Shown here: positions 1 to 64,000 of the stretch, in pieces | Layout of the letters: the number at the start of each line of letters is the position of its first letter | Numbering within the stretch: position 1 is the first letter of the stretch | Assembly: GCA_008638375.1 (NCBI GenBank) | Contig: CM018052.1 | Span: 27,300,045 to 27,364,044, forward strand | Direction of reading: 5' to 3' | DNA from: Nyssa sinensis | Lineage: Eukaryota > Streptophyta > Magnoliopsida > Cornales > Nyssaceae | DNA length: 64,000 nucleotides | Notes under the pieces: model-generated | What the model saw: only the letters and a program-made list of their open reading frames with translations | The model's database searches: none | What the model was told of the DNA's origin: nothing | Program-made: the position numbers and the translations under genes

Positions 1-5
1 TGATA

Positions 6-2552
6 ATGATGCAACGAGGAGACCAAATGGATCATGATGCATTTAGGATTCCTAACATGGATCATGTTGTTGATGATGAGCCAAGTCAAACTATAGAAGG
101 TCTTGTTATAGAAATTGAGGCATATTTTAAACTTCTAAAAGATGCGGAGTGCGAACTATATCCGGGTTGCAATAAGTTTACAACACTTCCGTTTCTTGTC
201 TAGTTGATGGTTATAAAAGTGACGTGTTCTTGGTCTGACAAGTCATTCACGATGGTGTTAGAGTTGTTGAAAGAAGCTTTTCCTAATAGTATAACATTAC
301 CAAAGTCGTTTTATGAAGCTAAGAAGATTATTGATGACCTTGGCTTCACTTGTAAAAAGTTTGATGCATGGCGTAATGATTGTATGATATACAAAAATGA
401 GGAGAAGAATAAGACAGGATGTAAAAATTGTCATGCATCTAGATATGTTGATGAAACTAGAAAGGTTGCTACAAAACAAGTTAGGTATTTTCTTTTGAAG
501 CCGATGCTCAAAAGGTTATTTATGTCATCAAAAACAACTTCTCTCATGAAATGGCATGCAGAGGGATGCACTGATGATGTTGTATTAAGGGATCCCGCTG
601 ATTCCTTTGGCTGGAAGAAATTTGATGAGCAAAACCCAGTGTTTGCATCTGACAATCGTAATGTTAGACTTGGGCTAGCAGCTGATGGATTCAATCCATT
701 TAGGACAATGACCATTGCTCATAGCATGTGGCCTGTTGTGTTAATGCCATACAACTTATCACCATGGATGTGCATGAAGCAACCATTTTTTTATCTTATC
801 TATGCTAATTGATGGGCCTCGTTCTCCTGGTAATAACATTGATGTGTATTTACAACTGTTGATTGAAAAACTGAATGAATTATGGGTGGATGATGTACTC
901 ACATATGATGCATCGACAAATCAAATGTTTCACATGCATGTAGCATTATTATGGAGAATAAGTGACTTCCCAGCATATGCAAACTTGTCGAGATGGAGCA
1001 CAAAAGGTAGATATGCATGTCTTTGCTACAACAAAGACACTCGATCTGAATGGTTGTTTCATTGTAGTAAGTTTTGTTACATGGGTCATCAATGATTTTT
1101 AAAACCTGACCATAAATTTCGACAAGATAGAGTATCTTTTGATGGCATGCGAGAGATGAAAGTTCAACCCAAACGATTATTTGGGAATGAGATATTATAA
1201 TAGTTACATGGTGTGGTAACAAATTATGAAAAAGTTGAGCAACCTAAAAAGAAGAAAACAACAAAAATGAGGAAAATGAGAGAAATTACACATGATAAAG
1301 ATCCTTTGAATTGGAAGAAACAGTGGAAAAAGAAGAGCATATTCTTTTAATTACCATACTGGGAGCATAATCTAATCCACTACAATCTTGATATTATGCA
1401 TATTGAAATAAATATGTGCGATAATATATTATGGACATTATTAGGTGCTGTTAGGAAACAAAGGATAGTTTGAAGGCTCGGCGTGATCTTGAAGCTATGG
1501 GTATGCGAAAAACGTTGCACCCCCAACAGTTAGGGAATGATAAAGTGTATATACCTGCTGCATGCTTCACAATGGACAAACAACACAAAGATATTTTTTG
1601 TAAAGTGCTAAAGAATGTCAAGGTTCAAGATGGTTATGCATCGAATATTTCACGGCCAGTGAATTTGAAAGATCACACAATTTTTTGTCTTAAGAGCCAT
1701 GATGGTCATATTTTGATGCAACAATTACTTCCTCTAGCAGTGCGAAAATCATTCTTGAAGCATTGTGAGTCAGGCAGTAATTGAATTATGCAATTTTTTC
1801 AGACATTTGTGTTCTAAAGTTATGACTATAAGAGAGTTTCAAACTCTTCAAGATCATATTGCAATCATACTTTGCCATCTAGAGAAAATATTTCCGCCAT
1901 CTTTCTTTGATACTATGAAGCATTTGCCCATCCATTTAGCTGAGGAGGCAATAATTGCCGGACCGGTGCAATATCGATGGATGTACCCTATTGAAAGGTA
2001 TATGTTTAATGTATTTAATTTTATATTTACTGTATTGAATTTTATAAATTGTATATTGTTTTTAAGAATTTCAATTTTTTATTGTGCTTTTAGGTTTTTA
2101 CTTACATTAAAGTTATATGTACGTAATCAAGCTCATCCCGAGGGCTCACTTACTGAGGGATATTTAGTAGAAGAATGCATGAATTTTTGTGGAAGGTATT
2201 TAGAGGATGTTGAAACTAAGTCCAACCGCCCAATTAGGAATTATGATAGAAATAACAAGTCCAGTCGGGGATTAGGGAATGGCAAACAGTTTCTCCTTGA
2301 TGACATCACATGGGCTCAAGCACATCGGTATGTGCTAATGAACTTCAATGCAATCACTTTATTTCGAGAGTAAGTCACCTCTCACTTATATTTCATAAAA
2401 ATATGACTGAATTATAATATGAGTAAATCTTTATTGACACATTAACTTGACAGGAAACATGTTACATTGCTTAGGAATGAGAGGCCTCGTGTAGGAAAAC
2501 ACCAAATTTGTCGTATTCACAATGAAACATTTCTCATTTGGTTTATGGATCA
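6..2552 (+). pseudogene. CACTA (En/Spm) TNP2-like transposase, broken, 5' part missing
   Basis: Remnant of the TNP2/Transposase_21 protein that cuts and joins CACTA transposon ends. The first part (6-1340, several frames) carries family phrases such as DAECELYPGCNKF, FYEAKKIIDDLG, LMKWHAEG, RNVRLGLAADGFNPF, MPYNLSPWMCMKQPFF, NIDVYLQ, YDAST and LSRWSTKG. A second part (about 1340-2373) is the DUF4218 region, with NLDIMHIEINMCDNI, YASNISRPVNLK, SHDGHILMQQLLPLAVRK, PIHLAEEAIIAGPVQYRWMYPIERYM and SLTEGYLVEECMNFC. A short exon (2452-2552, HNETFLIWFMDHV) follows an intron-like gap. Stops and frameshifts (near 200, 790, 1095 and 1785) show it cannot make a full protein. The N-terminal zinc-binding part lies left of the window. 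An AT-rich stretch at 2000-2090 looks like a retained intron. Confidence 0.9.
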
Positions 2553-2697
2553 TGTAAGTAGATATATTCATACGTAATTAAATTTGTATGCCAGACATGT
2601 CATGCTAATTTTTTTTTTTACAAGAAAAATATAGGTTAAGCAACTAAGATAAACAAGTAATGCACAAATATCACCTAAAGTTGAAATATTATCTGCA

Positions 2698-3354
2698 GGT
2701 CCTGACCAGTGGGGAAGGAGATATATGGGATATGTAATCAATGGGTTCAGATTTCGAGCAAAAAAGCGTGAGAGTAAAAGAAAAACTCAAAATAGTGGAG
2801 TTTTGTTGAATGTAAGTACAACTAGTTTTGCAAGTGCGGGAGATAGGAACCCAGTTGAAGGGGATGTCAGTTTCGATGGAGTTTTAACAGACATTATTGC
2901 ACTTAGATACACAAATGATCTTAAATTTGTGTTATTTAAGTGTGATTGGATTGATAACAATGAACGAAGAAAGATAGATGAGTTTGGGTTCACATTAGTT
3001 AACTTCAAACATTTGTTGTACGAAGAAAATCGATTAGAAGATGAACCTTTCATTCTTGCATCACAAGCACAAGTATGGTATGTGAAAGATTCATTGGAGA
3101 AAGATTGGCATATCATTGTGATTATGACACCTAGAGAGGTGTTTGATGTGCTAGCGAAAGAGCACATGACAGAACCACAAGTGGAACCATATAATGGTCA
3201 GCATTTGGATGATAATACATTCATAAATGATGAAGATTCTGCATGGGTTATGCATGCTGTCGATGGAGCAACAATTGATGTAAATATTGTTGAAGATGAT
3301 GATGTTGACACTGAAAGTGATGATGATGTTGACACTGAGAGTGATGATGATTAG
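2698..3354 (+). pseudogene. TNP2-like transposase, 3' exon (DUF4216 and acidic tail)
   Basis: This continues the TNP2-like gene after an AT-rich gap at 2553-2697. It has the DUF4216 layout that closes plant CACTA transposases: GDVSFDGVLTDIIALRY, then VLFKCDWID, FGFTLVNFKHLLYEEN, then EPFILASQAQVWYVKD and DWHIIVIMTPREVFDV. It ends in an acidic tail with two direct repeats of DVDTESDDD. This exon is open throughout and begins near 2698, ahead of the first ATG at 2725. The split into exons is inferred from homology and composition, not from transcripts. With the upstream lesions it is part of a dead gene. Confidence 0.85.
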
Positions 3355-3552
3355 CGATTTTATAATATCATTTCATTTTGTTTTCATTATTCATCATTTT
3401 ATTCTTGCATGAACTTATTATAGTGTCTGTGTATGTGTATGTTTTTTTTCAACACATATACCCATTCTTTATCATTGTAATGACTGTTTGCATTGTTAAC
3501 TTCTTTTTAATGGTTATTTAAGTTCTATCTAATCTTACATATTTTTTTTAAC

Positions 3553-5181
3553 ATGAGGCCACGAAAGATAACATATTTGAAAAAATCAATAAATCCATGC
3601 CCTACCACCAATCAACCCCAACCCTAAACCAACCCTCCCCGACCATCACGCCCCACCACCAATTAACCCCAACCCCAAACCAACCTTCCTTGATCATCAC
3701 ACCCCACCACCAATCAACCCCAACTCCAAAACCCTCACCGACCACCACCATCATCATCACCAATTCATACATTACCACAGTCTCCGTCAAGCACTTCTGT
3801 AAGTATGCATGTATTTCTATATTAACATATGTTATTTTTAATTCAAATTTCATGCATTTTCCTAGATTAAAGGGTGGCCATATTTATGTAATTTTTAACA
3901 TTGATCAGGTCCAAGTTCAGTACCTTCAACTAATTGTTCTCAATCTCGAAGACCTTCTCAAGCAAATCCTTTATAAGGTACAAGGCATGTATTGAATGTC
4001 AAGCTAGATGAGCTATTGCTCCCAATTGGAGAGAAGGCACCAGCTATTCAAACAAAATTGGGTATTATAGTTAGAAGCAGACTAAGATTACCCCTAACAT
4101 ATAAAGATTGGAGAAATGTATCAAAAGAACTTAAGAATCGTATTTTTTATGATGTGAAGGTATAAGAACTATAAGAACATATAATAATGATAGTTTAGAA
4201 CCCTTTTATTTTATTTATATGTTGTTTACATATGTAATATTTTTAATATAGGAAAATACTAGAGTAGAAGATATATTTAAATCCAACTGCATCAAATTCC
4301 TTGCCAAGAAATGGAAGGACTGGAAATGTCGCTTGAAAAAAGATTTCTATGATGCATTTGATACTGATGAAGAGCACCTTGTGCATCGTCCAGATAGGGT
4401 AGTAGAAAATCAGTGGGAATATCTAGTCCAACATTAGGGTTTTTAATCTGCAAGGGTATGAAACTTATATACTAGTTTTTTGTAATTTTTTTATTTATCT
4501 ATCTTACACAACTTATTGACGAATTTTCTTGAAAATATATAAAATATTATAAAAACGTAGTGAAATCAATAAAACTAATCGTGCTAAGTAGAAGATGAGC
4601 CACTCAACTGGAAGAATAGCCCATTGTTATGTTTGGGATAAGGTAAAACAAAATATTAAGTTGTAAGGGAATTTTAAGTTGTTATATTGTCTACTTATAC
4701 ATATTTAATTTAATACAAATGTTTACACTATCTTTTAATGTAGTGGAAAAAAGCTACTGGGAATGAACCAGATCAAATTACTATGTTTATTGAAACACAT
4801 ACCAATAAAAATGGTCAAATAGTTGACCAGGCATGAACTGATACAATTGTATGTTTAATACATATTCATATATTTTATGAAAATGATGTTTATTATTTAC
4901 TATATTCACTAACTTTGAAAATTTTGCACGAAAAGTTCAACGAACAACTTTCGCAGGTACCAGAATCTTCACAAACATTAGATTTTCGTGAGGAGGTTTT
5001 CTCTAATGTCATGGGACAAGAAAGGCCTGGTTGTGTGAGGACTTACGGCTTAGGTCCCACCCCATCAACTTTATTTACTCGCAAATGGGATGATAAGAAT
5101 AGGAGAGAATCGGAGCATATGAAAGAAAAGTTAGATCAGATGCAGGGTGAGATCACCGAATGGAAGAATAAATGTGAATAA
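3553..5181 (+). pseudogene. CACTA TNPA-like second gene (Transposase_24 domain), broken
   Basis: Second gene of the same CACTA element, lying just 3' of TNP2 and in the same direction, as is usual. TNPA-type proteins bind the subterminal repeats and assist excision. It starts in low-complexity Pro/Thr/Asn codons (3553-3790). After an intron-like gap it carries the Transposase_24 core: LDELLLPIGEKAPAIQTKLG, RSRLRLPLTYKDW (about 4000-4160), then FLAKKWKDWKCRLKKDFYDAF (4260-4435). Further pieces are WKKATGNEPDQI (4743-4835) and ILHEKFNEQLSQ to CVRTYGLGPTPSTLF (4919-5181), followed by a charged helical tail. Introns between them are AT-rich. In-frame stops (near 3990 and 4436) argue it is a pseudogene, although some stops may lie in introns. 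Confidence 0.82.
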
Positions 5182-5359
5182 TTATTCACAACAGTTGAGA
5201 TAATGCGAGCTCATATGCAAAAAACAGGATTTTCAATGAATGGTGCACCCTTTATTGGTTTGACTACTGGACAGGTATGATAAATTTAAGGGTTTATAAA
5301 TTTAAGATTATACTGATCTTCATTTAAAAAAATCAATATACAATATAATTATCTAATTT

Positions 5360-6103
5360 AAATAGGTTCCAGATGCATCAAGTGCTCACCAACCACATTT
5401 ATCAGCAAGTGCAAACTCAGATAATCAGGTGTCATCTCTCTCACAAGCACCACCTTCTTCACCTCATGAGGTTAGATATGTTTTCTTTTTGGTGATTACA
5501 TTAGTAACTAGTGACTCATATCATTCAATTCAAATATCTAATGCAGGAACCTTCAACAAAAAAAATTAAAGAAGCAACGTCATCACAACAATGATACTCT
5601 AAGGGTAAGTTTTTCATTTAATAATTACAACATTCTCTTATAATCCAATACTCTATACATATGCTTTTTTTTTTTTCTAGGTCTATATAAATATATAATA
5701 ACTAAAATCTTAAATAGTTAGGATTATTTTTAATAAAGGTAATAATGATAATTGTAGGTGGGAATGAAAGTTCATATTCTTAGCTTCCAAATACCAAAAG
5801 TAGTTGTGGCGAAGGGATCCATTGTTAGTTTGGACCCATCAAGAAAAGTAGAAGGGGTGGCACTTGGACCATACTTTTGTGAAGTAATTATTAAGGAGGT
5901 TGTAAAGCCCTGCTATCCTTTGATAAGGCCCCTTGATAGTGTTGACCTGCTTCAAGAGGCTATTGGAGAAAATATTGCATGGCAAATTAGTGATGTGGTA
6001 TGTGTTATTTTTTCTAATATCTTGATTTTGCAACTAAATATGAGCTTGTATAAACTAATTTATTTATTTATTTTTCATTTTTTCAGGTTAATGAGAATGA
6101 GTA
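5360..6103 (+). pseudogene. CACTA TNPA-like gene, C-terminal exons (TNP1/Transposase_23-like)
   Basis: Last exons of the TNPA-like gene. A short exon near 5365-5470 is Ser/His rich. The main one (about 5758-5998) encodes VVVAKGSIVSLDPSRKVEG, LGPYFCEVIIKEVVKP, YPLIRPLDSVDLLQEAIGENIAWQISDV. This is the compact domain at the C-terminus of plant CACTA second genes (Pfam TNP1/En/Spm, Transposase_23). A terminal exon VNENE followed by a stop is plausible at 6087-6103 after an intron with a TTTTTCAG acceptor. This domain itself is unbroken. The exon limits are inferred. Confidence 0.75.
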
Positions 6104-6539
6104 AATGATGGACTATTGTCTTTGATGTTGGGCTTCTCGTTGGATTGTTGTTTTTTATGGTGGGCTGTTGTTAATGCTGCTTGGAGTTGGAGTACATTCT
6201 AATTAGCATGCTTTTTACTTGTTTGAGACTTTTTTTTAGGAATTTGTTTTCCTGCTTATTTTGTTGTTGATGACTATTGTATTTGTTACTTGTTTGATGA
6301 ATATCTTACTTGGATATTGGGAGATTACCTATCTTGAATTTTATTTGTATGGATATTAATTTGGATTTGAGTTGGTGATGTCAAGTGATATTTTAATTTG
6401 GTTTTATATGAATGGATGAGTTTTGGTATGAGACATCTTATGTATGGATTGATGTATTCAGTGTTTAGTGCACTTAATAAGTGAATGTGTTTAAAATTTT
6501 GTAGGAATAGGTTAAAATCATTTTAAAAAGTGATCATTG

Positions 6540-7100
6540 ATTAGGAGTATATTAGCGGCAATTTTTTTCTCCATATAAAAAATTACGGCAAAAGATAAAC
6601 GCCACAAATTTTTTTGCGGCATTTAAAGAATTATTACAAAACTAAATGCTTTTAGTGGTGGTAAAATAATTGTTAGCAACGATAAACGCCACATATGTTG
6701 TTACGGCGATTGTAAAAGGGTCACAAACACTTTCAGCATTGTGGCGTTTGCTAAATACCACTACGAAAAAGGCTTTAGTGGTAGTTATACAATGGCCCCA
6801 AATGTTGCCTATTAGTGGCAGTTGCGAACGTGCCACCAAATTAATGACAACTAGAAAAATTCCACTACATGCATCATTTATACCCATATTCGTCAAACGA
6901 CACTTTTTTATTTTATTGGCAAATCCATTCGCCACTAAAACCGCCACAAATCATTTGAGGCAATTCCAGAACTGCTGCAACAAAATTACGACGGAGGCAT
7001 TGGCATCAAAAGGATAAAACGCCGAAAAAACGCCATAAATGTAATTAGTGGTAGTTTTTAAACCCTTTAGCGGTGTATGTAAAATGACACGAAAGGCCTA
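6540..7100 (+). repeat. CACTA 3' subterminal repeat region
   Basis: AT-rich DNA holding many short copies, in both directions, of units like TAAACGCCACAAAT, TTTGCGGC, TTAGTGGTGGTAA and GTGGCGTTT. Clusters of such 10-20 bp units next to the terminus are the binding sites for TNPA-type protein in En/Spm elements. Together with the terminal sequence at 7101-7113 they define the right end of the transposon. The open frames seen here on both strands are chance frames through the repeats. Confidence 0.85.
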
Positions 7101-7113
7101 TTTTCTTGTAGTG
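7101..7113 (+). mobile_element. CACTA 3' terminal inverted repeat (end of transposon)
   Basis: TTTTCTTGTAGTG is the inverse complement of the common plant CACTA start CACTACAAGAAAA. It follows the subterminal repeats directly, so the transposon ends at 7113. The flanking triplet is TGA. The other end, and hence the matching 3-bp target duplication, is left of the window, so the element exceeds 7.1 kb. Confidence 0.9.
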
Positions 7114-7181
7114 TGATGTTCTTATGTACTCCTTGTACTCCTTCCATCAATAAAAGTCTTCTTTATTGATAAAAAAAAAAG
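7114..7181 (+). mobile_element. LINE 3' tail with poly(A)
   Basis: The sequence ACTCCTTGTACTCC, then ATCAATAAAAG and TTATTGATAAAAAAAAAA resembles the 3' end of plant L1-type elements: a TTGATA-like end before poly(A). Only the last about 65 bp remain, butted against the CACTA end, so the CACTA probably inserted in or next to this LINE tail. Confidence 0.6.
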
Positions 7182-7686
7182 GAGTTGGTCCCTTCTTTAC
7201 TCTATTTTCTTTGCTGTTTAGTTTATCAATCTTGAAGGATGGAGTCCTGGCGGATTTTTTAGTCCCAAGAGATGGCCTAGAAACCTAGCCAATTGTGTTC
7301 CGCCACCCCTTTTTTTCTTGGGAAGATTCTGAACTCTCAAGGCTTTGTAATCTCTTGCCCTCTTCCTTGTCACTTTATTCTAATTGTGAGGATAGCCTCA
7401 GCTGGAATCCTAATCCCTCAGGTTCATTCTCTATTCACGATCTGTACCGATTCTTCAATTCTTCTCTTGGTGCATGCATTCATTCCCTGAAGCTGATTTG
7501 GGGCAACACCTCCCCCGGAGGGTTCGATTATTTGGTTGGCTAGCTTGGTATGGTAGATTGAAAACAACTGACCTTTTATTCAATCTTGGGATCTTTAGAG
7601 ATGAAGGTGATTACTTATGTTATTTTTATGGTGGGGTGTTTGAGTCCACTGACCATGTGCTTCTCTTATGCTCGAAAGTGTGGAAA
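7182..7686 (+). pseudogene. L1-type LINE, C-terminal reverse-transcriptase/zf-RVT region, part 1
   Basis: A 5'-truncated LINE. Reading across frames gives the zf-RVT region that follows the reverse transcriptase: DSLSWNPNPSGSFSIHDLYRFF, then RVRLFGWLAWYGRLKTTDLL, LFNLGIFRDEG, and ESTDHVLLLCSKVW. One frameshift near 7505-7520 separates the two halves. The reading frame stops abruptly at 7686, where a solo LTR begins, and resumes in the same frame at 10379 or 10384 beyond it. Confidence 0.82.
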
Positions 7687-10378
7687 TGTCACGCCCCAAA
7701 TTTCCACGAACCTGGGGGTGAGTGTAATGAAACTAAAAGAAAATAAAATAAAAGAACAAGAGACATTCACGTGCATTTTAACACTAGCTCAATCCAGGTT
7801 CTGATACAAATTCGTAAGCCTTATCCATTGCTCACAACACATAAATTAAACATGCATAGTTCAGGGCTTATTCCTTTATACAATATCAATGCATGCCCCA
7901 AGGGCCAAAATACTCTTAAGTTCTTTCTTCCACTAAAACATCACCGAATCTCATGTAGCCGGAGCGTCATCTGAAATGGTATCCCACGAATGGGTCAGCT
8001 CAACTGCTGGTATAATATAATGCTAATGCAAGAAACAAAATTAAGGCGTGGCATGTGCAAGTGTACGTTTATATCTACATGGCATTCAATATCATCAATG
8101 CAGTATATGAACAGTATGCATGACGCACCCATGCAACTCTATGCCACACTTATGTCTCGCTTTACGGACCTTCTTCGCAGGCCTGCGAGTACCTCAATAT
8201 GTCTCTCTTCACGGTCCGGATCCCGTCTGGCATGCGAGTACCAATAGCCGATTTTGAGTTTTTCACCACAGGATCTACACCCTCAGAATGCATAGCACCA
8301 CGTGCTCAACTCACGCCATGTCCCAAGGAATCACACTATGCCAACATGCTCTGATTCCACCATGCCATAATGTAATCTCAATAATGCATCTTATCCACAC
8401 ATGAAGCATGCTTTAGACAATGCATTACACAATAACCTTCAAATCACAAAATCCCTTTCATCAAGGGTACATGCCATACATAGTTCACTTAAACACATGT
8501 TTTAAGTTACACAATTCATAATCTCAACAGTTCCCGAAAATATAATTCACACATTATGCTAAGACATGGAATATACACATAGTCATGATCCATATCCATC
8601 ACTTAACCAAACATTCAAAAAAAGATAACAAGAAACCCATAAGCATATAAGCAATCGAATAAATATGTGAATCATCAAGTCAACATGACAATTACTCCTA
8701 ACTTAATCCTATTTCTTACTTAGCACAATATATCATACCTGATGGGTCAGTCTCAACCTAAGAGGGTGTACTTATAGCATAGTGGAACTAACAGTAAGAA
8801 TGCAGAAGGTCAGACCACCTTTTCTTTGCCCTTCAGTGTTCCTAAAATCATGAAATACAATTCAGTTCAATTGTTACTTGAATTATGCTATTCATCAAAT
8901 TTTATGTCTTTATTTTATGAGTTTCTATTTTTCCAAAATAAACTCTACTGTTGAGCCTGGAATGTCGAAGAAAGTTGGTTTAGGCTTTCGCGGAATTCAA
9001 ATTGGACATCCGAGCTAAAAAGGGCAAAACGATCATTTTACACTTTTATGGGTTCTCACATCCCGTGACCTCTTTTCATAAATTGAACTCCACGGTCGAG
9101 TCCAGAATGGTTGAGATAATAAAACTCCACTATTTGTTTACTTAAATCGGAGTTCGTTTGACTACATTTCAACTCAAGGGCACTTTGATAATTTTTAATG
9201 TTATTACGGCTCTTTTATTTTTTGGAACCCCGTCTTATAAAATGGACCTCGCCATTGGTCTCAGAATGGTCAACATAGTCAAAATACACTAATGACTTGT
9301 CCCATTTGGAATCTGGATCGTTTTATGATATTTAAAATAATTTAATTAATTAATTAATTAAATTAATATTTTATTAATATTTTATTCAGGGGGTCAAACT
9401 ATAATTATTTAAAAGTTCTAGGGGTCAAAGCTGAATTTTCAACAGTTTTGGGGGCCAAATTTAAATTTCAAAAAGTTCTGGGGTTAAATTGTAATTTCTA
9501 AAATTCCCTATTCCAAATCTGGATAGCCAAACAGTAGCTAAGCCCCAAAACAGGGATAGGATATCCTTATTCTTAATTTAATTCCAATTCCAATTTCTTA
9601 ACCCTGTAACCAAACACCCCCAATCCCATTTTAAATTTAAAACATATGGCTGACACGTGGGGGGTGGGTCGGTCTTAACCCAACTCGAACTGACCCAGAC
9701 CTGAACCCGACTCGGACCCGAACCCTGAACAGTACTCCTTCTTCTTCATTTTTTCGGTAAGGTTCCAACGCCGACGACTATTTTTCAACCAGTTTTCATC
9801 AATTTTTCAATGCGATTCTCTTCTGTTTTTCAAAGGGATTTCATTCCTAGGGTTGTTTTTCAATTTAATCCATTGGATCAGCCACGACCGACTCTCCGGC
9901 CAACCCATTTTCTGGCATTTTCTCCACTGTTTCAAGACCAAATCATCTCCATTCATTTTCTGCACCTTATAGAATCAGATCTAGGCCATTTAGATTAAGT
10001 TTTAAAGGACAAAACTCCTAAACCCAATTATCCTATCCAACCTGCAACTCCATCTTTTTCACTCATTTCCTAACCATTTTAGTTCATTCTTTTTGCAAAA
10101 TGATCTACATTTTATGTACTACAAAGCCCTAAAATCAAATCAAATTAACATGCTTAAAAATTGAAAAACCAGAACCGAGCTACTTACCAACTTTTCTGGG
10201 TTTTTCTCCCTCTTGCCGTGTGCCCTCTTCTCCTCCTTGGTTCAAGCTTCTCCCAATGCCCATCACTCTCTAACTCAGCTCCTCTCTCCTGTTTTTTGAT
10301 GTCCTTTCTCTCTCTAACCCAACTAATAATAATAATAATAAATTTGCTTCAAAAAAAAAAAACTTTCAAATTCTTACA
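7687..10378 (-). mobile_element. Solo LTR of a Ty3/gypsy element (family of element A), with target duplication
   Basis: Starts TGTCACGCCCC and ends TTCTTACA on the plus strand, so the element reads on the minus strand (TGTAAG...GGCGTGACA). The flanks GGAAA (7682-7686) and GGAAA (10379-10383) form a perfect 5-bp duplication. Removing LTR and one copy restores an open LINE frame. Its 3' part matches the LTR of element A in inverse orientation, for example the shared end, the paired GGTACTCATGCC-type repeats (8150-8250) and the common LTR cassette (8880-9300). There is no interior, so it is the product of LTR-LTR recombination. Length is 2692 bp. The small open frames inside it look non-coding. 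Confidence 0.9.
8881..9300 (-). repeat. Shared LTR cassette in the solo LTR
   Basis: Holds, inverted relative to element A, the motif GATGAATAGCAT (8885-8896, complement), then CTACTGTTGAGCCTGGAATG with TTCGCGGAATTCAAATTGG. Two more diverged copies follow (CCACGGTCGAGTCCAGAATG near 9090, CGCCATTGGTCTCAGAATGG near 9252), separated by AGGGCAAAACGATCATTTT-like linkers. It is the same cassette found in the LTRs of A, C, E and the gag-only element. Confidence 0.8.
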
Positions 10379-11213
10379 GGAAAGCTTGCTCAAGCTGCAT
10401 TAGTTGGTGGCACATTCAATGGGTTTGCCCAAACTCCATCCCAAACACTCTCAGCTGGTGGTCAGGTTTTAGCTTTAGTAAGTTTAATAAGGAAATTTGG
10501 AATGCAGTCCCATTTATTATTATGTGGACCATTTGGAAGTAGAGAAATGATTGTGTTTTTAACAAGTCTCAACTTCAGTGGGGCGTTGTGTTGGATCTTG
10601 TGAAGGTGGAAGTTTCTCTTTGGGTTAAGTGTAATCTTTTCTAGTCTAATTATTCCATAAACAACTTCATTTTTCGCCTCCAAAATATCATTGACTGCTC
10701 TTAACTGGTTGCCCTTCATCAACCAACCCATGTTTGGAGAGCTTGGTTGTAGCTAACAGGTTCCTTTATGATTATACTTGATGTTTTTTTTAGGTGGTTT
10801 ATATTAAGGGTTCAGGCAAACTTTGGGAGATTTGATTAAGATATACCCCTTGTTTTTCTTCTTTTCTTCATGTTATTGGGCCAAGCTCCTCATTAGAATT
10901 TTTCTGCAAGTTTGGCTTTGGTTCTTTAAAGGAAAGTTTGCAAGTAGCAGGGTCGTTGCTTGGAAGCATATTGAAAATTATGGAGTAATCTTGGCAACTC
11001 ACCAAATTTGGGAGTCTTTTTTCTTTTTTGGTTTGGTGCTTAGTAGATGATTAGGTCTTAGCTTGGTGCCAACCTAGTTGGGATGGGGTTCTTAAGCTTT
11101 GATGCTTTGTGCACCTCTCCTCATTTTGATGTATTTGATGTAATTTTTGTATCCCATGTACACTTTAATTGCATCAATATATCTCTTTTTTTTGTTGATA
11201 AAAAAAATGGTGA
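10379..11213 (+). pseudogene. L1-type LINE, C-terminal region and 3' UTR, part 2
   Basis: Resumes the LINE broken at 7686. In one frame it reads SCISWWHIQWVC, TLSWWSGFSFSKFNKEIW, PFIIMWTIWK, then a stop, then RNDCVFNKSQLQWG and VEVSLWVKCN. This is the tryptophan-rich tail that ends plant L1 proteins (W.IW..RN...F). A 3' UTR follows to about 11213 (CTTGGTGCCAACC, TTTTGTATCCC, GCATCAATATATC), ending TTGATAAAAAAAA. The stop codon within WTIWK*RND marks it as dead. Confidence 0.82.
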
Positions 11214-11427
11214 CAAAACAATGGCACAAAGATAAAGTGAGGAACAGACTGAGAAACCCTTTCTCTTCGTCTCACTCTTTCAATATTTGAAAGTCAAACA
11301 AAATGGGGCAAAATCGATTCCGAAATTAGGATTTTTCTGTCAAATTCTACTTTGTGAAACAAAAGACATTAATACCTCTACTATTTTCTCATTTGGTAGT
11401 ATGATATTTGGGTAGACATTTATTTTT
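11214..11427. other. Unassigned AT-rich spacer
   Basis: No open frame, terminal repeat or other element recognised. It lies between two LINE fragments of opposite direction and may hold the target duplication of either. Confidence 0.4.
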
Positions 11428-11990
11428 TAAGTGGAATTTTTATTACTAAAGGGGCAGGGGAACAACCCAAACCAAGCTCATGAAGAGCAAACAACACCAA
11501 AACTAAAAACCAAAAACAACCAAAAGGGTTCCTTACTTAAAGAACTCATAAGATACACTGCCTAAATTGAAACAACACTAAGAGTCAACCATACTACACA
11601 ACAAAAACAACACAGAATAGACCATTCAGATGATATGAAAATTTGACCCTCCCCCCTAAGCTATGTTTTAATTTCAAATTATTTTGAGTATTTGGCACAT
11701 CATTCGAAGTGGAGATCACAATGCCCAAGGCTATTTCTACCTTTTTTTTTACAGGCTCCATAGATATCTACTTCATTCAAATGATCCTGCAATTTTTTCT
11801 TCCCATAGGTTATAGACAGTGCTTGATAAAGCAAGCTTCCTAACTTTGGAGTATAATGACTTCCCTTTCCATTGGTTAGTCATCCATTGCAGTTCCTCCT
11901 CCCATATTTTAGGTTGTCTAATGACTAAGGAATCCAGGTAGAGTTGCCTTTTAAATAGCTTTGTAAAACCTAGACGAGCCACTCTAGACT
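11428..11990 (-). pseudogene. L1-type LINE 3' fragment, minus strand
   Basis: On the minus strand, 11982-11773 encodes IWEEELQWMTNQWKGKS, then KVRKLALSSTVYNLWEEKI. This matches the end of plant LINE ORF2 (K..KLA..ATVY.+W.ERN). The 3' UTR on the left ends near 11428 in TTTATTACTAAAGGGGCAGG. The match is clear for the C-terminal 70 residues only. The upstream part is missing, as in 5'-truncated LINE insertions. Confidence 0.7.
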
Positions 11991-12641
11991 AGATGGTTCT
12001 AACGGTTCACCTAGAACCCGGTTGGGTCGACCAGTCCAAAATTGTGAATCTTTTTGTTTGGCCAGAAGTTCAACCCAGCCCGGTTCAATTCTCGGTCTAG
12101 TTCTATGTTATAAATAGAAGACTAGTGTTGCTTCTTGTCTGTGTACCTAAAGAATCATGACTGATGTAGTTCGAAAAGGCACAATCTAGGAAACAATTAG
12201 ATCCAATTGGATCAACATGACTAGTTAGGGAAGATAATTCGTAATGCACTATTGTACTGTGACTCATTGCCAAACGATTGTCTTAGTCTTGAGCTTACTG
12301 ATATAGTCATAAGTAAAACATGGATTATAGGATTCAAGCTTCGTAAGTCTTAGAATAGATAAGGGGTGTTGAATTTGATGTATCGGAATGGTCTAGAACA
12401 TTGATGAGACTACTATTGTAATGGTGTACTATGTTAGTTTGGTAACTCAATATAATAGTCGTACCTTGATTTTTCTCACCTTATTAGATTCATTTCTTGT
12501 ACTAGCTAGAGAAATAGAGAATTTAGAGTTGAACTCACTCCATGCGAACGAGTGTAAGATGTTAAAATACATGTTAGCTTTGTCCCTAATGCATGACATA
12601 TGTAGTGTCCACATGGATTTAGAGAAAGATGCAATAAGCAT
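11991..12641. other. Unassigned region
   Basis: No recognisable gene or terminal repeat. The first 130 bp is rich in AACCCGGTT-like phrases resembling decayed LTR sequence. The open frames near 12421-12669 have no family features. Confidence 0.35.
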
Positions 12642-12650
12642 AGAAAATCA

Positions 12651-12934
12651 CTTTTTTTTTTTTTTATAGAAGCGATGAGTATTACAATATTTCAATCAAT
12701 AAACTTAAAGGTACAATTACAATATTATTTAACTAAAATCTAACCAAATCTAACATCAACACAACTCAAGAATACAAACCAACCAAACATAAGAGTCTCT
12801 CAAATATGGCCATTGGATACACAAATCAGCTTAGCCCATTATTGAATGGATCACATCTCCAAATGAAGTGAGTAAGACTTGAGCCCATTATAACAAAGAG
12901 GACAGGGCACCAACTGAGCTAACCCAAGTTAGTA
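12651..12934 (-). mobile_element. tRNA-derived SINE, minus strand, with target duplication
   Basis: Read on the minus strand it begins near 12934 with CTTGGGTTAGCTCAGTTGG, whose TAGCTCAGTTG is an exact Pol III A box. About 30 nt on, GGCTCAAGTCTT is a near B box. A tRNA-unrelated body follows, ending TAATACTCATCGCTTCTAT and poly(A) (poly T at 12652-12665 on the plus strand). AGAAAATCA stands on both sides (12642-12650 and 12935-12943), a 9-bp target duplication. Length about 284 bp. It carries no protein and would depend on LINE reverse transcriptase. Confidence 0.85.
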
Positions 12935-12943
12935 AGAAAATCA

Positions 12944-13981
12944 TCTCTTTATCAACTGTAGTTGGTGATATAGATATTCATTCCCTTTAATTGGTGATAT
13001 AAATATACAATCTAAAAGTCTTATTTGAAGACTTTTTGAATATAAGTTCAAAAAGTTTGTCTCACTCTCTCTCTCTCTCCAAGGCTATCAATTTTCTCCT
13101 ATATTTTGATTTTGGAACATCAATAAAAGTCTCCAGTAATGAATCTGTCGCTGAAAATAATATTTTACGACATTCGATCAGGATCGTTTGGGTTACAAAT
13201 TTCTTGATTTTGGAGATTCAGATAATAGGGAATTTTGGGGTAATTGGACCCATCACTCTTTCTATCAAGAAGTAATATATATGTACCTTGACCAAGACTT
13301 CATAGATTTTAGTACGCCAAGGTAAGGCTCTTTCCCGCTAGTTTCTAGAGTCAAGTTGCAATTTTGAGTTTTTGCGTTACCCGAAGAGCAGCACTTTCCA
13401 TGCATCTTCATATATCATACTGAAATTTAACTTCAGATCTTGTATTCCACGCGGCATTGAAAATTGAATACACAGAAAGGTGAGAAGAGAGACCACGCAT
13501 GTGGTTTCTATTCAAGCACTGACTTGATTGGAATAAAATATAGGAGTCAACTAAAGAAGACAAACGTTAATTTTCAGGAGTCCAAATTCTCTAGATTCAA
13601 TCTAGGGCTGTAAAGAACGGGTCAATTGGTTAAATACATAATCAAGGGGCTCAAAGCCTAATTGTGTGTTTATTTACAAGGACTATTTTCACAGTGGTTG
13701 GCTTCTGATAATTAAATTTCCTAATCTTCACATTTTTGTAAACGAATTATTGTTTATCATTTGAAGAAAAAACCAGCAATGGGTTACATCAATTCTATCA
13801 CCGAGTATGCATTACTGCCAATGGTGCAAGGATGTTAGATGCATTAGTGACTAGGCATATGATTGAGGTCCAAGTTATTTGCAAAAGAGGTTTTGCAATT
13901 ATTATACATTTCATTTATTATATGTATTATTTAGTTAATTTTAGTTAGGTGTGGTCATTTTCTACGCAAATATTTTTGTTA
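12944..13981. other. Unassigned region with a short TC repeat
   Basis: Contains a paired ATTGGTGATATA(A/G)AT phrase (12960-13005) and a (CT)n run at 13062-13079. Open frames here, such as 13036-13275, lack any recognisable domain. No element end found. Confidence 0.35.
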
Positions 13982-14139
13982 GAGAAACGCTAGCATCAGT
14001 CACGAGTATTCACACTCGCGATCTGATTGGCGTGTGCATTACACAGGCCCATTTCTCATGTGACCACACACGCATATGTAATGCACGTGTCAATCAGATC
14101 GCGAGTATTCGACACTCATAACTAATGTTAGCATTTCTC
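13982..14139. mobile_element. Palindromic MITE-like element
   Basis: A 158 bp near-perfect long inverted repeat. The outer arms are GAGAAACGCTAGCAT and ATGTTAGCATTTCTC. The inner arms are CTCGCGATCTGATTGG and CAATCAGATCGCGAG, with matching GTGCATTAC / GTAATGCAC. It would fold into one long hairpin. There is no coding capacity. Such foldback MITEs are mobilised by a transposase supplied elsewhere and can be sources of small RNAs. The target duplication is not clear. Confidence 0.75.
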
Positions 14140-15308
14140 ATTCTTGTAATATAACTTCTTATTTTTTTTAAAATAATTTCTAAAAAATACTCAGTTGCAG
14201 TATGTAACATGTGTCATTTATCTATTACATGAAAAGTTGTGTTTTTATCTTTAAAATCTATTCACATGTATATTTCAGCTAATTAGTTTGAAGATTAACA
14301 ATGATTGTGCTTAAATAATTGAGTAGCCACCAAATGAAAAATTATATGACAAGGATAATGGTTTTGATTGTTCAGCAATGTTATTTCACACCTTTATTTC
14401 TCATCTTCTTACCCAAGTGAGACTCAATAGTAAGTTCCATGGGATAATAAGTCCCACTTGTACGAGAGAAACAAAGGTGAAAACTATAATATTTTTTGGG
14501 TCGTTCGACTAACAGTTCATGAAAAGTACTAAAATTATCATCTAGTATAGATCCGAACATATTAACCCATAAAGTTTTTTAATTATTCAATGTTAAAAAA
14601 AACCCTCGTGTGAAATCTCGTAAAATCTGGAACAACCCCAAAAAAAGTTTTGTAAATCTTTAAAATTCAATAACTTATAATTTATAAATCAATTTTTAAT
14701 ACAATTTATATATTTGGACTCAAAAAATCAAAATCTATCTAACAATATCTATATTGAGTATGAAATTTAAAAAAAAAATCGATAAAAATAGTACAATTTC
14801 ATCCCAATGAAATTTAACATTTTATTCAGTCCACTCAAAAGTGTAAAATTTTACTTTGAGCCACACGTTGGATGGTAAAAAAAAATTTCAAGATAGTAGA
14901 AATGTGTAAAAAAACACTACTATTTAAAGCTGGTGATTAAAAACTCATTACTTCTGTTATTGTAAAACATTATAATTTCCTAAACTATAAAATATTACAA
15001 TTTCCTAAACTGTTAAATTTACAATTTCATAAAAACAACAATATCTTGTGATTATTTCCTATGCCATTCTCTCCTCTATTTTATCTCTTTACATACAGTA
15101 TATTTATAAAATTTCATTACTCGGGATATAAATGTGTGGATTTATATATGTAGGTGTTAAGACCTATTACGCTTTATCTACGTTGTAATTCTAGGTATAA
15201 TTTGTTAGTGAAAATGTTGAGTTCAATCGACAAGGAGACCTAAAGCAGTTCAAAGGATGAGTTGTCTCTTTGGAACTCCATGCTCTTCCTAGTTAGAAGA
15301 AAAAAAGG

Positions 15309-15341
<33 letters not shown>

Positions 15342-16130
15342 ATATATATATAATATTGTATGTTCAATGTGCACCATAGAGAACAAACCCCCTCTTAGTA
15401 ATCAATACAGCTAGTGAAATAAAAGTATGCAAATGTTACTGATTCATGGTAGATGGAGGCATCACCGTTGTTAAAGGTAGGCTTCATTTTCTTCAAAATC
15501 TATAGGGCACTTGCAATTTAGAGCTCTCAGCTTACAAAGGCTCGCTCGGGGACTATTTCTGACATAGTTCTAGTAAGTTCTAACAGATGACATTCAAAAT
15601 CAGATTTAGCAAATACAGATATTTTGGTTATCCAGATGTTACAAAACACATGGTAGAGTAAAGTAATAATCATGCTTTTTAAGCAGAATACAATCTTTGC
15701 AAACTGGATCAAAAAATATAGAGTTCATAACAAACAGCTAGTTGGAATGTGGGTAGAATTAGCACCAGTTCAAGGTTCAAGTTTACTCACGTATGACCTA
15801 GAGTTCATAATTACTTGCCATAGTTACTTGCTAATGACCATAAATCATGGATAAACACACATTGATACTTTATTACTACTTATCATAGCTTAAATTAAAG
15901 TATCTTCCTACTTAATACCTAATTCCTTTATGAAGTTACTCTTACTATTTAGGATTCGCTTAGGTTCTCTATTTAGGCTTCCAAACAATTCTTAGTGCTT
16001 CTTGTTGGCTTACTTAACCCTTACAGGCATTTTTGGTGATTTTACAACTTGTGTCGCATATAGTTCAATACTTCATTTGTCTGAATGAACTTCATTTCTG
16101 AGTCTAGAGGGTCCTTAAAACATTAATGCA
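14140..16130. other. AT-rich unassigned region with microsatellite
   Basis: Long AT-rich DNA without a convincing gene. It includes a (TC)n run joined to (TA)n at 15310-15350. Open frames of about 60 codons at 15527-15854 have no family features. Phrases near 15450 (AGATGGAGGCATCACCG) could be an old copia remnant, but this is too weak to call. Confidence 0.35.
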
Positions 16131-16580
16131 CACTATAATAAATGGTACTATTAGTGTTGCTAAAGAGCATTAGCGACGCACAAGTGTACGTCACCATAGG
16201 CGTCGCTAATAATCATGTCACTAATACTATTAGCGGGATGCACAAGAATACACATCACTAATAGTGACTATTAGCAACGCCCTGTGTGCGTCACTAATAA
16301 TCGGGTGTGGCGTCGCTACTGCTATGTAGAGAATTTATTGGGTGCCACTAATAGTATATTATTAGCAACGCATGAAATGGGCATCGCTAATAGTATATTA
16401 TTAGCGACGTACAAAAGGAGTCACAAAAAGTGTGTTATTGGAATGATTATACAGCTTTACCAATGAACTTTATGCGTCGCTAATAATATGTTTTTAGCGA
16501 CAATCGTGAAGCGTCGCTAAAACTAATATGTGAGACTTTTAGTGACGCCTTCTGTACGTCACTAAAAGTTTTTTTATTGT
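16131..16580 (+). repeat. CACTA-type terminal/subterminal repeat block (truncated element)
   Basis: Begins CACTATAATAAATGG, close to a CACTA terminal repeat. It is then filled with inverted and direct copies of TTAGCGACGCAC, GTGCGTCGCTAATA and GTCACTAATA, often paired as palindromes. This is the subterminal layout of a CACTA family different from that at 6540-7113. No matching right terminus is visible and no transposase gene follows, so it is a truncated or non-autonomous copy. Confidence 0.72.
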
Positions 16581-16899
16581 TTTACTTTTTGCCATATTTT
16601 AGACTTGACTTTCTCCCTTTTGTGTTTTATTCCTGTTTAAAACATGTATCAATTGTCCTTATATAAAACAGTTCCAAACATTATAAAATGAATATATTAA
16701 AAGAGAAATGCATTCATATATAAATATATATGTAATTAATTACAATCATCTCAATGAATACACAAATTAAAAATTGTCTTAGAAAATGTAACTATAGATG
16801 TCTAGGAAAAGAAAAAAAAAAAAAAAAACAAAGGAGAAAAGCAGGTCTCGATGCACAAATGAGGCGACGTAGGTCCCTCTATACTTCTTGTACTCTTCA
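16581..16899. other. AT-rich spacer
   Basis: No gene or element end recognised. An A run lies at 16811-16828. Confidence 0.4.
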
Positions 16900-17500
16900 A
16901 GTAGCTTAAAGTCTTAAGGACTTATTTATCATTTTATAATTTGTTTTGGAGTTCTACTTTTCCCAAACAAAAATCATCATTGGGTTTGAAATGTTGAAAA
17001 TACTAAACTTAAGTTTTTTTGGATTTTAATTAGCCTTCATGAGGCTTACTTTTGGTTTAGGGTATTTTTATAATTTTACACTTTCATATAGGACCATCTT
17101 TAGATTCCCGAATTCTCAATTAGACCTCACCATTAGATCCAGAGTATCCATCAATGTTGAATATGCCATTTTTTATTATTTCCCATTATATTTGGTAGCT
17201 CGTATATCATTAAGAGAAATTTGGAAAATACAAATTTTGCGTATCTATACTTTGGGCACCTCGTATATCATTAAAGGACTTTTGGTAGCCCGTATATCAT
17301 TGAGTTTGGCACGTCGAGAAACCATAGGGTGGGTACGCGCATAGTCATTAGAGTTCATTTGGTAGGCTAATTAACTCTTTAAGACTTATTTATAATTAGT
17401 CTAGTTTGTCCGTTCATATATTTCAGGATCTAATTTCTCCAATCGAACTCTACCATTGAGTCTGGAATGCCTAAAAATGTTGGCAATACCTCTTCTTGCA
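16900..17500 (-). repeat. Degraded gypsy LTR fragment with shared cassette
   Basis: Carries worn copies of the cassette common to the long LTRs here, in the same direction as in the solo LTR: ATCATTGGGTTTGAAATG (about 16976), CACCATTAGATCCAGAGT (17128) and TACCATTGAGTCTGGAATGC (17451). They are separated by AGGGTATTTTTATAATTTT-like linkers. A nested direct repeat GGTAGC(T/C)CGTATATCATT occurs near 17200 and 17285. No termini are visible. Confidence 0.6.
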
Positions 17501-17519
17501 TTTCAATTTGCATTTGTTA

Positions 17520-18330
17520 CATTACTTCTAGGCCTAAGGGAAACACAAGATATTTTTTTCTTCTCATTGATGACTTTACAAGAATGATGTGGATTTATTT
17601 TCTTAAGTGAAAATTAGAAGCCTTTGGTCTCTCCAATCCAAAGCATTTGTAGAAAGACAGAGTGACAGACTATTCAAGACTCTCAGAACTGATTATGGTG
17701 GAGAATTCATCTATATCCCATTCTAGAAACACTACAAATATGAAGGCTTCGGAGGCAACTCACAATTTTGCACACTCCTCAACAAAAGGGTGTACATGAA
17801 CAAAAGAATCAAACAATTATAGAAAAAGACGAGGAGTATGCGGAAAGGAAAAAGGCTTCCAAAGAAGTTATGAGGTGATGTAGTCAATACATCAGTCTAT
17901 ATTCTGAATCAATCACCTACAAAGGCAATTTTGAACAGGACACCTTATAAAGCTTGGCATAGGCAAAAACTAAAGGTGGATCTTCTCAAAGTGTTCGGGT
18001 GTATTACACATACTCTCATTCCCTCACAAAAAAGAGAAAAGTTTGATGTGAAAATTTAAAAATTTATCTTTATTGGATATAGTGATAAATCTAAGGATAT
18101 CACTTTCTCAATCTAGAAACAAATGAGTTTGTGACATCTCGAGATGTGATCTTTGACGAGGCAAGAACATGGAAGTGGGATGATAATCCTTCTCAATGAG
18201 CAAAAATATTCAAGCCTCTTGAACGTATACCAGCTGAAGAAGATACAAGAAACCAACCTAGTACAAGTTTAAGTCGAGGTTTGACTTTAAGTAAAAGCTC
18301 AAGGTCACCAGATGAAAGTTCATTTAGTCA
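17520..18330 (+). pseudogene. Ty1/copia integrase remnant
   Basis: Three-frame reading gives the copia integrase core: FLLIDDFTRMMWIYFLK (first catalytic Asp region), then a frameshift to RTDYGGEFI, then TPQQKGVHEQKNQTI and YILNQSPTKAILNRTPYKAWH, KVFGCITH, and KFIFIGYSDKSK. Downstream is VTSRDVIFDEARTWKW, the usual linker to the reverse transcriptase, which is absent. Frameshifts and stops make it non-functional. No LTRs were found nearby. This is the only copia material in the window. Confidence 0.82.
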
Positions 18331-18611
18331 ATCCTAATCGATTCTTAAACTCTAGCAAGAAAAGTGTGCTCCTTGATTGATATTTATCAATCTTGTAATA
18401 AGGAATGGTAACAGGGTGGGGTCTCCCTTCCGTAACCCTGATCTCGTTTATATTCCCTACCCCACAAAGTCTACCCTAACCCTGATCCCGTCTATGTACC
18501 CTGCCACTACCCTCGAAAAGCAATCACAGTTCACATGAAAATTTCTTAACAATATTAAAGGAGTTTCAATAAGGAAACTAAAATAGAACATTAACAACTC
18601 CACATTAAAAT
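18331..18611. other. Unassigned spacer
   Basis: Holds a diverged tandem phrase, CCCTGATC(T/C)CGT, around 18430-18510. No gene recognised. Confidence 0.35.
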
Positions 18612-21216
18612 GATTTTTTGGGTAATTAAGAATTTATTAAGGCGCAAGCCCAAGGAAAAAAATAGAAACAACAAAGGGAAGAAGAAAAGAAAAGAAAGAT
18701 AAAGGAGAACAGGCTCAATCAAGAGGATAAAAGATCTAAAACCATATCAAAGTAAAGCTAATGAGAAGTAAAGAGTGACTGTGAGACGTTCTAGTGCATA
18801 TTTATCTCCCAATTCTGACACAAGTTGGGAATATCCTTACAAGAGGAGACTTTAAGCTAAACAACAGAGATAAACTGATTGATGATGCTCTGGTGGTTTG
18901 TGGCTTGATCCTTCCAAAGTTTATTGTTTCGCTCTTTACATATGTGGTAAACAGTTGAGGCAAGACTGAGTCTTATTATTTTTTTGAGGAAAGTTTTCCC
19001 TTTCATGTTTCTAATGGCCCAAAAAAGCTTAGATCTCTAATTAGCATGGGATCTAGACACAAGGTAGAGCTTGAGGAAACTCTTCCATATCTCATTAGAG
19101 AAAGGGCAAGAGAAAAAGAGGTGATCACTGGATTCATTGCATAGGGAGAAAAAGAGGCATATGGGGGAAGAAGGGATACCATATTTAATAATCGTATCTC
19201 TAGTAGTCATTTTGTCCCTACAAAGAAGCCATAATAAGAAAGATTGTTTAGGAATACAATCAGAGGACCAAACAAGGTAGTGCCGGTCAACAAGGGGAAG
19301 CTACCCTCTAAGATGATGCCAAGTACATTTTGATGAGAAAATACCATCTAAGTTGAGGGACCAAATGATGGAATCTGGGATTGAACGATTGGGGGTTAAG
19401 GAATCAATGGTGAGACTCTATAGCTCCACTGAGGGAAAAGATGGGTAGGAGGGCCATTTCAAAGAGTTGTCATCAATAATAGAATAGAGCTTGGCAGTGT
19501 GGTTACTGTCAAAATCTCTAAGGATTCGAGCTCCAAAAGCATCAAGCAAAGGACCGACAGGATGCCAAGCATCATACCATAAGAAGATATTCTGGCCATT
19601 CCCAGTCCCATAGCTAAGACAAGATTTAAAAACATCTCTCAATCCTATTAGTTTTTTGCATGTCCAAGAGCTATCTACAAGGGTTTAGAGAGACCAAATG
19701 CTCCTACTGCTAATGAAGTACGAGTGGCACCATTTGGTGTAGAGACTGATTTTATTAGTGATAAGCCTCCACATATGCTTAAACTTTGGGCTTTATTCCA
19801 ATCATAGTCTCCTAAGCCCTTAACCACCTTTCTTTTTAGGGAGACAAATAGTAGCCTAAGCAACTTTAGCTTTATGGTGATTCAAGTCATGGACAAACTA
19901 AAGAAAAAAACTTATGAAACTTTCAATTTCCTTAAGAATACACTTAGGCATAATGAAAAAGCTTTTCTATTAGATTTGGATGCTAAAAAGAACAAAGAAA
20001 TTAATTGCAACTTACCTATAAAGGACAAGGATTTGGATGACCAACTTTTGACTCTAGCCAATATTTTCTCAGTAAGATAAGTAAGATAACTGTAATCTCT
20101 CCAATTAAGCTTGGTGGTAATTAAGGCACTCCCAAGTACCTAACTAGTAATTTGCCTTCAGTAATACCCATGGTAATACATATCTCTCTCTTCAGTTGAG
20201 GATGAACTCTAGTAATAAAAATCTAACTTTTGAGAAGGTTGGGGCTAAGACTAGTCTAGAGATTGAATTCCTTCAAAGCATCTTTAAGAATCTTAATAAA
20301 ACCCAAGACAACAACACTCAAAAGAAAAAAAAATCATTAATAAAATCTAGATGGTTGATGTTAAGATCATGACACTTGTGATGGAACTTAAAATTGGGGT
20401 ATCTGACATGCCGGTTAAGAATGGATGTGAATCCCTCCATGACAATGAGGAAAAGGTAGGGATATATAGGATCTCCTTGTCTTATACCATTTTCCCTTCA
20501 AAAAACCCCCCTCAAACACCCCATTTAGACTGATAAAGAATCTATAGGTTGTGATGCATTCAAAGATTGAGTTAAAGAAGGTAGAAATAAAATTCATGGC
20601 TTGGAGTATGCCATACAGAAAGTTCCATGAGATAGAATTAAAAACCTTTTGGAGATCAATCTTTATAGCACAACTAGCCTCTATCTTGTCTATATGGTAG
20701 CCTCTCTTCAGCTCTGGAATGAGGAAAACTCCATGTGCTATAGATCTTCCTTCAATAAAATATGTTTTGGAGGGGCTAATGGTATGGTGCATTACTTGTT
20801 TGAGTCAGGAGGCCAAGCTCTTTGTTATACACTTGTAGTGGGTGTTATAACAAGATAAAGGTCTAAAATCTTTCATGAAGCTAGGGGTTCATCCTTGGTG
20901 ACAAGCATAATCAGGTCGAAACTCATATCTTCAGTAATTTACCTAATATCCAGCTCTGAGAGTATGTTACATAAGCCATTAGAGGGAATGTAACTAGTTC
21001 CAATGAGCTTTTCAAAGTAAGTGACTACTTCAGTAACCACATTCTTATAGGTTATCAATCCAGTACCATCTTCAATAGTCAAAGAAAGGATTCTATCTCT
21101 ATTTTTATTGTTGTTTACTTTTTTATGAAAGAAAGCTATGTTTGAGTCAGCAAGTTATAACCATCTAGGGCAAGCTTTTTGTTTGTAGAAACTTTCTTCA
21201 ACAACACTAAGATCTG
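18612..21216 (-). pseudogene. L1-type LINE (minus strand), reverse transcriptase to 3' end
   Basis: Downstream half of a LINE that continues from 39752-41449. Minus-strand order: FFHKKVNNNKNRDRI just before RT (about 21130), then RT motifs ISPSKTYFIEGRSIAHGVF and IKIDLQKVFNSISWNFL (20415-20792). Further on are WYDAWHPVGPL and LYSIIDDNSLKWPS (19418-19642), and the zf-RVT region SFLLWLLCRDKMTTRDT with ESSDHLFFSCPF. It ends ASTVYHMWKERNNKLW (about 18900). A 3' UTR follows and ends near 18612 at GGCTTGCGCCTTAATAAATT with short poly(A). Many stops and frameshifts are present. ATCTG at 21212-21216 is one copy of the element A target duplication. Confidence 0.88.
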
Positions 21217-21899
21217 TGTAGAGACCGAAAAAATGAGAATAATTTTTTTTTTTTTAATGATAGAGCACTATTTGAAATACCCCGACCCAAATATCCGAAC
21301 AATTTGGCTTATGTTACGAGATTTGAATTTATTTAATTCTTATTTACTTTTAATTAATTTAGACTATGAAATTAATCGAGCATACCGAGACCGTTTGGTT
21401 AAAAGAATTGACTGCACAGAAGTACGGGAATACGCACACGTGTATATATATATATATTTATAGAAATATATAAAATATTCATATATATATATATATATAT
21501 ACAAATGAAGAAATGTACATAAATATACATGTATATTATGTGTGGAAATATATGTTAGAATATGTATGGGTATAAACATGTATAAGCATATAGCAATGTA
21601 TAATTAAGTGTATATACATATATATGTATACACAAAGTGTGTGTGCAGCATGCATGCAAGTTTGTGTGTGTATGTAGTGCCAGCTGTATGAGTGTGGGTG
21701 GGTGTTCAATGTGTGTACAGTGTACAATATATATATACACCTATACCTACACCTAAGACCTAATGATGATAACTTGTCTAAGGGGAGAAGGTTGCTTGTG
21801 GGAAAAGAGCAAATGAGTGTATTGAGTTTATAAAATAGTGTAAGGAGGGGTTGTGCAAGTCAGACTTGCATGGTGTGTGTTCGGGTAGAGAGAGAAAGT

Positions 21900-21931
<32 letters not shown>

Positions 21932-22942
21932 AAGAAGAAGAAGAAGAAGAAGAAAAAGAAAAAGAAGAAGGAGGAAGAAAGGTTGTATGCAGCCCTAACC
22001 GACCCTAGATGCATTAGAGAGGAGTTAGAAGCAAACTAAGGAGAGAGAAGACATCACTACTGAGGTAAAATTATAAACCCAACTAATTTTCTCTCTCTAA
22101 AAGTTGAGTGTGTATATAAGTTGTTTTAAGATTTCTGTATGCACGAACTAGTATATCTAGTTAAAAAATGAAGTAGGACCAGCCTAAGACAACCCCCGAA
22201 CCTTACTCCCGAACACAACCACCACTGATAACCATTTTTAAGGTCGGTCTGAACTTAGTTATTAGAAACAGATTTTTATACCTTGAGCCTTAAACTAGGT
22301 GATATGGAGTTTAAATTGCTACAAAAACTAGGCCAAATAACTCAGGAATAAGCCTAAAAACTTAAGTTGCAGGTTCGGGTTTTGAAACCCAACCTCACCA
22401 ACTCACACCAAAACTTGATTTTAAGGGTGGGGGATTGAAACGCATGATGAGGTGACCACAGTGGAAGAAACCCCGTGAGTTTTGAGCCAAAAACGAACGT
22501 GTAAGGATGATTTGCAGGTTCAATTATCCAACCTTGGACCGAACTTTTGAGCTAGGTTTAAGGCTTGCAATGAATGCCAAACCCTTCCCTTGTGTTCTAG
22601 AAAAGATTTGGGGTCAAAAGCAGGGAGATTAGGTGATTTAAAATTCATGAAAATGGAAGAAATAAAACTTAGGAATTAGGGCTACCATGAGGGTGAGTTG
22701 GGGAAGGAGATAAACAGTAACCAAATCGAATTTGAGTCGAATAGGGTTCAGTTCGGGACCCGACCCATCACACGTTAGGGGTTTAAGTGGGACGACACCA
22801 TATTGGGTTTAAGTGTGAAAGATTTCAGGCTATTTGTACGAGGTTTGGATCTGATTTATAAGCGTTGTTCCAATTCATGATAACTCGTCCCTGATTTAAT
22901 AGGTTGTCCATTGTTTGGCTTACAGAAATCAGGAAAAATAAA

Positions 22943-23165
22943 GGGGAGCCGAAGCTCCCCAAAATCGAACCCTTGACCCTAAAATCAAGCCCAAGCCCAC
23001 TGAGCCACCACCGCTTATGGTGAAGGATGTCCACATAAATAATATATATTATAGAAAAGAATTTATTAAGAAAAAAATCAAAAAGGGGCGCAGCCCCCTA
23101 GGGATTCGAACGAAGGATCAGTAGTGTGGAAGTGGCGCGTGTAACCAGTTGGATAGGTACCACCC
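22943..23165 (-). repeat. Two tRNA-like (Pol III A/B box) segments inside the LTR
   Basis: On the minus strand, segment 1 (23020-22943) has TGGCTCAGTGG (A box, 22997-23007) and GGGTTCGATTTT (B box, near 22965). Segment 2 (23165-23080) has TATCCAACTGG (A box, 23145-23155) and GTTCGAATCC (B box, near 23105), followed by a GGGGGCTGCGCCCC hairpin. In the 3' LTR copy the second B box is the exact GGTTCGAATCC (38110-38120). Spacing fits tRNA genes or SINE heads. They are not intact tRNAs. Confidence 0.6.
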
Positions 23166-23181
23166 GTACTAACTAGTTTAC

Positions 23182-23227
<46 letters not shown>

Positions 23228-23309
23228 AAAATAGTATTAAATTAACTTAATTAAATTGAATATAGCAAAATGGCCCGAGTCCAAATTAAACAAGTTATTA
23301 GTGTATTTT

Positions 23310-23550
23310 GACTATCTTGGACCTTCTAAGACCAATGGTGAGGTCCGTTTTGCGAGACGGGGTCCCAAAAAATAAAAGACCCATAAAAGTACAAAATAAC
23401 AGTTTTGCCCTTTTTAGCCAGATGTCCAAAGTGAGTTCCGCGAAAGCGTAAATCGACTTTCTTCGACATTCCGGACTCAATGATAGAGTTTATTTTAGTA
23501 AAATAGAAACTCATGATATAAAAGCATAAAATTTGATGAATAGCATAATT
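23310..23550 (+). promoter_or_regulatory. Shared LTR cassette and GATGAATAGCAT motif, element A 5' LTR
   Basis: Two diverged units, GACCTTCTAAGACCAATGG (about 23319) and ATTCCGGACTCAATGATAG (about 23468), joined by TTTTGCCCTTTTTAGCC. They are followed by GATATAAAAGCATAAAATT and GATGAATAGCAT (23534-23545). The TATA-like run just upstream of the motif suggests the LTR core promoter, which is inference. The same order recurs in the C LTRs and, inverted, in the solo LTR, the gag-only element and E. Confidence 0.6.
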
Positions 23551-24727
23551 CAAGTAGAAATAGACTGAGTTCTGTTTCATGATTTTAGGAACACCGAAAG
23601 GCAAGGAGAAGGCAGTCTAGACCTTCCAGTTAGAGACAGAAAAAGGGATTAAGTTCTCATCGATCCATTCAGCTACACGACGAACGCGACTCCCTAGGGT
23701 TAAGTAAAACCCATCTAGGTATGATATTTTGCTAAGTAAGGAATAGGATTAAGTTTAGGAGTAATTTCCATGTTGATTGTTTATATGCTTATGTGTTCCT
23801 TGTTACCCTTTGGGAGTTTGGTAAAGTGGTAAACGTGAATCATGACTATGTGTATATTCCATGTGTTGGTACAATATGTGAATTTATGTTCTTTGAGAAT
23901 TGTTAAGATTATGAATATATAACTTGAGCATGTGTTTAAATTGATTGTGAATGTCATGCATACATGTGGAAGGAGTTGTTTGATTCAAATGTTATTATTG
24001 CTTTAAATGTAATGCATTATTTAAAGCATGCTTCATTGAGATTGAATTGTTGCATGGTGAAATCAGAGCATATTGGCATGGTGTAATTCCTTGAAACATA
24101 GTGTGGGCTGAGCACTTGGTGCTGTGCATTATGAGGGTGTAGATCCTGTGGTGAAAAGCCCAAAATTGGCCATTGGTACTCATGCCAACGGGAACATACC
24201 ATGAAGTGAGACATACGATTGGTACTCATGCCAGTAGGGAAGGACCGTAAAGTGAGACATAGGTATGGCATAGAGTTTGCGTGGGTGCGTCACGCATATT
24301 GATAATGCATTGTGTTGATGTATAGATGATTTGAATGGCATGTAGATATAAATGTACACTTGCACATGCCACGCCTTAATTTTGTTCCTTGCATTATCAT
24401 TGTATCATACCAGCAGTTGAGTTGACCCATTCGTGGGATATCATATTACAATAACGCTCTTGGTACATGAGACTTGATGAAGTCTTGAAGAAAGGAAGGG
24501 GAATGAACTTGGAAGTATAGTTGGCCTGAGGGCATATTTTTGTACTGTAAGGGTTTAAGCCCAAATGACATGTAGGATATATTTATTGAATATGACTTGC
24601 ATGTATATTTGTATGTTGAAGGAAATGAATGTATGTCCAATTGAATCTATTAAATTGCCTTGTTATTTCTTTTTCTTATTTCGTTTCACTCACCCCCGAG
24701 TTCGTGGAAATTCGGGGCGTGACAACG

Positions 24728-24739
24728 TGGTATCAGAGC
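24728..24739 (+). other. Primer binding site of element A (initiator Met tRNA)
   Basis: TGGTATCAGAGC, three bases after the LTR end, pairs with the 3' end of plant initiator Met tRNA and primes minus-strand DNA synthesis. Confidence 0.92.
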
Positions 24740-25117
24740 ATTGGTTTGAATACCTAGAGACTGTGGGGTGTTGTTGAACACCATGAGACCCTAGAGGAAA
24801 GTGTGAGACTTAGTGTGAACTGTCAGTGGTATGTGATAGGATCTTGTGTGTTATGTGATTATCTACACTTGAAACATGACTTGTTGCGATTATGTGCTAA
24901 TTTATGCTATATTATGATGCATGATTATGTGATTTGATGCAGTGAGACGCATGATATGTGTAATGTGTAAGAATTTATTAAGTATACATTATGACATGTT
25001 ATACGTACTACTTGTGAAGCGTGAGTTGTTGATAAGAACATGATTGAGATTGTTTTTAAATGCTTGTGTCTAGATGTAAAAAGGGGTATTAATTCTTTTT
25101 CTTGAACTTGTAGACTC

Positions 25118-25615
25118 ATGCCACCGAGGAGAGCTCTTGCGAGAGCTGGACCACCCAGGTAAGGTAGGCCTAAGGCCGCTACCCTACCTCGGCTTGGCAA
25201 GCCTAGAGCTGCTGCTCCTGCGCATAGCACAGCGAAGGAGGCTGTTGCTCCTGCACCTGCCCCAGCGGAGGAGGTTGTTGCTCCTGCTTCTGCTCTTGCA
25301 CCTGCCCTTGCAGAGGAGGTGGAGCAAACCATTGGCGCCAGAGACATAGCGACCACTATACAGGAGTGTCTTCGAGCCATGCAGGAGACCTGGACTACTG
25401 GTGGTGAGACTAGGGATACCTTCGTGATGAAGGTGTTTTAGAGGATGAGACCTCCTACATTTGCGGGGCAGCTAGATCTTTTAGTTGTTGAGGAGTGGTT
25501 GGATTAGATCACCAAGATTTAAGACTCCTAGGGGATTGTTGAGCCACACCTGAGGATTAGATATGCCACATTCCAGTTTACTAAGTTGGCTAGTTAGTGG
25601 TGGAGAGTAGCTGCT
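25118..25615 (+). pseudogene. Element A gag, 5' part, interrupted
   Basis: Starts MPPRRALARAGPPR, a common start for Ty3/gypsy gag, then meets a stop at codon 15. It has an Ala/Pro/Glu-rich repeat region (APAPAPAEEVVAP) and the beginning of the capsid-like domain, RMRPPTFAGQLDLL, with more stops (for example before RMRPP and after EEWLD). The frame is cut at 25615 by the nested element, and its 3' part continues in the same frame at 35195. Confidence 0.82.
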
Positions 25616-27394
25616 TGTCACGACCCGAAACCCACCTTGTGCGGATCCCGAATCGTGACCGCCGCCCTTCGACCGAGGCCTTAGGGCAAGGCGAAACATA
25701 AGCAACGGTATCGAATAGATGTGCGACACGTGGTTGCAGAAGCGTGAAAAACTTTTTCTTTTTCTTTTCTTATTTAAAAAAAATTTGCACATCCGTCCGG
25801 TACTGCTGCTCTTTGCATTGCGGTACTCATGATCATACATTCAGAGCGTAAATACATTCTAAAGTTTTATACACAATACATATTCGTTTGTTCTTCAAAA
25901 CTTAACTACATAATATACACAACCAAAAATGACTAACTACTAGTCCGAGTGCTTTTCCACATCCGCTAGTCCTGCAATAACTTCCTACGCCCTTTCACAA
26001 AATGAGCATAGATTATACACTTTCTTGATCAAAGTCAGAGCTTGCCTCCTGACACCTTAAAGGGGGGGTCCGAACAAAGTCCGGGTAAGCTAATCTAAGC
26101 TTGTGAGTAATTCGGGCATTTGTCATGGGGTTTCAACTGGCAGTGGTTTAGCACATGAAAGTTTATAAAATACTCACTACCAATTGTTCGTATGCTCGGA
26201 ATACAGAATATATGCATTTTTCATAAAGATAGCTTTGAACATTTAAAGTATTCAAGCTAAATACACATTTCTTCAATAGAGTATATGCATTTTAAAACAT
26301 GCATAATCGAAAGAGGTAAAACCTACTTTCATGTTTAATAGTATGATTTCAAATGATAGCTTAAAAACATTTATAGTTAATAAGCTAAATACACATTTCT
26401 TCTATGGAATCTATGCATTTCAAAGCATATAAACGTACATAATACAATGGGGGTAAAAACCTGCTTCCATTTTAAAAGTGTTTGTCATCTTTTCTCTTTG
26501 GTTAAGTGGAATCTGTTTCGAACCAGACTCCCATCTTACTGCAATGCTACAATGGGAGATATCTCACTGCCTGGGGAATTAGATCCTTCTACCGGGCATT
26601 TACTGTTGAATCCCGAAGGATTTCAACCTTCATGGGGTGCTTATGCACATTTGGATGCCTTTTTAACGAGCATCAAAATACTGGTTAAACATATGCATTT
26701 ATAGCATTTGAAATATGACTTCGTCAACATATGCATTTATAGCATTTAAAATATGACTTCTTCAATAGATGCTTTATAAGTATTTAATATATGACTTCTG
26801 AACAAGAACTTCAGAATATGTAGACATGTCAACTACTTTTAGAGAAGACAGTGATAGAAATTATTCATTGAGCATGTCATATCAAGATTTATAAGAGCAA
26901 AATGAATCACAAGATATTTGAATTTAATATTCAATACTTCAACTCTTTTGGAAGTTAAAACTTCTTCAAATCCGTGGAGTTAAATCTCCACTTCAAATGC
27001 AGGGTTACTCACCTTATACTCCAAGCTCGGCGTTTACTGCGACGCCTTCCTTTTTCCTTTTGTAGTTCCTAGAACAATTCATAAATAACAGTCTCATTAA
27101 CTTCACATCTACTGCAATAACACCTATTGATGCTACTTAGTTCGTATTAGATCCTAACACGATTTCATAATTTCATATGTACTTAATTGACTCGTATTTT
27201 TAACCTATAACACAATTTAATGTGTTAGGAATTAACTTCATTTTAGCTATACTCTCCTGGTAGCTCCATTAACTTTAAGTTAATTTATTTACTTCATATG
27301 TTCTCGTGTCACGTCTTCTCCTATGTCCTTTCAAATGTGTACCGTACCATTTAGTTGGTACTTCGAGCAGTGTACTAATTTATAGCCACTGGAC

Positions 27395-27780
27395 TTATGC
27401 TATTCATCAAATTTTATGTCTTTTTATTAGACATTTCTTTTTGGTCGAATAGACCCTACCATTGAGTCCGGAACATTGGAGAAAGTCAGTTTAGGCTTTC
27501 TTAAAATTTAATTCCGACTTTTGTATGTCAAAGGGCAAAATAGTCATTTACCCAATTACGTGCCGTATTTTTCCGTACTTCGTTTCATGTTGTGGATCTC
27601 ACCATTGGACTCAGAAGGTCCGAAATAGTAAGAACACACTAATAACTTGTTACTTGCGGACAAGGGGTATTTTGGTCATTTTATCCCTTTACATATCTTT
27701 AATTTTCGGAGTTCCATTTCGTAAAACGGACCCCGCCATTGGATTTAGAATGTCCAAAATAGTCAGAATCCAATATTGGT
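27395..27780 (-). promoter_or_regulatory. Shared LTR cassette in the gag-only element 3' LTR
   Basis: GCTATTCATC (complement of GATGAATAGC) at 27399-27408, followed by three diverged units with cores CCATTGAGTCCGGAACATT (27459), CCATTGGACTCAGAAGG (27602) and CCATTGGATTTAGAATG (27736). Spacing is about 143 and 134 bp. Linkers are AAAATAGTCATTT and TTTTGGTCATTTTATCCC. Confidence 0.7.
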
Positions 27781-28020
27781 TTACTTTATTTGGACTTCAT
27801 TTACTCTATTTATGGCCTAAGGGTATTTTTGGAATTTCTTTTATTTAAATATTATTAAGTTATTATTAATTAAATTTCAGCCGGGCCATAGTAGAATTTC
27901 CCAAAAGTTTTGGGGTCAAATTTCAATTTTGAACTCTTCCGGTTTGAACCAGTGGGTTCAGTTTCAATTTAACTGAACCGGTCCGGTTCTCCTTGAACCA
28001 ATCCGGTTCAACACCTCATG

Positions 28021-28041
28021 CTGACGTCATCATGACGTCAG
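28021..28041. promoter_or_regulatory. Double TGACGTCA palindrome (bZIP-type site) in LTR
   Basis: TGACGTCATCATGACGTCA within a 21-bp perfect palindrome. Two TGACG cores stand in tandem, close to the as-1/TGA-factor arrangement. It is about 1.5 kb from the LTR start in element sense, and about 75 bp from a GACACGTGTC G-box (28116-28125). An identical palindrome is in the LTR of E, whose surroundings have diverged. Confidence 0.6.
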
Positions 28042-29563
28042 CCCTGATATTTTAAATCTTTACAACATAACCAAAACGTCACCGTTCTCTTAATGCGGTG
28101 GACTTGCCCTTTCTTGACACGTGTCCCGAGTTAACTCGGGTGACTCGATTCAACAGCGAGTCGACCCGTCGTCTTCCTCCTTCGTTACCCACTGTAACCC
28201 TAATTTCCGAAGCTTGAAAGCTTCATTTTCGAGCTAATCTATTCACCTAAATTCTTCTGTTTTTACACTCATCCATCTCTAGAACATTTCCCAAGAGATT
28301 GGCATTCATCTAAGGTTTTAAAACCAGTTCATGAGTTCGGTTTAACTTTTGATAGCCGAACCTGTAACTACACGTTAAATCCTCATTCCATCACTATTTT
28401 TGATGAGGTTTGGCCCTGTGTGATCCTTATGACATGGGGATTACATACCCATTCTCAAAACTGAGTTTAAAAGTGTAAAACCGAATTTGGGTTCCACGAC
28501 TTAAACCTGCAACTAATATTTTAGGTTTCATTTCTTGAGTTTTTGGATCGCGGTCTACCATTTTTAAGACCTTGGGATGATCTAGAACAGGTCCTAATAC
28601 TCGGATTTGGATTTGGTTTCTCTTATTTCAGACCTGCACCAGAATTTTCTGATTATTGTTCCAACTGAAACTTGAATTTTCTCAGTCGATTCTTGATCAT
28701 TTCTTGTAATTTCTTTTGTAGTTTACAGCTTATATTATGCAGAATAAACCCCTACTATTACATGCTTTAAATTTGTACACAATTTAAACAATTTCCAAAC
28801 GAAATCTTACCTGTTCAAGTTGCTTACAGTTTCCCACTTTTCTCCTACTTCAGTTCCTATCCTTCAATTTCTTGCTACTGCTTGCACACGTCTCCTCTTC
28901 CATTACAAGTTCTCTTTTCCTTTTATTTCCCCTTCATTTACTCATGCAATCGGTGGCCTTGCCACCTGTTGGTATCCGAATTTGCATGGCACACAGCCAT
29001 GGCTGCCACCTCCCTTCTCATCATTATTTTTCACAAGCAGCTCACATGGGAGAGGCATGGAGAGCAGTGCCCACCGTCTCCCTCTCTTCTCAATTGTATT
29101 ATATTAAATACAATTTCATTCTTTTGTTTGTAAGTATATATATATATATATATATATATATTACACCCAACTTTATATTCCTATATAAATAGGTATATAT
29201 ATATATATATATGTCTTATATAATCATATTATATATATAATATGTCTTTATATGAATTTGAATAGTCACTTATTAATTTAACATGCATATTTATGTATGC
29301 ATATACATCAATATCTATATTTCACAATATAAATATATTTATATATTTATATATCCATGTTCATACTTTGATAATCTACCCGACGTAGTAATCTATTTTT
29401 GTCACGTCTCAATTCGAGGTTGGCTTCCAAAATGAAAGTGTACAGTCTCAATGGGATTAATAGAAACAAGTTGGTGATTGAAAACCAACCTTGTTACTTC
29501 AGGTTTCAATCACTAGTTAATATTTAGTGACTTGCTAATTCTTCATCGGGTCGGGGTGTTACA

Positions 29564-29602
29564 TCCTTCCCTCCTTAAAAGAGTTTTGTCCTCAAAACTC
29601 AA
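29564..29602 (-). other. Polypurine tract and preceding stem-loop of the gag-only element
   Basis: On the minus strand GAGTTTTGAGGACAAAACTC forms a 7-bp stem. It is followed by TTTTAAGGAGGGAAGGA, the polypurine tract that primes plus-strand synthesis, directly at the 3' LTR. The same arrangement stands at 62358-62396 in E. Confidence 0.75.
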
Positions 29603-29726
29603 ATATTTTTGTTTCGGGAGTTTCAGTCTCCTCCCATTGCTTCTATCTATAGTATTCATGCATCTAATAGTGGAATTTAAATAGCAATTTATTCATGATA
29701 CTGGAATTGAATAGTAGATAGTGTAC

Positions 29727-30809
29727 CTATGGGCTTTTCGAAGGTTGTGCAACATCAGCAAATATATTATACACCCGTCCAGACATTGTAGGTTCTTTAC
29801 CCTTTCCGGTCTTTCCCGTAGTCACAGCCTGCGCATGGGGCGTAGCTGATGAAGCTACTCCCGTAGGTTCCTTGATAGTTGAGTCCCATTTTGGACAATT
29901 CTTAACGATATGCCCAATCTGCCCACACTTGTAGCAGCCCCCAGTATCACGCCAACAGGGTGCATGATGTTTCTTTTGACAGGTAGGGCACACTGGAATC
30001 TCCCCCGACTTTTGACTAGTGGTTCCCTTTTTGTTAACCGTAGTCACACTTTTAGCTCCTGGCTTTTTCATTGACTGGGGATTGGGGCCAGTCTTATTCT
30101 TGTCCCTCTTTTGAAGTAAGGCCATCCCGGCCCTCTCGAAGATTTTAGCACGCTCCACCACTGCATTATATGTGGGGAGTTCGAATGGTTCAAGTCGATA
30201 CTTAATGCTATCCTTAAGGCCAGCTTCAAACTTCCTGGCTTTTAAGTCTTCAGTGTTAATCACATGAGGCGCAAAACGGCTTAGATTCATAAATTTAGCT
30301 TCATATTCTGCTACCGTCATTGCTTCTTGAGTCAGAGTTGCAAACTCTGCTATCTTCTGGTTTTTAAGTGACCTTGGGAAATATTTGTTATAGAATACTT
30401 CTAGGAATCTTGTCCAAGTCATTGGTGGCTCTCTTTCCTTTTCCAGAAGCCACCAGTCGTGCGCTGCATCTTTAAAAGTAAAAGCAGCGTAAGAAACTTT
30501 TTGTTCTTCTGAACATGGCATGACTGTAAATATTCGTTCCATTTCCTTAACCCATGTCTCTGCGTCAATAGTGGCATCCAACCCATCGAATCTAGGAGGT
30601 TTAAAGCCTTGAAATGTTTTGTAACCCGATGTATCTACCACCTCAACAAGTTGTCCTGGATTATTTGGTATTCCAGGGTTCTGTACCAGTTGCGGTGCTC
30701 GGATTTGGGCTTGGATGTCAATCATGTTACGGGCCATTGCTTCCAAAAGATGTCCAACTCGGTCCAGTCTGTCATCAGGATTCCCTTCATTCCTTCTCGT
30801 ATTCACCAT
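29727..30809 (-). CDS. gag: Gag polyprotein of the gag-only element, intact
   Basis: 360 residues without stops. It begins MVNTRRNEG. Residues about 70-250 are the retrotransposon gag (capsid) domain: PPRFDGLDATIDAETWVKEM, FTFKDAAHDWWLLEKE, FLEVFYNKYFPRSLKNQK, TVAEYEAKFMNLSRFAPHV, then KARKFEAGL. A basic linker follows (about 230-270), then CPTCQKKHHAPC and one zinc knuckle, CYKCGQIGHIVKNCP (about 293-307, CX2CX4HX4C). It would coat the element RNA in virus-like particles. The end GRVYNIFADVAQPSKSP resembles the linker ahead of protease in autonomous relatives, so the frame stops just where protease would begin. The layout suggests the Tekay/Del-like chromovirus group, but that is inference. 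Confidence 0.93.
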   Translation of the reverse strand: MVNTRRNEGNPDDRLDRVGHLLEAMARNMIDIQAQIRAPQLVQNPGIPNNPGQLVEVVDTSGYKTFQGFKPPRFDGLDATIDAETWVKEMERIFTVMPCSEEQKVSYAAFTFKDAAHDWWLLEKEREPPMTWTRFLEVFYNKYFPRSLKNQKIAEFATLTQEAMTVAEYEAKFMNLSRFAPHVINTEDLKARKFEAGLKDSIKYRLEPFELPTYNAVVERAKIFERAGMALLQKRDKNKTGPNPQSMKKPGAKSVTTVNKKGTTSQKSGEIPVCPTCQKKHHAPCWRDTGGCYKCGQIGHIVKNCPKWDSTIKEPTGVASSATPHAQAVTTGKTGKGKEPTMSGRVYNIFADVAQPSKSP

Positions 30810-30853
30810 CGTTGCTTTATTTCTTCTCTTTGTTATGTTTCCCCCATGTAACT

Positions 30854-31054
30854 ACGGGTCCCATACCCCGTCTTTATCCCATGTTACGTACCACCCATAT
30901 CTACCTTATGTACTACGGGTCCCATACCCCGCCTTCATTCCATATCACACATGTCCCATATCTACCTTATGTACTGCGGGTCCCATACCCCGCCTTCATT
31001 CCATATCAACTATTTCACATTTCTACGTCCCATAACGCGAGTCCCATACCTCGC
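30854..31054 (-). repeat. 61-bp tandem array of stem-loops in the 5' leader
   Basis: Four copies starting at 30854, 30915, 30976 and 31037, exactly 61 bp apart, between gag start and primer site. Each carries an 18-mer of the form GCGGG TCCCATAC CCCGC (plus strand), a 5-bp stem with constant 8-base loop. Stem pairs vary in a compensatory way: ACGGG/CCCGT in the first copy and GCGAG/CTCGC in the last. The second copy has one mismatch at the stem base. On the element RNA the loop reads GUAUGGGA. A leader location suggests a packaging or dimerisation role, which is inference. Confidence 0.85.
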
Positions 31055-31228
31055 CTTCATTTCACATCACATTCTTCACATCTTAGGTAGTCTAGGATCT
31101 ACCTAACTCATAGTTCTGTCCCTAATTCTTCCATAATCACTAAGTTGATTAAGTCAACCTAGAGCTAATCTTAGTTATTTCTTAACCTCAATTATGATTT
31201 GATCTTTCCCGAAGATCATTAACCTAGA

Positions 31229-31240
31229 GCTCTGATACCA
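31229..31240 (-). other. Primer binding site of the gag-only element
   Basis: Minus-strand TGGTATCAGAGC, three bases from the 5' LTR end at 31244, complementary to initiator Met tRNA. Confidence 0.92.
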
Positions 31241-31243
31241 CTC

Positions 31244-34200
31244 TGTCACGACCCGAAACCCACCTTGTGCGGATCCCGAATCGTGACCGCCGCCCTTCGA
31301 CCGAGGCCTTAGGGCAAGGCGAAACATAAGCAACGGTATCGAATAGATGTGCGACACGTGGTTGCGGAAGCGTGAAAAACTTTTTCTTTTTCTTTTCTTA
31401 TTTAAAAAAAATTTGCACATCCGTCCGGTACTGTCGCTCTTTGCATTGCGGTACTCATGATCATACATTCAGAGCGTAAATACATTCTAAAGTTTTATAC
31501 ACAATACATATTCGTTTGTTCTTCAAAACTTAACTACATAATATACACAACCAAAAACGACTAACTACTAGTCCGAGTGCTTTTCCACATCCGCTAGTCC
31601 TGCAATAACTTCCTACGCCCTTTCACAAAATGAGCATAGATTATACACTTTCTTGATCAAAGTCAGAGCTTGCCTCCTGACACCTGAAAGGGGGGGTCCG
31701 AACAAAGTCCGGGTAAGCTAATCTAAGCTTGTGAGTAATTCGGGCATTTGTCATGGGGTTTCAACTGGCAGTGGTTTAGCACATGAAAGTTTATAAAATA
31801 CTCACTACCAATTGTTCGTATGCTCGGAATACAGAATATATGCATTCTTCATAAAGATAGCTTTGAACATTTAAAGTATTCAAGCTAAATACACATTTCT
31901 TCAATAGAGTATATGCATTTTAAAACATGCATAATCGAAAGAGGTAAAACCTACTTTCATGTTTAATAGTATGATTTCAAATGATAGCTTAAAAACATTT
32001 ATAGTTAATAAGCTAAATACACATTTCTTCTATGGAATCTATGCATTTCAAAGCATATAAACGTACATAATACAATGGGGGTAAAAACCTGCTTCCATTT
32101 TAAAAGTGTTTGTCATCTTTTCTCTTTGGTTAAGTGGAATCTGTTTCGAACCAGACTCCCATCTTACTGCAATGCTACAATGGGAGATATCTCACTGCCT
32201 GGGGAATTAGATCCTTCTACCGGGCATTTACTGTTGAATCCCGAAGGATTTCAACCTTCATGGGGTGCTTATGCACATTTGGATGCCTTTTTAACGAGCA
32301 TCAAAATACTGGTTAAACATATGCATTTATAGCATTTGAAATATGACTTCGTCAACATATGCATTTATAGCATTTAAAATATGACTTCTTCAATAGATGC
32401 TTTATAAGTATTTAATATATGACTTCTGAACAAGAACTTCAGAATATGTAGACATGTCAACTACTTTTAGAGAAGACAGTGATAGAAATTATTCATTGAG
32501 CATGTCATATCAAGATTTATAAGAGCAAAATGAATCACAAGATATTTGAATTTAATATTCAATACTTCAACTCTTTTGGAAGTTAAAACTTCTTCAAATC
32601 CGTGGAGTTAAATCTCCACTTCAAATGCAGGGTTACTCACCTTATACTCCAAGCTCGGCGTTTACTGCGACGCCTTCCTTTTTCCTTTTGTAGTTCCTAG
32701 AACAATTCATAAATAACAGTCTCATTAACTTCACATCTACTGCAATAACACCTATTGATGCTACTTAGTTCGTATTAGATCCTAACACGATTTCATAATT
32801 TCATATGTACTTAATTGACTCGTATTTTTAACCTATAACACAATTTAATGTGTTAGGAATTAACTTCATTTTAGCTATACTCTCCTGGTAGCTCCATTAA
32901 CTTTAAGTTAATTTATTTACTTCATATGTTCTCGTGTCACGTCTTCTCCTATGTCCTTTCAAATGTGTACCGTACCATTTAGTTGGTACTTCGAGCAGTG
33001 TACTAATTTATAGCCACTGGACTTATGCTATTCATCAAATTTTATGTCTTTTTATTAGACATTTCTTTTTGGTCGAATAGACCCTACCATTGAGTCCGGA
33101 ACATTGGAGAAAGTCAGTTTAGGCTTTCTTAAAATTTAATTCCGACTTTTGTATGTCAAAGGGCAAAATAGTCATTTACCCAATTACGTGCCGTATTTTT
33201 CCGTACTTCGTTTCATGTTGTGGATCTCACCATTGGACTCAGAAGGTCCGAAATAGTAAGAACACACTAATAACTTGTTACTTGCGGACAAGGGGTATTT
33301 TGGTCATTTTATCCCTTTACATATCTTTAATTTTCGGAGTTCCATTTCGTAAAACGGACCCCGCCATTGGATTTAGAATGTCCAAAATAGTCAGAATCCA
33401 ATATTGGTTTACTTTATTTGGACTTCATTTACTCTATTTATGGCCTAAGGGTATTTTTGGAATTTCTTTTATTTAAATATTATTAAGTTATTATTAATTA
33501 AATTTCAGCCGGGCCATAGTAGAATTTCCCAAAAGTTTTGGGGTCAAATTTCAATTTTGAACTCTTCCGGTTTGAACCAGTGGGTTCAGTTTCAATTTAA
33601 CTGAACCGGTCCGGTTCTCCTTGAACCAATCCGGTTCAACACCTCATGCTGACGTCATCATGACGTCAGCCCTGATATTTTAAATCTTTACAACATAACC
33701 AAAACGTCACCGTTCTCTTAATGCGGTGGACTTGCCCTTTCTTGACACGTGTCCCGAGTTAACTCGGGTGACTCGATTCAACAGCGAGTCGACCCGTCGT
33801 CTTCCTCCTTCGTTACCCACTGTAACCCTAATTTTCGAAGCTTGAAAGCTTCATTTTCGAGCTAATCTATTCACCTAAATTCTTCTGTTTTTACACTCAT
33901 CCATCTCTAGAACATTTCCCAAGAGATTGGCATTCATCTAAGGTTTTAAAACCAGTTCATGAGTTCGGTTTAACTTTTGATAGCCGAACCTGTAACTACA
34001 CGTTAAATCCTCATTCCATCACTATTTTTGATGAGGTTTGGCCCTGTGTGATCCTTATGACATGGGGATTACATACCCATTCTCAAAACTGAGTTTAAAA
34101 GTGTAAAACCGAATTTGGGTTCCACGACTTAAACCTGCAACTAATATTTTAGGTTTCATTTCTTGAGTTTTTGGATCGCGGTCTACCATTTTTAAGACCT

Positions 34201-34761
34201 TGGGATGATCTAGAACAGGTCCTAATACTCGGATTTGGATTTGGTTTCTCTTATTTCAGACCTGCACCAGAATTTTCTGATTATTGTTCCAACTGAAACT
34301 TGAATTTTCTCAGTCGATTCTTGATCATTTCTTGTAATTTCTTTTGTAGTTTACAGCTTATATTATGCAGAATAAACCCCTACTATTACATGCTTTAAAT
34401 TTGTACACAATTTAAACAATTTCCAAACGAAATCTTACCTGTTCAAGTTGCTTACAGTTTCCCACTTTTCTCCTACTTCAGTTCCTATCCTTCAATTTCT
34501 TGCTACTGCTTGCACACGTCTCCTCTTCCATTACAAGTTCTCTTTTCCTTTTATTTCCCCTTCATTTACTCATGCAATCGGTGGCCTTGCCACCTGTTGG
34601 TATCCGAATTTGCATGGCACACAGCCATGGCTGCCACCTCCCTTCTCATCATTATTTTTCACAAGCAGCTCACATGGGAGAGGCATGGAGAGCAGTGCCC
34701 ACCGTCTCCCTCTCTTCTCAATTGTATTATATTAAATACAATTTCATTCTTTTGTTTGTAA

Positions 34762-34795
<34 letters not shown>

Positions 34796-35189
34796 CACCC
34801 AACTTTATATTCCTATATAAATAGGTATATATATATATGTCTTATATAATCATATTATATATATAATATGTCTTTATATGAATTTGAATAGTCACTTATT
34901 AATTTAACATGCATATTTATGTATGCATATACATCAATATCTATATTTCACAATATAAATATATTTATATATTTATATATCCATGTTCATACTTTGATAA
35001 TCTACCCGACGTAGTAATCTATTTTTGTCACGTCTCAATTCGAGGTTGGCTTCCAAAATGAAAGTGTACAGTCTCAATGGGATTAATAGAAACAAGTTGG
35101 TGATTGAAAACCAACCTTGTTACTTCAGGTTTCAATCACTAGTTAATATTTAGTGACTTGCTAATTCTTCATCGGGTCGGGGTGTTACA
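31244..35189 (-). repeat. 5' LTR of the gag-only element
   Basis: Near-identical to 25616-29563 (offset 5628). It has the same cassette (33023-33410), TGACGTCA palindrome (33649-33669), G-box (33744-33753) and TA runs. Differences noted by eye include GCAGAAG/GCGGAAG, CTGCTGC/CTGTCGC, AAAAATGAC/AAAAACGAC and TTTCCGAAGC/TTTTCGAAGC. Confidence 0.92.
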
Positions 35190-35194
35190 CTGCT

Positions 35195-35703
35195 GATCGG
35201 ATAGACATGTTCGGTGAGGGATGGGATGCCTTTTTGGCCATGTTCAATGACCACTATTTTCCAGAGACTGCCAGGATAGGGTTTATGGGCGAGTTTGGGG
35301 CACTCCTCCAGAGAGACATGACAGTAACTCAGTATGAGTCCCGATTTACTACATTGAGGAGATTTGCCCCACATGTTATGCTGGAAGAGCGACTGAGGAT
35401 CCTTCATTTTGTCAAGGGGTTGAAGACCACAATCAGGGACAGACTGGCGGGCCACATTATTGAGACATATGATGAGGCAGTGATCAGGGCCACCAAAGTT
35501 GAGAGGGAGTTGGCCGACCGTAGAGGGATTAGAGAGTCCCGGACCCAAAGTAGGACTACCTCATCACAGATCCATATACCTGCCCGGACCTATACAGAGG
35601 GGAGACCATCGAAGAAGTCCCAAGCTTTTGCTTCTTCTGCACAGACACCACTGAGACCCTTTCAATTTTTAACCCCCCGACCTGTTATGCCCACTTCTTA
35701 CTA
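35195..35703 (+). pseudogene. Element A gag, 3' part of capsid domain
   Basis: Continues the gag frame of 25118-25615 once the nested element and one CTGCT copy are removed. It carries AFLAMFNDHYFPETARIGF, TVTQYESRFTTLRRFAPHV, LHFVKGLKTTIRDRL and YDEAVIRATKVERELADRR, the second half of the gag domain, then a Ser/Pro-rich tail. It ends at a stop at 35701-35703. This portion is open and well preserved. Confidence 0.86.
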
Positions 35704-35731
35704 AGGGGGAGTACCCTAGGGACCTCTGACT

Positions 35732-35912
35732 TGTTATCGTTGTGGACAACCAGGGCCATAAAAGGGCCAGTTGCCCCCAGAGGCACCCCAGCGTGGGACA
35801 GGGGCCTGGATCCAGCCAACGATCATTTCCACCATTGTTATAGGGTTAGGGGTGGGGAGCTCCACAGCGTTGCTACACCTGTCATCAAACGGGCCATGTT
35901 AGGGCCAACTGT
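35732..35912 (+). pseudogene. Element A gag zinc-knuckle region (two CCHC motifs, frameshifted)
   Basis: Two knuckles can be read, CYRCGQPG followed after a one-base frameshift by HKRASC (35732-35774), and CYTCHQTGHVRANC (35871-35912). Both are CX2CX4HX4C. Two knuckles contrast with the single one in the nested gag-only element. Frame changes between and around them separate this part from the upstream capsid frame. Confidence 0.75.
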
Positions 35913-36159
35913 CCTTAGGGGCAGACTTCACAGGGCTCATAGAGGCCATACTACTATCAGCATACTCTGATGCCTCTGCCACAACCATAGTTAGGTCATA
36001 GACCCCCAGCACCATATTTCCACCCTACACCCTCTACAAGAGTGTTAGAGCTTTTGGACAGAGGGGAGGAGGTCTATAGGGGTAGAGAGGGGGAGGTAGG
36101 TAGGGCCAGACTACTCAGGGTCGTGTTTATGCAGTAGCCACACTAGAGGCAACTACTTC

Positions 36160-36583
36160 TGGACCTTCAGTAGTTCGAGGTACATTCCTTGTGTTTAGTT
36201 TATGGACCATTGTACTGATAGACTCGGGTGCATCTTATTCATTCATATCTACCATGTTTGCCATGACACTGGGGTTGGACATAGATTGGTTAGAACCACT
36301 ATTACATGTTAACACCCTAGTTGGGGGTAGTGTGATATTGATGAGGATCTGTAGAGATTGCTCGATAGAGATAGCTGATTGCATCCTTTATTTTGACTTC
36401 ATTCTGCTTGACATGTCTGGTTTTGATGTTATTTTAGGGATGGATTGGTTGTTTGCTTTCTGGGCGAGTATAGATTGCTATAGGAGGAGAGTGACAGTGT
36501 GTACTCTTGAGAGAGATAGCTTTTATTTCACTAGAGATCGTGGGGATTTCTTAGTTCCACCCTTGTATGACTCGAGGAGTTAG
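36160..36583 (+). pseudogene. Element A aspartic protease region
   Basis: Encodes VLIDSGASYSFIS with the active-site triad IDSGA (36218-36232) and later GFDVILGMDWL, the flap/second conserved block of Ty3/gypsy proteases. The frame stops at 36581-36583 in the linker toward reverse transcriptase. Further linker pieces (FPNVFPDDLTNLLPRQEIEF, 36670-36725) lie after the stop in another open frame. A frameshift near 36750-36780 precedes RT. Confidence 0.85.
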
Positions 36584-36789
36584 GGAAGTCATAGTTACAT
36601 GTTGGCTAGTTTGGTAGCAGATGGGAGTGGGACTACAGAGAGTGTGTTACCACTCGTAGTGGATGAGTTTCCAAATGTCTTCCCGGATGACTTGACTAAT
36701 CTACTACCGAGACAAGAGATAGAGTTCACGATAAAGCTTATCCCAGGCACTGCCTATTTCCATTCTACCTTATTGTATAGCTCCAACCG

Positions 36790-37856
36790 AGCTGAGAGAG
36801 CTGAAGGAGCAGTTGACTGATTTACAAGGTAAGGGTTTTATTCGTCCTAGTACTTCTCCGTGGGGTGCTTCAGTACTATTTGTGAAGAAGAAGGATGGGA
36901 CGTTACGTTTGTGTATGGACTATAGGAGGCTGAACCGGGTCACTATCAAGAACAAGTTCCTGTTACCGAGGATAGATGACTTATTTGATCAGTTTAGGGC
37001 TTCAAGATGTTTCTTGAAGATTGATCTTCGGTCTGGGTATCATCAGTTGAGAGTACGGGAGGAGGATATAGCGAAGACAGCTTTTCGTACTCGATATGGT
37101 CATTATGAGTTTGTAATTATGCCATTCGGTGTGACAAATGCCCCGGCGACATTCATGGACTTGATGCATCACATTTTTAGTCCTTATTTAGATGAGTTTG
37201 TTGTGATATTTGTTGATGATATCTTGATTTATTCACCTTCTGAGGATGAGCATGCCTTTCACTTACGGACTATGTTACAGATCTTGAGGGAGCACCGTTT
37301 ATTTGCTAAGTTCTCGAAGTGTGAGTTTTGGCTTCAAGAGGTGCAGTTTCTAGGACATGTTGTGTCAAGCAGTGAGGTATCTGTAGATCCTTCTAAGATT
37401 GACGCTGTTATGAGTTGGGAGAGGTCGAAGAGTGTGTTTGAGATTCGGAGTTTCTTCGGATTGGCAGAATACTACTATCGGCTTGTAAAGGGGTTTTCTT
37501 GTGTTACCGCACTGATGACTCGTCTGACGCGCAAGGGCATTAGATTTAAGTGGACAGAAGCCTGTGAGCAGTCGTTTCGGGAGATGAAGAGGAGGCTGAC
37601 TTCAGCACCTGTCTTGATTATACCTGAGAAAGGTATGTGTTATGCAGTGTATTGTGATGCTTCACGAGAAGGGCTAGGCTGTGTATTGATGCAGGAGGGT
37701 AGAGTGGTAGCCTATGGTTCTCGTCAGTTGAAAAGTCATGAGTAGAACTACCCCACACATGATTTACAGTTAGCTACCGTCATCTTTGCACTTAAGAGTT
37801 GGCAACACTATTTATATGGGGAGAGATTCGAGGTGTTCTTAGATCACAAGAGCCTT
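36790..37856 (+). pseudogene. Element A reverse transcriptase and truncated RNase H
   Basis: RT palm and fingers are intact in one long frame (36813-37745): [57 protein letters not shown], the catalytic FVDDIL (37209-37226), FSKCEFW and FLGHVVS. RNase H starts with [15 protein letters not shown] and stops at KSHE (37743-37745). The coding sequence continues beyond that stop as [16 protein letters not shown] and ends at 37856, where LTR sequence follows. The rest of RNase H and all of integrase are deleted. Confidence 0.9.
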
Positions 37857-38187
37857 ATAAGCGTTGTTCCAATTTAGGATAATTTGTCCCTGATTTAATA
37901 GGTTGTCCACTGTTTGGCTCACAGAAATCAGGAAAAATAAAAGGGAGCGGAAGCTCTCCAAAATCGAACCCTTGACCCTTGACCTTAAAATCAAGCCCAA
38001 GCCCACTGAGCCACCACCACTTATGGTGAAGGATGTCCACATAAATAATATATATTATAGAAAATAATTTATTAAGAAAAAAATCAAAAAGGGGCGCAGC
38101 CCCCCCAGGGATTCGAACCAAGGATCAGTAGTGTGGAAGTGGCACGTGTAACTAGTTGGACAGGTACCCCCCATACTAACCAGTTTA

Positions 38188-38232
<45 letters not shown>

Positions 38233-39751
38233 AAAACAATATTAAATTAATTGAATTAAATTAAATATAGCGAAATGGCCTGAAGTCCAAATTAAACAAG
38301 TTATTAGTGTATTTTGACTATCTTGGACCTTCTAAGACCAATGATGAGGTCCGTGTTGCTAGACGGGGTCTCAAAAAATAAAAGACCTGTAAAAGTGCAA
38401 AATGAACGTTTTACCCCTTTTAGCCAAATGTTCAAATTGAGTTATGCGAAAACGTAAACCGACTTTCTTCGACATACCGGACTCAATGGTAAAGTTTATT
38501 TTAGTAAAATAGAAACTCATGATATAGAAGCATAAAATTTGATGAATAACGTAATTCAAGTAGAAATAGACTAAGTTGTGCTTCATGATTTTAGGAACAC
38601 CGAAAGGAAAGAAGAAGGCAATCTAGACCTTCTAGTTGGAGACAGAAAAAAGGACTAAGTTCTCCTCTACCGGTTCGACTGCACGACGAACGTGACTCCC
38701 GAGGGTTGAGGAAAACCCATCTAGGTATGATATTTTGTTAAGTAAGGAATATGATTAAGTTTAGGAGTAATTTCCATGTTGATTGTTTATATGATTATGT
38801 GTTCCTTATTACCCTTTGGGAGTTTGGTAAAGTGGTAAACTTGAATCATGACTATGTGTATATTCCATGTGTTGGTACAATATGTGAATTTATGTTCTTT
38901 GAGAATTGTTAAGATTGTGAACATATAACTTGATGATGTGTTTAAATTGATTGTGAATGACATGCATACATGTAGAAGAAGTAGTGTGATTCAAATGTTA
39001 TTATTGCTTTAAATGTAATGCATTATTTAAAGCATGCTTCATGTGCGGATAAAATGCTTCATTGAGATCGCATTATTGCATGGTGAAATCAAAGCATGTT
39101 GGCATGGTGTAATTCCTTGAAACATAGTGTGGGTTGAGCACTTGGTGCTGTGCACTATGAGGGTATAGATCCTGTGGTGAAAAACTCAAAATTTGCCATT
39201 GGTACTCATGCCAACGGGGACATACCGTGAAGTGAGACATATAATTGGTACTTATGCCAGCGGGGAAGGATGGTAAAGTGAGACATGGGTGTGGGATAGA
39301 GTTTGCATGGGTGCGTCACGCATATTGATAATGCATTGTGTTGATGTATGGATGATTTGAACGGCATGGAGATATAAATATACACTTGCACATGCCACAC
39401 CATAATTTTGTTCTTTGCATTAGCATTGTATCATACCAGCAGTTGAGCTGACCCATTCGTGGGATATCATTTTACAGATGACGCTCCTGGTACATGAGAC
39501 TTGATGAAGTCTTGAAGAAAGGAGGGGGAATGAACTTGGAAGTATATTTGGCCTTAGGGCATATTTTTGAACTGTAAGGGCTTAAACCCAAATGCCATGT
39601 AGGATATATTTATTGAATGTGACTCGCATGTATATATGTATGTTGAAGGAAATGAATGTATGTCCAGTTGAATCTATTAAATTTCCTTTTTATTTCTTTT
39701 TCTTATTTCGTTTCACTTACCCCCAAGTTCGTGGAAATTCGGGGCGTGACA
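37857..39751 (+). repeat. 3' LTR of element A, missing its first about 1.64 kb
   Basis: Matches 22858-24724 of the 5' LTR, starting inside at TATAAGCGTTGTTCC. It keeps the tRNA-like segments (37940-38165), a TA run (38191-38226), the shared cassette (38330-38555), the paired GGTACT(C/T)ATGCCA repeat (39199-39262) and the end GGGGCGTGACA. Many scattered differences from the 5' LTR show A is much older than the nested gag-only element. Confidence 0.88.
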
Positions 39752-41449
39752 ATCTGAGTATTGAAGAAGAAATATTTTTTCTTGATTCTTGAGGGTAAGA
39801 TCAGTGGGATTATGTTGGATACTCCCTCGGAGATAGACAATAAGATCTCTAGTAATAGATGTTCTCCTTGATACATCACTATAGAACTTCTGGTTGAAGT
39901 CCCTTAGGGTGAGCTTTAAAAGTTTAAGCTTTCTTGAGAGTCTAAACATATGACTACCTTCAATATAGATTGACCAGTTTTGCTCTAGAGAGGGCCTAGA
40001 ATTAGAGTGATTCATCTAGTAATTATAGAACTTGAAAGGTTTTGTACCTTGTTTCTTGTACGGAACAATGGTTATGATGCTTGAACTATGACTTGAAGGC
40101 CTAGGGGGCATAGTGCACCTCTACATCAGGGAAAAAGATCTTTCATTGGTGGTTGATAAGAGTTTTATCGATCCTGCTTTGGATGTTATCATCTCCCATT
40201 CTTTTATTATCCCAAGTATATAGGTTTCTAGTGGTTCTTAGTTCCTCAACCCTTATCTCATAGATACAAGTATTAAAATCTTCAAAAGCTGCTGTGTTTA
40301 TACTTGAGTCTCCCGTCCTTTCACTTTGAAGCCTTATAAAATTAAAACCACCTACAATAATCTAGGGGGTATTGTCAACAAGGCTGGCCCAGTCTCTCAT
40401 GGATCTCCAAAAAGCTTTCCTTCTTTCATGGTCATTGTGAACATAAATGGGGGTGGAAAAAAAGATTTCATACACGACTTTAATTCAATCTGGAAGAGAC
40501 AATTTTGGTCAGTGAAGTCCAAAGTAGTCACTTTCATAGCTCTTTTGTCCTAGGCAATCCAAATATGCCCTACACCATTAGAGAGGGTATTGTAACTATT
40601 TTCCCAATCACCAAAACAATTATGAAAAATAGAAGAAAAATTGTTGCTTCTAACTTTTGTATCACCTAGAAAAACTAAAGATAATTGATGGATCTAACAA
40701 AAAAATATAAATCCTTTTTGCTTAAGGGGATCATTAAGTCCCGTTATGTTCCGGCATGCTAACTGGATCATTTAACAGTTTTTGTAAGTATCTCCCCCAT
40801 CTCTGCCCTGATTGGCTAATCCATTAGATCCTCATTTATTTTTTTTGTTTTTTTTGTTCTTTTTACTTCCATTACCTGTCTATTGGTGGCAGGGGGAGGT
40901 TGTAGCAATAGCCTTCCCAAATTTTGCTTTAAGAGCCTTGGTATTCTCTTTAATATCTCATATTTCAAGAAGTTTGTCAAAAGAGTTAGAAATAGGGATA
41001 ATTACAATAGGTTGGATCCTATTTTGGGAATCAATTATCTCTGTTTATTTAGTTTCAACAATGGTAGGGTTACCATTTACAAGGTTACCCAATTGGGTGG
41101 AGGTCATAGTTGCACCTATTTCCATTATTGGAGGTTGGGGGTTAGTTTCAAAGTTGTTGGTAGTAGCTATTCCTGCAAAGAGGTTGAGTGACATGGGGTT
41201 TAAAAGAGCCTTCTCCTATTTGAGCTTTATCTTTTGTGGTCCTCTGTTTGACATAGGGGCATCTTTGTGGAGTGACTAAATACTTTACATTGAGAACAAA
41301 GGAAGGGCTTCCATTTATAGGAGATGCTTTGCAAGATCTGATTACCTACCTTTATAATCAATAATGGGAATCTTTGTAAGGAGATCTTTTTGGGCATTGA
41401 CCACCACACATACTCGAGCGTAAGAAATCCTAGTTTTGTTGGCAGTTAA
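39752..41449 (-). pseudogene. L1-type LINE (minus strand), ORF1 end, endonuclease and pre-RT region
   Basis: Upstream half of the LINE whose remainder is at 18612-21216. From right to left: a zinc-knuckle-like ORF1 end, ISYKWKPFLCSQCKVFSHS (about 41300). Next is the endonuclease region (40330-40560) with VTTLDFTDQNCLFQIEL and a frame reading LLTIPPRLL. Then comes the pre-RT linker SHMFRLSRKLKLLKLTLRDF (39713-40015 frame). The protein frame runs into the A insertion at 39756 and resumes at 21216. It is cut at 41449 by the C array. Stops and frameshifts are frequent. Confidence 0.85.
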
Positions 41450-43567
41450 TGTAATGCCCTGACCCGGGTTAACACACATACCGAGGTAGACCGGGTCGGG
41501 TAGTGTATTATCAGCCGTAACCCAAGCTGTTTAAAGCTCTACATTATTTTATCGAAGAAGACGACCGGAATATCGAAGGGTGTATCGGGTCAAGACGGAA
41601 CCGGGTTTGGGTCTGATCGGGTCGGGACCCGACCGAAAATAAAATCGGGCAGTGATACTATGTCGTTTTGTATTTGAATTTAAATGGTATTTGGGTTGTT
41701 TGGTTACAGAGATAGGAAATGCGAAATTGGGTTTGGGGTTATCCAGACCGTGGATACGATAACGGATAAGATATTGAATTCTGGTTCTTGAGATTTAACT
41801 GAACCGATTGGTTCAGTGACCTAATAGACTGGTTTAGTGTTTCTGACTATGAACCCATTGGTTTAAACCGAGACTTAGAGAAATTTCATTTTGACCCCAG
41901 AAAGTTTAGGAAATTTCACTAAGGCCCAACTAGAGAAAATCAATAAAATATTATTTTTACAATAATAACCCTAATTCAAATATAGGTCAAACGAAGTCCA
42001 AATGAGGCAAGTGAATAGTTAATTTTTATTATTTCGACCATTCCAGATTCAACCGTAGAGTCCGATTTGTGAAAAGAGGTCTCGAAAAACGAGAAACTGT
42101 GAAAGTGCAAATTGACCATTTTGCCCTTTTTAGTACAGAAGTCCAAATTGAATTCCACGACAGCCTAAACCGACTTTCTTCGACGTTCCAGACTTAATGG
42201 TAGAGCCTAATTTTGGTAAAAGAGGAACTAATAGTAAAGAGGCATAAAATATGATGAATAGCATAACTTATGAAAAGGTAAGCTGAGATATACTATCTAT
42301 TGATGAATAGGGATTTTAAAGAGGAGGGAACAGTGACTTGATTTCATTGTGAAAGAACGGAAACGGTTTAAGAGGTAAGTAAATGTCTGATCTCTGCATG
42401 TGTTACATTCCTAGCCATGTCAACAGTCTTTCTGATATTATCTATTGTACTCCATACATGCCAGAATATTTATCGAGTCCACATTGATATTGCTCTATCT
42501 TGTGAAAAGTATTTATTGACTGTTATATATCTTGATCATAATTTCTGTACATTCTGTACATAGGCCTCAAGGGGCAAGACTTATGATCTCAGCAGCCCAG
42601 TTTACATTGGCCTGTTAAGGCAACAGTTTCTTTTCGCTGCTGAGATAGTGTTGTTGCATTACTGTTTATTGGATTCAACATGATCTTGATATATTATATT
42701 GTAGCCGGATTTGTGCTCAGTCACAAACTCCATCTGATACTTACTAGACCTATGGGTCGAGAAAACGAAAATCAAAAGTGGCAATTAAAATGGCAGCTAA
42801 AGTGTATTCTGCGAGGGGAGTACTGAACCGACGGGTTAGTGCTTGGCTGAGAGATCGAGGAAAAGAGAATAAAATGAATTAAGGGGTATGTCGAGCCCCA
42901 AGTTAAAGTGCATCCACATTTGTTGTTATCAGTATCTATTATTGATTTTCATAGCTTGATCATATTATTTCATTATGAATGATCATGAGATTTCACAGCT
43001 TTTTATTGAGAGTGTACAATTTATGCTTGAGACAGTTCATGACTGTAACAGTATAATATTGTCAGCAGAACATATTTCATTTCCTTATCATTTTGACTAC
43101 TATCATTTGATATTGAGCTATATATTCATTGACTGGCTAGCATCTTTATATACACATATGCACATGGCTGAGTAAAGGAGTATTACTTACTGAGTTTTCA
43201 TAGCTCATCAGATACTACATAACATTTAACTTTCAGGCACAGATATCGAGGATGGACAATAGAGTCTGATAGCTAGGAAGTGGACATTTGCTTTTGAAGC
43301 TGCAGTGTAATACTTAGTACAGACAGTCTTATAGCTCTCTCATGTTATCCACGTCTTGGGGATGAACAGTTGTATTAAGAAATTTTATATTCCACATTTT
43401 GTAACATTATATATCACATGCAGCTTTTATTTATTTTCTTTCGCACTTTAGCTGTTACATGTTAGTAGCATTGATTGTGTAGCAAGTTGAGACCCTTAGT
43501 TCGACAAGTAGCGTCGGATCGGGTGCGCAACACGAGATCCGTATAGGGTGGGTCTAAGGTCTTGACA
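41450..43567 (+). repeat. Family C LTR 1, with a 1.25 kb internal deletion
   Basis: Starts TGTAATGCCCTGACCCGG and ends GGTCTTGACA. After TTATTTTATC it jumps to GAAGAAGACGACCGG. In LTR2 these points are about 1.26 kb apart (45110 and 46372) and share TATC, so a deletion through 4-bp microhomology is likely. It keeps the shared cassette at 42030-42266. Confidence 0.88.
42030..42270 (+). promoter_or_regulatory. Shared LTR cassette, family C LTR 1
   Basis: CATTCCAGATTCAACCG, linker CATTTTGCCCTTTTTAG, then TTTCTTCGACGTTCCAGAC and TTAATGGTAGAGCC, then GCATAAAATATGATGAATAG. The same block is at 46840-47070 and 51600-51840 in LTRs 2 and 3. Confidence 0.7.
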
Positions 43568-43570
43568 ACT

Positions 43571-43582
43571 TGGTATCAGAGC
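43571..43582 (+). other. Primer binding site, family C interior 1
   Basis: TGGTATCAGAGC, three bases after LTR1, matching initiator Met tRNA. In interior 2 (48377-48388) it is TGGTATTAGAGC, one base changed. Confidence 0.9.
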
Positions 43583-43652
43583 ATCCTAAGGTACTAGTAT
43601 TACAATGTCCAAGTAGAGTCAGTAGATAGAAACTGACATGCGATATTAGACT

Positions 43653-43687
<35 letters not shown>

Positions 43688-43711
43688 CTGATCTCTAACC
43701 AATTACAGAAA

Positions 43712-44743
43712 ATGGTGCATACTCGTACTACCACACCATTAGATGAGGCTAACGCTCACATAGCACGACTAGAGCGACTGGTAGAGAGACTTATTCAGAA
43801 TGCGTCTCAGAACCAGGTGGGTTCCAGTACTCTCGCTAGATTAGAACAACAGGCAACACCTGAAATACACAAAGTGCGTCAGGAGAACGAGAGGGGTCAG
43901 GCCCATCTTTACAAGAAGTTCCAAGCACTACGACCCTTTATGTTTGATGGCACCAGGGGCCCCACTTCAGCAGAAGAGTGGAGGCTCGAGATGGAAAGAA
44001 TCTTTGAAATCATGGGTTGTACCGAGGTACAAAAGGTAGCCTTTGCTACTTTCACTTTTTGAGGGATAGCTCATGAGTGGTGGCTATTGGAGAAGGCCAG
44101 AGAGCCTCAAATGACATGGGATTGATTCGTTGTGGTCTTCAACCGCAAGTATTTCCCCAGGGAAGCCAGAGATTAGAGAGTTGCAGAATTCTTTATTTTA
44201 CAGCAAGGAAACTCAACGGTGGAGGAATATGAGACCAGATTTACACAGTTGGTTAGATTTTCTCCTACTGTTTTAGAGGACGAGCATGAAAGGGACCATA
44301 AGTTTAAGAGCAGCCCGAGGTGGAACATTAGGGACAAGGTTAAACCCCTGTGGTTAGCCACTTACGATGACGTGGTAAGCACAGCCAAACTTATTGAGTA
44401 AAGTGGAGAAGAACATGTTAAGAGGAAGGCAAGTCAGATGTCCAGAGAGGGTCAGAGTAGGACCCAGGGATCCTCATTTTCTAAGCCCAGAGCTGAATCA
44501 TAGAGCGTAGAGCCCAACCAAAAGAGGGACGATTCTCACACTGAGGACGTAGCTAGACGTCTGACCTGTCAGAAAGTCCATAAAGGACGATGCCTTCGGA
44601 ATACTGATTTTTGCTACTTTTGTGGGAAAAGTGGACGTGGACACTTCGCGAGAGAGTGTCCCCAGATCAGCGAAACCGTGGATAGCACCACACTAGCCGT
44701 CACAGGTATTCTACCAGTTATATTAACTATACATATATTTTGA
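43712..44743 (+). pseudogene. Family C gag, copy 1 (stops, zinc knuckle kept)
   Basis: Starts MVHTRTTTPLDEANAHIARL, with a leucine-rich coiled-coil-like N-terminus. The gag domain follows: FDGTRGPTSAEEWRLEMERI, ATFTF, stop, GIAHEWWLLEK, VVFNRKYFPRE, VEEYETRFTQLVRF. Then comes CQKVHKGRC and the knuckle CYFCGKSGRGHFARECP (44613 onward). That knuckle is CX2CX6HX4C, two residues longer than usual. Stops occur near 44060, 44122, 44174, 44399 and 44500. ATG at 43712 is chosen over 43682 because MV(H/N)TR also begins the intact gag at 30809. Confidence 0.86.
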
Positions 44744-45010
44744 GTTTTAGACTCTTTACCGAGTACATGCTTAAGAGTGGAAATTTCAAAATGGGATTCA
44801 CGAGAAGGTTTCGAAAGGGCACTGAAAATTTTAGGAAAATAGAAAAAATGATCTGATATGACAGTAAAACTTGATTCTCAGTAGAAAAATTTTATCAAGT
44901 TAAATGTAAACACCTGTTCGAGATTATAAACAATGTTAGCAAGATCACAGAAATCCCTAGAGTTAGGAATGCTAAGTTTGGGCACAGACTTATTTTTAAG
45001 GGGGCAGGAA
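44744..45010 (+). other. Family C interior 3' region with polypurine tract
   Basis: Non-coding after gag. It ends TTTTTAAGGGGGCAGGAA directly before LTR2, a polypurine tract. No trace of protease or pol is present. Confidence 0.7.
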
Positions 45011-48000
45011 TGTAATACCTTGACCCGGGTTAACACACATACCGAGGTAGATCGGGTCGGGTAGTGTATTATCAGTCGTAACCTGAGCTGTTTAAAGCTC
45101 TACATTATTTTATCATATGTACTGTACGGGTTTAGAAAGTGAATAATATCAGTTATATAGCCAGTGTCGGGCAATACCCGAACAACCTAGAACTATGTCT
45201 CGTAATACGTGCACACACTCATTTTCATGCATGCATACATACATACATATGCATAGCTCATTAAATATCAGAGTATGTATATGTACTCAGAAATTAGTAT
45301 ATACGTGTATATATGAGGGTATATATATATATATATATCTAAGATGAGTATAAATTATGTATTTATACATGTATATATTTCTAGTATGGTATATTATATA
45401 TATATATATGTAAGTGTATTTAAAATATAAAAGAACAGAAAAGAAAGAAGAAAAAGGAAGTTGCCAAAAACAGCAAGTAGGTTGGTGAGATGTGTGTGTG
45501 TGTGTGCCTGATCGTGTGTTAGTGTGTGTGTTGGGGTGTGTAGTGTTTGTTTTGTAATATAATATATATACATACATCACCAAGCAACAACTAATGCAGA
45601 GCTACATTTGGAAAAAGGGAAATCAGAAAACTTGTCAAACAAAAAGGCTAGGAAGAGAGAGAAACCGAGAGGGGGGAAAAGGGGAGATGGGACTTGGGCA
45701 GTGGAGTGTGTGTGTGGGTAAAATATGTATATATATGGGTGTTACGTGAGGTAAGAAATGGGAGAGAAGAGACTGATCTGAGAGGCTGAGTTAGAAGCAG
45801 TGGGAAGTTCAAGAGTAGCTCAGAAGTTGAAACAGAAAAGGAAGAAACAGGATCCAACCAAGAAATCAAAAAATATAGGTAAGTGGGTCTTATTTAGTTT
45901 TTGATTTTAAGAGCATGATAAATTGTTTGAATAATAGGGTTCAAATCAGCATGAAAAATGGAATAAAATACAAAAAGAACTATTGAAAATGATCGAGAAA
46001 TGAGACAGAAGTGTCAAGTTGCAGGTTTTATGAATAGTCTCGGGTTTCATGAAAATCTAGGTTAAAAGCTTGCTTTAAGTTTCTAAAAGGACCCTCTGAG
46101 TTGCAGAAACATATTAGAAAAACTGTAGGATCAAAACAGTGATCAAAACGTCACAAAAATGAAAATAAAGATTTGGCCGAAAAATCGGTTGGACCTATTA
46201 AACCCTATATTCGTGAAGATTGGAAGGTCTTCAATGGAAACTGAGGTTGGGGTTAACGTCCTTGAGAAAAAGGGAAGAGAATGGCATTGAAAATGGGGTA
46301 AAATAATGTCGGAACTAGGTCACCGTTGCCGGAGATGGTGACGGAACCCTACCGGAGTTCCGCCGGAATATCGAAGAAGACGACCGGAATATCGAGGGGT
46401 GTATCGAGTCAATACAGAACCGGGTTTGGGTCTGATCGGGTCGGGACCCGACTGAAAATAAAATGGGGCAGTGATACTGTGTCGTTTTGTATTTTAATTT
46501 AAATGGTATTTCGGTTGTTTGGTTGCAGAGATAGGAAATGTGAAATTGGGTTTGGGGTTATTCAGACCATGGATAAGATATTGAATTCTGGTTCTTGAGA
46601 TTTAATTGACCCAGTTGGTTCAGTGACCTACTAGACCGGTTTAGGGTTTCTGACTGTGAACCCACTAGTTCAGACCGGGACTTAGAGAAATTTCATTTTG
46701 ACCCCAGAAAGTTTAGGAAATTTCACTAAGGCCCAAATAGAGAAAATTAATAAAATATTATTTTTACAATAATACCCCTAATTCAAATATAGGTCAAACG
46801 AAGTCCAAACGAGCAAGTGAATAGTCAATTTTTATTATTTCGACCATTCCAGACTCAACCGTGGAGTCAGATTTGTGAAAAGAGGTCTCAAAAAATGAGA
46901 AATTGTGAAAGTGCAAAATTACCATTTTGCCCTTTTTAGTACAGAAGTCCAAATTGAATTCCATGAAAGCCTAAACCGACTTGCTTCGACGTTCCGGACT
47001 TAATGGTAGAGCCTAATTTAGTAAGAGAGGAACTAATAGTAAAGAGGCATAAAATATGATGAATAGAATAACTTATGAAAAGGTAAACTGAGATATACTA
47101 TCTATTGATGAATAGGGATTTCAAAGAGGAGGAAATAGTGACTTGATTTCATTGTGAAGGAACGGAAATGGTTTAAGAGGTAAGTAAATGTCTGATCTCT
47201 GCATGTGTTACATTCCTAGCCATGTCAACAGTCTTTCTGATATTATCTATTGTACTCCATACATGCTACAATATTTATTGAGTCCACATTGATATTGCTC
47301 TATCTTGTGGAAAGTATTTATTGAATGTTATATATCTTGATCATGATTTTTGTACGCTCTGTACATAGGCCTCAAAGGGCAAGACTTATGATCTCAGTAG
47401 CCCAGTTTACATTGGCCTGTTGAGGCAACAGTTTCTTTTCGCTGCTGAGATAGTGTTATTGCATTACTGTTTATTAGATTCAGCATGATCTTGATATACT
47501 ATATTGTAGCCGAATTTTTGCTCAGTCACAAACTCCATCTGATGCTTACTAGACCTATGGGTTAAGAAAACAGAAATCAAATCTGGCAATTAAAATGGCA
47601 GCTAAAGTGGGATCTGCGAGGCGAGTACTGAACCGACGGGTTAGTGTTTGGCTGAAAGATCGAGGAAAACATAATAAAATGAATTAAGGGGTCTGCCATG
47701 CCCCAAGTTAAAGTGCATCCACATTTGTTGTTATCAGTATCTATTATTGATTTTCATACCTTGATCATATTATTTCATTATGAATGATCATGAGATTTCA
47801 CTACTTTTTATTGAGAGTGTACAATTTATGCTTGAGACAGCTCATGACTGTAACAGTATAATATTGTCAGTAGAACAGATTTCATTTCCTTATCATTTTG
47901 ACTACTATCATTTGATATTGAGCTATATATTCATTGACTGGCTAGCATCTTTATATACACCTATGCACATGGCAGAGTAAAGGAGTATTACTTACTGAGT

Positions 48001-48373
48001 TTTCATAGCTCATCAAATACTACACAACATTTGACTTTCTGGCACAGATATCGAGGATGGACAGTAGTGTCTGATAGCTAGGAAGTGGACATTTGCTTTT
48101 GAAGCTGCAGTGTAATACTTAGTACAAACAGTCTTATAGCTCTTCCATGTCATCCACGTCTTGGGGATGAACAGTTTTATTAAGAAATTTTATATTCCGC
48201 ATTTTGAAAACATTATATATCACATGCAGCTTTTATTTATTTTCTTCCGTACTTTAGTTGTTGCATGTTAGTAGCCCTAATTGTGTAGCAAGTTGAGACC
48301 CTCGGTTTGACAAGCAACGTCGAATCGGGTGCGCGACACGAGATCCGTATAGGGTGGGTCTCGGGTCGTGACA
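45011..48373 (+). repeat. Family C LTR 2, full length (3363 bp)
   Basis: Starts TGTAATACCTTGACCCGG and ends GGTCGTGACA. It has TA/TG microsatellites (45290-45420, 45490-45570), purine-rich DNA at 45600-45870, the cassette at 46840-47070 and a 66-codon open frame at 47780-47980 repeated in all three LTRs. Confidence 0.9.
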
Positions 48374-48534
48374 GCTTGGTATTAGAGCATTTTAGGTAAC
48401 ATAGTGCTTCATGGGAGATAGACTAAGGTACTAGTATTACAATGTCCAAGTAGAGTCAGTAAATAGAAACTGACATGCGATATTAGACTCTTATATATAT
48501 ATATATGAAACTGATCTCTAACCAATTGCAGAAA

Positions 48535-49503
48535 ATGGTGCACACTCGTACTACCACACCATTAGATGAGGCTAACGCTCACATAGCACGACTAGAGCGA
48601 CTGGTAGAGAGACTTATTCAGAATGCGTCTCAGAGCCAGGCAGGTTCCAGTACTCCTACGAGGTCAGAACAACAAGCACCACCTGAAATACACATAGTGC
48701 GTCAGGAGAACGAGAGGGGTCAGGCCCATCTTTACAAGCAGTTCCAGGCACTACGACCCTCTACGTTTGATGGCACCAGGGGCCCCACTTCAGCAGAAGA
48801 GTGGAGGCTCGAGATGGAGAGAATCTTTGAAATCATGGGTTGTACCGAGGTACAAAAGGCAACCTTTGCTACTTTCACTTTCAGAGGGATAGCTCATGAG
48901 TGGTGGCTACTGGAGAAGGCCAGTGAGCCTCAAATGACATGGGATCGATTCATTGTGGTCTTCAACCGCAAGTATTTCCCCAGGGAATATGAGACCAGAT
49001 TTACACAGTTGGTTAGATTTGTTCCTACTATTTTGGAGGACGAGCACGAGAGGGGCCGTAAGTTTGGGAGCGGCCTGAGGTGGAACATTAGGGACAGGGT
49101 TAAACCCCTGCGGTTAGCCACTTACGATGACGTGGTAAGCACAGCCAGACTTATTGAGCAAAGTGGAGAAGAACATGTTAAGAGGAAGGCAAGCCAGATG
49201 TCCGGAGAGGGTTAGAGTAGGACCTAGGGATCCTCATTTTCTGGGCCCAGAGCCGAATCACAGAGCGTAGAGCCCAGCCAAGAGAGGACCGATTCTCACA
49301 CTGAGGACATAACTAGATGTTTGCCCTGTCAGAAAGTCCATAAAGGACGATGCCTTCGGAATACTGATTTTTGCTACTTTTTGGGGAATAGTGGACGTGG
49401 ACACTTCGAGAAAGAGTGTCCCCAGATCAGCGAAACCATGGATAGCACCACAGTAGCCGTCACAGGTATTCTACCAGTTATATTAACTATACGTATATTT
49501 TGA
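48535..49503 (+). pseudogene. Family C gag, copy 2 (in-frame deletion and stop)
   Basis: Open from MVHTRTTTP through 49212, longer than copy 1. It lacks 63 bp after RKYFPRE, an in-frame loss of 21 codons with short GGAA homology at the join. It stops at 49213-49215, and the remaining part (49321-49503) is in the same downstream layout. Its knuckle has lost the second Cys (CYFLGNSGRGHFEKECP). Together with copy 1 it shows family C has a gag but no pol. Confidence 0.86.
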
Positions 49504-49771
49504 CTTTTAGACTCTTTACTGAGTACATGCTTAAGAATGGAAATTTCAAAATGGGATTCAAGAGAGGGTTTCGAAAGGGCACTGAAAATTTTAGGAAAAT
49601 AGAAAAAAAGATTTGATATGACTGTAAAACTTGATTCTCAGCAAAAAAAAATTTATCTAGTTAAATGTAAACACATGTTCGAGATTATAAACAATGTTAG
49701 CAAGATCACAGAAACCCTCGGAGTTAGGAATGCATAGTTTGAAGACTAACTTATTTTTAAGGGAGTAAGAA

Positions 49772-52700
49772 TGAAATACCCAGACCCGGGTTAACACACA
49801 TACCGAGGTAGACCGGTCGGGTAGTATATTATCAGCCGTAACCTGAGCTATTTAAAGCTCTACATTATTTTATCATATGTACTGTACGGGTTTAGAAAGT
49901 GAATAGTATCAGTTATATAGCCAGTGTCGGGCAATACCCGAACAACCTAGAACTATGCCTCGTAATATGTTCACGCATGCATTTCCATGCATGCATACGT
50001 ACATACATATGCATAGCTCGTTAAATATCAGAGAATGTATATGTACTCAGAAATTAGTATATACGTGTATATATGAGGGTATATACATATATAAGATGAG
50101 TATAAATTATGTATTTACACATGTATATATTTATAATATGGTATATTATATATATATATGTATGTATGTGTATGTGTATTTAAAATATAAAAGAAAAGAA
50201 AAGAAAGAAGAAAAAGGAAGTTGCCAAAAATAGCAAGCAGGTTGGTGTGATGAGTGTGTGTGTGTGCCTGATCGTGTGTTAGTGTATGTGTTGGGGTGTG
50301 TAGTGTGTGTTTTGTAATATAATATATATACATACATCACCAAGCAACAATTAATGCAAAGCTACATTTGGAAAAAGGGAAATCAGAAAACTTGTCAAAC
50401 AAAAAGGCCAGGAAGAGAGAGAAACTGAGAGGGGGAAAAGGGGAGATGGGACTTGGGCGGTGGAGTGTGTGTGTGGGTAAAATATGTATATATATATATA
50501 TATATGGGTGTTACGTGAGGTAAGAAAAGGGAAAGAAGAGACTGATTTGAGAGGCTAAGTTAGAAGTAGTGGGAAGTTCAAGAGTAGCTCAGAAGTTGAA
50601 ACAGAAAAGGAAGAAGCAGGATCCAACCAAGAAATCATAAAATATAGGTAAGTGGGCCTTATTCAATTTTTGATTTTAAGAGCATGATAAATTGTTTGAA
50701 TAATAGGGTTCAAATCAGCATGAAAAATGGAATAAAATACAAAAAAACCATTGAAATGATCGAGAAATGAGACAGAAATGTCGAGTTGCAGGTTTTATGA
50801 ATAGTCTTGGGTTTCATGAAAATCTATGTTAAAAGCTTGCTTGAAGTTTCTAAAAACAACCCTCTGAGTTGCAGAAACATATTAGAAAAATTGTAGGATC
50901 AAAACAGTGATCAAAACATCACAAAAATGAAAATAAAGATTTGGCCGGAAAATCGGCCGGAGCTATTAAACCTTATATTCATGAAGATTGGAAGGTCTTC
51001 AATGGAAACTGAGGTTGGGGTCAAGGTCCTTGAGAAAAAGGGAAGAGAATGGCATTGAAAACGGGGTAAAATAATGTCGGAACTAGGTTACCATCACCAA
51101 AGATGGTCACGGAACCCTACCGGAGTTCCGCCGGAATATCGAAGAAGACGACCGAAATATCGAGGGGTGTATCGGGTCAAGACGGAACCGGGTTTGGGTT
51201 GGGACCAGACCGAAAATAAAGTGGGGCAATGATACTGCGTCGTTTTGTATTTGAATTTAAATGGTATTTGGGTTGTTTTGTTGCAGAGATAGGAAATGGG
51301 AATTGGGTTTGGGGTTATCCAGACCGTGGATAAGATAAGGGATAGGATATTGAATTCTGGTTCTTGAGATTTAACTGAACCGATTGGTTCAGTGACCTAA
51401 TAGACCGGTTTAGGATTTTTGACTGTGAACCCACTGGTTCAGACCGAGACTTAGAGAAATTTCATTTTGACCCCAGAAAGTTTAGGAAATTCAACTAAGG
51501 CCCAAATAGAGAAAATTAATAAAATATTATTTTTACAATAATAACCCTAATTCAAATATAGGTCAAACGAAGTCTAAACGAGGCAAGTGAATAGTCAATT
51601 TTTATTATTTCGACAATTCTAGACTCAACCGTGGAGTGTGATTTGTGAAAAGAGTCTCAAAAAATGAGAAACCGTGAAAGTGAAAAATGACCATTTTGCC
51701 CTTTTTAGTACAGAAGTCCAAATTGAATTCCACGAAACCTAAACCGACTTTCTTCGACGTTCCGGACTTAATGGTAGAGCCTAATTTAGTAAAAGAGGAA
51801 CTAATAGTAAAGAGACATAAAATATGATAAATAGCATAACTTATGAAAAGGTAAATTGAGATATATTATTTATTGATGAATAAGGATTTCAAAGAGAAGG
51901 GAACAGTGACTTGATTTCATTGTGAAAGAACGAAAACGGTTTAAGAGGTAAGTAAATGTCTGATCTCTGCATGTGTTACATTCTCAACCATGTTAACAGT
52001 CTTTCTAATATTATCTATTGTATTCCATACATACCAGAATATTTATTGAGTCCACATTGATATTGCTCTATCTTGTGGAAAGTATTTATTGACTCTTATA
52101 TATCTTGATCATGATTTCTGTACGCGCTGTACCTAGGCCTCAAGGGGCAAGACTTATGATCTCAGTAGCCCAATTTATATTGGCTTGTTGAGAAACAGTT
52201 TCTTTTCGCTGCTGAGATAGTGTTATTGCATTACTGTTTATTAGATTCAGCATGATCTTGAAATATTATATTGTAGCCGGACTTGTGCTCAGTCACAAAC
52301 TCTATCTGATGCTTACTAGACCTATGGGTCGAGAAAACGGAAATTAAAAGTGGCAATTAAAATGGCAGCTAAAGTGGGATCTGCGAGGCGAGTACTGAAC
52401 CGAAAAGTTAGTGCTTGGCTGAGAGATCGAGGAAAAGATAATAAAATGAATTAAGGGGTATGCCGGGCCCCAAGTTAAAGTGCATCCACATTTGTTGTTA
52501 TCAGTATCTATTATTGATTTTCATAGCTTGATCATATTATTTCATTATGAATGATCATGAGATTTCACAGCTTTTTATTGAGAGTGTACAATTTATGCTT
52601 GAGACAGCTCATGACTGTAACAGTATAATATTGTCAGTAGAACAGATTTCATTTCCTTATCATTTTGACTACTATCATTTGATATTGAGCTATATATTCA

Positions 52701-52943
52701 TTGACTGGCTAGCATCTTTATATACACCTGTGTACATGGCAGAGTAAAGGAGTATTACTTATTGAGTTTTCATAGCTCATCAGATACTACACAACATTTG
52801 ACTTTCAGGCATAGATATCGAGAACGGACAGTAGAGTCTGATAGCTAGGAAGTGGGCGTTTGCTTTTGAAGCTGCAGTGTAATACTTAGTACAAACAGTC
52901 TTATAGCTCTCCCATGTTATCCACGTCTTGGGGATGAACAGTT
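49772..52943 (+). repeat. Family C LTR 3, interrupted by element B
   Basis: Starts TGAAATACCCAGACCCGG, with TG then A instead of TGTA. It matches LTR2 to GATGAACAGTT (52943), where LTR2 continues TTATTAAG. Instead TGTAACACCCCGATCC begins. The remaining about 200 bp should lie beyond the nested insertions, outside the window. Confidence 0.88.
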
Positions 52944-53344
52944 TGTAACACCCCGATCCTGTATAATTAATAATTTATTATTAATTAATACCGGCTCAGA
53001 GAATAATCAAGGGAATTAACCCTAATCTCCCGACAGTCAAGATAGACAGATAAAACAATTAAAACATGTTCGAGAATAAGGTACAATACCCGAACCTAAT
53101 TACCAATTAATTAGGTGAAATAATGTCAATTTAACACTGACGGAATTCGAATTAATTAACCACGGAAACCCCGAATGATTAATAAATGACACGGAACCTC
53201 TGACACTGTAGATAACTGAAATATGAAACTCTCGGAACAAACCACATCGAAAAAGGGGTTACGGAATGAAAGTTATGAGGCAAACATCAAAAACTAAATT
53301 AATGTGCAGCCAAACAGGGCCTTAGCCCAAAATGGTGAAAAAAA

Positions 53345-53440
53345 AAGGGGCAAATCGGAGGCCAAGGGAATTGAACCCTTGACCTTCGAGAGGGAATGAA
53401 TTTTTCTCAAAAAACTTACCAACTTGGCTGCCATTACCTT
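53345..53440 (-). repeat. tRNA-like (A/B box) segment in element B LTR
   Basis: On the minus strand CAGCCAAGTTGG (A-box like, about 53420-53431) is followed by TCAAGGGTTCAATTCCC, a near-exact B box (53367-53377). GCCCCTTTTTTTTT then follows, like a Pol III terminator. It parallels the segments in element A LTRs. Confidence 0.55.
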
Positions 53441-55029
53441 GTGCACATATATACAACTAAATTGTATATATACTCAAGTTGCCCCAAGCTGCCACCCAAT
53501 TGGACCAATGGGGTTTCATGCAGCCATATATGATATATAAAATATGTAATATATATATATATAGGCAGACTAAATCTGATTGGACCACCATTCCACCCAA
53601 TGAGAGACCATGCAACAACATAATTTATAAAATATATACATATACTTGTATATGTTGTGATGGTGTGTCTCAGAATTGGAGTCCAAAAAATTGCTTGTGA
53701 GTGTGAGTCAGACCTGCCATTGAGAGAAATAGAAAGAAATTTGGAGGCTGCCTGCATGTGTATACATAAGCTTGTGTGCATGATTTGTGTGTGTATCCAT
53801 GGAATGTGATGCACAAAGAAGAGGACTAAGGGCACGGCTGCACTGGGGCAACCTGGATCAAGCCATGAACAGGCCTGAACCGAGCCATGGAGGAGGTAGC
53901 CACTGTCAAAAGGTAAGACACCAATTTCTGAATTTTTCCCTTAAGCCGTTTACTATCTTGATTAATTGAGGCTAATGAAATGCATGCATGAAGCTTAAAA
54001 TGCATCAACTTGAACTTGGCATGAAAACCTGGAACTGAGACAGCTTGAAACCCAGAGCCGTGACCCATCCACCATGGATGACCACCTCCAAAACTGGGTC
54101 TGATTCAACCTCCATAAAACTGAACTTTGATGGTCTAGAACTGATCTAGACCTTCTTGGGATCCCAAAACCACCAACCCGCGACCCTAAAACCCCATGCA
54201 ACCCCTCTAACAAGTCGGTTGCAGGTTCGGTCTTCAAATGCCATTTTTGATTAGAGTGTTTTAAACTGATTTTACTGAACGGGGGATGAAACTACATGTC
54301 ATAGGGATTATGTAGCAACAAACCGTGTTGAAAATGGTTGAGAAATGGGGATTTATTTCCAAGTTGCAGGTTCGGTTTATCGTGTCTTATTTCCACCCTT
54401 TGAGTTGATCTCTTGTTGATTTATGAATGCCAAAATGATGGCAAAACCCTTAGATGCATATTCGAATGAAAAACAGAGAGAATCCATGTGTTAAAACTCA
54501 CGAAAATTGAGAAGAACTCTGCAGAAATTAGGGCTACAGTACGCAGATTAGATGGGGAAGATGGAGTTGACTCGGCCGAGTTGACCGAGCCAAGCCGAGC
54601 TGACTCATACACGTGTCAATGTATGAACGTGCCACCCCATTTATTAGAACGGCACCGTTTGTAAACTGATTTGTTTTAAATTGAAATCAGGCTTGTTTGG
54701 TTACGGGCTTAACAAATTGAAATTGATTTGGGGGCATAACCTAAATACGGATAGGGGCCAATTGGGGATAAGAAGGATATCATATCCCGGTTCTCTGAAG
54801 GTAACTAGACCGGATGGTTTAGGGAAATTTGGACCGGTTCACTTTCTGAACCCTAGAACCAAACGGTTCTGAACCTATATTTTATTAAATTCTGTTTTGG
54901 CCCCACAGCTTTCTAAAATTACATATTGACCCCCAACAGTTTTGGGATATTATACAGTGGCCCAAATTTTGGAAAAATTATACATTTAAACCCTGAATAA
55001 ATTAATTAAATAATAAAATAATTATTTAA

Positions 55030-56070
55030 TTATTTTATTAAATAGGTAAAATTACAATTTTACCCCTGGACATTAAATATGTCAAACAGAGTCCAAATAA
55101 ATTAAATAAATATTGTATTTTCACTATTTCAAGTATTCTAGACTCAATAGTACCGTACGATTTTGGAAATACAGTCCCGAAAAATACAGACCCGTAAGTG
55201 ATAAATGACCGAATTGCCCTTAATGATACCCAGGGCCGATTAAACATAACAGACAGTCCAATTTCACTATGTTGGACGCTCTGGACCCAATGGTGAGGTC
55301 CATTTTATGAATTGACATGCCAAAAAAAAAAAATACGACACATGAAATTACCAAATTACCCCTGATACCATACGAGACCTAAACAAAGTCTGATTGGGAC
55401 GAAACTGATACCGGTAGGAGCCCAGACACTGGTGAGACTGTATACTTGATTAGATGACGAATCGGGGTCAGAATTACACAAAACGTAAAATGACCAAAAT
55501 ACCCCTAAGCACTGTAAATGCAAAGTAGAGGTCGAATAAAGGTCAAACTGATCTGATAAATTATCATAGAGATAATTATGAACACTGAAGGGCTAAATAA
55601 GACTCCAAGAAAGTCAACGCGTAAAACGAGAAATGATCGATGTGTCCCGACGATCTAAAGCAAATACCAAATGAAGTCCAAGGGACTTACAAATTTATAC
55701 ATGAGATATATGGAACATTCTGAGGACCATGATAGGGTCTGGGGCAAAAATGACAAAATTACCATTTTGCCCCTAAGACTAAATAAGTACCCAACTGATA
55801 CCGATTAAAGTCTAAAAGACTTAAAACTTCATATATACGATATATGGGATATTCTGAGGACCATAACAGGGTCCGGGATAAGAATGGCAAAATTACCATT
55901 TTGCCCCTATGGTTAAAATGAGAACCTAACTGATACCGATTGGAGTCCAAAGGACGTAGAACTTTGTACTTAAGATATAAAGACTATTCCGAAGACCACG
56001 ATAGGGTCCGGGACAAGAATGGTAAAATTACCATTTTGCCCCTAAGGTTGAATGAGTGCCTGACTGATAA
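55030..56070 (+). repeat. Amplified LTR cassette in element B (about 134-bp units)
   Basis: Diverged copies of the shared unit. CTAGACTCAATAGTACCG (55139) and TGGACCCAATGGTGAGG (55283) come first. Three closer copies follow with AAATTACCATTTTGCCCCT at about 55757, 55891 and 56026, spaced 134-135 bp. Each has CTGATACCGATT, GTCTAAAAGACTTA and GACCATAACAGGGTCCGGG-like blocks. Confidence 0.8.
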
Positions 56071-56739
56071 CAATTGAAGTCTAAATGACTTAAAATATAA
56101 TCCTAATAACTGCTAAGCCTAATTAAAGAATGAAATAGCCTCGGGTGAGACCCAACGGAAGGGCGATAGGCTACTAGGCTATCTTAGGTAATCCGATAGA
56201 TACCTAAGATGACGAATGAGACCTGAATGGATGAGTTCTGATATGTCTATGATTGATGATTATTATTCAGGATATACATGGAGATGCCTAACGTATCTGG
56301 AGGTTATCGGATTATTTATGCAAGGAAATAAGCGTAAAGTTTGTGAGTAACTTCTGACACTGTTTTGATACTGTCCCTTGATCTACTGATTTGTTTTGAA
56401 TGCCATACAGTTTAAATGCAATTATTTAAATGCATGCTTTTCGTACTATATCACTTATGACATGGTTTTAGTCTTTTTAAATAATTGACTATATTCCTGA
56501 TCCCTGTGCTAGCATCCCGTACTGTTTTGTCCGTTTTGAACTGTTGAGATAAAATGGATATATTGAACCATTATTTTCGGAACGATTAAATAAACCATGT
56601 GATATAGACGAAGAACAACATTTTGTTGTATCGTACCGCTTTGTATAGTATACTGACTGAATGCTATATTGTTTAAATGTATGTACTTAATGTACGCCCT
56701 TTGTACCACATTCCACGTGATGTGCTTGTGTCCTTCGAA

Positions 56740-57390
56740 TTAGGAATTCCGTTCAGTTCGGTTATGTGCTGTCCGTTAATGATATGTCTGCCTCGATTGA
56801 TATGTTCCGTCCGGTTCTGACATGTTCCGTCCGTTAATGATGTTAAGTCCGCCTTGATTGGTATATGGTCCAGTTCCGTTGTGTACTGTCCGTTGATGAT
56901 ACGTCTGTCTTGATTGAAACATTGTTCAGTCCAGTTATGATTAGTTCCGACAGTGATGTGTCCCTGACTTGATTGTTATATTGTTTCTACCCAGTTCCGT
57001 TATGTTGTGTCCTGTTCATGATTTGCCTATGTCTTGATTAGTGTATTGTTTCCGTTTAGTTCCATTATAATTTTATCCGTTCGTGATATGCCTTTGCTTG
57101 ACTGATGTATTGTTTCCGTTCGATTCCGTTATATTCCGTCCGTTGATGACATGTCTGGCCTGATTGATAGATGGTCTAGTTCCATTATGTTTTCGTCCTG
57201 TTATTGGTATGCCTTGTCTTGATTGATCTTGTTCAACTCCGCTATGTTCTAGCCATTGATAATATGCCCCTGTCTTGACTGACTTATTGTTCCCACTCAG
57301 TCCCGATTGTGATTCGTTCCGTTAATGAAGAGTCTGTGTCTTGACCGATATATTAGCAATAGTTATTGTTTTGACTGATTGGTTATGTCA
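56740..57390 (+). repeat. Tandem array of about 60-65 bp units in element B LTR
   Basis: About ten diverged copies of GTTCCGTTATGTTCTGTCCG, then TTGATGATATGTCTG, then CTTGATTGATATATTG. Divergence between units is high, so the array is old. No coding capacity. Confidence 0.75.
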
Positions 57391-58670
57391 TGTTCCGATT
57401 CGTTTGTATTGTTTGTTCGATTCTGTTTTATTGTACTAGACTGCTTATGAAATGGATTTATAAAAATAGTTATTTTTGAAATGACTAAATTATCCATGTG
57501 CCTTGGAAGCACAAAGCTGGTTTTGAAACCCATGATAGGGAATCTGTGTTACTCACTGGGCTTATTTAAGCTCACCCCATTATTCTGACATTTTTCTGGA
57601 ATTACCTCCATTGGATTAGAAGGTACTATGACATGACGTGAATAGGCCAAGTGGCATCGCAAGTAAGGATCTGACGGCACTGAATTGTAGAGACTGGTTT
57701 ATTGTGGATTGAACCTGGTTATTCCGGTGAGTGGTATGTTATGACTGACTTGACTGATATATACTAGATAGACATGGCTCATGGAACTAATGGTACTCTA
57801 GAGATATTAGATCTGCTCTGTTGTTATATGCTTGATTTTAGATATGCTCTGAGATTAGAATTGTTGACTGACTGGATTTAGTCTTGCTCTGCGATACATA
57901 TTCTTATGATGGATAAGTGAGTTGCATTCCCGTGACACAAAGAAAAAGTTTTAAATTATGTTGCATCTGACCCTACAGTTGGAGTGCAATTCGTCGGAAA
58001 GTTCAGAATTTGCCTTTGGTTGGTCGCGTCACGACCGACTGGCAGTCACGTCCTCGACATCCGTGTCACGACCCGAAACCCACCCTAAGCGGATTGCCGG
58101 ATCGCGATCGCCGCCCCGAGACCCGAGGGCCCCGAGACAAGGCTCGCATATGCAACGGTATCGAATAGACGTGCGACATGCGTATTGCGGAAGCGTGAAA
58201 AACTTTTTCTTTTCTTTTCTTATTTAAATTTACGCACATCCGTCCGATACTGCCGCTCCATACATAGCATACATGGTTACACATTCAGAGTATAACTAAA
58301 ACTTAAAAACTTATAACATTAATACAATACATATTCAGTTGCCCTGAGGGCTTAATACATATCCTTACATTATCTACTAATACAAAATGTACTACTAGAG
58401 TTCATAGGTTCCTCAAGAGAACTTCTTAAACATATCTTCCCAAAATCAGTAGATTCATCATCAACGTCCTCAAGTCAAGACTGCTGCTAATTACCTGAAA
58501 GGGGGGGTCCGAACAAAGTCCGGGTAAGCTAATCTAAGCTTGTGAGCAATTCCAGCATTCGTCATGGGGTTTTCAATTAGCAGTGGTTTAGTACATAAAA
58601 GTTTGTAAAATAATCACCGCCAATTGTTCGTATACTTTGAATACAGAATATATGTATTCCTTAAATCATG

Positions 58671-58937
58671 TAGCTTTGAAACGTTTAAAGTATTCAAGCT
58701 AAACTCATACTTTGTCAATAGAGTATATAACTCAAAACATATTGCATTTCGTAAAACAATAGCTTTGAAACATTTAAAGTATTCAAGCTATACTTATACT
58801 TTGTCAATAGAGTATATAACTCAAAACATATTGCATTTCGTAAAACAATAGCTTTGAAACATTTTAAGTATTCAAGCTATACTTATACTCATGAACTTTT
58901 AAAACATATTTCATATCATGTATTTCTTAAATAGAGT
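58671..58937 (-). repeat. 89-bp tandem repeat in element E LTR
   Basis: Three copies begin TAGCTTTGAAAC at 58671, 58760 and 58849, exactly 89 bp apart, each with GTATTCAAGCTA and TTGTCAATAGAGTATATAA. A related single or diverged pair is in the gag-only element LTR near 26227-26400. Confidence 0.85.
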
Positions 58938-59938
58938 ATATAAAACTCAACATATGCATATTGAAAATGAGAGTAAAAACTTGCTTCCATTTTCAAACCA
59001 TTTGTCATCTTATCACTTCCATTAGTGGAATCCGTTTCGAACCGGAGTCCCATATTACTTATCAATGGAGATATCTCATTTGCCTGGGGGATTAGATCCT
59101 GCTACCGGGCATTTCACATGACAGGTCAATGAGTTACAATAAGAACCCAAAATACTGACTATGTGGGTTTTTGACAGGTCAATGGGATCCGAAGAAACCC
59201 AAAATACTGCCTGTGTGCTTATGCACCATTATCTTATAAAACATTTTTCATGTGACTTGTCTCATAGATACTTTTCATAAATTCGTAAATAACATTCGTA
59301 TACTTGAAATAAACAAATTCAGAATATTTGACAATAATTGCATTTTAACTAGACATGCTAAAAAGTAGTTGAAGGAAAAACTGTTGCAGAAACCAATCAC
59401 TAAGCATGTCACAATGAATTTCTAAAATAGAACAATTAAAAACTGAATCATGTAAATACTGAATTTGAAACTTCAAATACTTCATATCTTATACTTAAAA
59501 CCCTTTTTAAATCATGGAGTCAAATTTCCAATTCAAACACAGGGTTACTCACCTTGGTTCTTTAGGGTTAGTGCTAAAAATGCGCTTTCCCACTTTCCTT
59601 GTAGTTCCTAAGAACAATTCATAAACATCTCATCAACTTCACATTCATTGTGATATCATCATGATATTCCTTAACTTATGCTTAAATCGTATTAGATCTT
59701 AAAACGATTTCGTAATTTCGTATGTACTTAATGTAACTCGTATTCTTAACTTATGACACAATTTAATGTGTTAGAAATTGAATCTACTTCAATTTATACT
59801 CTTCTGGGAGTTCTATTAACTTTAATTTAAAGTTATTTATTTGACGTGTTTACGTGTCGTGTCTCTTCGTATTTCGTTTCTTGTACTTGCCTTAGTAATA
59901 GTACTTTGGCATCATTTCAGTTCATAGTCATCTAACAG

Positions 59939-60470
59939 ATGCTATTCATCAAATTTTATGTCTTTTTATTTTAGACATTTCTTTAGGTCGAATAGACTCT
60001 ACCATTGAGTCCAGAGTGTCGAAGAAAGTCGGTTTAGGCTTTCGTAACATTTAATTCGGACTGTTATATGTAAAAGGGCAAAATAGTCATTCACCGTTTT
60101 ACGTGTCATATTTTCCTGTACTTCGTTTCGTAATTTGGACTCCATTTTTGAGTCCGGGATGTCAAAGAAAGTTAATTTAGACCTTCTCTGATTTCATTTT
60201 GGCTTTAGGGGTACCAGGGGTATTTTGGTCATTTTATCCCTTTACGTGTCTTTATTTTCCGGGACCCCGTCTCGTGTCGTGGACCTCACCATTGGACTCA
60301 GAAGGTCCAAGATAGTAAGAATACACTAATAACTTGTTAATTTTTGGTCAAGGGGTATTTTTGGTCATTTACCCCTTACGTGTATTTATTTTTCGGGCTC
60401 CGTCTCGTAAAACGAACCCTACCATTGATCTCAGAATGTCCAAAATAGTAAAAATACACTATTCATATGC
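59939..60470 (-). promoter_or_regulatory. Shared LTR cassette in element E
   Basis: GATGCTATTCATCAAATTTT (motif in complement), then units with CCATTGAGTCCAGAGTG (60002), CCATTTTTGAGTCCGGGATG (60144), CCATTGGACTCAGAAGG (60289) and CCATTGATCTCAGAATG (60422), about 135-145 bp apart. Linkers read GGGCAAAATAGTCATT and TTTTGGTCATTTTATCCC. Confidence 0.72.
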
Positions 60471-60780
60471 TTAATTTGGACTTCGTTTACTCTATTTATG
60501 ACCCAAGGGCAAAATAGTCATTTTACTTTATTTATTAAATAATTAAATTAATTATTTAATTATTTAATTATTTTTCCAGGGGTCTAAATGCATAAAACTT
60601 CCATAAATTGGGCAACAGTAGGATTGTCCAGAAGTTCTGGGGTCAATCCGAAATTAAGGAAACTATTGGTTTATTTTATTTTTACTTAATTAAATAAACC
60701 AAAGGGTTCGGTCCAATTTTAAATGAACCAGTCCGGTTCAGTTGGAAACCAACCGGTTTAGCCGGTCTGCTTACATGTGG

Positions 60781-60801
60781 CTGACGTCATCATGACGTCA
60801 G
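60781..60801. promoter_or_regulatory. Double TGACGTCA palindrome in element E LTR
   Basis: Identical 21-bp palindrome around TGACGTCATCATGACGTCA, about 1.56 kb from the LTR start in element sense, the same relative place as in the gag-only element. Confidence 0.6.
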
Positions 60802-62357
60802 CCCTAATCTCATTTAAATTAACCGACAGTCCAAAACGGTGGCGTTTCAATAAATCGGTGGCAAGCCCAGAGGCTGCCACCTGTCCGAGTCAACTCAGTC
60901 TCTTTTTAAAAACGAGTCAACACGTCATCGTCTTCCCCACGAGATCCCCTCTGAAACCCTAATTCCCGAATTTCTTTTTCTCCTATTTCGTGCAGTTTGG
61001 ATCCATGGATCCTCACTGTTTTTGCCCCAAAATGTTTCTAAGAGATAACCAATTCACTTGGCATTCATTTTAGAGTTCAAAACTCATTCGTGTGTTCGGT
61101 TTTTGACATGATAACCCGAACTGTAAGTCGGTCATACATGCTTATTTCTTGATGGTTTTTCATGGAATTTGGCTTGGTTTGTTCCCCTCTTCATGGGGAT
61201 TAATTTTCCATTCTTTAAAACAAGTTTTGAGGTGCAGTTGAGGTGTTGGGTTTGAAACCCGAAACCTGCAACTCAATATTCAAAGGGCTTTTGTTGAGAT
61301 TTTTGATCGCGGCTAGGGTTTTTCATGACCCTCATGACTTCTTCTTGAAGCCTTGATAAGCTAAATCAAGCTTAAAGAATTTCGGTTCAGACCTGCCATG
61401 GGCAAGGTCTTCAATGGCGGTCGTTCTTGGGTTAGGTATTTTTGGGTGTTTTGAAGCTCAAAATCCATAGCTAAACAAGTCTAAATATGTTTTTCATGTC
61501 ATATGTACAATATAAAAGCTTAAAACAGATTATACATGGAGAGATTTTAGAGAGAGAAAAAAAATGGAACTTGAATTTTCTCACCTTTTTTCTCTCGGTT
61601 TCCTTCCTTTTTCTTGCTTTAATTCCTTCCTTAGCTTCTCAGTTCTTCTTCTTTTATTTTCTTTTGCAAGAAGGAAGCATGGTTTGCATGCTTGGAATTT
61701 TATAGCAAGGTAACCGACCTCTCTCTCTCTTCACTTTCTCTCTCTATCTCTACACGTTTGCAGCCCTCATTCTTGACCTTATCATCCCATCTTACACTCC
61801 ATAATTTCTACTTTTTCATCTTTGGCAATTTACATTAAATGGCCCTTGATATTTTGGGTGTTATATGTATATTATATATACACACACAAACTTATCTACA
61901 CACACTCACACACACAGCCGACACACACACACCTCTTCACTCTAAATTTTAGATATTTTCACTTATATATATTTAATTTAATCATATACATACATGCATA
62001 CTTACATGAAATCATATACATACATGCATACATACTTATATATATATAATAGTTTGTTATATTTTATACTTTATACTTTATACATGTATCTAGGTATATA
62101 TATACATAATATATATATATACCCACTTGTCCACTTATACATGCCTATATATACTTGATAGCATACACACATAATACACATAATGGGTGTATATGTGTGT
62201 TCATGTAAAATCAATTTTAATAATAAATTTTATTCTCATATAATAAATTAATTAATTATTTAATTAATTAATCCTTTTTAATGTAAAATTTCTACATAAT
62301 TTTCGTTGCTTCGTAAGGCGTGCCATATGACCCGGTATCCCGGGTCGGGATATTACA

Positions 62358-62727
62358 TTCTTCCCTACTTAAAAGAGTTTTGTCCTCAAAACTCAACTAC
62401 TCATATATCTTAACAATGTTTACGTGTATCATTACTTATTTCCAACTTACTAACATAAAATTTTCAATATCTCGAGTCACGTTTTGGATTCATATCTTTT
62501 TAGGGTTTAAGGGTTTCCTTGATCAAGTTGGATAAAGGCAATACTGTGCGTTTTTCAGTTCCCTTAGTTACATGATAAGGTGGCCATTCCTCACCGGTAA
62601 CAAAAGTCCTGACAGCACACCAGTAACTGTCAAAATCCTCCTTTTCATAATTTCAGTTATCTATCTTCTTCGTTCATGTTTTACTTCTAATCTTTAGACT
62701 TTAGACTTTATTTCTTCTTACGTTACT
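62358..62727 (-). other. Element E interior without gag; polypurine tract
   Basis: On the minus strand it ends with the GAGTTTTGAGGACAAAACTC stem-loop and AAGTAGGGAAGAA polypurine tract at the LTR (62358-62396). The other 330 bp has no open frame or gag-like phrase. Where the related element has a gag gene of over 1 kb, E has only this. Confidence 0.75.
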
Positions 62728-63143
62728 ACGGGTCCCATACCCCGCTCTTATTTCATATCATATACTTACATCTCTATTTCATGTCATATACTTATATCTC
62801 TATTTCATATACTGCAGGTCCCATACCCTGCCTTCCTATCGTACACGTACTTCTAATAACTTGACTTACTCTAGTGCAGGTCCCATACCCTGCCCTTACA
62901 TTACATTACGTATCACGTACTTACATATCTAATTCATGAACTGCGAGTCCCATACCTCGCCTTTACATTACATAACGTACTTCGCGTATCTATTTCATAT
63001 AATGCGGGTCCCATACCCCGCCTTCCTATCATAACATATACTTCACATAATCATTTCATATATCGCGGGTCCCATACCCCGCCTTCCTATCATAACATAT
63101 ACTTCACATAATCATTTCATATATCGCGGGTCCCATACCCCGC
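62728..63143 (-). repeat. Stem-loop array in the element E leader (seven copies)
   Basis: Eighteen-base stem-loops start at 62728, 62814, 62876, 62943, 63004, 63065 and 63126. The last four are exactly 61 bp apart. All keep loop TCCCATAC. Stems are GCGGG/CCCGC (three), GCAGG/CCTGC (two), GCGAG/CTCGC (one) and ACGGG/CCCGC (one, single mismatch). Paired changes keep the stem. Confidence 0.87.
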
Positions 63144-63314
63144 CTTTTCTTCATATTACGTACTTCACATATTTAGGTAGCCTAGGACTTACCTAACTCA
63201 TAATTCTATTTCGAATCTTCTATCGTTACTAAGTTGATCTTAGTCAACCTAGAACTAATCTTAATCATTCTTCATTTAAATTTCAGTCTTTTCCCAAAAG
63301 ACCTAATACCTAGT

Positions 63315-63326
63315 GCTCTGATACCA
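63315..63326 (-). other. Primer binding site of element E
   Basis: Minus-strand TGGTATCAGAGC, three bases from the 5' LTR (63330), for initiator Met tRNA. Confidence 0.92.
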
Positions 63327-63329
63327 TGT

Positions 63330-64000
63330 TGTCACGACCCGAAACCCACCCTAAGCGGATTGCCGGATCGCGATCGCCGCCCCGAGACCCGAGGGCCCCG
63401 AGACAAGGCTCGCATATGCAACGGTATCGAATAGACGTGCGACATGCGTATTGCGGAAGCGTGAAAAACTTTTTCTTTTCTTTTCTTATTTAAATTTACG
63501 CACATCCGTCCGATACTGCCGCTCCATACATAGCATACATGGTTACACATTCAGAGTATAACTAAAACTTAAAAACTTATAACATTAATACAATACATAT
63601 TCAGTTGCCCTGAGGGCTTAATACATATCCTTACATTATCTACTAATACAAAATGTACTACTAGAGTTCATAGGTTCCTCAAGAGAACTTCTTAAACATA
63701 TCTTCCCAAAATCAGTAGATTCATCATCAACGTCCTCAAGTCAAGACTGCTGCTAATTACCTGAAAGGGGGGGTCCGAACAAAGTCCGGGTAAGCTAATC
63801 TAAGCTTGTGAGCAATTCCAGCATTCGTCATGGGGTTTTCAATTAGCAGTGGTTTAGTACATAAAAGTTTGTAAAATAATCACCGCCAATTGTTCGTATA
63901 CTTTGAATACAGAATATATGTATTCCTTAAATCATGTAGCTTTGAAACGTTTAAAGTATTCAAGCTAAACTCATACTTTGTCAATAGAGTATATAACTCA
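63330..64000 (-). repeat. 5' LTR of element E, partial
   Basis: Matches 58064-58734 with offset 5266 and no difference seen. It continues beyond the window. Confidence 0.9.

Follow-up and report, generated by a model that had tools for sequence, protein, structure and literature searches.

A tandemly repeated leader hairpin in gag-only and gag-less LTR elements of Nyssa sinensis, a candidate Gag recognition site

The window, by which we mean the whole 64,000-nucleotide stretch analysed here, contains on its minus strand a complete LTR element with gag only and LTRs of 3.9 kb (element A, 25616-35189). Its 5' LTR (31244-35189, minus strand) shows 99.6% identity with its 3' LTR (25616-29563, minus strand) when the pair is compared, and a 5-bp target duplication, CTGCT, lies at 25611-25615 and 35190-35194. 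The primer binding site TGGTATCAGAGC (31229-31240, minus strand) is presumably of the tRNA-iMet type, and the polypurine tract (29564-29576, minus strand) was assigned from position and composition. The gag gene (29727-30809, minus strand) encodes 360 aa with Retrotrans_gag, Ty3_capsid and one CCHC zinc knuckle. Because the region between the LTRs is only 1.68 kb long, there is no room for pol, and gag is the only sense ORF of at least 150 aa in this internal region, overlapped by one antisense ORF of 158 aa. Element A is itself nested in a Ty3/gypsy-type element (22856-24725 and 37855-39752; 24728; 36813-37745), in which a primer site, part of a gag (35207-35704) and reverse transcriptase are still visible and whose LTRs have 91% mutual identity.

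In the presumed transcribed leader of A, as placed from the sequence, there are four 18-nt hairpins with an exact 61-nt period, the minus strand being the sense strand: A1, GCGAG-GTATGGGA-CTCGC (31037-31054); A2, GCGGG-GTATGGGA-CCCGC (30976-30993); A3, GCGGG-GTATGGGA-CCCGT, with a basal G-U pair (30915-30932); and A4, ACGGG-GTATGGGA-CCCGT (30854-30871), all on the minus strand. The sense-strand loop GTATGGGA is present in 4/4 of these units and 5/5 pairs are formed in 4/4; since the window units were found by their exact loop, part of the loop identity seen in the window follows from the method. With one loop mismatch allowed, the leader of A has two extra half-unit sites, one with 4 pairs at 31035 and one with 2 pairs at 30961. 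The initial annotation had described four units 61 nt apart with an invariant loop, placed between the primer site and gag, whose stems conserve their pairing and not their sequence. This description proved accurate for A, where the array (30854-31054) lies between 31229-31240 and 29727-30809 and all four stems pair, and it lacked the fourth stem variant, GCGGG/CCCGT, as well as a second array, of seven units, elsewhere in the window.

The second array belongs to element B, a gag-less element on the minus strand that runs from 58064 to beyond 64000. Its 3' LTR occupies 58064-62357 (minus strand) and its 5' LTR begins at 63330 and extends past the window end; where the two LTRs overlap within the window, over 671 bp, their identity is 100%, and B would total about 9.6 kb, assuming a full-length 5' LTR. 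The 972-bp internal region (62358-63329, minus strand) has no gag match, and the longest listed ORF overlapping it has 71 aa. Downstream of the primer binding site (63315-63326, minus strand), the seven hairpins of B share their loop with A and span 62728-63143 on the minus strand (63126-63143, 63065-63082, 63004-63021, 62943-62960, 62876-62893, 62814-62831 and 62728-62745); a one-mismatch loop search of B gave no further units. Identity between A and B is about 73% across the leader and LTR end. The window also holds a third element (41550-52944), seemingly of the form LTR-internal-LTR-internal-LTR, in which two internal stretches are set between three copies of the LTR. A short gag ORF of this element lies at 48505-49215, and no exact-loop unit occurs in its leader, which is about 120 nt long. 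A tandem repeat of 3.2 copies of a 134-bp unit lies at 55664-56095.

Upstream of the array, the leaders of A and B and those of loci L094-L173 have three further hairpins, SL1 to SL3, whose arms are complementary in both A and B. In A these are SL1, with the loop CGGGA (31200-31218), SL2 (31140-31162) and SL3 (31083-31106), all on the minus strand, and the complementary arms of SL3 lie in a stretch that is paired otherwise in the whole-leader minimum-energy fold; the arms of SL1, SL2 and SL3 of B are at 63285-63303, 63229-63252 and 63173-63196 on the minus strand. When the SL1 stems of A and B are put into register by hand, four of their seven pairs have changes on both sides, and the SL1 loop exposes GGG, as CGGGA in A and as GGG in most B-type leaders. 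A palindrome, CCUAGG, is present in the SL3 loops of B-type leaders and absent from SL3 of A. Whole leaders folded better than shuffles, with z -2.96 for A and z -6.26 for B (20 shuffles), but the antisense of the A leader (z -4.17) folded at least as well as the sense, so fold energy cannot tell the strand. The 5-bp stem is present in the single-unit minimum-energy structures of 11/11 window units, with energies only mildly better than those of shuffles (z -1.1 to -3.3).

All 11 window units, which were located by loop and not by stem, form 5/5 pairs, and two-sided changes occur among them in three of the five stem pairs. The covariation in the register of a 5-bp stem and an 8-nt loop was matched by 0/500 shuffles, whereas an alternative bulged register (with GGGU/ACCC) brought no covariation gain (250/500 shuffles) and was rejected. 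Across all column pairs of the 11 units, 6/646 variable pairs were fully paired with a double change, and three of those are in the stem; only 1/32 flank columns is invariant among these units, while the loop columns are invariant through the way the units were selected. A two-unit pattern occurred 8 times in the window and 0 times in 100 shuffles, and Rfam gave 0 matches above the gathering score in the window. In public collections, the two-unit pattern matched 0 viral contigs and 6 bacterial contigs; the latter had five pairs in 0/26 loop matches, appeared by eye to be coding sequence or other short tandem repeats, most of them rich in GGNATGGG words, and were discarded. A single-hairpin pattern matched 79 viral contigs once each, with five pairs in 8/79, and these were read as chance rather than as relatives.

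The array is not peculiar to the window, which lies at C10:27300045-27364044 of the host assembly. The 13-mer GGTATGGGACCCG occurs 2608 times (1340 + 1268) in the 1.0-Gb host genome, against 2 + 0 for the reversed control, and 40 loci of contig C1 were taken from its first 100 listed places as a motif-picked set. A second set of 40 loci, blind to the array, was picked via the primer site and SL2, the next conserved hairpin; this pattern has 177 genome matches against 0 for its control, and the loci were chosen by eye for varied leaders among 100 places listed of the 177. At least one exact-loop unit was present in 39/40 array-blind loci, giving 162 units of which 138 have 5/5 pairs, and a covariance model built from the window units found 174 units in the same loci. 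Arrays comprise 1-10 hairpins per leader, mostly 61 nt apart; in the C1 and window arrays, 61 nt was the commonest spacing (78 intervals), followed by 58 nt (13). Among 82 leaders (80 loci and two in the window), 70 have a primer site together with two or more exact-loop units, and these contain 321 exact-loop units plus 23 with one or two loop changes, mostly G to A. In some leaders (L107, L112 and L120) the primer site is present twice, at a spacing of about 60 nt, and the two copies enclose a short A-rich stretch; in L120 one of the copies is altered. Array-type leaders also occur in rows, four about 5.2 kb apart at C9:35204791-35220585 and three about 5.5 kb apart at C7:23014145-23025177, as if elements shared LTRs in tandem chains.

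The pattern of conservation within the units differs between loop and stem. Between leaders of 75-85% identity, 18.4% of stem positions and 20.2% of flank positions differ, against 1.5% of positions of the loop GUAUGGGA, an apparent rate that is about halved because an exact match located the loop in one leader of each pair. The stems differ as much as the flanks yet stay paired, which indicates that the stems drift while their complementarity is kept. Non-commonest stem states shared with the nearest relative were paired in 145/149 cases and private ones in 56/105, a split from which 9/70 leaders were dropped because their nearest relative is less than 85% identical. The private changes are largely G-U or A-C cells, that is, C-to-T or G-to-A, and by this comparison they look like decay of old DNA, while inherited changes keep the pair.

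Kinship among units can mimic covariation. We compared the units with tree nulls, in which substitutions were placed anew on a tree. This tree comprised the 273 distinct sequences among 343 units and is itself weak, as it was built from 53-nt units. At the level of the helix, 1279/1365 cells were paired against null means of 1045 and 1134, a value reached by 0/500 replicates under both models, and the paired share of non-commonest cells was 0.71 against 0.44 and 0.48 (reached by 3 and 0 of 500). Pair by pair, no stem pair was significant: the top of 867 pairs was a stem pair with E 0.75, a second stem pair came ninth with E 13.5, and the other three were far from notable. The count of double changes was unexceptional under the tree nulls (reached by 134 and 34 of 500), and by manual count the fixed paired changes amount to only about six states. 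The earlier expectation of covariation beyond phylogeny is thus borne out for the helix as a whole (0/500) and fails for individual pairs (best E 0.75); on these alignments, a helix is supported, and this falls short of proven pairwise covariation.

The age of the copies bears on how well the pairing is kept. By their LTR ends, 14/22 elements were datable and 8 were not. In ten young copies (LTR ends at least 96.8% identical), 46/47 exact-loop hairpins are fully paired, compared with 8/11 in four older copies and 23/38 in eight undated ones (manual tally), and from these sequences it appears that the arrays of older copies decay. The young copies have 16 G-U cells and one A-C/C-A cell, and 11 of the 16 G-U cells are at position 1. 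This excess of G-U suggests selection on the sense strand, but the argument depends on position 1 and on the young copies: outside position 1, the young copies have 5 G-U against 1 A-C, and the whole array-blind set, all copies included, has 13 G-U against 18 A-C. The loss of the excess there is expected if most copies are decaying.

Gag follows the array directly in 40 of 81 loci and is absent from 19, and 22 loci end too early to score. The initial annotation proposed that the units had been multiplied to compete for Gag, but the counts do not bear this out: gag-less leaders, a class that here includes L095 with its gag remnant, are not significantly richer in units (mean 4.9, n=19) than gag-bearing ones (mean 4.25, n=40; p = 0.29). 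With one reverse transcriptase query, no match was found inside the element in 20 ten-kb loci, the matches in L094, L100 and L112 lying before the primer site or past the 3' LTR. The same approach (one query) gave 0/8 for gag-bearing loci in a 0.5-kb piece located about 2.6 kb downstream of the primer site, where 6/8 have LTR-like sequence. The sampled carriers therefore look non-autonomous, and no autonomous array-bearing relative was found among the 28 loci probed with one reverse transcriptase query. From their sequence, the group carrying the array appears to be one of non-autonomous plant LTR elements of Ty3/gypsy type.

The ten young copies comprise four with gag (A, L107, L109 and L112) and six without it. 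The gag ORF is full-length in 4/4 of the young gag-bearing copies, and pairwise dN/dS is 0.05-0.11, and dS exceeds 1.4 in every pair but that of L107 and L112, which are closely related; the low dN/dS and intact ORFs indicate that the Gag of these copies is under purifying selection. Broken gag genes were found in two older copies (L102 and L106) and in two undated ones (L101 and L104). At the protein level, 44 Gag relatives were found, in Camellia, Rhododendron and others. One young carrier, the gag-less copy L096 (8055-9681 of its locus), is only 1.63 kb long, with 439-bp LTRs that are 98% identical and a CCTGA duplication on both sides. By tblastn it has no gag or reverse transcriptase match. 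The LTRs of L096 resemble those of A and B at the ends only, and between them lie a primer site, a leader with four hairpins and a polypurine tract. That such a recent and minimal copy keeps the array argues, as one case, for a cis-acting replication role, and such a role is supported by the recent gag-less copies in general (6/10 young, one of them TRIM-sized), which retain the array.

A non-autonomous element must itself carry the sequences that act in cis: the signals for transcription, the primer site, the polypurine tract, the ends of the LTRs and a signal for entry into Gag particles. The LARD-like and TRIM-sized carriers hold little beyond LTR ends, primer site, leader and polypurine tract. 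Because the array is conserved beyond the other cis needs in all three kinds of carrier, and because an unpaired purine loop in the MMTV leader is bound by Gag and SL1 here likewise exposes GGG, we prefer Gag recognition among the possible functions. With moderate confidence, we regard the array as a cis-acting signal in the sense RNA and, probably, as a Gag recognition (packaging) site in multiple copies. The hairpin structure is well supported by the sequence comparisons, and a packaging role is inferred. Three features expected of a packaging signal are present in the array: a position in the presumed transcribed leader, a paired stem-loop (at the helix level) and retention in trans-dependent elements. 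Each unit in the sense RNA would fold into a 5-bp stem displaying the nearly invariant 8-nt loop GUAUGGGA; the loops would act as repeated docking sites for Gag, with their unpaired G's bound by the CCHC zinc knuckle, and the array would tag the RNA for assembly into particles, the number of units possibly setting the avidity. Gag-bearing members would provide the selected Gag, and gag-less members would use the same address. The wider proposal, that a multivalent Gag-recognition array is shared by a community of plant elements in which LARD-like and TRIM-sized copies parasitise the Gag of gag-only ones, is put forward more tentatively, as a possibility somewhat short of an even chance.

The young gag-less copies also weaken an alternative based on translation, in which upstream AUGs borne by the loops hold back gag translation and so free the RNA for replication, as these copies keep the array with no gag downstream to regulate. 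Every loop does contain an AUG that is flanked by G at both -3 and +4, a short upstream ORF starts in strong context from 11/11 window units, and the A leader has 22 AUGs before gag. However, the upstream peptides of the 11 units vary between 6 and 26 aa and differ in sequence past MG, the loop is also conserved at sites outside the constraint of AUG context, and the stems change yet keep pairing, and we therefore consider translation control unlikely.

The array could also act as DNA. In Drosophila, the gypsy insulator consists of repeated DNA-binding sites between the primer site and gag, and the present array, which has the same position and repetition, might by analogy be a protein-binding enhancer or insulator that lies in the leader incidentally; its 18-bp sites are evenly spaced and have complementary arms. 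It differs from the gypsy insulator in that pairing survives stem change: stem sequence changes at the flank rate while pairing stays and the loop is conserved. Moreover, one-sided changes in young copies are G-U and not A-C (16:1), two classes that a DNA site would not distinguish, and a DNA-level array is in our view improbable. Other functions of the hairpins in RNA, such as nuclear export, stability, genome dimerisation or an aid to reverse transcription, would fit the retention and pairing evidence equally, and we assign to them together only a small probability. Dimerisation could make use of the SL3 palindrome of B-type leaders, a possible dimer site, but this palindrome is missing from A. 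The array loop was rejected as a kissing-dimer or dimer initiation site, GUAUGGGA not being self-complementary by inspection. Neutral tandem duplication, in which unit copies and paired changes reflect shared ancestry and methylated-C decay, agrees with the failed pairwise test under the phylogenetic null and with private changes mostly of the C-to-T or G-to-A type, but is very improbable given the helix-level null (0/500), the difference between loop (1.5%) and flank (20%), and full pairing in 46/47 units of young copies against 8/11 in old and 23/38 in undated ones.

Gag recognition by the array would bear on an open problem, namely how another element's proteins choose the RNA of non-autonomous plant elements. 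The array is a short, repeated RNA motif that lends itself to testing, and it is retained along a natural series of carriers with less and less content. If the reading is true, it would give plant elements of the Ty3/gypsy type a concrete candidate for a packaging signal. Among the known systems that come close is MMTV, in which an unpaired purine loop in the leader (SL4) is bound by Gag and GGAG and AG are important, according to the text available of PMC8096270. Both are leader stem-loops with unpaired purines; here, however, one hairpin is repeated 1-10 times in a plant LTR element and is a candidate Gag site only. Ty1 and Ty3 mini-elements helped in trans need only terminal RNA parts, the leader included, and a 2016 review states that sequences important for their packaging were not precisely defined; its available sections name no hairpin array in this cis-acting leader region (PMC4974528). 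Likewise, the accessible part of a 2025 plant review names no packaging sequence (PMC12786077), and searches among open-licence papers, at the level of titles and the beginnings of abstracts, brought up no report of a packaging signal, or of a hairpin repeated in the leader, for LTR elements of plants.

The carriers themselves fall into kinds that have been named before. By the definitions of TR-GAG, LARD and TRIM elements, as given in the portion of PMC6022998 at hand, A qualifies as a TR-GAG, with an LTR pair, primer site, polypurine tract and gag as its sole domain; B qualifies as a LARD, with no coding domain and at least 2 kb (its full length being inferred, as the 5' LTR is cut by the window end); and L096 qualifies as a TRIM, with no coding domain and under 2 kb. 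A differs in its repeated leader hairpin, which that portion does not mention for TR-GAGs, and its LTRs are 3.9 kb long. Conserved RNA structure has been stated for LARD and TRIM elements (PMC7215508, in the text available), but the structure in the TRIM Cassandra is formed by the LTRs, whereas here a tandem array in the leader is common to gag-only, LARD-like and TRIM-sized elements. As far as these sources extend, the kinds of element are already known, and the repeated leader hairpin array is what appears to be new.
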